From a bacterium (lineage in GTDB: Bacteria; Armatimonadota; JACIXR01): a stretch of DNA of 46,149 nt. Position 1 is the first letter of the stretch. Every line of letters begins with the position of its first letter. The notes under the pieces are model-generated. The model did not search any database. It was not told the DNA's origin and saw only the letters and a program-made list of their open reading frames with translations. Both the position numbers and the translations under genes were made by a program. Shown one piece after another: positions 1 to 46,149 of the stretch. Location: assembly GCA_014360465.1 (NCBI GenBank), contig JACIXQ010000009.1:1-46149 (forward strand). The letters are read 5' to 3'.

Positions 1-2
1 TA

Positions 3-116
3 AAGGCAATGAGAGCTAACATAGACTTATTCGAACTATCAGAACGGATTGAGATGTTGGAAAAAAGACTTGACAAAGCATATCAAATAAAGGTAAGGAG
101 GTATAACAATGAATAA
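3..116 (+). CDS. C-terminal end of an unidentified protein (partial)
   Basis: An open frame enters from the left edge and closes at a TAA at 114-116, giving about 37 residues. The peptide is charged and predicted helical, with a stretch reading LSERIEMLEKRLDKA that looks like a short coiled coil. The next small ORF starts inside its last codons behind AGGAGGT, so this may be the end of a real gene in a translationally coupled pair. Too little is present to assign a family; it could also be chance open frame. Confidence 0.35.
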   Translation, partial: KAMRANIDLFELSERIEMLEKRLDKAYQIKVRRYNNE

Positions 117-186
117 ACGGAACAAGCTTTCAAAGCAATTTATTTTTGAGGAAAGACGGCAAAATTATCAAGAAAAAGCTTTTTGA
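109..186 (+). CDS. Small ORF, 25 aa, unknown
   Basis: ATG at 109 follows a strong Shine-Dalgarno AAGGAGGT (95-102) at ordinary spacing and overlaps the preceding frame by 8 bases. The product is a basic and acidic 25-residue peptide (MNKRNKLSK...QEKAF) with no membrane segment and no motif I recognise. The ribosome-binding site is the main evidence. It may be a tiny gene coupled to the upstream one, or the broken N-terminus of a longer gene. The 170 bases after it hold only the ftsK promoter. Confidence 0.3.
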   Translation: MNKRNKLSKQFIFEERRQNYQEKAF

Positions 187-322
187 ATCATAAAGTGATT
201 TCGCTCTATTTTAAGAATCTTGTTTGTAGCATCTAATATTTTTGAGTTGTTTAGGTTGTATGCTTGTAGCGCGAGAACCGATTTTCCCATAAACTCAAAT
301 TCTTAAGCAAAATAAGGAAAAG

Positions 323-350
323 TTGACATAATTTTTTCCTTTATTAAAAT
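323..350 (+). promoter_or_regulatory. Sigma-70-type promoter of ftsK
   Basis: A perfect -35 box TTGACA (323-328) is separated by 16 bases from TAAAAT (345-350). Transcription would begin near 357, which is the TTG start codon itself, or just before the ATG at 363. No Shine-Dalgarno lies between the promoter and these codons, so the ftsK message is probably leaderless. Confidence 0.6.
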
Positions 351-356
351 TATCTC

Positions 357-2564
357 TTGGATATGGCGCATAAAAAAGCGATGAAGAAACCTGCGAAGAA
401 TGGTAAGCGTTCCAGAACGAGGAAGGAGACGGGAAAGAAGGAAATCCAGCTCAGCCCGCTTGCCTACGATGCCATTGGCATATCCCTCATTGCCCTCGGA
501 CTTATCGTTTTTATCGCTCTTCTTTTCAATGAGGGTGGGCTGATGGCGAGAGCTTGTAGATATCTCTCCCTCTTCCTCGGAGAGGGTTCCTTCCTTCTTC
601 CTCTTGCCCTATTTTTCCTGGGCATTTCCACCCTGATAAGATTGGAGAAACACAAAACGCGAAATGCCTTCCTCGGCACATCCCTTTTCCTCGTTGCAAT
701 CCTTTCCCTCTTTCACCTGCCGCTTATAAAGGGGCTCGGTATGTCCAATATATGGCAGATAGCGAAGGAAGGGAGAGGAGGAGGATACATAGGTGGAGCT
801 TTCGCTTTCCTTCTCCATATGTCGTTCGGCTATTATGGCTCCTTCGTGGTTATCCTTGCTCTCCTTTTTATAAGTATCCTCGTAACAATAGGCTCGCCCT
901 TGCGGGAAATAACTCAGCGATTCAAAAAAATTGAGGAGCCTTCACCCCAGCTTCAACCGACAGGTAGCGGTGGGGTATCTCTGAAGACACTTGTTCCCGC
1001 TGAATCCAAACAATCTACCGAGAGAAAATTCAAGTTTCCTTCCCTTTTCCGCAGGAAGGAGAAGGTAGCCACCGATAAAAAAGAGAAGGGCGAGAAGGAG
1101 CAAAAGGAGATTAAGGTGCCTTCCAAGGCTCCCTGGCAATTGCCACCCCTTGACCTCTTGAACAAACCCCGCGAAGTGGGGGAAAAGAGATTGGAGAGTG
1201 AAGCTAAGGAGCACATTGCAATAATCACCCGCACCCTTGCGGATTTCAATGTTCAAGCGGAAGTTGTTGAGGTTTCCAGGGGACCGACGGTGACCCGCTA
1301 CGAGGTTCGCTTGGCCCCCGGGATAAAGGTCAACAAGATAGTCAGCCTGGCGGATAACCTCGCTATGGAGCTTGCAGCTAAATCCGTAAGGGTTGAAGCT
1401 CCTATCCCGAACAAATCTGCCATCGGTATAGAGGTCCCCAACAAAGTTGCGAGCACCGTCTACCTTCGCCAGCTGATAGAAAACGAGCAGTTTTGGAAAA
1501 ACCACAATAAGCTAATCTTCCCCCTTGGATTGGATGTAGCGGGAACACCCCAATACGCTGACCTTTCCGCTATGCCACACCTCCTAGTCGGTGGAGCTAC
1601 TGGTTCAGGTAAGAGCGTTTTTCTTTCTTCCCTTATCGCTTCGTTTCTTTATAAATTTTCTCCAGATGACTTGAGAATGATAATCGTTGACCCGAAACGG
1701 GTGGAGTTAACCCTATTTGATAATATTCCCCATCTCGTTGAACCGGTGGTAAGAGAGGTAACGGATGTTGTCATCGTGCTCCAAAAGGCTTTAAGGGAGA
1801 TGGAGAGGCGGTATGACTTGTTTGCTGAGAATAGCGTTCGCAACATCTTTGGCTACAATCAGCGGTTCCCCGAGGCTAAGCTCCCCTATCTCGTCATTGT
1901 TATTGATGAGCTCGCCGATATAATGTTGACAAAGCAGAAGGCGCAGGTTGAAGCGATGATTTGCCGTCTTGCTCAGTTGGCAAGGGCAACGGGGATTCAT
2001 CTTGTGGTTGCTACCCAGCGTCCCTCTGTTGATATAATAACTGGTTTGATAAAAGCTAACTTTCCTTCCCGCATAGCCTTTGCCGTTTCCACCCAAGTGG
2101 ATTCCCGCGTAATTCTTGATACTGGAGGTGCAGAGCTACTAATAGGAAGTGGTGATATGCTCTTTGCCCCGCTGGATTCGCCCAAGCCTATCCGTATTCA
2201 AGCTCCTTATGTGAGCGAGAGGGAAATGGAGAAGTTAGCGGAATTCTGGCGAAAGCAGGGCGGACCCACTCCTCTCGAGGAATGGAGCAAGCCTGTAGCT
2301 CTGGGAGAGCTGATGTTGGAGGAAGCGAGCGATGATGAGTTATTTGAACAAGCTGTCCGGCTCGTGGCTACCCTGCGACAGGCTTCTACCTCTATGTTGC
2401 AAAGGAAGATGAAGATTGGTTATAACAGAGCCGCGAGATTAATGGAGATGATGGAGGAGCGAGGGATAGTTGGACCTCAAGAGGGGGTTAAGCCGAGGGA
2501 GGTTCTCGTTACTCCCGAGGAAGTAGAAGAGATGTTTTCATCAACTACAGAGGAACAGGAGTAA
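357..2564 (+). CDS. ftsK: DNA translocase FtsK/SpoIIIE
   Basis: This is a membrane-anchored ATPase that pumps double-stranded DNA at the division septum to clear chromosomes and promote dimer resolution. A Lys/Arg-rich N-terminus precedes four hydrophobic segments (about residues 38-190), then a short charged linker, the alpha/beta motor with Walker A GGATGSGKS (about 413) and Walker B LVIVIDELAD (about 514), and the HLVVATQRPSVD motif. A C-terminal winged helix (gamma, about 670-720) should read orienting sequences. At 735 aa the length is normal for the short-linker form. Start may be TTG 357 or ATG 363; neither has a Shine-Dalgarno. Its stop abuts the GTG start of rimO, so the two are co-transcribed. 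Confidence 0.97.
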   Translation: MDMAHKKAMKKPAKNGKRSRTRKETGKKEIQLSPLAYDAIGISLIALGLIVFIALLFNEGGLMARACRYLSLFLGEGSFLLPLALFFLGISTLIRLEKHKTRNAFLGTSLFLVAILSLFHLPLIKGLGMSNIWQIAKEGRGGGYIGGAFAFLLHMSFGYYGSFVVILALLFISILVTIGSPLREITQRFKKIEEPSPQLQPTGSGGVSLKTLVPAESKQSTERKFKFPSLFRRKEKVATDKKEKGEKEQKEIKVPSKAPWQLPPLDLLNKPREVGEKRLESEAKEHIAIITRTLADFNVQAEVVEVSRGPTVTRYEVRLAPGIKVNKIVSLADNLAMELAAKSVRVEAPIPNKSAIGIEVPNKVASTVYLRQLIENEQFWKNHNKLIFPLGLDVAGTPQYADLSAMPHLLVGGATGSGKSVFLSSLIASFLYKFSPDDLRMIIVDPKRVELTLFDNIPHLVEPVVREVTDVVIVLQKALREMERRYDLFAENSVRNIFGYNQRFPEAKLPYLVIVIDELADIMLTKQKAQVEAMICRLAQLARATGIHLVVATQRPSVDIITGLIKANFPSRIAFAVSTQVDSRVILDTGGAELLIGSGDMLFAPLDSPKPIRIQAPYVSEREMEKLAEFWRKQGGPTPLEEWSKPVALGELMLEEASDDELFEQAVRLVATLRQASTSMLQRKMKIGYNRAARLMEMMEERGIVGPQEGVKPREVLVTPEEVEEMFSSTTEEQE

Positions 2565-3848
2565 GTGAAGGTAGCATTCATCAGCCTTGGATGCCCCAAG
2601 AACAGGGTGGATACGGAGAGCCTTCTATCTCTCCTTGCCAAGGAAGGATTCATTCTCACAGGGGAGGAGGAAGCGGAAGCTGTGGTCATAAATACCTGCT
2701 CCTTCATCAGACCTGCTGTTAGGGAATCGTTGAAGGAGATTAGAAATGCCAAAAAGAAGGGAAAATTGGTAGCAGTTGTTGGCTGTTTGCCTCAAAGATG
2801 GCGGGATAAGCTCGCCTCCATAGATGCTGATGTGGTGCTCGGTCTGGGAAAGGGTTGGCTACTCCCCCAAGCATTGCGGCAAGCCAAAGAGGGTAAGCGG
2901 ACTAATGATGTGGGCGAGCCTGACCCTCTAAATACACCCTCCCGCATTCTTCTCACTACCTACCCTTATGCCTATCTTAAGATAGCCGATGGTTGCGATA
3001 ACAGGTGTCACTACTGCACCATTCCCTTTATCAGGGGAAGGTATCGTAGCAGAGAAGAGGAAGAAATATTGAGAGAGGCGGAGGAGATAGCAGAAAAAGG
3101 GATAAAAGAGTTGATTTTGGTCGCTCAGGAAACAACAAGATATGGATTGGACCTATATGGGGAGTTGACGCTTCCCCGTTTACTTGTTAAACTTTTAAAG
3201 ATTGATGTTAAATGGATACGTATTATGTATATGCATCCCGCAAGGGTTACCCCAATCCTTTTGGAGACGATGGCTAACTCCGATAAAATAGTTAAATATT
3301 TTGACATCCCTTTCCAGCACGCTTCTCCTCGCATATTAGGACTTATGGGAAGAGGCGGCTCCATAGATGAGTATCTTACCCTAATAGAGAGAATTCGGGA
3401 AGCTATTCCCTCTGCTTGCTTTCGTTCCAGCTTTATAGTGGGCTTTCCCACTGAAAGCGAGGAGGATTTCCAGTTTCTCCTCTCTTTTCTGGAACAGGCG
3501 AAATTGGATAAAGTTGGTTTCTTCCCCTACTATTCCGAAAAAGGGACACCGGCTTCCCGCCTGCCAGAGCTTCCTCCTTCAGTAGTAAAGGAAAGGCTTA
3601 AAAGGGCTATGTCTCTTCAGGAAGAAATTGCGAGAGAGAAAAATAGGGAGTTCATAGATAAGGAAATGGAAATACTGGTAGAGAGGTTTGATGGCAAAAG
3701 GTTTAGAGGTCGTTCTTACAGGGAGGCGCCAGAGGTGGATGGCGAGGTGATTTTAAGGAGCAAAACCTGCCGCATAGGGGATTTCGTCACAGTCAAGATC
3801 ATTAATGCAGATAGCTACAAACTGTTCGCAGAGGAGGTTGAAATATGA
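2565..3848 (+). CDS. rimO: Ribosomal protein S12 methylthiotransferase RimO
   Basis: RimO is a radical SAM enzyme that methylthiolates an aspartate of ribosomal protein S12. The N-terminal UPF0004 domain begins SLGCPKNRVDTE and holds three conserved cysteines for an auxiliary [4Fe-4S] cluster (SLGC, NTCSF, GCLPQR). The radical SAM motif CDNRCHYC follows at about residue 145. The C-terminal 65 residues fit a TRAM RNA-binding domain. The 427-aa length is typical. Start is GTG at 2565, immediately after the ftsK stop. The SLGCPKNRVD signature favours RimO over MiaB. Confidence 0.95.
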   Translation: MKVAFISLGCPKNRVDTESLLSLLAKEGFILTGEEEAEAVVINTCSFIRPAVRESLKEIRNAKKKGKLVAVVGCLPQRWRDKLASIDADVVLGLGKGWLLPQALRQAKEGKRTNDVGEPDPLNTPSRILLTTYPYAYLKIADGCDNRCHYCTIPFIRGRYRSREEEEILREAEEIAEKGIKELILVAQETTRYGLDLYGELTLPRLLVKLLKIDVKWIRIMYMHPARVTPILLETMANSDKIVKYFDIPFQHASPRILGLMGRGGSIDEYLTLIERIREAIPSACFRSSFIVGFPTESEEDFQFLLSFLEQAKLDKVGFFPYYSEKGTPASRLPELPPSVVKERLKRAMSLQEEIAREKNREFIDKEMEILVERFDGKRFRGRSYREAPEVDGEVILRSKTCRIGDFVTVKIINADSYKLFAEEVEI

Positions 3849-4108
3849 AGTTGAAGATATTCTGGCAAGAGGATTGTCCCCGTTGTCCTGCAGCTAAAAA
3901 GCTTGGCAAGGAATTGGAAATGGAAGGGGTAGAGGTGTGTTATTATGATGTTAAGACATTGGAAGGTCTCGCGGAAGCCTCATTTTATAGCGTTTCCTCC
4001 ACGCCAGGGATAATCATCGTCAACGACGATGACGAGGAAATCGCTGGCTGGAGAGGAACCACACCAACAAAAGAGGAGATATACAGCTACTTGAACAAAG
4101 GTGAATAA
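3845..4108 (+). CDS. Thioredoxin/glutaredoxin-like small redox protein
   Basis: The protein has 87 residues with a thioredoxin fold: beta-strand KLKIFWQ, redox motif CPRC near residue 11, and a cis-Pro-type segment SSTPGIIIV near 52. It overlaps the rimO stop by 4 bases (ATGA) and overlaps the following radical SAM gene by 8, so translation is coupled. Small proteins of this kind accompany NrdG-like activases in many anaerobes and could reduce a partner reductase. That partner role is inferred from position; the fold and CxxC are visible. Confidence 0.85.
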   Translation: MKLKIFWQEDCPRCPAAKKLGKELEMEGVEVCYYDVKTLEGLAEASFYSVSSTPGIIIVNDDDEEIAGWRGTTPTKEEIYSYLNKGE

Positions 4109-4838
4109 TCAACTCACCCCAACAAAACCGATAGATATAAAAGGTTTTATAGAGGTTTCCTTCATCGATTGGGATGGCTTTATCTCAGCGGTCATCTTCC
4201 TCCCGAGATGCAATTTCCACTGTCCCTTCTGCCAGAACTGGCAGCTCGTCTGTGAACCTGAAAAGATAAAGGATGTTGATTGGGAAGTCATAGCAAGCTA
4301 TTTGAAGAAACAGCGACAGTGGATAGACGGTGTTGTCATAACGGGAGGCGAACCGACAATCTATCCCCATCTAAATCTCCTTCTACAGGAGATAAGAAGG
4401 CTGAAGAAGAAGACGAAGCTTGACACCAATGGCTACAATCCAGCTATATTGAGGGAGCTCGTTGAAGCTAAGCTAATAGATTACATAGCGATGGACATCA
4501 AGGCTCCCTTTGATGAAAGATACGAATTGGCAAGTGGAATAAAGGGCTTGAACCTTGATAGGCTCAGGGAAAGCGTGGAATTCCTACTGGGAAACAGGGT
4601 GGAGCACGAGTTCCGCACCACTCTTGTCCCATCTTTAATAACTGATAAGGAAATAGAAGCTATCGGTCAAACGATTAAGGGAGCGCAGAGATGGATTCTC
4701 CAGGATTATCAACCGGAGGCGGCGATGGATGAGGAATTCCGCAAGTTGCAACCTTACACAAGAGAAGTAGTGGAAAGATTTTTGGTAAATGCAAGAAAAT
4801 ATGTTAATTTTGTTAATTACCGTGGAAAGTGGAGATAA
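4101..4838 (+). CDS. Anaerobic ribonucleotide reductase activating protein-like radical SAM enzyme
   Basis: The 245-aa radical SAM protein carries CNFHCPFC (about residues 34-41), which binds the [4Fe-4S] cluster, followed by VVITGGEPT (the GGE SAM-binding motif, about 77). It matches the NrdG-type/pyruvate-formate-lyase-activase-like group that makes glycyl radicals, usually on NrdD. The N-terminus IKGFIEVSFIDWDGFISAVIF is typical of the thermophile form. Start is GTG 4101 within the end of the thioredoxin-like gene. No glycyl-radical reductase is present in this window, so the substrate is inferred. Confidence 0.85.
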   Translation: MNNQLTPTKPIDIKGFIEVSFIDWDGFISAVIFLPRCNFHCPFCQNWQLVCEPEKIKDVDWEVIASYLKKQRQWIDGVVITGGEPTIYPHLNLLLQEIRRLKKKTKLDTNGYNPAILRELVEAKLIDYIAMDIKAPFDERYELASGIKGLNLDRLRESVEFLLGNRVEHEFRTTLVPSLITDKEIEAIGQTIKGAQRWILQDYQPEAAMDEEFRKLQPYTREVVERFLVNARKYVNFVNYRGKWR

Positions 4839-4859
4839 GAATCCTAAGGAGGTGAAATT

Positions 4860-6641
4860 TTGGACCAGACAATCTCTCATTTAGAGGGAATACTTGCTGT
4901 GCGTGTTTTCTATGATTTGGTAAGGGATATACTTCTGGAGCGTGGGAAGCCCGTGTTGGTAAAGGAATTCCCTTCCCTGTTGGAAAAGAAGGGCTTCCGC
5001 CTTCCCAAGCGCCTCGTTAGATATCTCCTCTCTCTCTGGGATGAAGGAATTATTGAGGATGGCTTCGTTGACCTAAGCCACAGAAAGGAACCTTCTAACA
5101 GACCGTTAGAGGGGGATATAGAGAGGCTCTTGCGGAAAGCAGGAAAGCCCATTTCCCTTGGAATTCTCTCCCAGGAGCTTGCTACCGTCCAGAGAAGAGT
5201 AGCAGAGATATATAAACAATCCCTTCCCTCTTTTATCTCTACCCGTCCGAAGAAATACTTTTTGCTTAACGAACTTGTTGGCTTGAGGGAATGGTTGCTG
5301 CAGGTCGAGGAAGGAGCTACGGATGATGATGTCCTCTTCTTTAATTTCCATCCCGAAGAGCTATCCCTCCTGAAGCAATGGATTCCTTTCTATGAACAAT
5401 TTAAGGATGAAAATCCGATAGAGGTTGTAAAAATATTACTCCTTGAAAAGGAGTTCATTCCCCACAAGGTGCTTTCCTATCTCGTTTGGAAAGCCACTGG
5501 TAAAGTGGATTCATTGGCTCTTCTGAGGAAGATGTATGAGGACGGTGGCTTCCTCCTGATAAAGGAGATGAGTTGGGTCAGCAGAGAACAAATCCCTACT
5601 TTCCTGGGGAACCTCCGTGGTATAGAGATACCGCCTGGAGCGGTTGAGCCGGAGCCCTTCATCTTCGGCGAAGAGGAGCAGAAGCTCTTATTATCCTACA
5701 TTGAGGAGAGGGAAAGGATATCTGTGAGGAAAGCAGCCGAGGAGCTCTACGAGCTGGAGGATGTAGATGTGGAGCAGGTGGTTGCTACGCTCTCCGATTT
5801 CCTTAAGGGGCAGGAGGGGCTCCTTTGGTTGGGAAGCGATAGATGGACGAAGGTGGATAGGCTACCTATGGAAATCCTTGCCATACCTCCCGAGGTGGAG
5901 ATAGATAGGGAGTTCTCCTATGTAGACCTTGACGGCGAAGAGCTGGAAGTTGAGCTGACAGATGAGGGCTTGGAAAACGCATTGCCCCAGCTACTCAAGG
6001 ACCCACTAATCCAGGACACCGGTGATGAGGAACCGATAGAAATTGAGGAACCAGTGGAGGAAACGCAAGTTCTAATTCCCTATCATCATTACATTTCTGG
6101 CACCCTTCCGGTGAGGAGCTGGGAGCTCAACTTCTATCCATCTGAGCCGAAGCTCCAAGTTCTTACCTTCCTCACAAGTAATGGGGAAGAGCTAGAGCTC
6201 TGGTTTAATAGAGATTTGCCATTGATATTCGGTCTCAAACAGTGGTATGAAAAGAATCTCCCGCCCTCTGGAGCGATATTAAAGATTAGAAAGGAAAAGG
6301 ATGTTTACAGGCTCATCTGGGAGAATGAAATCCATCCTCAGCTCTCCGTTCCCCAGAGGAGGATAAGCGACCTTTTGAAGTTGAGGGAAGAATTGAAGGA
6401 CCAGCCCACGGTCGAACTTATTCAGGCTGTTCTTGAATATCATAAAAGGGCGCATTTCTACACGATATTGAGCGAGGTAAACATAATAAGACGGACACCG
6501 AAGCGAAGGGTTGCCTCCGTTCTCAGCATTTTCCCCTGTTTCTATCTCAGGAGTAAAGAGGAAGAGGTTTTCTATTACGATGCGGCGAAGCGGGACGAGG
6601 TAATAAAGAGGGCTAAGAAGAAATACATTATTGCGAGGTAA
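4860..6641 (+). CDS. Unrecognised 593-aa protein with repeated winged-helix-like segments
   Basis: I do not recognise the family. TTG 4860 is chosen because AAGGAGGTG (4846-4854) precedes it. There is no signal peptide or membrane segment. Several stretches look like winged helices, for example residues 18-70 (PVLVKEFPSLLEKKGFRLP), 80-140 and 275-335 (ISVRKAAEELYEL), recalling HARE-HTH or RNA-polymerase-delta-type domains. An acidic linker (about 340-405) leads to a mixed C-terminal domain and a basic tail. It ends inside the gltX start (TAATG), so the two are coupled. Nucleic-acid binding is a guess from the helix pattern. Confidence 0.8.
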   Translation: MDQTISHLEGILAVRVFYDLVRDILLERGKPVLVKEFPSLLEKKGFRLPKRLVRYLLSLWDEGIIEDGFVDLSHRKEPSNRPLEGDIERLLRKAGKPISLGILSQELATVQRRVAEIYKQSLPSFISTRPKKYFLLNELVGLREWLLQVEEGATDDDVLFFNFHPEELSLLKQWIPFYEQFKDENPIEVVKILLLEKEFIPHKVLSYLVWKATGKVDSLALLRKMYEDGGFLLIKEMSWVSREQIPTFLGNLRGIEIPPGAVEPEPFIFGEEEQKLLLSYIEERERISVRKAAEELYELEDVDVEQVVATLSDFLKGQEGLLWLGSDRWTKVDRLPMEILAIPPEVEIDREFSYVDLDGEELEVELTDEGLENALPQLLKDPLIQDTGDEEPIEIEEPVEETQVLIPYHHYISGTLPVRSWELNFYPSEPKLQVLTFLTSNGEELELWFNRDLPLIFGLKQWYEKNLPPSGAILKIRKEKDVYRLIWENEIHPQLSVPQRRISDLLKLREELKDQPTVELIQAVLEYHKRAHFYTILSEVNIIRRTPKRRVASVLSIFPCFYLRSKEEEVFYYDAAKRDEVIKRAKKKYIIAR

Positions 6642-8071
6642 TGTCAATGGTCAGGGTTCGCTTCGCTCCCAGCCCAACAGGTCATCTCCACATAGGTAGC
6701 GCTCGCACAGCCCTTTTCAACTGGCTGTATGCTATGAAGATGAGGGGGGTTTTCATCCTCCGCATCGAGGATACCGACCTGAGGCGAAATGTTGATGAAG
6801 CTTTTGGCGCAATACTTGATGCGATGAAATGGCTTGGATTAGACTGGCAGGAGGGACCCTATTATCAATCGCAGAGATTGGAGCTTTATCGCAAGGAGGT
6901 TGAGCGTCTCCTTGAGACGGGGAAAGCTTACCGTTGCTATTGTCTTCCCGAGGAGCTGGAAGAGAGGCGAAAGGAAGCACTTCAGAAGGGGCTAAAACCG
7001 ATGTATGATAGGAAGTGCCGTGAGCTTTCCTCTGAGGAAAGGGAGAAGCTGGAAAGGGAGGGGCGTAAGCCAGCGATTAGGTTCAAAGTCCCCCTGGAGG
7101 GAAAGACTATCTTCAAGGATGTAATCAGGGGCGAGATTGAGTTCTATAATAGCGAGATAGAGGATTTCGTGATAATGCGTAAGGATGGCATACCCACCTA
7201 CAATTTAGCCTGCGTTGTTGACGACCACTATATGGAAATAACCGATGTGATAAGGGGAGAGGACCATATTTCAAACACTCCCAAGCAGATACTTCTTTAT
7301 GAAGCACTCGGCTATGCACCACCTCGCTTCGCCCATCTACCGATGATACTTGGTCCCGACAAATCGCGCCTTTCCAAGCGCCACGGCGCCACATCGGTTA
7401 ATGCTTACAGGGATATGGGCTTTTTGCCTGAGGCTATGCTCAATTTCCTTGCCCTATTGGGCTGGTCGCCGGGAGGTAATAGGGAGATAATATCAAGGGA
7501 GGAAATGATAGCGGAGTTTGAGCTTGAGCGGGTTAAGAGGCATCCGGCAATATTCAATATGGATAAGCTCATCTGGTTGAACTCCCATTATATGAAGACA
7601 TCTCCACCCACATATCTTGCACGGTTAGCGGTTCCTTTCTTGGAGAAAGAGGGACTTGTTGGTCCCGATTTCTCGCTATCAGTTCTTGAGGCGGTGATAC
7701 CCCTCGTTCAGGAGCGGGCTAAGACGCTGGGGGAGATACCGAGATGGGTTGATTTCTTCTTCAAGGATGAGATAGAATATGAGCCATCAGCTGTTGAACA
7801 ATGGCTGAAGGACGAGCTTCACAGGAAATTGCTTCTTTCTGCGAAAGAGGTTCTGGAAAATATAGAGCCGTTCAATAAGGAGAACATAGAAACGGCTTTA
7901 AGGGCGCTTGCAGAGCGGGAAGGTGTTAAGGCGAAAGAGGTCTTCCATCCTCTCAGGGTAGCGGTAACGGGTAAAACCGTTAGCCCACCCCTTCTTGAGT
8001 CCCTTGAAATCCTTGGCAAAGCTAAAACCCTCAAAAGAATAGACCAAGCCCTTGGAGTGACTTCTCCATAA
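6641..8071 (+). CDS. gltX: Glutamyl-tRNA synthetase
   Basis: This class I aminoacyl-tRNA synthetase charges tRNA-Glu (and possibly tRNA-Gln where GatCAB is used). FAPSPTGHLHIGSARTAL at the N-terminus contains the HIGH motif, and SRLSKRHG at about residue 243 is the KMSKS-equivalent loop. A Cys-rich stretch in the acceptor domain (YRCYC...KCRE, about 103-127) may hold zinc. The helical anticodon-binding domain completes 476 aa. ATG 6641 overlaps the previous stop by one base; ATG 6647 (MVRVRFAPS) is equally plausible. The gene ends the first + strand operon; the 184 bases after it show no clear gene or terminator. Confidence 0.97.
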   Translation: MSMVRVRFAPSPTGHLHIGSARTALFNWLYAMKMRGVFILRIEDTDLRRNVDEAFGAILDAMKWLGLDWQEGPYYQSQRLELYRKEVERLLETGKAYRCYCLPEELEERRKEALQKGLKPMYDRKCRELSSEEREKLEREGRKPAIRFKVPLEGKTIFKDVIRGEIEFYNSEIEDFVIMRKDGIPTYNLACVVDDHYMEITDVIRGEDHISNTPKQILLYEALGYAPPRFAHLPMILGPDKSRLSKRHGATSVNAYRDMGFLPEAMLNFLALLGWSPGGNREIISREEMIAEFELERVKRHPAIFNMDKLIWLNSHYMKTSPPTYLARLAVPFLEKEGLVGPDFSLSVLEAVIPLVQERAKTLGEIPRWVDFFFKDEIEYEPSAVEQWLKDELHRKLLLSAKEVLENIEPFNKENIETALRALAEREGVKAKEVFHPLRVAVTGKTVSPPLLESLEILGKAKTLKRIDQALGVTSP

Positions 8072-8255
8072 ATCAGACAAAAATTTCGGAAAATTAATTT
8101 TCAAATTTATTGTTTAGCCCATATGAAGGCTTAAGCAGATAAAGAATGGATGGAGGGGGAGCAAGGGAAAGGAAAAGAATAATATTCCCTTCCGCATATA
8201 GGCGGGTGGCGAGAATAGCAAGTATTAATTATCCTTGGATTTGCCCTGCTATGAT

Positions 8256-11048
8256 TTACAGAACGCGCCTGATATAGGAGAGGCTTCTGGGGTCCAGGCG
8301 AGTCCAGTCCTCGATCTCGTAGTAGATGTTGTCTATGTCCCAGATTATCAACCGTCGGTTGCCCATATCTATCACACTGTTGTGCAAACCCCAAGTCAAG
8401 AACTTCCGCTCTCCTATATCCGTCTCAACTACCCACTCCGTGAAGCCATAAAGGTCCTTAACCGACTTTATTCGCTTTATCTTCGCAATGTAATAGGTCC
8501 GCTCCAGCTCTTCCTCAACTACTTGCCTTGATTCGGGGTCGAGCATCTCCAAGTCGGTTATAACCCCTATCTCCTGTCCGAATTGCTCCTCGCTTCTGTA
8601 ATCGCCATTCCAGACGCTTATGTATCGCGTAGGATTGGAAAGTGGGAAGAGGCGCCTCAAAATTACCTTCGAGAACTCGCCCATCCCTTCTACATATAAC
8701 TTGACAACTCCGCCAGATGTCCTTTCAAATTTCGTCGTATTTGGTGGGAAGAAGAGCGGTCCGATATCCATCTCCTCAATTTCCTCTCTCTTAACAGCCC
8801 ACTGCTCGGGTCCACTTATAGGTCCAGCTTGAAGTTCAACCAGCTTCTTATATTCACCATCGCGGGAAAGAAGTTCCTCGTTAGTCCCTTGTTCAACAAT
8901 CCTTCCCCCTTTGAGGACGACGATGCGGTCGGCAATCCTGAGGGTTGATAGGCGGTGGGCAATGGCGAATGTCGTCCTACCTCTGACCAGGCGGGAAAGA
9001 GCTTCCTGGATCTGTTTCTCGGCTTCCGTATCAACGGCGGATGTCGCCTCGTCAAGTATGAGGATGCGCGGATTGTGCACGAGTGCACGCGCTATGGCTA
9101 TCCTTTGTCTCTCTCCACCCGAGAGCCTCGCTCCTCTTTCACCCACAACCGTGTCATAGCCTTCAGGGAAATAGGTAATGAAATGGTGAGCATTTGCCGC
9201 CTTTGCAGCCCTTATTATCTCCTCCGGACGTGCATCAAAACGGGAATAAGCGATGTTTTCGGCTATCGTTCCCCGGAAGAGGAAGGGTTCCTGGGGAACG
9301 AGCCCTATCTGGCGGCGCAAATCGCGCAGATTGATATCCTTGATATTCACTCCGTCTATGAGTATCTCGCCTTCCGTAGGTAGATAGAATCGGCAGATGA
9401 GGTTGATAATCGTCGTCTTGCCAGCTCCGCTCGGACCAACTATTCCAACCATTTCTCCCGCTCTGACCTTCAGGTTGATGTTATGAAGAATGGGCTGGTG
9501 CTTATCGTAGCCGAATGTCACATTTCTGAACTCAACATTGCCGTAAATATATGGAAGAGATACTTTCTCTTCGCTTTCGTTTAGCTCCTCCGCCTCCATA
9601 TCCATAATCTCAAAAACGCGCTCGGAGGCAGCGAGAGCATTTGCTATGCTGTTGCTCATATTCATCACGACCTGAAGCGGACCGAAAAGCATACCGAGAG
9701 CGCTGAGGAAGGCGAAAAGTGTACCAGTGGAGATCTGCCCTCCGACTATATCTCGTCCGCCGAAGTAGAGGACGATGAGAGATGTAGAGCTTATGAGGAA
9801 GGAGAGGATGGGAGTGAATGTAGCCTGTGTCTGTTCCGCCCTCGTTGCCGCTTCAAAGAGGGCACTTGCCCTTTTGTCAAACCTTTCTTCTTCCTTCTTC
9901 TCCTGGGCGAAAGCCTTTACGACCCTGATCCCGGAGAGCGAATCGCTCAGGACGGAGACGAACCTGCTCCATCTATGCCAAAGTCTGCGGAAGTTCATAT
10001 ATATGTAGCCCCAGACGAAGCCGACGAGGAGGAGTATGAAGGGAGCAGGTATGAGCGTGAGGAGGGCAAGACGCCAATTCATCTGGAGGAGGATAGCGCT
10101 TATTCCGATGAGGAGCAGTATGTTGACAGCGAAGAAATAGACATCGTTGGCGAGGAATCCCTGCAGGGCACCTGTATCCTGAGTGATGCGTGATATCAGT
10201 GAGCCTGTGGGATAGCGGTCGTAGAAGGTAACGGAGAGATGCTGGAGGTTCTTGAAAAGGCTGGAGCGAAGGTCATATACTATCCTTTGACCAGTCCTCA
10301 CCGTTATCCTTCCGCGTAACACTGTCAAAGCGGTGCTCAATATATTTACAAAGAGAAGGGCAAGGACCATCAATCCGAGGGTATACCCAAGGCTTTTTAG
10401 TTCGGCAGGGCTCATAGATAGATTCTTGTGGAAGTGGGCATCAGCGGGAACGAATACCTTATCCATCAGATAGCGGTTTATGTAGATTGGCAAAAGGTTG
10501 AGGGCGGTTATAAGGAGGGAGATTAGCCCTGCGATAATGAGCGACCATTTGTATGGTTTGGCGTATGTGAGGAGGCGCTTGAGCACCTGCCCCTTTGGCA
10601 AACAGCGAGGGCATACCTTTGAGCCCGGAGGCAGGGGTAGCCCACACTTGGGACATCTCCGTTCCTCCTCTTCGGGAGGCATCTCCTTTTTACCTTCTTT
10701 AAGAAGGGATACATCCCTTGCCGCAACGGCAAACTGGGGAGCTAAGACATTGGAGTAGCGAATCAATCGCACCCATTCCCCTTTAACCTTTGCCTCAAGA
10801 ACACCGCAGCCAACAAGAGGGAGGGAACGGATTTCCTCAATGTCCTTTAATGATAACAGTTTCTTTAACTCCTTCTTACCTGCCTCCTCCTTGATTATCG
10901 CTAAGTGCTCCTCCGTTAAAATCAAATGTTCCTTTGTATCTTTCTCTTCGGGAAGGTCTGTGGTAAGGGATAGTTTTATCCCTTCCGCCCCCAAGCGTTC
11001 CTCTATTTCGCTCAGGAGCCGTAATGGTGGTTCTTCTAAATTCACCAT
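8256..11048 (-). CDS. ABC transporter ATP-binding/permease protein with zinc ribbon and C-terminal DUF1854
   Basis: This exporter-type half transporter fuses a membrane domain with its ATPase. From the N-terminus there is a soluble region of about 125 residues, a zinc ribbon CPKCGLPLPPGSKVCPRC (about 131-148), a six-helix membrane domain (about 165-470), Walker A GPSGAGKTT (about 535), signature LSGGERQRIAIARAL (about 643), ILILDEATSAVD, and a DUF1854 domain (about 770-930). DUF1854 is found on ABC proteins linked to cyanophycin metabolism in other bacteria; no cyanophycin gene is seen here, so the substrate is unknown. ATG 11048 is preferred over GTG 11060 because GGAGGTG lies nine bases before it. 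Confidence 0.93.
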   Translation of the reverse strand: MVNLEEPPLRLLSEIEERLGAEGIKLSLTTDLPEEKDTKEHLILTEEHLAIIKEEAGKKELKKLLSLKDIEEIRSLPLVGCGVLEAKVKGEWVRLIRYSNVLAPQFAVAARDVSLLKEGKKEMPPEEEERRCPKCGLPLPPGSKVCPRCLPKGQVLKRLLTYAKPYKWSLIIAGLISLLITALNLLPIYINRYLMDKVFVPADAHFHKNLSMSPAELKSLGYTLGLMVLALLFVNILSTALTVLRGRITVRTGQRIVYDLRSSLFKNLQHLSVTFYDRYPTGSLISRITQDTGALQGFLANDVYFFAVNILLLIGISAILLQMNWRLALLTLIPAPFILLLVGFVWGYIYMNFRRLWHRWSRFVSVLSDSLSGIRVVKAFAQEKKEEERFDKRASALFEAATRAEQTQATFTPILSFLISSTSLIVLYFGGRDIVGGQISTGTLFAFLSALGMLFGPLQVVMNMSNSIANALAASERVFEIMDMEAEELNESEEKVSLPYIYGNVEFRNVTFGYDKHQPILHNINLKVRAGEMVGIVGPSGAGKTTIINLICRFYLPTEGEILIDGVNIKDINLRDLRRQIGLVPQEPFLFRGTIAENIAYSRFDARPEEIIRAAKAANAHHFITYFPEGYDTVVGERGARLSGGERQRIAIARALVHNPRILILDEATSAVDTEAEKQIQEALSRLVRGRTTFAIAHRLSTLRIADRIVVLKGGRIVEQGTNEELLSRDGEYKKLVELQAGPISGPEQWAVKREEIEEMDIGPLFFPPNTTKFERTSGGVVKLYVEGMGEFSKVILRRLFPLSNPTRYISVWNGDYRSEEQFGQEIGVITDLEMLDPESRQVVEEELERTYYIAKIKRIKSVKDLYGFTEWVVETDIGERKFLTWGLHNSVIDMGNRRLIIWDIDNIYYEIEDWTRLDPRSLSYIRRVL

Positions 11049-11117
11049 CCTTAAAATCACCTCCGTGGTGAATATCTTGAAACCGAAAATGAGATTATAA
11101 CATCAATTTTTCAATAG

Positions 11118-14100
11118 TCAAATTATGACAAATAATGTTTTCTTCAAAAAGCGGATGTTCTTAACGGGGTAGTTTAAGGGATACAGAAAATTGAAGAAAG
11201 TCACCCCTTTCCCTTCATAATCAGCTCTTATTTCCTCTTCCGACAAGACGCGATTATATATCTTCACCTCGTCTATAATCCCCTGGAAATAAGCACCTTC
11301 AAACCAAGAAGCCTTCCCAATCGTCAACTTTACTCCCGTATCGTGCGTTAGCTCCGCCTCGGCACTTCCCTTCAGAACACCATTCACATAAATCCTTGCC
11401 ACTTTCCCATCATAAGTTGCGGCGATGTGGGACCATTTCCCTATCTCCACTGGCTCGCTACTTGTGACGGAAATTTCCTTTTGCGGTGTATCTATATGGA
11501 GGCTTGGTTTACCTGTAGTCCCCTCAAGAAGCAACATATAACCCTTCCATAAACCACCATATTTAGACAGTATCATCGGTCCACGGTCGGTTGAAATAAA
11601 GCTCTCTGGCTTTATCCAGGCGATAATCGTGAACTTATCGGGAGTGAGGAAATCGGAATGTCTGACCTCAACGGAGGAGGATTTGCCATCAAATCGCAGT
11701 GCCCAGCCACTTTTTCCTTCCACCCATTGGGCGTTTATTATCTCGCCGCGGTTGCCCAGTCCAGAACCATCCTGAACGATATCGCCTTCTCCTTCGTCAA
11801 ATTTCCAGTAGGCTACCAGCCCCTTGCGAAAATTTTCCGGGGATATCAATCCGCTCATTTCCTTTAACGATATAACATAAACCCTCCTTTTTGCTCGTAT
11901 AATCGGCTCTCCCCAGCAAGCCCAGTCAGCAGTTGAGTTGTCGTTCGGACCGACATCGGCGATGAATTTGAATTGCACTTCCCTGCCGGCGAATGGAGAA
12001 AGGTCGGCTGTTACTTCCTTCCATTTTTTCTGCTCACCGTGTTCCTTCAAGACCTCAATTTCTTTGCCATCCCCGGTTATAACAAGGACGGTGTAGTCAA
12101 CCCCATCGGAGAGGTCGCCACCATCCATCAAGCCGATATAGGCGTGGAATTCACACGGTTCCTTTGGCAACTTTATCTTTTCAAATGTGGCGGATGTCCA
12201 TCCTACACCACCGACATATGGAGGATGGGAGAAGAGTCCATCCTTCTCAATTCCTCCCACTGGCATACCCTTCCTTCTCTCAAATATCGCTCCCGTCTTG
12301 CTATCACCCGGTTGCTCTTCCCCACCCCTGAAGCAGATTTTCCATTGGAATGGGAGAGAGCCATCGTAGAAGTTTGCTATGACGGGCTGATACGATTCGA
12401 CCCCAAGTTTGAAAATCTTCGCCAAGGAGAGGTCATACAACTGAACTTCAACCATTAGTGTTGCTTTTTCTATCTCCTCAGCCTTCTTCTGGATAAGCCT
12501 TACCTTCAACGATTGCTCCCTCTGAGAGAGGGTGAACTCGGTAGGCTCAATGAGAAGGTCGGGATTATCTATGGAGAATTTCACTTTCCCTTTGGTTGTC
12601 CCCTTTAGATTGTTTTTGAAATTGAAGACGAGTTCCGCTTTGCCGTCTTTCAAATTTACCCTGTTATTATCAACATTTATCTCAAATGGAGGGATGGTGA
12701 AGAAATCGGCATAGGCTACGAGTTCCTCTTTATCCCCTTTTATTCTCGCTATGACCCAACAGTGTTCATCATAGGGCAGGTCCCGAGGTAAGGAGAACTG
12801 GACGGACTGTTCGCCTATTTCACCCGCTTTGAGCTCCTTTTTCCCGGGTTCTATTTTCGTTCTATATCCGTTCTCAAAAACGAGTTCCAAATCCTCTATC
12901 TTAAAGGGTTCTGCGAAGGGACCAAGCTTCAGCTTGCCCTGAATGGAATCGCCGGGTGCAACTTTATCGGTTGACAGTTTGAGCTCAAAATTGGAAGCAA
13001 CTTGCCCTTCTTTAAGATGTTGGATCAAATAGGAATGCACGGCTGCCTCGCAGGGAATGAATGCGTAGCCCCTTGAATATCTCACAGGAACTTCCTTCTG
13101 AGGTTCGCCATCATAATTGAGAGCGTAGCATTTTATCTGACCAGATACCTTCACTCCGATTTCCTTATTATCAACATTGACAATCTGCTCTTTCCCCTCG
13201 CCCAAAGGTATTCGGGCGCAGGCGTATCTTGCCGAGAGGAAATCGTTTTCCGTCCATTTCCCCCTACCATCAAGGTAGATATATTCGGGAGAGATGACCT
13301 CATCAATGCGATTTCCCTGTTTAAGATGGGAAGCCTCAAAGAATCCTTTATCGTCAAAGGCACACCAGCCACTGGGAGGAAGGATGATTTTTCTGCCCGT
13401 TATCTTCGTTAGCTCTTCAGGGAGGCGCCATTCCTTATCCCTTGACCAATTGACGAAGATATTTAAGCCGTTTTCGTATTCCACATAAAGGCGGGATTCG
13501 TTGATGACGCCGGTTAGAATAGCCTCAGTAACATTGTGAAATCTGTTGTTCTCATCTGCATATTCTATCTTCTTCACTTTCTCCATTGCATAGCGCTTAG
13601 CGACTTGCTGAATCATATAATATAGCCGGCAATTCTCCTTTGCATTTCTTCCCGTAAGCAAACCGATATGCCCGTAAGCGATTGTTGCACCTATTAACCT
13701 ATCAAGGTTTTCATCGGGATAACGAGCATCCTCCTTTTCCTCAAATCCCTGTCCCCAGAAGGGTGAATGTCCCATATCTATATCGCATTCAAGGGGGTGA
13801 AGTTTCAGAAGGTCAAAAGTCACATTGAGTGGTTCGTTGAAGAAATCGTAATTTGGGCATTGGGCATAGTTTCCCGTCACGAGACCCGCATACATATAAT
13901 GCCAGGTGCCTTCCGAAAAAGTTGGTCCGTAGGTCAGCTGGTCGTTGAGGAGAAGTTCACCATAAGCGTAGAATGTTGCGGCGAAGGTGCCCGCTCCTGG
14001 CACTCTTGCATCGTAATCACAATAGCCCCAAGGAGGAACACAGGTGTGGACATCGGTGTAGGAACAATCAATACCGAACTTCTGCTTAACGATTTTCGCC

Positions 14101-15989
14101 AGTTGTGCGTCAAATTCCACCGCCTTCGCCGGCTTAAGATTATAGCAACGAGGCCAAGCTGGTCTCCATTCGTTGTTGGGAAGGCGGGACACGAAATCCT
14201 CGTTCCAGTGTTCGTTTACGGGAGCGAAATCGGTATAGTTTGAATAATAGCCGTAAAGCCATCCAAGCGATTGCTGTTTCTTGGTGTATTCCTTGAGCGC
14301 TTCGTCCCCGCCCTTTCTTGGACCAGCCTTAGTCCTAAGCGTGAACGATTCGCCGGCATCCCGCCAAGTCGTCTCGTGGCTGAGTTTCATCAGTTTCCTT
14401 ATCCCATAAGACCATAGCTCCCTCTTGCAGAGCTCATGCTCCTCATCGAAACCCTCTTTTGATGTTACTTCCTTCAGCCATCCCATATGATAGAGGTGTT
14501 CGCCAGCGAGCTTTCCCACAGGGGAGGGTGGATTGGCTATGGTGGGCAGTGTCTCCTCAAATAGTGGGGATACGGTGAGGAAAATCCTTTCAAAGAGGTC
14601 ATTTCTTTGTCCATCGGTTTTGGGGATGTATTTTGTTCCGCCAGCGAAGCGGGCGGAATTCTCCTTCTTCCAGGAGTCAAAGTAGAGCTCGGAAGCGTTG
14701 GAGTTATACCAATCTATCCAGCAGGATATGAAGAGCGGTGTTTTATCCCTGATGAGAAGGACGGAGGGACGGGCGAGCTCAAGATAAGGAACCCTTATCA
14801 GCTCGGGGTTTCCCTGAAGTTCATCGGCATAGCCGAGTGATAGCTCGCTCGCCTTGCCTCCCAGACAGGTGGTCTCTATCACGAGTGATTTCTGCCAGAG
14901 CCAGAGGCGATATTGCACATCCCCATATTGAGAGGAGAAATGCACAGTGAGGATGCCATCTGATAGGTCAGCGGAGCGAAATTCCATCCTCTCGGTTTCC
15001 TTTTTATCCTCAAATTTTATCCCGCCTTCCCTCATCGGTCGGCAGATTCTCTTCCCATTGAAGAAGACCTCAATTTCGCCAAATGTTCCATCGCTTGGTT
15101 TGTAGACATATTTCAAATTCCCATCTTTGCCGCTGTATTCAAAGGTAAACTCGTTATCACCCGATTGGTAAGCTTTTGTCTCAAAAGAGGTTTCATAGTT
15201 TGTCGGAAGTATCGTTTCCTTGCGGGTAGGGAAGGGAAGGACGCCGGGTCCAGTATTAGTTCCAAGATTTTGCCCTGGGCGTGGCTCTATGTTTCTTTTC
15301 GGGCGTGGAGCGAAGCTAAGGGGTTTGAGTTCCTCCTTATAGAAATAGAGGGAATCAAAGTAGATGGTGCTGAAGACCTCGTTGGAGCATCCCCGGACCT
15401 CTATGCCGGTGAAGGAGCAAGGGAAAGAAATCTGTTTGAGGATAGATTCGTCTATCCTTCGGTGAGCCAGGAACCATTCCTTCCACATAACATTCCAGAA
15501 ATAGATGCGGAAGGGCTTGCCGGCTGAATCAACGAAATGGATATCAATTTCCACCCTTGGGTTATTTTTGTCCAGGGGTTCCCAGCCCCAGTTATTTCCG
15601 TAAATCCAGAGGTTGATGCAATCAAAATCACCCTCTATAGGAATGGGCTTAGGTGGTTTGATGATGAACCTGCTATCAGCTGATTTGCCCGAGAAACTCA
15701 CCTTGCAGACATAATCGCCCCACATTTGCTGTTCCCTGCTTCTTCGCACTTCTACATTAGCGCCATCGTAGCATTCAACCTTCCATCCTTCAAGGTTTTC
15801 GAAATCAACCAAGGGTTTGCGTTCCTCTTGCCTGTTCGCCCACACCATCTCATAGGGACGCTCGCCAATCTTCTCGTTTGGTGCAATCTCGTTTATGACG
15901 GGAACGACCTTCTCCGGTTGCTGAGCCATAATTATCCCTCCTTTGACAAGGCAAAACACAAGAAAAGCTAAAAGAAAGATTTTTCTCAT
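11118..15989 (-). CDS. Very large secreted glycoside-hydrolase-like protein with LamG domain
   Basis: The 1623-aa protein starts with a signal peptide (MRKIFLLAFLVFCLVKGGIIMAQ). A CBM-like beta-sandwich follows (about 40-210), then a second beta-rich region. A probable TIM-barrel core (about 490-860) carries HETTWRDAG, YTDVHTCVPPWGYCDYDAR and LECDIDMGHSPFWGQ. Then come beta-sandwich domains, an NPCBM-like domain (about 1214-1370) and a LamG/concanavalin-type domain (GLVAYWKFDEGEGD, about 1385-1590). The architecture suggests degradation of a complex extracellular glycan. The catalytic family is not one I can name; endo-acting GH101-like or alpha-galactosidase-like barrels are possible comparisons. 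The last 30 residues look unrelated to LamG. AAGGTGA precedes the ATG. Confidence 0.85.
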   Translation of the reverse strand: MRKIFLLAFLVFCLVKGGIIMAQQPEKVVPVINEIAPNEKIGERPYEMVWANRQEERKPLVDFENLEGWKVECYDGANVEVRRSREQQMWGDYVCKVSFSGKSADSRFIIKPPKPIPIEGDFDCINLWIYGNNWGWEPLDKNNPRVEIDIHFVDSAGKPFRIYFWNVMWKEWFLAHRRIDESILKQISFPCSFTGIEVRGCSNEVFSTIYFDSLYFYKEELKPLSFAPRPKRNIEPRPGQNLGTNTGPGVLPFPTRKETILPTNYETSFETKAYQSGDNEFTFEYSGKDGNLKYVYKPSDGTFGEIEVFFNGKRICRPMREGGIKFEDKKETERMEFRSADLSDGILTVHFSSQYGDVQYRLWLWQKSLVIETTCLGGKASELSLGYADELQGNPELIRVPYLELARPSVLLIRDKTPLFISCWIDWYNSNASELYFDSWKKENSARFAGGTKYIPKTDGQRNDLFERIFLTVSPLFEETLPTIANPPSPVGKLAGEHLYHMGWLKEVTSKEGFDEEHELCKRELWSYGIRKLMKLSHETTWRDAGESFTLRTKAGPRKGGDEALKEYTKKQQSLGWLYGYYSNYTDFAPVNEHWNEDFVSRLPNNEWRPAWPRCYNLKPAKAVEFDAQLAKIVKQKFGIDCSYTDVHTCVPPWGYCDYDARVPGAGTFAATFYAYGELLLNDQLTYGPTFSEGTWHYMYAGLVTGNYAQCPNYDFFNEPLNVTFDLLKLHPLECDIDMGHSPFWGQGFEEKEDARYPDENLDRLIGATIAYGHIGLLTGRNAKENCRLYYMIQQVAKRYAMEKVKKIEYADENNRFHNVTEAILTGVINESRLYVEYENGLNIFVNWSRDKEWRLPEELTKITGRKIILPPSGWCAFDDKGFFEASHLKQGNRIDEVISPEYIYLDGRGKWTENDFLSARYACARIPLGEGKEQIVNVDNKEIGVKVSGQIKCYALNYDGEPQKEVPVRYSRGYAFIPCEAAVHSYLIQHLKEGQVASNFELKLSTDKVAPGDSIQGKLKLGPFAEPFKIEDLELVFENGYRTKIEPGKKELKAGEIGEQSVQFSLPRDLPYDEHCWVIARIKGDKEELVAYADFFTIPPFEINVDNNRVNLKDGKAELVFNFKNNLKGTTKGKVKFSIDNPDLLIEPTEFTLSQREQSLKVRLIQKKAEEIEKATLMVEVQLYDLSLAKIFKLGVESYQPVIANFYDGSLPFQWKICFRGGEEQPGDSKTGAIFERRKGMPVGGIEKDGLFSHPPYVGGVGWTSATFEKIKLPKEPCEFHAYIGLMDGGDLSDGVDYTVLVITGDGKEIEVLKEHGEQKKWKEVTADLSPFAGREVQFKFIADVGPNDNSTADWACWGEPIIRAKRRVYVISLKEMSGLISPENFRKGLVAYWKFDEGEGDIVQDGSGLGNRGEIINAQWVEGKSGWALRFDGKSSSVEVRHSDFLTPDKFTIIAWIKPESFISTDRGPMILSKYGGLWKGYMLLLEGTTGKPSLHIDTPQKEISVTSSEPVEIGKWSHIAATYDGKVARIYVNGVLKGSAEAELTHDTGVKLTIGKASWFEGAYFQGIIDEVKIYNRVLSEEEIRADYEGKGVTFFNFLYPLNYPVKNIRFLKKTLFVII

Positions 15990-16009
15990 CTTAATTCACC
16001 TTGCTGGGT

Positions 16010-16038
16010 ATTTTACAACTTGGGAGGGGAAAACGCAA
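16010..16038 (-). promoter_or_regulatory. Promoter of the 1623-aa secreted protein gene
   Basis: Read on the - strand, TTGCGT (16038-16033) is followed after 17 bases by TAAAAT (16015-16010). This places the transcript start near 16003, about 14 bases before the ATG at 15989, with AAGGTGA in between. The -10 is good, the -35 weak. Confidence 0.4.
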
Positions 16039-16169
16039 TAAATGTTTTAGAATATATCAAAAAAGCAGCAGATGTCGCTAAGGAACTGTGTATTGAGGTA
16101 TTTAGCGATTTGCTTTATACAGTATTGAAGGGAACACATGTTTTATCTTTTAAAGAAGAGAGGGTATAA
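16020..16169 (+). CDS. Possible small ORF or gene remnant of about 45 aa
   Basis: An open frame between the divergent genes ends at TAA 16167-16169 and encodes a protein-like peptide (VLEYIKKAADVAKELCIEVF then SDLLYTVLKGT) with amphipathic helix character. A GGGAGGGG tract (16022-16029) could act as a Shine-Dalgarno, but no ATG or GTG follows in frame; the options are TTG 16020, inside the tract, or ATA 16038. It may be the eroded end of a lost gene. Confidence that it is translated is low. Confidence 0.2.
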   Translation: MGGENAINVLEYIKKAADVAKELCIEVFSDLLYTVLKGTHVLSFKEERV

Positions 16170-16170
16170 T
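16165..16170 (+). promoter_or_regulatory. -10 element upstream of the MBL-fold gene
   Basis: A perfect TATAAT lies 24 bases before the ATG at 16195, followed by AAGGAGG (16181-16187). The matching -35 region (around 16142-16148) is poor, so an activator may be needed. It would drive the 16195-19277 operon. Confidence 0.4.
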
Positions 16171-16194
16171 ATAAATGAGAAAGGAGGAAGAGCT

Positions 16195-16824
16195 ATGAAA
16201 ATCCTATGGTTAGGACATGCTTGTTTCCTTATCACCTCTTCATCTGGTCTGCGAATCATAACCGACCCTTATGAACCCAACATCGGCTACGCTCCAGTGA
16301 ACGAATCCGCCGATATAGTCACTGTGTCCCACGACCATTTCGACCATAACGCCGTAAAGGAAGTCAAGGGCAATCCCGAGATAGTGAGGAAATCAGCAAC
16401 AGTTAAGGGGATTACTTTTAAGGGAGTAGAACTCTTTCACGACGATGCAAGAGGGAGCAAAAGGGGAAGAAATACCGTTTTCGTCTTCAATGTGGACGGA
16501 ATAAACATCTGTCATATGGGCGACCTCGGGCATATTCCTTCTACTGACCAGCTAAGGGAACTTGGTGATGTAAATATTCTCCTAATTCCCGTTGGTGGTT
16601 TTTACACGATTGATGCGAGGCAGGCTACCCAGATAGTTGATGCCCTAAAACCCAACATCGTCATTCCTATGCACTATAAGACCGAGAAGATAGATTTCCC
16701 CATAAGCACTGTTGACGAGTTCCTGCGAGGCAAGGAGAATGTGGAAAGATTACCCTATTTGGAGGTGAATAAGGACAACCTACCAGCTCCCGTAAAGGTT
16801 GTCGTGTTGCAATATGAAAGATAA
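16195..16824 (+). CDS. MBL-fold metal-dependent hydrolase (UlaG/UPF0173-like)
   Basis: The start is ATG 16195, placed by AAGGAGG seven bases upstream; the longer frame to 16138 adds a non-conserved leader. The 209-aa protein opens MKILWLGHACFLI and carries the metallo-beta-lactamase motif SHDHFDHN (about residue 42), then HMGDLG (about 105) and a late histidine in PMHYKTE (about 158). These supply the two-metal site. Members of this group hydrolyse lactones or phosphodiesters; the substrate here is unknown. It overlaps the next gene by 11 bases, so it belongs to the operon with the KorC-like subunit and the two-component pair. Confidence 0.9.
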   Translation: MKILWLGHACFLITSSSGLRIITDPYEPNIGYAPVNESADIVTVSHDHFDHNAVKEVKGNPEIVRKSATVKGITFKGVELFHDDARGSKRGRNTVFVFNVDGINICHMGDLGHIPSTDQLRELGDVNILLIPVGGFYTIDARQATQIVDALKPNIVIPMHYKTEKIDFPISTVDEFLRGKENVERLPYLEVNKDNLPAPVKVVVLQYER

Positions 16825-17389
16825 GGATTATCTTTACGAGGAAATTCTAATCGCTGGTTTAGGCGGGCAAGGGGTTATGCTGATGGGGCAAATCCTCGCT
16901 TACGCAGCGATGGAAGAGGGCAAGAACTGCACCTGGTATCCTTCCTATGGTCCCGAGATGAGGGGAGGCTTCGCTTATTGCCGAACAATCATCTCCACAA
17001 GGGAGATTGGCTCTCCCGTTGGTATTGAGCCCGATACGGTCATCATAATGCACGGTAATTTCCTTGATATGGCTGATGGTTTGAGGGAGGGTGGTAGGTT
17101 GTTCCTCAATTCCTCCCTCTGCGAGGAGATTCCCCAAGGAAAGGATTGGCAGGTCTTCCCCATTCCAGCAAACGAGCTTGCCGAAGAGGTCGGTTCTCCC
17201 TTTGTTGCCAATTTCGTCGTTTTAGGTAGCTACCTTGAGATAGTCCACCCTGTCTCTCCCCAGACGGTCATAAAGGTTATGCCCAAGGTGATTCCAGCAC
17301 GTAGACAGGATATGATTCCCCTTAATGAGAAGGCTCTCCAGAAAGGGAGAGAATACGCTCAACGGTGGAAAGAAGTAGGGAATTCATAG
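16814..17389 (+). CDS. 2-oxoacid:ferredoxin oxidoreductase gamma subunit (KorC/PorG-like), orphan
   Basis: The 191-aa protein begins, after a short leader, with the gamma-subunit signature ILIAGLGGQGVMLMGQILAY, followed by TWYPSYGPEMRGGFAYC, typical of the subunit that closes the catalytic interface in KGOR/POR/VOR enzymes. In the usual complexes it works with alpha and beta subunits and a ferredoxin; none of these is adjacent. ATG 16814 (MKDKDYLYEE), inside the end of the MBL gene, is preferred over the upstream TTG. Its end overlaps the kinase gene by 25 bases. Whether it partners distant korAB genes cannot be seen here. Confidence 0.9.
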   Translation: MKDKDYLYEEILIAGLGGQGVMLMGQILAYAAMEEGKNCTWYPSYGPEMRGGFAYCRTIISTREIGSPVGIEPDTVIIMHGNFLDMADGLREGGRLFLNSSLCEEIPQGKDWQVFPIPANELAEEVGSPFVANFVVLGSYLEIVHPVSPQTVIKVMPKVIPARRQDMIPLNEKALQKGREYAQRWKEVGNS

Positions 17390-18720
17390 AGGATATAGAA
17401 TTAGCTCTACCTCTTCTCGCCGACATAGCCCACTCTGAGATCCTTCTTCTCAAACTTCGGGAAGGAAAGGAGATGGAGGTTATCGCTCATTCCAAACCTT
17501 CCACAGCTCCCTTTATCTATCGCCGTAGCAGGATGGGGGAACTCATTTCTCCCGATGTGGATTCTCTTCCCTTCCTCGCTTACCAAAAGGGCAGACTGGT
17601 GAAAGGGATGGAGGGTGAGATGGTGAGGGGAATACCTGTATGGAGGTGGGCTTCTCCCCTCTATTATGAAGGAAAGCTGATAGGGATTCTGGAAGTGGAG
17701 CAGAACCTTCTCCAGAGAAGGATGCGAAGCTCTCCAGCAAAGATATTGCGACAGATAGCCATTCTTCTCAATAGAACCTTTTTCCGCGGGCAGTTTGACG
17801 AGAAGGTTTTGATACAGATTTTGAAGCAGGGGGATGGGAAAGTCCTCAGGAAGGATGGTAAGATAATCTATGCTGACGAAAGGGCAAGGGCGATATATCG
17901 CAAACTTGGTATCCGCTCCCCCTCGCGGAGGCAATTCGTTGAGGAGGAATTGGAAGGGGCGATAAAATTGACCAGTAGGAGCAAGGGAATATACAACGAG
18001 CAGGAGATTCAATTCGGTTCAACGATAATCCTCAAGCGTGAAGCGGAACTTCTTGATTCATATTCCCTTTCCATTTTATGCGATATCTCGCTTCTCCGCC
18101 GCAGAATGCAGGAGAAGATGCTCCGCTCGGAAGTGATTCAGGAAATGCACCATCATATAAAGAACATCCTACAAACCATTATGAGTATGCTGAGGATGCA
18201 GATGCGAAGGTTGAACGATGAGGTTGCTCGTTCTGCCCTGGAGGATGCGATTAACAGGCTATCAAGCATAGCCACGGTTCATGATTTGCTTTCCGAGGAG
18301 GGAATTGCTGGGGTAGATTTCAGAGAGTTGGCGGAGAGGATTACCCAGTCAGCCAAGCGTGCCGCAGGAAAGCCGGAGGTAAATGTGCATCTTGAAGGGC
18401 TTTCCCCTCTTTTCCCACCCCAAGTGGTCAGTCTTATAGGATTGATTCTCAATGAGCTCGTGCAGAATGCCTTTCATCATGCATTTGAGGATGGAGGAAA
18501 TCTCTGGGTGAAGTTGGAGGAAAAGGATGATAAGCTGGTTTTGGAAGTCGTGGATGATGGAGTTGGTTTTAAGGAGGATATACCTTTTGGGCTTGGATTG
18601 TCCATAGTTAAGGGGCTGGCGGAGGAGCTCGGTGGCAGATTTGAGATAGAGGGGGGTAGGGGCACGAGAGCGAGAGTGCTATTGCCGAAGGAGGTGGCTA
18701 TATGGGAATTAGAATACTAA
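17365..18720 (+). CDS. Sensor histidine kinase, HisKA_2/PdtaS-like
   Basis: This is a soluble sensor kinase of 451 aa with no membrane segments. The N-terminal half (about 1-135) resembles a GAF-type sensor, and about 145-250 resembles a PAS-like domain. The HisKA_2 phosphoacceptor region reads MHHHIKNILQTIMSMLRMQM (about 260-280). The ATPase domain has the N box NELVQNAFHHAF (about 363), G1 VVDDGVGF and G2 GLGLSIV. This layout matches PdtaS of Mycobacterium and EutW, which phosphorylate ANTAR-type regulators. The next gene is exactly such a regulator and overlaps by 19 bases. The ligand sensed is unknown. GTG start within the previous gene. Confidence 0.92.
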   Translation: MERSREFIEDIELALPLLADIAHSEILLLKLREGKEMEVIAHSKPSTAPFIYRRSRMGELISPDVDSLPFLAYQKGRLVKGMEGEMVRGIPVWRWASPLYYEGKLIGILEVEQNLLQRRMRSSPAKILRQIAILLNRTFFRGQFDEKVLIQILKQGDGKVLRKDGKIIYADERARAIYRKLGIRSPSRRQFVEEELEGAIKLTSRSKGIYNEQEIQFGSTIILKREAELLDSYSLSILCDISLLRRRMQEKMLRSEVIQEMHHHIKNILQTIMSMLRMQMRRLNDEVARSALEDAINRLSSIATVHDLLSEEGIAGVDFRELAERITQSAKRAAGKPEVNVHLEGLSPLFPPQVVSLIGLILNELVQNAFHHAFEDGGNLWVKLEEKDDKLVLEVVDDGVGFKEDIPFGLGLSIVKGLAEELGGRFEIEGGRGTRARVLLPKEVAIWELEY

Positions 18721-19277
18721 TTGCTGATGATGAAGCGGTTGTGAGGATGGATTTACATGAGATGTTGGAGGAGAGCGGTTATGAGGTGGTGGGTGAGGCG
18801 AGTAATGGGAAAAGGGCGGTGGAGCTGGGTAAAGAGCTTAAGCCTGACCTTGCGATTCTGGACATAAGGATGCCCGAGATGAGCGGCTTGGAATGCGCCG
18901 AGATACTTATGGAGGAGGGTATCGCTACTTTGATTTTGACCGCTTATACTGATAGGGAATTTGTGGAAAGGGCAAAGGAGGCGGGGGTTCTTGCCTATCT
19001 TGTGAAGCCATTCACCAAGGAGAGCCTCGTTCCAGCTATAGAGATGGCAATGGCAAGGTTTAGGGAATTGCAGGAGCTGAGGAAGGAGGTATCCTCGCTT
19101 AAGGAGGCATTGGAGGCGAGGAAACTGGTCGAGAGGGCGAAGGGATTGTTGATGAAGCATTTGGGGATAAGTGAGGAGGACGCTTATCGGTATCTGCAAA
19201 AGCGGAGTATGGAATACCGCAAACCCCTTAAGGAGATTGCCCAGGCGATAATCATAGCATTGGAGATAAAGGAATAA
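18702..19277 (+). CDS. Response regulator with ANTAR RNA-binding domain (PdtaR/EutV-like)
   Basis: The 191-aa protein joins a receiver domain (ILIADDEAVVR; phospho-acceptor Asp in LAILDIRMPE at about residue 54; T in LILTAYT; K in YLVKPFT) to a coiled linker and a C-terminal ANTAR domain (LVERAKGLLMKHLGISEEDA, about 138-185). ANTAR domains bind tandem hairpins in nascent RNA and prevent termination. Phosphorylation by the upstream kinase should drive dimerisation. Targets are usually leaders of metabolic operons; I found no convincing twin-hairpin leader in this window. It ends 8 bases before the convergent tRNA-Ser. Confidence 0.95.
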   Translation: MGIRILIADDEAVVRMDLHEMLEESGYEVVGEASNGKRAVELGKELKPDLAILDIRMPEMSGLECAEILMEEGIATLILTAYTDREFVERAKEAGVLAYLVKPFTKESLVPAIEMAMARFRELQELRKEVSSLKEALEARKLVERAKGLLMKHLGISEEDAYRYLQKRSMEYRKPLKEIAQAIIIALEIKE

Positions 19278-19285
19278 CATTTATG

Positions 19286-19378
19286 TGGCGGAGAGGGTGG
19301 GATTTGAACCCACGGAGGGCTACTTAGACCCTCACTCGATTTCGAGTCGAGCGCCTTCGTCCACTCGGCCACCTCTCC
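19286..19378 (-). tRNA. tRNA-Ser (CGA)
   Basis: Read on the - strand, acceptor GGAGAGG pairs with CCTCTCC, discriminator G and an encoded CCA follow. The anticodon stem CTCGA/TCGAG presents loop CTCGAAA, anticodon CGA (codon UCG). The long variable arm is as expected for serine. It is the last gene of the tRNA operon and nearly identical to the GGA isoacceptor outside the anticodon and variable arm. Confidence 0.95.
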
Positions 19379-19387
19379 GTCTATTTA

Positions 19388-19462
19388 TGGCGCCCCCGGC
19401 AGGATTTGAACCCGCGATCCGGGCTCCGGAGGCCCGTGCCTTATCCACTTGGCCACGGGGGC
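19388..19462 (-). tRNA. tRNA-Arg (CCG)
   Basis: Acceptor GCCCCCG/CGGGGGC, discriminator G, encoded CCA. Anticodon stem CGGGC/GCCCG holds loop CTCCGGA with anticodon CCG (codon CGG). TTCAAAT T loop. It lies 7 bases downstream of the DUF3467 gene on the same strand. Confidence 0.95.
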
Positions 19463-19469
19463 GCCCCCT

Positions 19470-19742
19470 TCATTCTCTGATTATATCGCCCCCGATTATC
19501 GGTGGGAGCCTTATCTCTCCGAACTGCTCTTCATATTTTTGAATGTTATCTTGTAAAGCGAAGAGAAAACGCTTCGCATGTTGTGGCGTCAGATAGATTC
19601 TGACTTTCACCCTTGGTGGTATACCCGGACCTGTTTGGACAAAGTCAATTATAAACTCGCTATCGTTGTGGGTTATTATAGCCAAATTTGAGAAAATCCC
19701 CTCTAAGTTGGGAGGTATCTCTATCTTGACCTCTTTCTCCAA
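19470..19742 (-). CDS. DUF3467-family protein
   Basis: This small soluble protein of 90 aa shows the DUF3467 pattern: NLAIITHNDSEFIIDFV, GPGIPPRVKVRIYLTPQHAK (about residues 35-54), then RFLFALQDNIQKYEEQFGEI. The function of the family is not established. TTG 19742 is chosen because AAAGGAG sits eight bases before it; the longer frame upstream is merely the tRNA-Ser read through. The gene sits between tRNA-Ser(GGA) and tRNA-Arg(CCG) on the same strand, so it must be excised from a tRNA precursor or expressed together with it. Confidence 0.85.
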   Translation of the reverse strand: MEKEVKIEIPPNLEGIFSNLAIITHNDSEFIIDFVQTGPGIPPRVKVRIYLTPQHAKRFLFALQDNIQKYEEQFGEIRLPPIIGGDIIRE

Positions 19743-19758
19743 GTCTTTCACTCCTTTC

Positions 19759-19853
<95 letters not shown>

Positions 19854-19858
19854 GTTTA

Positions 19859-19935
19859 TGGCGCCCCGGGCAGGACTCGAACCTGCAGCCTTGACCTTAG
19901 GACGGTCCCGCTCTATCCTCTTGAGCTACCGGGGC
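19859..19935 (-). tRNA. tRNA-Arg (CCT)
   Basis: Acceptor GCCCCGG/CCGGGGC with discriminator G and encoded CCA. Anticodon loop GTCCTAA gives anticodon CCT (codon AGG). One G-A mismatch closes the outer end of the anticodon stem. Confidence 0.93.
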
Positions 19936-19941
19936 TCTTTC

Positions 19942-20019
19942 TGGCGCGCCCGACAGGATTTGAACCTGTAGCCTTTGGCTCCGCAGGCCAACGCTCTATC
20001 CAGGTTGAGCTACGGGCGC
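19942..20019 (-). tRNA. tRNA-Arg (GCG)
   Basis: Acceptor GCGCCCG/CGGGCGC, encoded CCA, T loop TTCAAAT. The anticodon stem TTGGC/GCCAA presents loop CTGCGGA, so the anticodon is GCG (codons CGC, CGU). Most bacteria use ACG (inosine-modified) for this box, so GCG is unusual. Confidence 0.93.
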
Positions 20020-20025
20020 CCATTT

Positions 20026-20123
<98 letters not shown>

Positions 20124-20144
20124 GCTCATATCATCCCTGTCAAT

Positions 20145-20172
20145 ATTATAACATTTCTGCCCCTTTTTGCAA
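20145..20172 (-). promoter_or_regulatory. Promoter of the tRNA/DUF3467 operon
   Basis: On the - strand, TTGCAA (20172-20167) is followed by a 16-base spacer and a perfect TATAAT (20150-20145). TG lies one base before the -10, an extended -10 arrangement. It is divergent from the rpmH promoter. Confidence 0.6.
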
Positions 20173-20195
20173 ATAAACAAATCCCATCCCTTCTC

Positions 20196-20222
20196 TTGAC
20201 AATTAACCTATCCTAATATAAA
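20196..20222 (+). promoter_or_regulatory. Promoter of the rpmH-rnpA-yidD-yidC-jag operon
   Basis: A perfect TTGACA (20196-20201) precedes a TAATATAAA tract. TATAAA at 20217-20222 lies 15 bases from the -35. The spacing is short but both elements are strong. An AAGGAAGGTGA ribosome-binding site follows before rpmH. Confidence 0.5.
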
Positions 20223-20268
20223 ATTATAAAAATCGGAGATAGAGATGCTCTAAAGGAAGGTGAATTCT

Positions 20269-20400
20269 ATGAAGTTGGCAAAGATAAAAAATAGGAAGAG
20301 AAAACGAACTCACGGTTTCCTCGCCAGGATGAGCACCAAAGGCGGCAGAAGGGTCCTTAAGCGAAGAAGGCTTAAGGGTCGCTGGAGGCTAACGGTTTGA
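20269..20400 (+). CDS. rpmH: Large ribosomal subunit protein bL34
   Basis: The 43-aa, strongly basic protein has the bL34 signature: [20 protein letters not shown] then [10 protein letters not shown]. It is near the usual 44-47 aa. bL34 binds 23S rRNA near the exit-tunnel side of the large subunit. The gene opens the classic rpmH-rnpA-yidD-yidC-jag order, and its stop overlaps the rnpA start. AAGGAAGGTGA supports the ATG. Confidence 0.97.
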
Positions 20401-20747
20401 CGCTCCCAAGAGAGAATCGCTTGCTCCATACCAATGAGATAAAAGAGGTTTTTGAAAAAGGTAAACGCAAACGGGGGAGATTCCTCTCCATCTATTGCCT
20501 CCCCCGTGAGGATGGCGAATATAAAATAGCGGTGATAGTGAGAAAGAGGAAGAGAGCGATAGAGAGAAATCGCCTGAGAAGGTTGATAAAGGAAGCCTAT
20601 CGCCTCCTTCTTCCGCGTTTCTCTAAGGGTCATCATATCGTCGTTCTTCCTCTTACGGGAGCGGTAGATAATTTGCTTAATGCCAAAATGCAGGATATAA
20701 AAGAAGAAATGGAAAAAATTTTGAAAAGAAGCGGGGTTCTCCGATGA
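20397..20747 (+). CDS. rnpA: Ribonuclease P protein component
   Basis: The 116-aa basic protein aids the RNase P RNA in cutting 5' leaders from tRNA precursors. It begins [20 protein letters not shown] and carries the RnpA signature [18 protein letters not shown] (about residues 50-67). TTG 20397 overlaps the rpmH stop, so translation is probably coupled. The stop overlaps the yidD ATG. Confidence 0.96.
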
Positions 20748-20962
20748 CTGCCTTTCCCAGAAAGGTTCTCATAGCTTTCATTCGCCTATATCAAATCCTC
20801 ACAAGACACCTACCACCTACCTGTCGTTTCGTCCCCTCCTGCTCCAACTATGCTTTGGAAGCGATTGAAAAACACGGAATTTTCAAAGGGTTGTTCCTAT
20901 CGCTTAAACGGATACTCCGCTGCCACCCGTTTAACCCCGGAGGCTATGACCCAGTGCCTTAA
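20744..20962 (+). CDS. yidD: Membrane protein insertion efficiency factor YidD
   Basis: The 72-aa protein shows the YidD pattern: an amphipathic start, [18 protein letters not shown] with conserved cysteines, and a [12 protein letters not shown] end. YidD associates with the inner membrane and helps YidC-dependent insertion. It overlaps rnpA by 4 bases (ATGA) and lies 11 bases before yidC. Confidence 0.96.
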
Positions 20963-20973
20963 GGAGAAATAAT

Positions 20974-22044
20974 ATGGCTAAAAGACAAAGCACGCTGGCA
21001 TCCCTTATATTCCTCCTATTGATGACGGGTATTTTCCTCCTACCCTGGCTTTTCTACCGTCCCAAACCACCACCTCCCGTGCCCGAGGAGAAAGTGGCGG
21101 AGATGTTCAAAAAAGCAGAGGAGTTAGAGAAGGATAAAACGGGGCTCCGACTTAACGATGCGATAAATATCTACGAGGAAATAGTTAAAAAATATCCTTT
21201 AAGCGAGAAAGCCCCCTATGCCATACTCAAATTGGGGGAGATATATGAGAAAAAATTAATGGATACGAAGAAGGCAAGTGCCTATTACACCCGCCTGGAG
21301 CAAGCTCCCTATCGCGATAAACTGCTGGAGATAGAGGAAAACGGGCAGAAAATCGTCCTACCCGCAAACGAGGTAGCCCTGCGTAAATTGGACGAGATTA
21401 ATAGGGATGCTGTTCTCTACAAATTTATGGATTTTCTCGTCCGGCTTTTGGGCAAAAATCCCTCCTATAGCTATGTCCTTGTCCTGGTTCTTCTTGTCAT
21501 TTTGGTGAGGCTTCCCCTCCTCCCCATAACAAACGCCCAATTCAGATATATGAAAAAGATGCAGGAAATCCAACCACTCCTCCTGGAGGTTCAGAGAAAA
21601 TACAGAAATGACCCAAGAAAACTGCAGAAGGAAACAGCCCGCATCTTCCGAGAGGAGAAGGTTAATCCCTTCGGAGGATGTCTTCTTTCCATCATCCAAT
21701 TCCCCATCTTCTTCGTTCCCTATTTTATGATTCGTCTCTATGCCTATCAATTCAACAAGGTTGGTTTCCTCTGGATTAAGAGCCTTGCCCAGCCGGATAT
21801 TCCCCTTTTCATTATTTATGTAATCAGTCTTTTCGTCTCTATGTGGCTTACCTCTCCCTCCGACCCTCAACAGAAGCAACAGAGTATGATGATGTCAATA
21901 ATGATGTTGTTCTTCTTCATAATGTTCTTCCGGTTTTTGCCTTCCGCTTTTATCTTCTATTGGCTTCTCCTTAACATAGCAACAACCATCCAACAATGGA
22001 TTATTACGAGAAAACCAAAGACAATTCCCCAGAAGGTGAGTTGA
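20974..22044 (+). CDS. yidC: Membrane protein insertase YidC with TPR-like extracytoplasmic segment
   Basis: YidC inserts proteins into the cytoplasmic membrane alone or with SecYEG. The 356-aa protein has TM1 (about 9-27), then about 100 residues resembling TPR helices (DAINIYEEIVKKYPLSEKAP then YAILKLGEIYEKK), then the conserved core from about 155 with TM segments, the cytoplasmic hairpin QPLLLEVQRKYRNDPRKLQ and NPFGGCLLSIIQFPIFFVPY. The Gram-negative P1 beta-sandwich is absent. Gram-positive YidC usually lacks any such domain. Ribosome-binding site is AAGGAG. Confidence 0.95.
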   Translation: MAKRQSTLASLIFLLLMTGIFLLPWLFYRPKPPPPVPEEKVAEMFKKAEELEKDKTGLRLNDAINIYEEIVKKYPLSEKAPYAILKLGEIYEKKLMDTKKASAYYTRLEQAPYRDKLLEIEENGQKIVLPANEVALRKLDEINRDAVLYKFMDFLVRLLGKNPSYSYVLVLVLLVILVRLPLLPITNAQFRYMKKMQEIQPLLLEVQRKYRNDPRKLQKETARIFREEKVNPFGGCLLSIIQFPIFFVPYFMIRLYAYQFNKVGFLWIKSLAQPDIPLFIIYVISLFVSMWLTSPSDPQQKQQSMMMSIMMLFFFIMFFRFLPSAFIFYWLLLNIATTIQQWIITRKPKTIPQKVS

Positions 22045-22045
22045 G

Positions 22046-22666
22046 ATGAAGAGCGTTGAGGCGAGTGGTAAAACCGTAGAAGAAGCGATTGAAAAGGCGC
22101 TCCAAGAATTGGGGGCAAAAAGGGAAGAGGTTGAGGTGGAGATCCTTCAACAGCCGAAGTTGGGTGGCTTGATTGGGCAGGCTAAAGTGAGGGTTACCTT
22201 AAAGCAGAGGCTTGGAGAAAAGGCGAAGGAAATAATTAAAGAGATAATGAATGGAATGGGGATAAGGGGTGAGGTGGCGGTAAGGGAAAGGGAGGAACTC
22301 ATAGAGGTGGAGGTAGCGGTGCAGGAGGATGGGGCAATTCTCATCGGTAGGAATGGAAGCACACTTCTCGCAATCCAAACCCTTCTCAACGCAATAATAA
22401 ATAAGGGGCAGGAGAAACAGAAAAAGGTAAAGCTGGACATAAACGATTATATGAGAAGAAGGGAGGAGAAACTGAGGGATTTGGCGTTGAGGGCTGCGCG
22501 AGAGGTCAGGTTGACAAGGAGACCGAAAGTGTTGGAATCATTAAATCCCGCCGAACGGAAGATCATCCACAACACCCTCAAGGATGACCCCTATGTCTAT
22601 ACTTATAGCGAGGGTGAGGAGCCAAACCGCAAGTTGATAATCGCCCCGAAGGAAAGTAAAACATAA
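22046..22666 (+). CDS. jag: RNA-binding protein Jag/KhpB
   Basis: The 206-aa protein has the three-part Jag layout: Jag_N (MKSVEASGKTVEEAIEKAL, about 1-52), a KH domain (about 75-150, with DGAILIGRNGSTLLAIQTLL) and R3H (about 150-205, with LNPAERKIIHNTLKDDPYVY). It binds RNA, often with KhpA, and is linked to cell-envelope control in Gram-positives. It directly follows yidC, as in many genomes, and is the last gene before the terminator. Confidence 0.95.
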   Translation: MKSVEASGKTVEEAIEKALQELGAKREEVEVEILQQPKLGGLIGQAKVRVTLKQRLGEKAKEIIKEIMNGMGIRGEVAVREREELIEVEVAVQEDGAILIGRNGSTLLAIQTLLNAIINKGQEKQKKVKLDINDYMRRREEKLRDLALRAAREVRLTRRPKVLESLNPAERKIIHNTLKDDPYVYTYSEGEEPNRKLIIAPKESKT

Positions 22667-22685
22667 TTTATGCTTTCTCGCTCCT

Positions 22686-22720
22686 GCGGGGGCTATTAAG
22701 AGCCCTCGCAACTCCTTTTC
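22686..22720 (+). terminator. Intrinsic terminator after jag
   Basis: A 9-bp stem GCGGGGGCT/AGCCCTCGC (one G-U pair) with a 6-base loop (22695-22700) is followed by a T-rich tail (CCTTTTCTTT). It lies between the convergent jag and brxF-like genes. Confidence 0.75.
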
Positions 22721-22740
22721 TTTGTAAATGAAGCGGAATC

Positions 22741-23247
22741 TTACGGGTCTGTGTTAAGGTCTAAAAGTCTCCCTTTCCAGTCGCTCGCTCCGCCGAGGTC
22801 GTATTCATCATCACAAAAGTATATCCTTCCCGCCACTATATACCCTCCAATCCCTATTATCGCCTTCTTGCCCTTCTCTATCGTGCATTCCTCCTCTGCT
22901 ATCCTGATGAAATTAATCCGGGGATAATTGTAGAAAATCTCCACTTTATCTATGATGATGAAATCTCCTGTAGCGAGCTGGCGGAATAGTTGTCTCCAGC
23001 CCTCTTCAAGCAAATCCCGCCACATATATCTCGGGGCGTTTCTCACCTTTACATATTTAGCAAGATGGAGATTGGCATTTACGACATTCTTCCCCATCTC
23101 GCTGGCGAGATTTCTCAGGGCGCTCGTTTTTCCCGTTCCCCACTTCCCCAAGAGGAGGAAAACAGCCCGTCTATGGAGGGATGATTTGAGGAAAGCCCTC
23201 ATTGCCTCAACCGCAGAATCCCTTCTCTCCAAGAAATCCTTAGGCAT
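22741..23247 (-). CDS. brxF: BrxF-like small P-loop ATPase
   Basis: The 168-aa single-domain P-loop protein has Walker A LGKWGTGKTSALRNLA (about residues 31-46), then VVNANLHLAKYV and a Walker-B-like FIIIDKVEIFYNY (about 95-107), in which Lys follows the Asp. This order and size match BrxF, the small ATPase of BREX type 3, whose homologues carry a DNIEILF-like Walker B. It overlaps the upstream methyltransferase stop by 8 bases, so the two are translated as a pair. The family call is from pattern memory, not an alignment. A generic AAA/KAP-type ATPase is the alternative. Confidence 0.6.
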   Translation of the reverse strand: MPKDFLERRDSAVEAMRAFLKSSLHRRAVFLLLGKWGTGKTSALRNLASEMGKNVVNANLHLAKYVKVRNAPRYMWRDLLEEGWRQLFRQLATGDFIIIDKVEIFYNYPRINFIRIAEEECTIEKGKKAIIGIGGYIVAGRIYFCDDEYDLGGASDWKGRLLDLNTDP

Positions 23248-25564
23248 TGTTTTTTATCTCTTCTTCTGCCATTTCCAGAAGGTTGCGAGCCTTGTAAGGT
23301 GTATTTGACCAAAGCCCTTTTCTCCTCAAAATCTCCTTCACCTCCACCATCCACCAATAACTACCCCTCCTATACCATTCCTTCAAACCCTGCACCATAA
23401 TCTCTTCGGGAGGTAAGTTTTTCTCCTCGCCCGCTTTGAATTTTCGCCACCAACTTTCAAATTTTTTCACCTGCTTCAATCTTTTTATCTTCTCCCATTC
23501 ATCAAGTTCCTCCTCCGTTGGTGCCCGCCATTTCCCTTCCTCATTAACGAAGTTCTCATCAAGCAAATCCTCCAGGCTCCGCTTGAGCTTCGTTGAGCCG
23601 AGAGCCTGCAGGAAAAGGGGATGGATCTCGCTGTAGCTTTTCGGTTCCTGGAGGAGTTTCATCAACCAGTTGAGGGCGGATGTTTCATCGGTGATGGTGG
23701 CGAATTCTCCTGAAAGAGAACCTTGTGCCATTTTGGGAAACTGCCCGGGGAGGAAATAATAGCCATCTATTTCCTGGAAATATTCTTTCAATAGATTGAG
23801 GAAACTTTCTCCAAAATCCTTCAAGCCCTTTCTAACCAGCTCAGCAAGCGATATCCCCTGAGATAAGCACCAGCCGATGAATTCGCTGTGAAGCCTTCTC
23901 GCTTCCCTTTCCTCGTTCTTCGTCACTGGTAATTTTCTCAATCTTTCCTCAAGCCAGTCAATAACTTCGTCAATTTCTATTCTTTTCTCCACTTCCTTCT
24001 TGATATGATTGCTTATCCCCGGCTTATAGGCATGGACGAGGACATCGTAGCCAACTGCTCCATCAGTTGTCACCTGTTTGAAAGTCCTCTGCATCTTATC
24101 AAAGACGCCTATATAGGATATCTCAAAGCCGGTGTTCTTGAGGGCGGTCTGTATGGCGTTCCAAATCTCCGTGCGTGAATTATGGAATGTCAGGGAAAGG
24201 AATCTTCCTGGCTTCAGGACGCGAAATACCTCTTTGAAGGCTTTCTCCATCAATTCCTGGTATTCTTTAACTCCTTTTTTCTGGAAGGGGTTAATGATGG
24301 CTTCTTCCTCAATTTTGGTGAAATGCCCGAGCCAGGCTTCCCAGACGAAGTTGAGCTCTGAATAATTTATGTTGGCGCCATATGGTGGGTCGGTGAAACA
24401 GTAATCAATTGAGCTATCGGGAATGCGTGACAAATCCGTCGCCGATTGGGTGGAGATGATGACAGTACCTTTGGGGCTACTCGAATTAAAACTCTCACTA
24501 ATGCTTTTTGATTTTCGGGAAAAAATATATTCCAAATTCCATTCTGTTTGAAGACTTGGAACATATAATGTGCCGTGGAGTATTTTCTTAGCCCAATCTG
24601 TTGCATGGTATCGAGTAGCCTTGCTTCCCATCATTATGGAAAAGGATGTTATAATAAATTTTAACTTATCCTCCACCCCTTTTGAGAAAGCACCTGCCTC
24701 TTCCCAGAGCCTGGCGAGGGCCCAGAGATTTCGCTTCGTGAAGAATTGGTCAACCCGTCTGATACCCCTCGCCATGGGTTGGCGGGTATTGTATCCCATC
24801 GGGAATTCATTTCTCGGATACCAATAAGGGATTTCCCTTTCCTCTATCTCCTCAAGTCTCTTCAAATCAAATTCATCAACCTCGTCCTCTCTCCTCCCAC
24901 AGCGTGGGCATTTGTAATTCACACTAACGGGTTCAGTCCTCACTAATACAGCTCTCTGCTTGTTCAGCTCTACTGAACAGCGAGGGCATTCCCAGCTTTT
25001 CAGGACCTCCGCACCCCTCACAGCAACATCCCAGAATCGCATCTCCGTTTCGCAGATTGGGCACCTATAGACATCGCTCCAGATTGTGTAGATTATCTGA
25101 GCGCTATCCCCGCATCTCCTACATTTAGTCTCATAGAGCCACTCCATCTCCTCCCTTACCCTCTCCCTTATCTCGGATACCGCCTTTTTGAATTCCTCGG
25201 GATTGATGGGAGTCGTGTAATTCTTCGCAATGAAGGTTGCGGAGGGAGAGAGGTCTATGAGGATGGCGTTGCGACCAGTCAAGAGGGCGGCAACGCCCGT
25301 CATTCCCGAGCCACAGAAGGGGTCAAGGACGATGTCGCCGGGGGAGGTGAAATGCTCAATGAGTTTGGCTATCCCCTTAGGAGGAACCTTCGTCCAATAC
25401 ATATGGACATTGTAGATTGGGTCGTTCTTGCCCGATTTTATGTCCTCCATATAAATGGAGGGGTTATAGGAATCTGTCTCAGGGTTATAGGGTTTGCCAA
25501 ACTCCCGAACGAAATCGGCTAAATATGGATTCTCATCCCAAGAAAATAGCTTTTCCTTTTCCAT
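23240..25564 (-). CDS. Zn-ribbon adenine-type DNA methyltransferase (PglXI-like)
   Basis: This is an amino-methyltransferase of 774 aa. SAM motif I VLDPFCGSGMTGVAAL lies near residue 78 and catalytic motif IV CFTDPPYGAN near 390. Between them are two CxxC pairs (CRRC...CPIC and CPRC...CPRC, about 145-225) forming zinc ribbons. This fits COG1743-type adenine methylases, which serve as PglXI in BREX type 3. The C-terminal 300 residues are helical, possibly for target recognition or complex formation. Start is uncertain: ATG 25564 (MEKEKLFSW) begins the conserved-looking part, while ATG 25657 follows a GGAGGAG that belongs to the adjoining repeat. It is the first gene of a pair with the BrxF-like ATPase. 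Confidence 0.85.
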   Translation of the reverse strand: MEKEKLFSWDENPYLADFVREFGKPYNPETDSYNPSIYMEDIKSGKNDPIYNVHMYWTKVPPKGIAKLIEHFTSPGDIVLDPFCGSGMTGVAALLTGRNAILIDLSPSATFIAKNYTTPINPEEFKKAVSEIRERVREEMEWLYETKCRRCGDSAQIIYTIWSDVYRCPICETEMRFWDVAVRGAEVLKSWECPRCSVELNKQRAVLVRTEPVSVNYKCPRCGRREDEVDEFDLKRLEEIEEREIPYWYPRNEFPMGYNTRQPMARGIRRVDQFFTKRNLWALARLWEEAGAFSKGVEDKLKFIITSFSIMMGSKATRYHATDWAKKILHGTLYVPSLQTEWNLEYIFSRKSKSISESFNSSSPKGTVIISTQSATDLSRIPDSSIDYCFTDPPYGANINYSELNFVWEAWLGHFTKIEEEAIINPFQKKGVKEYQELMEKAFKEVFRVLKPGRFLSLTFHNSRTEIWNAIQTALKNTGFEISYIGVFDKMQRTFKQVTTDGAVGYDVLVHAYKPGISNHIKKEVEKRIEIDEVIDWLEERLRKLPVTKNEEREARRLHSEFIGWCLSQGISLAELVRKGLKDFGESFLNLLKEYFQEIDGYYFLPGQFPKMAQGSLSGEFATITDETSALNWLMKLLQEPKSYSEIHPLFLQALGSTKLKRSLEDLLDENFVNEEGKWRAPTEEELDEWEKIKRLKQVKKFESWWRKFKAGEEKNLPPEEIMVQGLKEWYRRGSYWWMVEVKEILRRKGLWSNTPYKARNLLEMAEEEIKNNA

Positions 25565-25641
25565 TTTCACTTTATGGTATTTTACGATAATTTTATTCCC
25601 TTTGTCCATTATTTTTGACTGGTCGTTGTGTTTTATAGAAA

Positions 25642-25798
25642 GGCGAGATTGCCACATCTCCTCCCGTCATTTTGAATTCCCCTTTTTCGTCATTCAGAGG
25701 CTTTCCGTAAGGAAAGCCGAAGAATCTCGTATTTGCCACGCCTTCCCTTGGGGGAAGGCTCTAAATGACGGGAGAGGGGTGGATGAAGGGCGAGATTG
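25642..25798. repeat. Inverted-repeat element with two inner hairpins
   Basis: A perfect 12-bp inverted pair CTCCCGTCATTT (25661-25672) and AAATGACGGGAG (25763-25774) encloses two perfect 8-bp hairpins: GGCTTTCC-GTAA-GGAAAGCC (25699-25718) and GCCTTCCC-TTGG-GGGAAGGC (25740-25759). The 10-mer GGCGAGATTG flanks both sides (25642-25651, 25789-25798). The words GTCATT, AGAATCT and GCGAGATTGCC recall short palindromic repeats scattered in many bacterial genomes. It touches the alternative methyltransferase start. Only one copy occurs in this window. The rest of the gap to 25911 holds only GGGAGG before the next ATG. Confidence 0.75.
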
Positions 25799-25911
25799 TC
25801 TGCTTCCTATCTGTGATTTGCAATTAAACTTTGCTCCTCACCGAAAAAGCGAATTTACACATAAATTTCAAACATTTATCATTCCTTAAATAAAAAATGG
25901 GAGGTATATGA

Positions 25912-26865
25912 ATGAATTATAAAGTCTCTCTTCGCTCCTCTTCCCCGATATCCCTTCCCGGCATCGTTGACTGTAACAGCCCCGCCGTTTGGATTGAAGA
26001 CACATTCTACATATTCACCTCCGCAGGACATCCTTATCGCAGTTATGGGAAGGACCTTTTCTCCTTGAGCGAACCTCAGCCAGTCAAATTTAACAACGAG
26101 GTTAATGGTGGAAGATGGATTGAATCGGTTCTATTAGGAGAAGAGGGTATTCTCTACGGATGGTATCACCTTGAACCATATGGCATATGCCCGGGCACAA
26201 ACCTCACAGCTCCTCAAATAGGTGCTTTGCGTTCCCTTGATAACGGTGCAACTTGGGAGGATTTGGGAATAATCTTGAAAGCACCGGATGAAACCCTTGA
26301 TTGCAAAGCCCAGAATGGTTATTTCGCAGGTGGTCATGGAGATTTCTGCGTCCTATTGGACGAGAAAAGTGATTGGCTCTATTTCTTCTTTGGCAATTAC
26401 GGAGGAAAACTTGAGGAGCAAGGCGTATGCATCGCAAGGATGCCCTGGGAAGAAAGGGATAAGCCTGTTGGTAAAGTTTGGAAATGGTATGAAGGTAAAT
26501 GGGAAGAACCGGGTATAAATGGGAGGGCAACTCCTATATTTCCAGCAACAAGAGCTTGGCAGGGGGAAGACTGCGAAGCATTTTGGGGTCCTTCAATTCA
26601 CTATAATACACACCTTCGCTGTTATGTTATGCTACTTAACAGGGCAAAGGGGCAAGGATGGAAGCAGGAGGGAATATATATAAGCTTCAATGAGGAATTG
26701 GCTAATCCCTTTAATTGGTCTCAACCACAAAAGCTCTACGAAGGGGGACGCTGGTATCCCCAGATTATCGGCTTGGGAGATAAAGGAACCGATAAATTAG
26801 GGGGAGAGCGTGCCCTCTTCTTTATGGGAGGAATTTCTCAGTGGGAAATAATTTTCTCTCCCTAA
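25912..26865 (+). CDS. Five-bladed beta-propeller glycosidase-like protein
   Basis: The 317-aa protein has no signal peptide. It shows repeated beta-propeller blades of GH43/GH32/GH130 or sialidase style: SPAVWIEDTFYIFTSAG near the start, IGALRSLDNGATWEDLGIIL (an Asp-box-like turn), FWGPSIHYNTHLRCYVMLL, and a C-terminal ALFFMGG. Acidic residues at expected positions (D20, D119, E225) could be catalytic but I cannot fix the family. GGGAGG precedes the ATG. It lies between the two arms of the BREX-like locus and has no evident link to DNA modification. Confidence 0.75.
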   Translation: MNYKVSLRSSSPISLPGIVDCNSPAVWIEDTFYIFTSAGHPYRSYGKDLFSLSEPQPVKFNNEVNGGRWIESVLLGEEGILYGWYHLEPYGICPGTNLTAPQIGALRSLDNGATWEDLGIILKAPDETLDCKAQNGYFAGGHGDFCVLLDEKSDWLYFFFGNYGGKLEEQGVCIARMPWEERDKPVGKVWKWYEGKWEEPGINGRATPIFPATRAWQGEDCEAFWGPSIHYNTHLRCYVMLLNRAKGQGWKQEGIYISFNEELANPFNWSQPQKLYEGGRWYPQIIGLGDKGTDKLGGERALFFMGGISQWEIIFSP

Positions 26866-26984
26866 ACCCACATATCCACGCATTTTCTCCATAACCTAAA
26901 CGATATAAGAAAGCCCAATTAAGTCCCTCTATATTCGCTAATCAACCTCATTTTCCTTAGTCAATTTGAGTTGGCTTGATGCTG

Positions 26985-27012
26985 ATGACAATAAACCAAA
27001 TTTTCCTATAAT
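26985..27012 (+). promoter_or_regulatory. Promoter of the brxC-pglZ-TPR operon
   Basis: ATGACA (26985-26990, five of six -35 bases) is followed by a 16-base spacer and a perfect TATAAT (27007-27012). The start would be near 27019, and AGGAG precedes the ATG at 27042. Thus the right arm has its own promoter. Confidence 0.55.
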
Positions 27013-27041
27013 TTTTAAAAAAAGACTTCAGGAGATGATAT

Positions 27042-30000
27042 ATGATGAGGGTAAAAGAGCTTGTCCAAATAGAGGAAGTTGAAGAGGTTGTCCAGATAAC
27101 CAGCCACGACCCGGAGAAAATAGTTGAAAGTTTCGTCGCTGCTGAGAACCTTGAAGAACAGATTTGCTTGCTTCTTGAGCGTTTCCTCAAAAGGACGGAG
27201 AAGAACTCCTTCTTCATCATCGGTAGTTACGGAAGCGGTAAAAGCCATCTTCTCTCCTTCCTCGGTGACCTCTTCGCCTATCCTCATCTCTGGGACAAAG
27301 TGAAAAGCGAGAAAATCCGTTCCCTCGCTCCCCAATTCAAGGAGAAGCGATTTATCCCTATATGGATTCATCTTCCCTCCCTTCAAGTTGACCTCCGTGA
27401 TTATGTTCTTCTTGAATTTGAGAAGCAGTTAAGCGAACAGCTTAAGAAACCCATTGCCCTTGCTCCCGGCGTCTATTTCCAAACCGCAGAGAAGGACCCT
27501 CGCTTCCTGGATTTTCTCAGAGAGAACTTAGATAAAGAGAGCCCACTTGAAGCCTGGGAATATCAAAAATCCGCCCATCCTGAGGAAGCATTGGAATTAG
27601 CGAGGAAGTTTTTCAATGGATTGGGCATTCGCCCCCAAATAGAGGAAGATGTGAGAAGCGTTATGGAGAGAGCTCTAAACATCCTCTACGAAGAGCTCGG
27701 CGGTGAGACAGCTATCGTTTTGATAATTGATGAGCTCTATGATTTCCTTCGTGGTAAGGAAAGCGGCTCACCCGAGTTCGCCCGTGATATCGGTTTCCTT
27801 CGTGACCTTGGGGAAGCCTCAAGGGATTACAACTTTTTCGTCATAGCCTCGCTTCAGGAGGATATCCTTGACCCCGAGAAGACGGGAGCGGAAAGGGAAA
27901 ACCTCAATCGCATCCGCCAAAGATATGAGAACCTCCAGATTCCCTATTTCAACCTCCAAAGGGTGGCAAGGGAAAGGGTTTTGAGGAAAGACGATTGGCA
28001 GGTGGAAGAGCTCAGAAAGCTTTATTCCCTATTGCGGGAGAAATATTTCCCTTCCCTCGCTTTTGACGAAGCTTCCTTCGTTGACCTTTATCCCATTCAT
28101 CCAGCCATCCTTTATTTCTACGAGAGGGTTGTTAGGGAAGTAGGTCCCAGGAGTATCATCTCTTTTCTCTCCAAAAGCGCCCTACAGATTCAGAACGAAC
28201 CCCACTACACGCTCGTCACTATTGCCGAGCTCTTTGACCATTTGCGTGAAGAGCTATCCACTCACACAACCTTCGGAGCGCTTGTTCGGGATGTTCTTCC
28301 CTACTTCCAACTGTATATTCCCACCTGGCTTGAGGAGGAACAGGAATGGGCAGAGAAGGCGATAAAGGCGTTGATTATCCTCAATATTGTGGGTGAAAGA
28401 CGCACTTGCCAGCAACTGGCTGAGCTAATTCTTTACCGGGGAATAGAGGATGTTAACTATCAATTCTTCGCCAAATTGATGGAAAGGCTTCACCAGAGGG
28501 CGAGTCCCTATCTCTATCTTGCCGAGGGTTCGGGAGTAAATGCCATATATGTCGTCCAGAAGGAGGGCGTGGATGTTGATGTTTTGATAAACGACGAGAA
28601 ATCAAAGATAAAGGATGATGACCCACACCTCTGGAGCGAGATACTGAAATTCTTGAAGGAGTATAGAGGGGCTCCACGGGAACTTGAGGTGGGCAAGTGG
28701 TGCACTGTGCGAGTCGATTGGAACAATACGGAGAGGAAAGGAGAAATGGTATTCGTAGCGGAGGAGGGAAAGGACTACATACTGGAGGAAGCTAAGGCGA
28801 GGTTAGAGGATATTGATAACGATTTCGTCCTGCTTATCCTCAGCCCAAATCTTCCCAGGGATTTCCTCATTCCCTCGGAGGTCCCCGATGAGAGGATACT
28901 CATCTGGCGACCCGGCGAGCTGGGGATTGAGGACATAGAGATTCTCAAGAGAAGATTGGCGATATTGAACTTGCTAAGAACGGGTCAGAAGGAGGAAATC
29001 TGGAACGAGCTCCAAAGGAAAGCCATCACCTCCCAGGAGGAGGTCGAGAGATTGGTTGAAGATATATATTTTACCCGAGGTGAGCTTTCAAATCTATCTG
29101 CGATAAGAGGGAATTTTATGGATGCGGTCTCCGAAAGCGTTAAGGGGCTTTTGAATAGAAGATTCACCGCTCACCCAAGTTTCAATCGCAAAATAAACAT
29201 CAGGATGGTAAGGGATACTATTCGCTATATAAGCAGGTTGCACTCTCCGAACCAAACGCTCCAAAACTACGCTGATACTTTCGCCATTGCCGATTTGCTT
29301 GTGAAGGAGAGTGCTGGTTTCTACAAAGCCAATGCTAACAATGAAGCTTACAAACTTATAATTAACACTCTGAAGGAAACCAAGTTCTGCCCGATATCGG
29401 ATATCTATCGGAAATTGAGGGACAAACCATATGGACTGACAGAGGAAGTTGTGGAGTTTATCATCCTCTCATTAGTTGGGGAAGGAATCGTCAGCGTCAA
29501 AAGCATTACTGGCAAGGAATTCTTCCGCCAAAACCTGGAGGAGCTTATGGGGATAAAATTCATAGACCAAAACCACGCCCTTCATCTTTTGGAGATACAA
29601 ATAACACCGGAGATTCTTTCGTTTTTGAAGGAGATTTATGGAGAGGTAGAAATAAAAAAGGAGCAGGATAAGGTGGACCTTTGGGAGGTGTTGCAAAAAC
29701 TCCCTGATGAGTTCAATATAGAAAGGCTTAAAGAGAAGATTTTTAATTTCCATCCTCCTTTCAATAAAGACATCCTTATAGACAAGTTTGATAACCTGAA
29801 GATGCGCATCGAGCCTCTTTTCAACATCCTTCTGGAGAAGGATTCTCCAGAGGATGGCTTCCGAGCCCTGGGAGAATTCATCAGAAAGGATTACAAATCG
29901 CTCATAGAGGATTGGAGAAGTTTTAAATCTTTAAAGGAGATATCCGAGCTACAGGAATCAATAAATAGGGAGATAGATTATCTGCTTCAAGTATCCCTCC

Positions 30001-30761
30001 CGAAAGGGGATGAGTTGCTGGAGACCGTAGAGGTTCTACTTGCTGAGCTTCAGGGAAAGGCGGTTGAGAATGTAGACTATCTCAGGAATTGGTTAGGTAG
30101 GGTTGAGTTCTTCAAGAACAACTACATAGAGAGATATACCGCCCTGCATGAGGAGATGGTGGGAAATTCTGCTCCCTGGTGGGAGGAGATTAAGGGGCTG
30201 AAGAGTTCCGATAAGCTGGCGAGTCTGCGGGATTTGTGGGAGATAAGGGGCGAGGTTGGACCATCAAATCCTGCCCAGCGGATTATGGATGGACTATATA
30301 ACCTGGAAAAGCAACGATGTAGTAGCTTTTATAAGGACAGCCTGCGGAACAATCCAACCTGTCCCCACTGTCATTTCCACCCTGATAAACCTCCCGATTT
30401 TCGGTCCAAGCTCACCAAGTTGGAGAATGAGCTTGAGGAGGAATGGCGTAACATAATAGAGGAACTGAATAAGGAAAGGGAGAAGATAATGGAGCAGGTG
30501 CAGAAAGCCACATCAATGGCGAGGCTGGGAATAGAAAAATTACTTGAAGGGGCACCCGTCCAGCTTTCAAGTGAGATGAAGGAAGTTTTGTTGAGGGCGG
30601 TAGGCAAACTGGAAATCATAGAGGTTGACCTCCGACCATACCTGAAGGATGGCGGGATTTACATACCCTACGATTTATTGGACAGGATAAGGAAGGCGGT
30701 TGAGGAGGCGGTAAGAGGTAGGAAGGAGGATAATATCAGGATAAGACTGAGATTGAGCTAA
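27042..30761 (+). CDS. brxC: BrxC-like P-loop ATPase (DUF6079 type)
   Basis: This 1239-aa ATPase has Walker A GSYGSGKSHLLSFL (about residues 61-74) and Walker B AIVLIIDELYDFL (about 224-236), followed by a sensor-like FFVIASLQED. The long C-terminal part is mainly helical, with charged coiled stretches and a late Cys/His cluster (CSSFY...CPHCHFHP, about 1093-1115) that may bind zinc. Size, order and the N-terminal SFVAAENLEEQICLLLERFL fit BrxC/DUF6079, the core ATPase of BREX systems. PglZ follows after 13 bases. In BREX this protein is thought to act with PglX and PglZ in marking or excluding phage DNA; that role here is inferred from neighbours. Confidence 0.85.
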   Translation: MMRVKELVQIEEVEEVVQITSHDPEKIVESFVAAENLEEQICLLLERFLKRTEKNSFFIIGSYGSGKSHLLSFLGDLFAYPHLWDKVKSEKIRSLAPQFKEKRFIPIWIHLPSLQVDLRDYVLLEFEKQLSEQLKKPIALAPGVYFQTAEKDPRFLDFLRENLDKESPLEAWEYQKSAHPEEALELARKFFNGLGIRPQIEEDVRSVMERALNILYEELGGETAIVLIIDELYDFLRGKESGSPEFARDIGFLRDLGEASRDYNFFVIASLQEDILDPEKTGAERENLNRIRQRYENLQIPYFNLQRVARERVLRKDDWQVEELRKLYSLLREKYFPSLAFDEASFVDLYPIHPAILYFYERVVREVGPRSIISFLSKSALQIQNEPHYTLVTIAELFDHLREELSTHTTFGALVRDVLPYFQLYIPTWLEEEQEWAEKAIKALIILNIVGERRTCQQLAELILYRGIEDVNYQFFAKLMERLHQRASPYLYLAEGSGVNAIYVVQKEGVDVDVLINDEKSKIKDDDPHLWSEILKFLKEYRGAPRELEVGKWCTVRVDWNNTERKGEMVFVAEEGKDYILEEAKARLEDIDNDFVLLILSPNLPRDFLIPSEVPDERILIWRPGELGIEDIEILKRRLAILNLLRTGQKEEIWNELQRKAITSQEEVERLVEDIYFTRGELSNLSAIRGNFMDAVSESVKGLLNRRFTAHPSFNRKINIRMVRDTIRYISRLHSPNQTLQNYADTFAIADLLVKESAGFYKANANNEAYKLIINTLKETKFCPISDIYRKLRDKPYGLTEEVVEFIILSLVGEGIVSVKSITGKEFFRQNLEELMGIKFIDQNHALHLLEIQITPEILSFLKEIYGEVEIKKEQDKVDLWEVLQKLPDEFNIERLKEKIFNFHPPFNKDILIDKFDNLKMRIEPLFNILLEKDSPEDGFRALGEFIRKDYKSLIEDWRSFKSLKEISELQESINREIDYLLQVSLPKGDELLETVEVLLAELQGKAVENVDYLRNWLGRVEFFKNNYIERYTALHEEMVGNSAPWWEEIKGLKSSDKLASLRDLWEIRGEVGPSNPAQRIMDGLYNLEKQRCSSFYKDSLRNNPTCPHCHFHPDKPPDFRSKLTKLENELEEEWRNIIEELNKEREKIMEQVQKATSMARLGIEKLLEGAPVQLSSEMKEVLLRAVGKLEIIEVDLRPYLKDGGIYIPYDLLDRIRKAVEEAVRGRKEDNIRIRLRLS

Positions 30762-30774
30762 GGGGGAGGATGTT

Positions 30775-32859
30775 ATGCTTGATGAAATCCTTAAGAGGCT
30801 TATAGATGAAAATTTGAGAAATAAATACAGGTTTCTCTGGATAATTGATGAATTGGGCATAACTCAAGGACGCATTAACCATATCTATCCCAATCTATCC
30901 ATTCATTTTTACGACAATCCTATAGATTTTCGCCTCTTTTATGAGCCATTGAGGGAGAAGATGGAGGAAGAGGAGCCCGCCAATGCGGTTGTCATTTCCT
31001 ATAAGAAAGAGGATATACCACCCGATGTGAGAAGATACTGCCCAAATCCGTTATATCTGCGTCCCTCCATCCTTTTCTCTGCCCTTCATCCAATCATTGA
31101 CGACCTGCTCCTTGAGGGTGAATTTGTAGAGCGTTTGGCGATTTTCTATGATGGCATCAACAGGGGAAGGGAGGAGACGATTCGTTTCGTCCTCCAGAAT
31201 CTTCTTGAGATTCCTCCTCTTCCCCCTACGCTATCCCTCAAAGATGCTTTCAATCTCCTTCAAGCGTATCATCTAAGGGGAAGGGGAATACCCACGGGGT
31301 TCTTGAAACCCTATCTCGTTTCCCTGCAAAATCTTGGCTATTCGCTGGAGAAGCTCCTTGTCAATTCGGAATATTTTGAGGAACTTTTGAAGCAGGTCCT
31401 TCTCGCTTGGATAGAAAAGAGGGCAGGAATTGAGCTACCAGGCGTTGATGAGGTGGCAAGGAAGCTCCTCAGCTCCGACATAGGGCTTGAGAGGAACAGG
31501 CTTTTGGAAGAAGCTTGGAAGAGGATTAACTGGAAGGAAATAGCGAAAGCCATTCCTCCGCATTCGGTTCAAACTCTAATATCGCCCTTGCTTCCCCAGG
31601 AGTTCTACGAATGCCTTTCTGAAGATGTTCGGCAACAGTTATGCAGAAATTGGAGGGATGAAGCTCTTCTTAAATCTGCTGAAACCTTGAGAAAGGAAAG
31701 AAAGGCTTCGGAGAAATTGGGAAGTGTGCTGGATTTGGCGAACTTTCTTAGGGAGTTCTCCCTGCCAGCGGAGGAGCCATTAAAGAGGGCGTTGAGATGG
31801 CAGGAGATTGCGAGGAATATAGCTTTTCAATGGAGAAACATAAGCGGGGTAGATGGTGGGTCAGCTCTTCGGAAGGAATGGGAGAAGCTTCTGGAGCGAG
31901 CGAATGAGGAATTCGTCAAATTCGTTCTGCAAAATTATCCAAGGTGGATAAAAGCTAAACCCCGTCCGATTCTATCCTGCGATGTCCTTTCAGAAGCTGT
32001 GCTTCCCAATTTGAGGCGAGATGTTCCTGTTTATCTCCTTGTGGTAGATGGGATGACATATGCCCAATGGGCGATGATGGAGGATGAGGTAAGGGGTGAG
32101 ATGAGGGATTACAAATTTGAGGATAGGAAGTGCTTCTCCATTTTGCCCTCCGCTACTACATATTCCCGCAATGCGATATTTGCCGGAGAACTGCCTCGGG
32201 AGATAGGGAAGAGCTATGGCGAGGGTTATCTTACAAGCAATGAAGGAGAAGAGCAAATGCTTAGGGATTGGCTAAAGAGGAACAAATTGGGAAATAAAAG
32301 TCTGATATATTGCAAGTGGAGGGAGGATTGGGGAAGGGCTTTGAAGGAGAAAGCGGATTTGAAGGCATTCATATTGAATTTTACTGACGAGATAACGCAT
32401 ATCACTGGAAAGGTGGCGGAGAGCGAGGAAGAGCTTCTGGCGCTGGTTAGGACGGCTTATCATTTTCGTCCTTTTTCTGATTTGTTTTCAGCGGTGAAGG
32501 AGGATGGGGCGGTTTTGGTGATAACATCGGACCATGGGAGCATCTGGGTGCGGGAGACTTTCCAAATTCCCACTATGGAACATGCGAGGTCTTTGGGGAG
32601 GAGCAGTCGCTATTACAGGCTTAGCGACCATTTGAATGAGACCGAGCGGAAGTTTATTAATCTCGTGAAGATGTGGTCAGTGCAATATTTGTCCAGGGAT
32701 GTCTCCGAGGATTGGGGATTACCAAAGGGGAACTATTTATTCGCTTATGGCAATTTTATGTTCTCTGAGAGGAAACAAATAGTTAGCATGGCTGTTCACG
32801 GTGGGATTTCCCTCTGGGAGATGTGCGTTCCCTTAGTTGTTCTATCGCCTAAAATTTAA
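30775..32859 (+). CDS. pglZ: PglZ-domain protein (alkaline-phosphatase superfamily)
   Basis: The 694-aa protein carries a C-terminal PglZ domain with metal-binding landmarks of the alkaline-phosphatase fold: LLVVDGMTYAQW (about residue 420), LPSATTYSRNAIFAG (about 460), ITSDHGS (about 583) and VHGGISLWEMCVPLVVLS (about 673). The N-terminal 400 residues are helical, as in BREX PglZ. PglZ is the defining gene of BREX; some members show phosphodiesterase or nuclease activity. Ribosome-binding site is GGGGGAGG. It lies between brxC and the TPR gene with short gaps, clearly one operon. Confidence 0.93.
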   Translation: MLDEILKRLIDENLRNKYRFLWIIDELGITQGRINHIYPNLSIHFYDNPIDFRLFYEPLREKMEEEEPANAVVISYKKEDIPPDVRRYCPNPLYLRPSILFSALHPIIDDLLLEGEFVERLAIFYDGINRGREETIRFVLQNLLEIPPLPPTLSLKDAFNLLQAYHLRGRGIPTGFLKPYLVSLQNLGYSLEKLLVNSEYFEELLKQVLLAWIEKRAGIELPGVDEVARKLLSSDIGLERNRLLEEAWKRINWKEIAKAIPPHSVQTLISPLLPQEFYECLSEDVRQQLCRNWRDEALLKSAETLRKERKASEKLGSVLDLANFLREFSLPAEEPLKRALRWQEIARNIAFQWRNISGVDGGSALRKEWEKLLERANEEFVKFVLQNYPRWIKAKPRPILSCDVLSEAVLPNLRRDVPVYLLVVDGMTYAQWAMMEDEVRGEMRDYKFEDRKCFSILPSATTYSRNAIFAGELPREIGKSYGEGYLTSNEGEEQMLRDWLKRNKLGNKSLIYCKWREDWGRALKEKADLKAFILNFTDEITHITGKVAESEEELLALVRTAYHFRPFSDLFSAVKEDGAVLVITSDHGSIWVRETFQIPTMEHARSLGRSSRYYRLSDHLNETERKFINLVKMWSVQYLSRDVSEDWGLPKGNYLFAYGNFMFSERKQIVSMAVHGGISLWEMCVPLVVLSPKI

Positions 32860-32879
32860 AACAAAAGGAGGTTTGAAAA

Positions 32880-35762
32880 TTGGAAGAAAATATCATAAAA
32901 GAGCTTCACAGTATAGCAAGTGATATAAAAGAACCGGAATGGAGGTTCAGCGCATTGCTCTGGGTGGGGCAAGCTTATGCGGCTGCTGGAATGAAGGATA
33001 AAGCAATTCATACTTTTCGTGAAGCCGCCGCGGTGGCGAGGACTGAGGAGCAGTGGAAAGATTTAGGAATTCTCGCTAGCGCTTGGCGAGCGGCAATGAT
33101 AGGAGCATTAGAGGACACAAATGACCTTTTAAAGGAGTTTTTTTCTTTATTTAAAAAGAGAATAGGAGAGCAAAGTGAAGGCGAATTAAACGATTTCCTG
33201 GTCGATGGTTCATATGAGCTTCAAGTATATATATCTGAGCTTTGCGATGCGTTGGGTACCCCAACCTCGGCTAATATGAAAGAAATCGGGAAATGTGTGG
33301 CAGAAATTTTCAAACAAAATTTCTTTATCTTTACATCGGACCCTTTAACCAAATTTTTTAAGGAAGTGGGCAAAGCCGCAATAGATGAATATGAGTATAA
33401 AATGCTTTTATTATCGATAATTGATTTCTGTCTAAACCATTTAGGTGTTGAACCTGTACTTGAATTAGCAAGGGGTGTTGAAGACAAGGAGGTTCGCTCC
33501 GAAGCATTTAAGGAAATAGCAGTGCGTTTGGCAGAAATGGGGAAATACGAGGAAGCAAAAGCAGTAGCCGACGAGGGCATAAGATATATAGACCACGCAA
33601 TATCTGCGGATGGGGCAATAGCGAAAGCCATGGTCAAAGGTGGGGAAAAAGAAAGGGCTATGAGCATATTAGAAGAGTTATATGAGGAAGTGGAAAAGCT
33701 ATACGAGGAACATAAGGAGTCTGAGGATTTACAATATTTAACAAAAAATTTACTAAAAATAACAAAAAATATGGTTGAAATTGGGGAAAGGACAAGAGCG
33801 TTAGCAAAGATGGGTCGGATTTACGAGTTTGTGAAAAAAATAGAGAAACCATCTGAGCGTAGCTATCAACTTGCAGAGATTGCAATAGATATGGCTGAAG
33901 CGGGGGAAATGAAGGAATCCGCAAAGATTTTAGAAGAAGCGATATCCATTGCACAAGGAGGGGGGGAAGAATATGAGCGCTCAAAAGGCATAAACGAGCT
34001 TATAGAAACTGTCTCTGAGAAAAAGGATTACGAAATCGTTCTCCAAATCGCAAGGAATATGGAAAAATTAGGGTCTCGAGCTCGCGCGCTTTTAGGAATA
34101 GCCCAGATTTTTATTAAGGGCAAGGAGAAGGAAAAGGCTCTTGACATTTTGAAAGAAGCTCGTGAAACAGCAAGGGTGATAAAGGAGGAAACCGAGAGGT
34201 CCCGGATGCTATCTATTATCGCGGAATCTATGGCTGAACTAGGAGAGTTAGAAGAGGCAGAATGGATAGCGAACAATATCGATGATGAGCTTGAACAAGC
34301 TAATATCCTATTAACTATAGCCTCGTTATGGGAAAAAAGGGGAGAGAGCGATGAAGCTTTGAGACTTTCCGAGAAAGCGTTGAAAATCACAAAGGCATTT
34401 TCTCTCCCTGAGTTATCCTGGGAACTTCATTCCAAAATTGCTCCTGCCCTTGCGAGGGGTGGAAGATATGAGGAAGCGATGAAAATAGCAAGGGGTATAG
34501 AGGAAAATTATTATAAAGCAACTGCGTTGCTGGGAATTGTGGAAGCTTTACTGCGTGCCGGGGATATAACTGGTGCCTTGGAAATTCTTTATGAAGCTGA
34601 AAATATTACAAGATGTACGGGACCTTTGGAAATTACCGAGGAAGCTGATGATATTATGAGATATTTAAGAAAACCAGAGCCAAGGGATGCTCTTCTGGCT
34701 GATATAGCACTTTCTCTAAACAAAGCAGGCCTGGTAGAAAAATCTCTCCAATTACTAAGTATGCTTGATTCGGCGCAACTTCGGGTTGACACGATAGAAC
34801 AAATGGTCGATTACAGAATAAAAAAGGGTGATTGGGAAACAGCCATTCAAATAGCCGAGCAGTGTAGCCATCCCCAAAAGCAAGCCGAACTTCTCAGGCG
34901 AATATCCATTTCATTAGAGCGGGTTGGAAGGAAAGAAGAAGCAAAAGAGCTTTGGCGGAAAGGCAGAAATATAGAAATGATACGGGGAAAAGAAATCGAT
35001 AAAGGCATTTGGGTGGAATTGTGCCCTTACGGCACCTGTACCTGCTTCTTTCCTTTCTATTATGAACACTGTCTTGACCCTGAAGCCTGGAGAATCAGCC
35101 AAATAGCTAAGGAAGGAAATTTCTTAGAAGCTTTTAAGGAATTAAAAGAACTCGAATCCGACGAATCAAAAGCGAGCGCTATTATGTGGATTGCGGAGTG
35201 GCTCTCAGAAAAATTTAAGGAAAAGAGACTGGGGGTCTTTGATGAAGCGCTGGAAGTTGCGAAGGAGCTTGAGGATGATTTCGTTCGTTCCTCTGCCCTT
35301 ATGAGACTTTCCTCCATCTTCCTCCGCGTTGGTGCTTATGATGAAGTCAGGCAAATTTGTCTGGAAATGCCTGATGTAACAAGAAGAGCGGAATTGCTCG
35401 TTCAACTTGCTTCTGCCTTGGCAAGAGCGGAAAAGATGGACGAGGCAAGGAAAACCATTGACGAAGCCCTTTTAGAGGTTAGAAAAATTGAAGCTCCTTT
35501 TGACCGCTCAAGGGTTCTCCTTGAAATAGGAAAATTCCTTCTTGAATGTGGAGAAGTTGACGAGGCTCTTGATATCTCTCGGGAGATAGAGTATGAAGAT
35601 GAGAGAATAGACCTCCTCATAGATATAATGCGCTCAATGGTTAGGCAAGGCAGGATTGAAAGTGCTCTTGATTTGGCAAGAAGCTTGGAGAATAAATTTC
35701 GACAGGCTGAAGCCCTCGCCATCATCGGCGAGACGATGCTGGAAATTGAGAAGAAAGATTAA
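32880..35762 (+). CDS. Giant TPR-repeat protein with internal cysteine patch
   Basis: The 960-aa soluble protein is built almost wholly of TPR-like helix pairs of about 33-38 residues, e.g. AVRLAEMGKYEEAKAVADEG, AIDMAEAGEMKESAKILEEA and ESMAELGELEEAEWIANNID. At about 707-735 the solenoid is broken by a Cys-rich insert (WVELCPYGTCTCFF, then YYEHC) that could bind metal. TTG 32880 is set by AGGAGG (32866-32871). It follows pglZ by 20 bases and is last in the operon. The 5' half looks more A+T-rich than pglZ. No catalytic motif is seen. A scaffold or sensor role in the BREX-like complex is inferred from position only. Confidence 0.85.
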   Translation: MEENIIKELHSIASDIKEPEWRFSALLWVGQAYAAAGMKDKAIHTFREAAAVARTEEQWKDLGILASAWRAAMIGALEDTNDLLKEFFSLFKKRIGEQSEGELNDFLVDGSYELQVYISELCDALGTPTSANMKEIGKCVAEIFKQNFFIFTSDPLTKFFKEVGKAAIDEYEYKMLLLSIIDFCLNHLGVEPVLELARGVEDKEVRSEAFKEIAVRLAEMGKYEEAKAVADEGIRYIDHAISADGAIAKAMVKGGEKERAMSILEELYEEVEKLYEEHKESEDLQYLTKNLLKITKNMVEIGERTRALAKMGRIYEFVKKIEKPSERSYQLAEIAIDMAEAGEMKESAKILEEAISIAQGGGEEYERSKGINELIETVSEKKDYEIVLQIARNMEKLGSRARALLGIAQIFIKGKEKEKALDILKEARETARVIKEETERSRMLSIIAESMAELGELEEAEWIANNIDDELEQANILLTIASLWEKRGESDEALRLSEKALKITKAFSLPELSWELHSKIAPALARGGRYEEAMKIARGIEENYYKATALLGIVEALLRAGDITGALEILYEAENITRCTGPLEITEEADDIMRYLRKPEPRDALLADIALSLNKAGLVEKSLQLLSMLDSAQLRVDTIEQMVDYRIKKGDWETAIQIAEQCSHPQKQAELLRRISISLERVGRKEEAKELWRKGRNIEMIRGKEIDKGIWVELCPYGTCTCFFPFYYEHCLDPEAWRISQIAKEGNFLEAFKELKELESDESKASAIMWIAEWLSEKFKEKRLGVFDEALEVAKELEDDFVRSSALMRLSSIFLRVGAYDEVRQICLEMPDVTRRAELLVQLASALARAEKMDEARKTIDEALLEVRKIEAPFDRSRVLLEIGKFLLECGEVDEALDISREIEYEDERIDLLIDIMRSMVRQGRIESALDLARSLENKFRQAEALAIIGETMLEIEKKD

Positions 35763-35848
35763 AAGGCTTTCCAAAATTTCACCCCATACAACGATTGTGT
35801 ATTCACAAATTCATCCTTCATCTTTAAATTTCTCTTGAGGTGATAAAA

Positions 35849-36898
35849 ATGCTCAAGGTCGGCATCGCTGGTCTGAGGAGAGGAAGCGTTTATTTACAGG
35901 TCTTCAATCACCTTCCCGAAACGAATGTTTACGCACTCTGCGACACAGATAAAGACCTACTTCAATCATTTGCCTCAAATTGTCAAATTGAGCGAATTTA
36001 CCCAGACTACGACGAGTTCATTCAGGACGATTTTGATATTGCCGTTATTGCCACGCCTCTTCCCCTCCATTACCAACAGTCGGTCAAAGCACTTGAAGCG
36101 GGAAAGGATGTTCTTTGCGAGGTTACTTCCGCTACCACGATTGAGGAATGCGAGAACTTGATAAAGACCGTTGAGAAAACGGGAAAGAAATATATGCTCG
36201 CCGAAAACTACAACTATATGCCCTTCGTTGAGACCTGGCGAAGCATAATCAAACAGGGTTTAATAGGTAAAATCATCTACGCAGAGGGCGAGTATGTCCA
36301 CGATTGCCGTTCAATTATGAGGGACTCCGAAGGTCGCCTCACCTGGAGGGCTTCCCTTATTCCCATCCTCTATTGCACCCATAACCTTGGTCCCCTCCTT
36401 TCTCTTATGGAGGATGCCTGTATATCCGCCATCGGTCTAACCAGCGGTGTCAATGTCTCCCCAGAGCTGGGGGCGTTGGATATGACGGTTGCCCTCTTTG
36501 AGACGGAGAAGGGAGCAGTTATGAAATTCCTCGCCGGTTTCTCCATTGCCAAGGAACCGATGCACCTCACCTTCTCCCTCTATGGCACGAGAGGTTTCCT
36601 GGAAACCGACCGCCTCAAATATTCCACACATTCATATCTCCATACCGAATTAATCCCAAATGTTCAGGGATGCATCTCTATAACCTCACCGCTATCCCAT
36701 CCCTATGCTCCAGCCATCCTTGGCGGGCATGGAACAACCGAATATGTTCTCGCGAAGGATTTCGTGAGGAGCATCCTTGAGGATAGCAAGCCACCCATTG
36801 ATGTCTATGAAGCGGTGAAATACACCATCCCAGGCATCTGTGCCGCTATGTCAATTCAGGAAGGAGGGAAGAAAATTGAGATTCCTAGGCTCTGGTAG
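35849..36898 (+). CDS. Gfo/Idh/MocA-family oxidoreductase-like protein
   Basis: The 349-aa protein begins with a Rossmann fold (KVGIAGLRRGSVYLQVF), followed by NVYALCDTDKD and DIAVIATPLPLHYQQSVKAL, typical of NAD(P)-dependent sugar dehydrogenases of the Gfo/Idh/MocA family. The place of the usual EKP motif reads LCEVTSATT, without the catalytic Lys. The C-terminal beta-sheet domain is present. ATG 35849 follows GAGGTGA. The next gene starts within its end, and both may act on plant-type sugars or their derivatives. Confidence 0.9.
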   Translation: MLKVGIAGLRRGSVYLQVFNHLPETNVYALCDTDKDLLQSFASNCQIERIYPDYDEFIQDDFDIAVIATPLPLHYQQSVKALEAGKDVLCEVTSATTIEECENLIKTVEKTGKKYMLAENYNYMPFVETWRSIIKQGLIGKIIYAEGEYVHDCRSIMRDSEGRLTWRASLIPILYCTHNLGPLLSLMEDACISAIGLTSGVNVSPELGALDMTVALFETEKGAVMKFLAGFSIAKEPMHLTFSLYGTRGFLETDRLKYSTHSYLHTELIPNVQGCISITSPLSHPYAPAILGGHGTTEYVLAKDFVRSILEDSKPPIDVYEAVKYTIPGICAAMSIQEGGKKIEIPRLW

Positions 36899-37937
36899 CT
36901 TCGCTATCCTGTTACTTTTTGTTAGCCTTGCTTTCCCCAAGGAGAAGAATCTCATTTATGGAGTAAATGTGGTTTGGGGAGTGTCGGGTAGCAGTTGGGG
37001 AGCGGATTTCCACTTCCGCGTTCCCACACTCATCAGTTATATGAAGGCGGGTGGGGTAACCTGCACGAGGTTGGGCGTTTCCTGGGCTGATGTGGAAAGC
37101 AAAAAAGGCGTTAGGGATTGGTCCTATACCGATAAGTTCGTTGACCTCGTCGTCAAGAACGGATTTGAAATAATCTGCTGTTTTTGCACAACACCCGAAT
37201 GGGCTTCCGAGCTCAGCGAGGAGGAGAAGATGCTTTTCCACAAGAGGGGATTGAGCAACCTTATAGGGGTGGTTGCACCGAAGGAGAAGTATTACGATAT
37301 TCTGGAGGATTTCGCTGAGGAGACAGCCCGACGCTACAAGGGGAAGATAAAATACTACGAGTTTTGGAACGAACCCGATGGGATGGGGATGCCTTTCATT
37401 GAATATGAGAACGGCAAGCCAAAGGATATAAGGTTTGGAGGCGACCCCAAGGTCTATACAGAGCTACTGAAAAGAGTTTACAGGGGGTTGAAGAGGGGAA
37501 ACCCAGAATGCGTGGTATCTGTAGGAGGATTGGAGAGCAAGACATCGTTCCTCAAGGGGATATACGATAACGGTGGCAAGCCCTACTTTGATGCTGTTGC
37601 CATCCATCCCTATGCGGAGAACGGGATAAGGATAGATTGGATAGAGGAGATAAGGGATTTGATGGTGAAGATGGGGGATGCTGATAAGCCGATATGGATA
37701 ACCGAATGGGGATGGGCGACGCAGGATTGGGAAAGACAGGCTCGCCTTTTGAGGGAAAGCTTTGTGGAGATTAAGAAGCGTCCCTACATAAAGGTTGCCA
37801 CCTTCCACACGCTCAACGACTGGCGGGGAAATGAGTCCGACCCCAATAGCCTCATTCCTATGGGGCTCCTCACCTACGACCTTCGACCGAAGCTCGCCTA
37901 TTGGGAATTCAAACGCATAGCCCACGGCTGGGAATAG
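36876..37937 (+). CDS. Secreted GH39/GH5-like (clan GH-A) glycoside hydrolase
   Basis: TTG 36876 is chosen because AAGGAGGG (36861-36868) lies seven bases upstream and a signal peptide follows at once (LRFLGSGSFAILLLFVSLAF). The mature TIM barrel shows the clan GH-A acid/base motif YYEFWNEPDG (about residue 161) and the nucleophile motif WITEWGWATQ (about 273), 112 residues apart as expected, plus AIHPYAE. GH39 or related xylosidase/cellulase families fit best. It overlaps the end of the oxidoreductase gene. Polymer substrate cannot be read from sequence. Confidence 0.88.
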   Translation: MRFLGSGSFAILLLFVSLAFPKEKNLIYGVNVVWGVSGSSWGADFHFRVPTLISYMKAGGVTCTRLGVSWADVESKKGVRDWSYTDKFVDLVVKNGFEIICCFCTTPEWASELSEEEKMLFHKRGLSNLIGVVAPKEKYYDILEDFAEETARRYKGKIKYYEFWNEPDGMGMPFIEYENGKPKDIRFGGDPKVYTELLKRVYRGLKRGNPECVVSVGGLESKTSFLKGIYDNGGKPYFDAVAIHPYAENGIRIDWIEEIRDLMVKMGDADKPIWITEWGWATQDWERQARLLRESFVEIKKRPYIKVATFHTLNDWRGNESDPNSLIPMGLLTYDLRPKLAYWEFKRIAHGWE

Positions 37938-38037
37938 TGGCTATCTCGTTGATGGCTTAAAATCTTTTCAATTCTTTTAGTTTTCTAAAGAATTGTGAAT
38001 TAAAAAGAGAAAAAATAGCGAAATTTTCAATTTCCAC

Positions 38038-38090
38038 TTGCCACTTCAAAAAATCAAGTTATTATATAAATATTTGAATATTCAAATATT
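38038..38090 (+). promoter_or_regulatory. ars promoter with 22-bp palindromic ArsR-type operator
   Basis: TTGCCA (38038-38043) is followed after about 18 bases by TTATAT (38062-38067). Overlapping the start region, 38069-38090 is a perfect 22-bp palindrome with half-site AATATTTGAAT. This size and A+T-rich TTGAA...TTCAA core match ArsR/SmtB operators. The arsR gene downstream should repress from it until arsenite binds. Confidence 0.75.
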
Positions 38091-38113
38091 CATAGAAAGA
38101 GGAGGGCAATATT

Positions 38114-39190
38114 ATGTCAGTGTCTGCTAAAAAATTAGGAATAATTGATAGATATTTGACGCTCTGGATTTTCCTCACTATGTTCCTCGGCATCTTTATA
38201 GGGTATATATTTCCCGGTATAGCCAATTTTTGGGGAAGATTCCAGAAGGGCACCACAAATATCCCCATTGCCATAGGCTTGATATTGATGATGTATCCTC
38301 CCCTTGCCAAGGTCAGATATGAGAAATTGCCCCATATCTTCAAAAATTGGAAGCTCCTTACCTTTTCCCTCGTCCAGAACTAGATTGTCGGACCGCTTCT
38401 GATGTTCTTCCTCGCCATATTACTCCTCCCTGATAAACAGGAGCTGATGTGGGGAGTCATCCTCGTGGGGCTCGCCAGTTGCGTCGCTATGGTCCTTGTC
38501 TGGAACGACATGGCGGAGGGAAATCCCGAACTTGCTGCTGGTCTTGTCGCTTTCAATGCCATCTTCCAAACACTTTTTTATTCGGTTTATGCCTATATTT
38601 TTCTAACTAAGTTATTACCCCTTTTCGGTTTCAGCGGGACTACCGTTGAGTTATCCATAGGAAAAGTAGCGGTAACAGTGCTCATCTATTTAGGAATACC
38701 TCTCGTAGCGGGGTTTTTAACCCGCCTTATCCTGACGAGAATCAAATCTTTTGCTTGGTATCATTCAAGATTCGTTCCCAAAATCTCCCTAATCACTCCC
38801 ATCGCCCTTCTATGGACAGTCTTCGTAATGTTCTCCCTAAAGGGTGAGAAAATCATTGAGTTGCCCCTTGATGTCTTGAGAGTTGCAATACCTTACACAT
38901 TATATTTCACCATTATGTTCTTTATGACTTTCTTCCTCGCCGAAAAACTGGGAAATCCTTATGACCTAACCACTGCCGTTTCCTTCGCGGCAGCGAGTAA
39001 CAATTTTGAATTGGCTATCGCTGTTGCCGTGGCTATATTCGGAATCCAGTCAGCGACTGCCTTTGCCACGGTAATAGGACCGCTCTTGGAGGTTCCCATA
39101 ATGATTAATCTTGTGAATGTGGCCCTTAGATTCAAACGAAAATATCTCAAAGGAGAGGAGGTGCGATATAAATCTGAATTTACGGATTAA
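38114..39190 (+). pseudogene. acr3: Arsenite efflux permease Acr3, interrupted by in-frame TAG
   Basis: Acr3 is a ten-helix carrier that expels arsenite. The frame from ATG 38114 to TAA 39190 is continuous except for TAG at 38381-38383. Around it the protein reads SLVQN[12 protein letters not shown]; the family has NW(I/V)(I/V)GP here, so a conserved Trp TGG has become TAG by one base. Downstream, [20 protein letters not shown] keeps the conserved Cys and VWND but has Ser where the family has Arg. A restart at ATG 38402 would lack the first helices. It is either a recent pseudogene, a sequence error, or a read-through case. Ribosome-binding site GAGGAGGG precedes 38114. Confidence 0.9.
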
Positions 39191-39521
39191 TGGATTAAAT
39201 CAACAAGACAGCAAATTCTTCACACTGATGGCTGATGCGCTTTCCGCTCTTGCTCATCCCATTAGGCTCAAAATAATTTTCCTCCTTCTTGAAAAGGAAG
39301 CTTGTGTTTGTGAGCTTGCTGGAAACCTCAATCTTCCTCAATCTCTTGTTTCCCAGCACCTCGCAATCTTGAGAGGAAGCGGGCTTGTTAAGACCCAAAG
39401 AGTTGGGAACAGAATATCCTATTCCATCGCTGATGAAAGGCTGAAAAACCTATTGGAGATTAGCTATTTGATAATCTCACAAAGGCTGAAAGAAATATCC
39501 ACACTGATAGGAGGTGAATAG
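39168..39521 (+). CDS. arsR: ArsR-family arsenite-responsive repressor
   Basis: The winged-helix repressor shows [18 protein letters not shown], the As(III)-binding motif ACVCELAG, and the recognition helix [13 protein letters not shown]. It probably binds the palindrome upstream of acr3. The start is unclear: AGGAGG (39156-39161) is followed six bases later by ATA 39168 and not by ATG or GTG; CTG lies at 39174 and the first ATG, lacking a Shine-Dalgarno, is 39228. The coordinates use ATA as the best-spaced codon. The 5' end overlaps the acr3 3' end, so the genes are coupled. Confidence 0.88.
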
Positions 39522-39524
39522 ATT

Positions 39525-39731
39525 ATGGCTAACAATTGGTTCCCCGTGATTGATTACGAGAAGTGCGTAGGTTGTTTCGCTTGTGCCAACTTCTGTCCTC
39601 ACGGGGTATTCAGCACCGATGGGGATAAGCCCGAAGTGGTCAACCCCCTTGCCTGTGTGGAGTTCTGTCGGGGATGTCAGAAGATATGCCCGCAGGATGC
39701 CATCTCCTACTATGGAGATGGTCAAAAGTAG
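39525..39731 (+). CDS. 2[4Fe-4S] ferredoxin
   Basis: The 68-aa protein holds two cluster motifs: CVGCFACANFCP (about residues 12-23) and CVEFCRGCQKICP (about 44-56). The second has three residues between its first cysteines, common in polyferredoxin-like domains. It should carry electrons at low potential. AGGAGGTGA precedes ATG 39525, which lies just after the arsR stop. The next gene resembles a heterodisulfide-reductase fragment, so the two may exchange electrons or substrates. A role in arsenic reduction is only an inference from the operon. Confidence 0.93.
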   Translation: MANNWFPVIDYEKCVGCFACANFCPHGVFSTDGDKPEVVNPLACVEFCRGCQKICPQDAISYYGDGQK

Positions 39732-39751
39732 ATTGAAAGGAGGTGATAAAT

Positions 39752-40102
39752 ATGGGCAAGAAGGGAGTCTTTCTCTGTGTCTGCCAAGGAACCTGTCCAT
39801 CCTTTGAGAAGATGAATATTTTTGAGGTGCTCAACACCCTCAGGCGGGAGAAATTGGTTGATTTCGTGGCGATTCATCCACAACTCTGCGCCACCGATGG
39901 CGATGTCTTTTGGGAGGTCTTCCTCAAAGGTGCGGATGATGTGGATAAGCTGGTCGTTGCGGGATGCGATGGCACGATGCAGAAGAAGATGTTCAGGGAG
40001 GCCTTTGAAGCCGCCGGTTTTGACAAGGAGAAGCACACGGGCGTGGACATCCGCAATATGACGACTGAAGAGGCGATAGAAGCTATAAAGAAGGTTCTCT
40101 GA
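39752..40102 (+). CDS. HdrA-like small protein with Cys motifs
   Basis: The 116-aa protein begins KKGVFLCVCQGTCPSFEKM and continues HPQLCATDG and DDVDKLVVAGCDGTMQKKMF. This matches the N-terminal cysteine-bearing segment of HdrA-type proteins (heterodisulfide reductase A), without the FAD and ferredoxin domains. ATG 39752 is set by AAAGGAGGTG (39736-39745); the longer frame to a GTG at 39743 starts inside it. It is the last gene of the ars operon. Its cysteines could bind a cluster or a metalloid. Full HdrA function is excluded by length. Confidence 0.8.
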   Translation: MGKKGVFLCVCQGTCPSFEKMNIFEVLNTLRREKLVDFVAIHPQLCATDGDVFWEVFLKGADDVDKLVVAGCDGTMQKKMFREAFEAAGFDKEKHTGVDIRNMTTEEAIEAIKKVL

Positions 40103-40113
40103 AGCTTCCCTTT

Positions 40114-42906
40114 TTATTGCGAATGGGTGAGGGCTTTGTCCCTCACCCATTCGCCGAAAAGCCTCATCAAATAAACTTTCTCATCAAGCAATAGATTCAA
40201 AACCCTGTTTATCCTCCCATTACCTATCCTTCTGGCAGGAGAAAAGACAGCGCATTCACCCTTCCTCACTGCGGTCAATATATCGTAAATACCACCCTTT
40301 TCAGAATAAACTACCGTCCTTAAGGGAGCGGTGAAATCACCTTGTGTTCCCGCAACGAGTGGCTTCCCCCCCATTGCCATAAGGCTTTCATCAACCAAAA
40401 AGGCATCAAAGGGAATGTTCCCGAGGTTTGAATCGCCTTTCAATATTCCTATACCTCCCGCTTTGTGTATCTCGTTGACAAGCTGGGTAGCATCACTGCT
40501 TCCCTGGACGCTTTCAATAGCTCCCAGGTTTATGATTTCCGCTTCGCCAATGGGAAATGTTTCCCCCGGGATAACGGTTAGCTTCAAGTTATTCTCGCTC
40601 GCAAACCAAAGGGCATCTCTCGCTCCTTCCTTCGTTCCCACATCGGCTATGGCTATGAAATCGCAAAGGGCTCCAATGGCGGAAAGACACAGTTGAGGGG
40701 GAGAAAAGCCACCTGCAGAGAGAAATGCTTGCATATCTCCAACGAGCATCCTTTTATCCCTTACATAGTCGATCAAATCTCTGAGGACATCCACTGCAAG
40801 GCGGATGCCATCATCATCCTTGCCAACCAAGATCAAAACCCTTTTCCCCCAGAGATAGCGAGGGAGGATATAAGCCTTCCTCTCGGGAGAAGGAAATTTG
40901 AACCCACTGACAAGCTGGTTAAGGGCAGTTGAGCCTATGATAACGATGTCGTTATAGCGATTGACCTCTTCCAATCTTACGACTTTTCCTCCTAATTTGT
41001 TGCTGAGCTCGCTGGCGAAGGCGAGCGATTTGACATCGTCCTTTGCTGCGAAGAAGCAGGCATTGGCGAAATCAAAGCCGATCGTCTTGCCGATATCCTC
41101 AACGAGGATATCGGGTTGAAGGGGCGGAAGCAGGCTATCTATCTTTGAAATACTCTGTCCTGCAAGGGCGGAGTTCAAGAGTGTAAGGCAGGCATCCCTG
41201 CTCAGACCTTCAACGAACCATATCCTGTTTCCCTGCTGGGCAATCGCCTGGGCACCACCTTCGGGAAACACTCCTATCCAACCACGCCAATCCGCCCCCC
41301 CAATCTGCTCCGGCGAGAGAGAAGCTCTTCGCCAGTTATTGAGGAGCGAGTTCGCTTGTTTGGCGATAACTTGTGGGTTGGGATGAGACCAAAGGGATAG
41401 GCTGGCTATCGGCAAATTGGCGAAAAGCAGGTTCAATCGTTCGAAAGAGCCCTCATCTTGCCATCTCGCCCAATTCCAAAGATAGGTGATTTCCTTTGAG
41501 GATGGAATATGAAGTGTCGGGAAGGGTTGAAGGGCGGGAGATTGAAAATCTCCCCTTATGAGGGCGGAGCTCGCCCTGTATGCTGATACATCTTCTTGGC
41601 TCTTCCAGAGGAAAATCTTTGCCAGGACAACTTCATCGGGGTCAGGTTGAGAGGTTGCCTTTATCTTCTCATTTAGAAGTTGGAGGAAGGAGGAAGCGCG
41701 TGATTGCCAAGCGTTTCCCTGAAGGGTGATAACGGAATCGCGCCAGCTTTTCCCCCCTTTTGCGCTCGCAACAGCCTTGCTCATAGCATCAATCTCTCCC
41801 TGTAGGGAGGAAATTAGCGATTGGGCATCGTATTTGTTAATGGTCAATTCTGCTGAGAGCGTCAGCCCCATCTCCTCCAGCATCAGAGTTGCCTCCGCTT
41901 TGTAGGTTCCCACAGGTTTCCCCTTCGCATCCCAGTGAATTGTGAAGGGAATGAAACCCGCTTTCCCTTCTACATCTTGCTCTTTCTCAAGCAGAGTCTC
42001 ATTGTCCTTTTTGAGGCTGAATTTGAATTTGCCTTTGAAATCCCTATTACACAGAAGCCAGGCGGTTATATCGGTCTCCTCGTCACCTAAGTAGCAAGGC
42101 GCAGGAGCGAAAAGAAAGGTAATCTGCGGAGGTATGGAGGGTTGGGTGGGAGGGGAAGGCTGGGGAGTGGAAGGTCCAGTTTCAGAGGGAGGTTGGGTTG
42201 GTGCGGGAGGTTGAGTTGGTGCGGAGGGTTGGGTTGGTGCGGAGGGTTGAGTTGGTGTGGAGGGTTGAGTTGGTGTGGAAGGCTGGGTTGGTGTGGAAGG
42301 CTGAGTTGGTGCGGGAGATGGGAGGGTTAGGATGATGTCGCCCAACTGGTCTTTACCGCTTGCCCAGGAGAGATAGCCCCGATATCGCTCAAAATCGGTA
42401 TCATTGAGAACGGCGTTGAATTTTAGGACCATCCCTTCCTGGGGAGTGATTTGAAGAAGGCTCCAAGGGATTGCCATCTCAAGCTGATAGGAGGAATTGG
42501 AAGATTTCACAGCGAATTGAATGGTTGCTTCATAGGGAGCGCCTCCCTTTAGAAGGATAAGTTTATTTTGTAAAGGGGAGTAAGTTATTTCCCAATCGGG
42601 AGCGAGGAAGAGCTGGAGGCTTTCCTGGGTGGGTTCGCCCTTTTGGGCGAGGAAATCGTCCCAGACCTCCCCTGCGATATAGAGGTTGTCCTTATCCAAA
42701 GCGACCCATATTTTAGCTTCGGCATCCTTTGGTCCGCGCCAGAAGTATAAGGGTATTGTGATATTGGAAAGATAAAGGAACACTTTACCTTGATATTCCG
42801 TTAGGTCACCATCAATGGTTGGAGGAGTCTCCAAAACCAGAGCTTTATATTGAGGCTGACAGAATGCGATTACGACTAAGAAGAGGAAAGGCAAAAATCT
42901 TTTCAT
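40114..42906 (-). CDS. Secreted protein: CBM9-like domain, Pro/Thr linker, degenerate PHP-like domain
   Basis: ATG 42906 (MKRFLPFLFLVVIAFCQ) gives a clean signal peptide; the frame extends 11 codons upstream. A CBM9-like domain (PPTIDGDLTEYQG, about 27-195) leads into seven near-identical TQPS(T/A)P units (about 197-240). After it come a beta-sandwich, a helical region and an alpha/beta segment like the GH20-type N-domain (IVIIGSTALNQLV...RVLILVGKDDDGIRLAV). The end (about 750-905) follows the PHP layout, FIAIADVGTKEGA, PGETF, KAGGIGIL, but lacks the metal-binding histidines. The product is probably a non-catalytic binding protein on the cell surface. 930 aa. Confidence 0.8.
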   Translation of the reverse strand: MKRFLPFLFLVVIAFCQPQYKALVLETPPTIDGDLTEYQGKVFLYLSNITIPLYFWRGPKDAEAKIWVALDKDNLYIAGEVWDDFLAQKGEPTQESLQLFLAPDWEITYSPLQNKLILLKGGAPYEATIQFAVKSSNSSYQLEMAIPWSLLQITPQEGMVLKFNAVLNDTDFERYRGYLSWASGKDQLGDIILTLPSPAPTQPSTPTQPSTPTQPSTPTQPSAPTQPSAPTQPPAPTQPPSETGPSTPQPSPPTQPSIPPQITFLFAPAPCYLGDEETDITAWLLCNRDFKGKFKFSLKKDNETLLEKEQDVEGKAGFIPFTIHWDAKGKPVGTYKAEATLMLEEMGLTLSAELTINKYDAQSLISSLQGEIDAMSKAVASAKGGKSWRDSVITLQGNAWQSRASSFLQLLNEKIKATSQPDPDEVVLAKIFLWKSQEDVSAYRASSALIRGDFQSPALQPFPTLHIPSSKEITYLWNWARWQDEGSFERLNLLFANLPIASLSLWSHPNPQVIAKQANSLLNNWRRASLSPEQIGGADWRGWIGVFPEGGAQAIAQQGNRIWFVEGLSRDACLTLLNSALAGQSISKIDSLLPPLQPDILVEDIGKTIGFDFANACFFAAKDDVKSLAFASELSNKLGGKVVRLEEVNRYNDIVIIGSTALNQLVSGFKFPSPERKAYILPRYLWGKRVLILVGKDDDGIRLAVDVLRDLIDYVRDKRMLVGDMQAFLSAGGFSPPQLCLSAIGALCDFIAIADVGTKEGARDALWFASENNLKLTVIPGETFPIGEAEIINLGAIESVQGSSDATQLVNEIHKAGGIGILKGDSNLGNIPFDAFLVDESLMAMGGKPLVAGTQGDFTAPLRTVVYSEKGGIYDILTAVRKGECAVFSPARRIGNGRINRVLNLLLDEKVYLMRLFGEWVRDKALTHSQ
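40119..40154. terminator. 15-bp perfect hairpin between convergent genes
   Basis: GCGAATGGGTGAGGG (40119-40133) and its exact complement (40140-40154) flank a 6-base loop. The stem lies within the last codons of the - strand gene (coding WVRDKALTHS) and just after the + strand ars operon. Neither side has a T-tract in the right orientation, so it would be a U-less bidirectional terminator. Confidence 0.55.
42190..42315. repeat. 18-bp tandem repeat (about seven units) coding a Pro/Thr linker
   Basis: Near-identical 18-base units (GGAGGGTTGAGTTGGTGT and variants on the + strand) run in frame and encode TQPSTP/TQPSAP on the - strand. Such arrays form flexible, often glycosylated linkers and change length by slippage. 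Confidence 0.8.
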
Positions 42907-42964
42907 AATCAAACACCCCTGTGGGAGAATTTTATTCATTTTAAACCCTCAAAGGCTGATTGTA

Positions 42965-43125
42965 AATGAGATTCGCTGTATTTCAGATATGGGTAGGATA
43001 TACCGATATGTAAAGAATGCGGGAAAACTTCAGTGATATGACAGTTACTATACTCTTTTCCAAGCCTTAAGATTAAGGTAATTAGAGGGATGGCAAGATA
43101 CACATACTAAGATGCGAATCTCATT
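42965..43125. repeat. 12-bp inverted repeat flanking a gene-free gap
   Basis: AATGAGATTCGC (42965-42976) and its exact complement (43114-43125) enclose about 137 bases without a gene. The right copy overlaps the end of the GH127 gene. It may be a small non-autonomous element; no target duplication is obvious. Confidence 0.35.
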
Positions 43126-45112
43126 CTTCCAGCATAGGGAAGGCGGAGATGCGCAAGCGGGCGCAGCCCATTGGTATCAGCCTTATCTCCTCCAAGGGTT
43201 CAGGAGAATGCACGGGGCTATTGGGCAATAAACCAACCATCCCCCGTTCCTCCTGCCACTGCGGCAATCTCCTTCCCTTCCCAATCAGCTCTATGGGAGC
43301 TCCCTCTAAGCTGAATGGCTGATAGGGCAAAGCCCCATCCCTTTTTACAACCCTGAATGAATTCTCGGGATCGTTCAAATCAACGAGCAAAGCGTAATTC
43401 CAAGGCGTCGTTGGATAAACCTCATAAGCAGGCCACTCATCCGTTCCTCCATATCGCACCCACTTCTCCTCAATTCGCAATGAATATGTCAGAGGTCCCC
43501 TGTCAACCGATACCGAGTTCTTGTTCTTCTCCCAGACCCTCACCTTTATCTTCATAGGAAGAACGAGCTCTATCTCGTCTCCATTTTGCCAGACTCTATC
43601 TATGACTATGTAGGAACGAGGTTTAGCCTCAACTTTCAACTCCTTGCCGTTGAGAATCACTTTTGGCGACTCGCACCAGCCGGGCACTCTCAAATAAAGA
43701 GGAAATTGGACCTCCTTCTGGGTCAATATCGTCAACTTTATATTCTCGTCAAAGGGATAATCGGTTTCCTCAATTATCTGAATTTCTCTTCCATCTCCCA
43801 CCTTAGCGCTGACCTTGCTGGGAGCGTAGAGGACGCCAGCCAATCCCTTGTCCCTCGTTGCCATCCAAAGATGCTCAGAGAAATATGGCCAGCCGTGGGA
43901 ATGATTATGCTGGCAACAACGATAGGCATAAGGATTATAGGAAAGCATTTCTCCTCCATTCTGGATGAGGGGCGAGTGGTCCTTGCTGTCAAGCTGAATC
44001 ATATTGGGAGCAGTTAAGTAGTGGAGGGCTTTCAAATCCGGTGTAAAGGCGGGAGGAAGGGAATTGAAGGCTATCTCCTCGCAACGGTCGGCGTAGATGG
44101 GATTGCCCGTGATTGAGAGAAGGATTTCATCTGAGAACATAAATTCAACCATTGAGCAAGTCTCCGCCGCTTGCCTTGGGTCGGTGTAGCCGGGTCGGCA
44201 ATTCTCATCCGCTCCGAACATACCACCCGGCACTTGCCCATAGATTTCCATAACAGTCCGATAATTACGCTCCGTAGCCTCAAGATGTTTAGGGTCTTTT
44301 GATTGCTGGTAAAACTGGGCGGGTTCCCGGAAGCCCTGGCAGATGTTGACCCCATGCCAGGTGGGTATGCCATTTGTCCAGTCGGCGGTTCGCTCGTGGA
44401 TGATTCTTGCTAAATCAAGTAGCCAACTCTCTCCCGTGCGGTTATAAAGCCAGTAGATACTATCAAGATTATCGCCTCCCCTCCATTTCTGCCAGCTTCC
44501 CGGTAAGAGGTTTTCCGGTGGTTGGCTGAATTGCCAGTGGAAGTATTTACTCATAAATGGAAGAACCCTTTTATCCCCAGTCGCTTCATAGAAAGAGCGG
44601 AGTACATAGAGCATAATCATATTTGGCCAGAGGTCGTTGTTTCTTTTATTATCCCGTGGACCGAAATAGCCATCCGCTTCCTGGCTTGCAAGGACTGCCT
44701 CCACCCATCTCTTAGCCTTGTTTATTATGCGTTCTTCCTTTAGGATGTAGCCAAGGTCGATGTAGCCCTTGAGCCAGTAGGGCAGTTCCTCCCAGCCCCT
44801 TTCCCCTTCCCCCGTGGGACTTGCCCAGGCGCTCCCCTCGAATTTGCACCAAGGGCTTATCTCGTCCAGATGACCGCAGAGCCCATTCGCCATTAGAAGA
44901 AGTTGATGCCTCAGCCAGCCACGCGGCTCAACCGAGCCGAGGGGTAGCTTAATCAGGGGGTTAGGAAGAAGAGGTAAACGGTTACCGATATAGAAGGGAT
45001 TCTCTCCCTGGGTAGGTGGTGAATCAACGGAATAGACCTTCATTGTTATCGCCTCCTTGGCGAAGAAGATGTGAGCAATAGTCAGGAGATAAAGGAAAAC
45101 GAGCTTTTTCAT
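43121..45112 (-). CDS. Secreted GH127-family (DUF1680) beta-L-arabinofuranosidase-like protein
   Basis: The 663-aa protein has a signal peptide (MKKLVFLYLLTIAHIFFAKEA) and then an alpha/alpha-toroid of the DUF1680 type followed by beta-sandwich domains. Catalytic landmarks of GH127 are present: AETCSMVEFMF (about 316-326; Glu and Cys of the zinc site) and YRCCQHNHSHGWPYF (about 394; the Cys pair, one being the nucleophile). It should release L-arabinofuranose or a related sugar from plant-type glycans. No good Shine-Dalgarno precedes the ATG. The upstream gap (45113-45362) holds the hairpin listed separately and a 12-bp palindrome (45265-45276). Confidence 0.9.
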   Translation of the reverse strand: MKKLVFLYLLTIAHIFFAKEAITMKVYSVDSPPTQGENPFYIGNRLPLLPNPLIKLPLGSVEPRGWLRHQLLLMANGLCGHLDEISPWCKFEGSAWASPTGEGERGWEELPYWLKGYIDLGYILKEERIINKAKRWVEAVLASQEADGYFGPRDNKRNNDLWPNMIMLYVLRSFYEATGDKRVLPFMSKYFHWQFSQPPENLLPGSWQKWRGGDNLDSIYWLYNRTGESWLLDLARIIHERTADWTNGIPTWHGVNICQGFREPAQFYQQSKDPKHLEATERNYRTVMEIYGQVPGGMFGADENCRPGYTDPRQAAETCSMVEFMFSDEILLSITGNPIYADRCEEIAFNSLPPAFTPDLKALHYLTAPNMIQLDSKDHSPLIQNGGEMLSYNPYAYRCCQHNHSHGWPYFSEHLWMATRDKGLAGVLYAPSKVSAKVGDGREIQIIEETDYPFDENIKLTILTQKEVQFPLYLRVPGWCESPKVILNGKELKVEAKPRSYIVIDRVWQNGDEIELVLPMKIKVRVWEKNKNSVSVDRGPLTYSLRIEEKWVRYGGTDEWPAYEVYPTTPWNYALLVDLNDPENSFRVVKRDGALPYQPFSLEGAPIELIGKGRRLPQWQEERGMVGLLPNSPVHSPEPLEEIRLIPMGCARLRISAFPMLEE

Positions 45113-45325
45113 ATAGCTAATCTCAAAACAAGAATGTTAAAAAATTTCTATCAATTTTCCCCTTCTTAAGTCAAGCAATTTATAGAATATGTTTGCAGAA
45201 GGAATGGTAAAGAACAAATGGGAAAGAAAAGTCCGGCAATACCTTGAGTTTTGCTTTTTGCAGAGCAGAGCTCTGCGTCTGGGTGAAAAGAAGTGGTGAG
45301 TAAAAAGAGAGTGCGAAGATGCTGG

Positions 45326-45354
45326 GGGCGGAGCGGATACTTTCCGCTCCGCCC
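45326..45354. terminator. 12-bp G+C-rich hairpin downstream of the pseudopilin gene
   Basis: GGGCGGAGCGGA (45326-45337) pairs perfectly with TCCGCTCCGCCC (45343-45354) across a 5-base loop. It lies 8 bases past the - strand pseudopilin stop and ends that transcript. On that strand no T-tract follows; the T-rich bases lie on the + side. Confidence 0.65.
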
Positions 45355-45362
45355 ATTTTCTC

Positions 45363-45914
45363 TTAGGGGAGCTGGTAGTTGTCGTTGCAGGTCAAATCGT
45401 AGGGGGTGCAGGGGGTGGTTATATCGCCGGGATTTCTCGCTACCTGTTCCCACATATTGACTGGGGAGGTCGTCTGCTGAGGCTTCAGGAACTTCACATG
45501 ACCGTCGGCAAAGATGTAGTTCTTCCCGCCAGAGTGAACGGCTGTCTCCTGGCTAAATACCCAGTTGCACCAGGTCCCTGTGTCTGGGGCGCACTGAAGT
45601 CCGCCTTCCTGCACGAGTATAAGGTCTGCTGGTGCGGGGAAATCCGCCATCTTCCAGGAATGATGATTCTGGGAGAGGCAGAACTGAGAGCCGTTATATT
45701 GGTAATCCATATATTGGGGAGCCCCTGGCACATGGTTGTTATATTCCTCAGTGCAGGCCCAGTCGGGGAATGAGGGGCAATCGAAAACCTGCCAGTTCTT
45801 GACATAGGGCTGAACTAATACCCTCCAGCTTGTGTAGTACGGAGCGGCATCCCAGCAGGGTCTACCAGCGCCAAAACGCGCAGGTGGATATGTCTCATCC
45901 CAATCCTGTTGGTA
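45363..45914 (-). pseudogene. DUF1559 (H-x9-DG) pseudopilin, 5'-truncated
   Basis: The frame reads YQQDWDETYPPARFGAGRP, then SWRVLVQPYVKNWQVFDCPS, and ends with the H-x9-DG signature HSGGKNYIFADGHVKFL, all typical of prepilin-like DUF1559 proteins. The N-terminal GFTLIELLVV methylation helix and the ARAREKA...SNLKQ segment are missing. Upstream of 45914 the frame turns into unrelated sequence and stops at 45966-45968. No ATG with a ribosome-binding site starts it; GTG 45731 would give only 122 aa. It is a gene broken by rearrangement or a misjoin near the window end. Confidence 0.8.
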
Positions 45915-45953
45915 TGGTAAAGGTAAGGGAAAATTGATAAAATGGGAGGAGCA

Positions 45954-46149
45954 ATGACTTTCATTTTAAAAGATAGGCGCCACTTTTCCCTTGCGGATGT
46001 GGCGGAGGTAAAGCCGAGTATGCTCATGGGCCAACTTCCGAGCCCGAAGTCTTGTTTTCTGGCTAACCTCGGCGAAGCGCCTATAAGGGCCGTATCGAGC
46101 CCGGATAGATGTGTGCTAAAAGTCATTGTTCCTCCCCACATCCAAATTA
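45954..46149 (+). CDS. Unknown ORF running off the window end (partial)
   Basis: ATG 45954 follows GGGAGGAG (45944-45951) and opens a frame with no stop to the window edge (65 codons: MTFILKDRRHFSLADVAEVK...). I recognise no domain. It runs opposite to the truncated pseudopilin and begins just where pilin similarity ends. The DNA could instead form RNA structure: GCCGAG/CTCGGC and two GGGCC...GCCC pairs are visible between 46010 and 46110. Coding or non-coding nature is unsettled. Confidence 0.35.
   Translation, partial: MTFILKDRRHFSLADVAEVKPSMLMGQLPSPKSCFLANLGEAPIRAVSSPDRCVLKVIVPPHIQI

What the first reader, a model, noticed from the sequence alone, without database searches (positions are those of the whole stretch)
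22741..35762. Split BREX-3-like locus without helicase or BrxA, with a giant TPR protein
Seen: a Zn-ribbon DPPY methyltransferase and a small P-loop ATPase on the - strand; a 1239-aa P-loop ATPase, a PglZ protein and a 960-aa TPR protein on the + strand. Known: BREX type 3 comprises brxF, brxC, pglXI, brxHII, pglZ and brxA. Here four of six have likely counterparts in two divergent transcription units, while brxHII and brxA are absent and the flanks are unrelated genes. Inference: a reduced or variant anti-phage system in which the TPR protein may take the role of a missing component.
Basis: partly seen in the sequence, partly recalled or inferred. Interest (0 to 1): 0.85.

Follow-up and report, generated by a model that had tools for sequence, protein, structure and literature searches.

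The report
Helicase-less BREX-like core, genus-conserved
The window holds a pared-down relative of the bacterial anti-virus system BREX, with the four core proteins but none of the usual DNA helicases; the same four genes recur in two sister species, so it is a conserved variant rather than a broken copy, while the large TPR protein next door is not part of it.

Summary
The genes are as described. On the minus strand are BrxF-like (22741-23247) and PglXI (23240-25657); on the plus strand are BrxC/DUF6079 (27042-30761), PglZ (30775-32859) and a 960-aa TPR protein.

Both other held species of the genus carry the same four genes. PglXI and BrxF always overlap by 8 bp, and BrxC and PglZ are always 7-13 bp apart. 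Each species has the set at a different chromosomal site, and it diverges faster than its housekeeping neighbours.

Helicase: no BrxHII beside the system in any of the three. G001 has no match to the BrxHII model anywhere; this genome's two related helicases belong to Hma and DISARM loci. BrxL was not found. BrxA was not detected, but the models used miss one annotated BrxA, so that is inconclusive.

The TPR inference fails: the gene is absent from both sister species. A better accessory candidate is a ~220-aa Mrr_N winged-helix protein, orthologous in all three and beside BREX in two.

Verdict: a new variant of Type-3-like BREX, reduced to counterparts of the X-B-C-Z set that Type 1 BREX needs for methylation and defence. 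Function is inferred.

The parts
22741..23247 (-). BrxF-like small P-loop protein, 168 aa; Walker A GKWGTGKTS and Walker-B-like IIIDKVEIF
   Evidence: PADLOC BrxF 3.2e-9, NCBIfam BREX_3_BrxF 7.9e-7, below its cut-off; 73% and 65% identical orthologues in G001 and G002; hhalign to canonical BrxF 91%; 8-bp overlap with PglXI in all three species
23240..25657 (-). PglXI/BrxXI adenine methyltransferase, 805 aa as the longest ORF; likely start ATG at ~25564. DPFCGSG and DPPY motifs with two 4-Cys zinc ribbons between them
   Evidence: PADLOC PglXI 2.1e-186; orthologues 70% and 68%; motifs
25912..26865 (+). 317-aa DUF4185-like protein, not part of BREX; probable insertion between the two divergent units
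   Evidence: weak DUF4185 match 9.8e-5, below cut-off; absent between the units in G001
27042..30761 (+). BrxC (DUF6079 AAA+ ATPase), 1239 aa; Walker A GSYGSGKS at residue 61, Walker B VLIIDE at 226
   Evidence: Pfam DUF6079 2.6e-70, PADLOC BrxC 1.4e-55; orthologues 58% and 52%; motifs
30775..32859 (+). PglZ phosphatase/nuclease-superfamily protein, 694 aa; active-site residues conserved with PorX (VVDGM, PSAT, TSDHG, HGGI)
   Evidence: BREX_PglZ_3 9.8e-37; PorX structures 7pv7/7pva 5.6e-36; orthologues 56% and 51%; motifs
32880..35762 (+). 960-aa TPR protein, 20 bp downstream of PglZ; accessory or bystander gene of this species only
   Evidence: TPR_12 1.1e-21; no homologue in G001 or G002; unrelated to BrxHII or BrxA

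Best explanation
This is a reduced, Type-3-like BREX anti-phage system kept by a whole bacterial genus. PglXI is inferred to mark host DNA by adenine methylation at a specific site, working as a complex with BrxF (the BrxB counterpart), the BrxC AAA+ ATPase and PglZ. Unmarked DNA would be handled by the same complex, with the PglZ nuclease as effector, and without a dedicated BrxHII or BrxL unwinding motor. A ~220-aa Mrr_N winged-helix protein, beside the set in two species and on contig C86 in this one, may supply the DNA-binding role usually given to BrxA. The TPR protein is a local neighbour, not a replacement subunit. Shown here: homology, intact catalytic motifs, conserved operon pairs, genus-wide retention, relocation between species, and lack of a BREX-linked helicase or BrxL. 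Inferred: methylation, restriction, complex formation and the role of the Mrr_N protein.
For: Profile matches for all four proteins and near-full-length profile alignment to canonical Type-3 BrxC, PglZ and PglXI. Four orthologues in both sister species with constant gene pairs. Active-site motifs intact. The set occupies three different chromosomal sites while the yidC-jag block stays syntenic; BREX proteins are 51-73% identical to the window's copies against about 68-84% for most genes of that block. BrxHII model: no match in G001; in G002 one distant match on another contig; in G000 two, in Hma and DISARM loci; positive controls score at 1e-243 or better. BrxL: none in the three genomes, controls positive. 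[quoted passage not shown] PMC6326788). PglZ is a metal-dependent nuclease (PMC12205998 title; PMC12839542). Mrr_N protein: orthologous in three species, beside PglZ in G001 and upstream of PglXI in G002, one Mrr_N match per genome.
Against: No phage or methylome data. The BrxF match is weak and partly generic P-loop. BrxHII is reported in only 77% of Type-3 loci, so lack of a helicase is not by itself exceptional. G000 is a 161-contig draft (97.8% complete), so a part could be missing; the same lack in G001 and G002 makes that unlikely. In G000 the Mrr_N gene is not linked to BREX.
Confidence: 0.7

Rival explanations
1. An ordinary Type-3 BREX that has lost or displaced brxHII and brxA in this lineage and still works through host helicases; a degraded member rather than a distinct variant.
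For: PglXI scores 620 bits on the Type-3 PglXI model, between canonical Type-3 (1143-1197) and BrxL-linked relatives (276-392). BrxHII is missing from 23% of Type-3 loci in the published survey.
Against: All four genes are intact with catalytic motifs in three species that are 51-73% identical, so the set has persisted. In trees the genus forms its own deep branch apart from both BrxHII-bearing and BrxL-bearing relatives. These trees are unrooted and partly affected by long branches.
Confidence: 0.2
2. One reading: the TPR protein replaces a missing component such as the helicase or BrxA.
For: It lies 20 bp after PglZ on the same strand, so co-transcription is likely.
Against: It is absent from both sister species that have the same helicase-less set. 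It has no profile similarity to BrxHII or BrxA.
Confidence: 0.04
3. A methylation-only (epigenetic) complex that has lost restriction and serves regulation or protection against other restriction systems in the cell.
For: The retained proteins correspond to the subunits needed for methylation in Type 1 E. coli BREX, where loss of BrxL abolishes defence but not methylation.
Against: PglZ active-site residues are conserved in all three species. Relocation and faster divergence look like a defence system.
Confidence: 0.15

Closest known systems
Type-3 BREX (BrxF, BrxC/DUF6079, BrxXI/PglXI, BrxHII, PglZ, BrxA)
   Same: Four of six components with near-full-length homology for the three large ones
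   Different: No BrxHII, BrxA not detected; PglXI has DPFCGSG/DPPY and two 4-Cys zinc ribbons, whereas the five canonical Type-3 enzymes examined have DPPF and one; separate branch in PglXI and PglZ trees
Halorarius halobius plasmid NZ_CP101162.1 locus (L125 10174-19996): methyltransferase-BrxA-174 aa-BrxC-like-PglZ
   Same: No adjacent BrxHII or BrxL; its BrxC (128 vs 44 bits), PglZ (114 vs 31) and methyltransferase (326 vs 247) score higher on profiles from this genus than on canonical Type-3 profiles; two zinc ribbons and DPPY
   Different: Has a gene annotated BrxA, all genes on one strand, archaeal plasmid; long branch, so kinship is uncertain; BrxC only 24% identical
PglXI-BrxC-PglZ-BrxL loci (L075, L081, L082 and others)
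   Same: PglXI with DPFCGSG/DPPY and extra zinc-ribbon cysteines; PglZ; no BrxHII
   Different: Carry BrxL where examined; BrxC of another type, with a PF10923 match in L081; PglZ ~960 aa
Type-3 BREX-Related (BR) systems of Rakesh and Krishnan 2026 (PMC12839542)
   Same: ATPase, PglXI-like methyltransferase, PglZ and small STAND-like protein together
   Different: BR systems have a DUF499 ATPase and a BrxHII-like helicase; here the ATPase is DUF6079 and there is no helicase

Membership tests
BREX (superfamily) | PglZ phosphatase/nuclease | tested here: met
   BREX_PglZ_3 9.8e-37, though below that model's cut-off (126.6 of 250 bits); Pfam PglZ over its cut-off; PorX structures 5.6e-36; active-site residues present
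BREX (superfamily) | BrxC/PglY-type ATPase | tested here: met
   DUF6079 2.6e-70; PADLOC BrxC 1.4e-55; hhalign 100% over 2-1236
BREX (superfamily) | Anti-phage activity and site-specific host methylation | not testable with these tools
   Needs methylome sequencing and phage assays
Type-3 BREX | PglXI/BrxXI methyltransferase with a zinc-finger insert | tested here: met
   PDLC02541 2.1e-186; insert between the two catalytic motifs carries two 4-Cys ribbons instead of one
Type-3 BREX | BrxF | tested here: met
   PADLOC 3.2e-9; NCBIfam 7.9e-7 below cut-off; hhalign 91%; 8-bp overlap with PglXI in three species. Weakest of the four assignments
Type-3 BREX | BrxHII SNF2-type helicase | tested here: not met
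   Absent from the locus and from both sister loci; no match in G001; G000 matches lie in Hma and DISARM loci; positive controls strong. The published survey finds it in 77% of Type-3 taxa
Type-3 BREX | BrxA | tested here: inconclusive
   PDLC02437 finds it in three canonical Type-3 relatives but not in this genus (best 0.49 in G000). The PADLOC models also miss the annotated BrxA of Halorarius, and PF08849 misses a Type-3 BrxA
Type-1 BREX | BrxL | tested here: not met
   PF13337: none in G000, G001 or G002; controls positive
Type-3 BR system | DUF499 ATPase and BrxHII-like helicase | tested here: not met
   ATPase matches DUF6079, with no DUF499 match reported; no helicase

The most novel reading that the evidence does not exclude
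A minimal BREX in which four proteins (methyltransferase, BrxF, BrxC, PglZ), helped by an Mrr_N winged-helix protein in place of BrxA, carry out both self-marking and phage restriction with no dedicated DNA motor, which would show that PglZ and BrxC are enough for exclusion.
Probability: 0.3. Interest if true: 0.7.

Novelty: new variant of a known kind. Interest (0 to 1): 0.48.

Why it matters
How BREX stops phages is still unsettled, and the roles of the helicase-like parts (BrxHII, BrxL) and of BrxA are debated. A naturally occurring, genus-conserved set that keeps counterparts of the subunits needed for both methylation and defence in Type 1 systems, and lacks the motor, is a ready test of which parts are essential.

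Tried and rejected
TPR as replacement: rejected. Helicase in trans: G000 has an Hma helicase (C110) and a DISARM helicase (C102), but G001 has no match at all, so the set does not depend on such a gene. BrxA by PF08849: uninformative, no control rang; replaced by PDLC02437, itself imperfect. Mrr_N protein as BrxA: no profile similarity, and the single-sequence model was too poor to use (pLDDT 39.8). BrxF structure: mean pLDDT 63.8, P-loop core only, no PDB match at E <= 0.001, so no statement about the BrxB-like cap. A first scan of genome contigs with BrxC found nothing. One search used a short, loosely chosen peptide; it found the jag orthologues only at E 0.02-0.08, and these were confirmed by blastp and synteny. 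Unrelated 243- and 357-aa genes beside the G002 set have no match to PADLOC families, and the 357-aa one no kinship to the TPR protein.

Full report
WHAT IS THERE. The window is the whole of contig C151 of a 2.69-Mb draft genome, G000. Its left part ends in a conserved yidC-jag block; then come, on the minus strand, a 168-aa P-loop protein and an 805-aa DNA methyltransferase, and on the plus strand a 317-aa DUF4185-like protein, a 1239-aa ATPase, a 694-aa PglZ protein and a 960-aa TPR protein. Profile searches name the methyltransferase PglXI (2.1e-186), the ATPase BrxC/DUF6079 (2.6e-70), the PglZ protein nearest to BREX-3 PglZ (9.8e-37, below that model's cut-off) and the small protein BrxF (3.2e-9, weak). 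Profile-profile alignment to canonical Type-3 sets collected here covers BrxC 2-1236, PglZ 21-686 and PglXI 38-779; BrxF reaches 91% probability.

IT IS CONSERVED, AND IT IS A UNIT. Both other held species of the genus carry the four genes: BrxC 58% and 52% identical, PglZ 56% and 51%, PglXI 70% and 68%, BrxF 73% and 65%. PglXI and BrxF overlap by 8 bp in all three; BrxC and PglZ are 13, 11 and 7 bp apart. In G001 the two pairs are divergent with about 118 bp between them; in this window the DUF4185-like gene lies in that gap; in G002 the pairs are about 6 kb apart. Among 291 held genomes of the phylum, no other has a close BrxC: the genus scores about 2,360-2,385 bits and the next best 111. 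A scan of one genome per species with the PglXI alignment found G001 at 69% and everything else at 37% or less.

IT MOVES AND EVOLVES LIKE DEFENCE. The block ending in jag is syntenic in the three species, with most genes about 68-84% identical, but what follows jag differs in each. The BREX genes follow jag only here; in G001 and G002 they sit elsewhere.

WHAT IS MISSING. BrxHII: the PADLOC model finds canonical relatives in the phylum at 1e-243 or better, nothing in G001, one distant hit on another contig in G002, and two hits in G000. Those two belong to other systems: C110 holds an SNF2 helicase, an HmaB-type methyltransferase and a DUF499 ATPase, and C102 holds an SNF2 helicase next to a DrmMI-type methyltransferase. 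BrxL: none in the three genomes, controls positive. BrxA: not detected, but the test is weak because the models miss the BrxA annotated in Halorarius and PF08849 misses a Type-3 BrxA.

THE TPR PROTEIN IS NOT THE SUBSTITUTE. It is found only in G000 and resembles neither BrxHII nor BrxA. A different gene is a better accessory candidate: a ~220-aa protein with a C-terminal Mrr_N winged-helix domain, matched once in each of the three genomes and orthologous along its length. It lies beside PglZ in G001 and upstream of PglXI in G002; in G000 it stays with its other neighbour, a ThiI/NFACT-R-type gene, on contig C86. Its N-terminal half was matched only in the genus. A role like BrxA's is an inference; no similarity to BrxA was found.

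WHERE IT BRANCHES. In maximum-likelihood trees of PglXI and PglZ the genus is a branch of its own, apart from BrxHII-bearing Type-3 sets and from sets that carry BrxL. The trees are unrooted and some branches are long, so loss versus ancestral absence cannot be decided. PglXI differs from the canonical Type-3 enzymes examined in its catalytic motifs (DPFCGSG, and DPPY rather than DPPF) and in having two 4-Cys ribbons. The nearest helicase-less arrangement found outside is on a Halorarius halobius plasmid: methyltransferase, BrxA, a 174-aa protein, BrxC-like, PglZ. Its proteins score better on profiles from this genus than on canonical profiles, but the kinship is uncertain.

HOW IT MAY WORK. 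[quoted passage not shown] BrxL is dispensable for methylation and of variable importance for restriction; BrxA is required only in some (PMC13326643; PMC9122589; PMC6326788). PglZ is a metal-dependent nuclease (PMC12205998), and BrxF has been proposed as the BrxB counterpart (PMC12839542). The four genes kept here correspond to that set. PglZ and BrxC motifs are intact. I therefore infer a methylate-and-restrict system with PglZ as effector and no dedicated helicase. No activity has been shown.

NOVELTY. A published survey reports BrxHII in 77% of Type-3 taxa and BrxA-like domains in all BREX types (PMC12839542), so a helicase-less Type-3-like locus is not unheard of. What is added here is an intact, genus-conserved, relocating four-gene form lacking both BrxHII and BrxL, with a candidate new accessory protein. 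It fails the BrxHII feature of Type-3 BREX and is filed as a Type-3-like variant, not as a Type-3 system.

Noticed in passing
L072 12823-14830 (G001 C7): Directly after BrxF, overlapping it by 8 bp, G001 has a second DNA methyltransferase (388 aa, PADLOC MTase_II 5e-151) and a 294-aa protein without a Pfam match that by eye has a PD-(D/E)XK-like motif (GIDIFFEGQPFDLKV): a possible Type II restriction-modification pair joined to the BREX operon.
   Followed up: partly
L069 1-1130 (G000 C110): CRISPR array, 30-bp repeat GTTTTGAGCCTACCTATAAGGGATTGAAAC at 66-68 bp spacing, 17 copies, beside an Hma system; two successive repeat-spacer units are identical.
   Followed up: partly
L035-L045 (several families of the phylum): BrxC-like proteins of about 1,270-1,450 aa with no BREX partner recognised within ~10 kb; some score better on the genus BrxC profile than canonical Type-3 BrxC does. 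An unlinked DUF6079-like family of unknown role.
   Followed up: partly
L075, L081, L082 and others: PglXI-type methyltransferases in loci with PglZ, a BrxC of another type and a Lon-protease-bearing BrxL: a PglXI-BrxL combination that does not fit the textbook Types 1 or 3.
   Followed up: partly
L125 10174-19996 (Halorarius halobius plasmid NZ_CP101162.1): Five-gene helicase-less BREX-like operon on an archaeal plasmid; its annotated BrxA is missed by PADLOC models.
   Followed up: partly
window 11118-15989: 1623-aa minus-strand protein with only a C-terminal Laminin_G_3 domain recognised.
   Followed up: no
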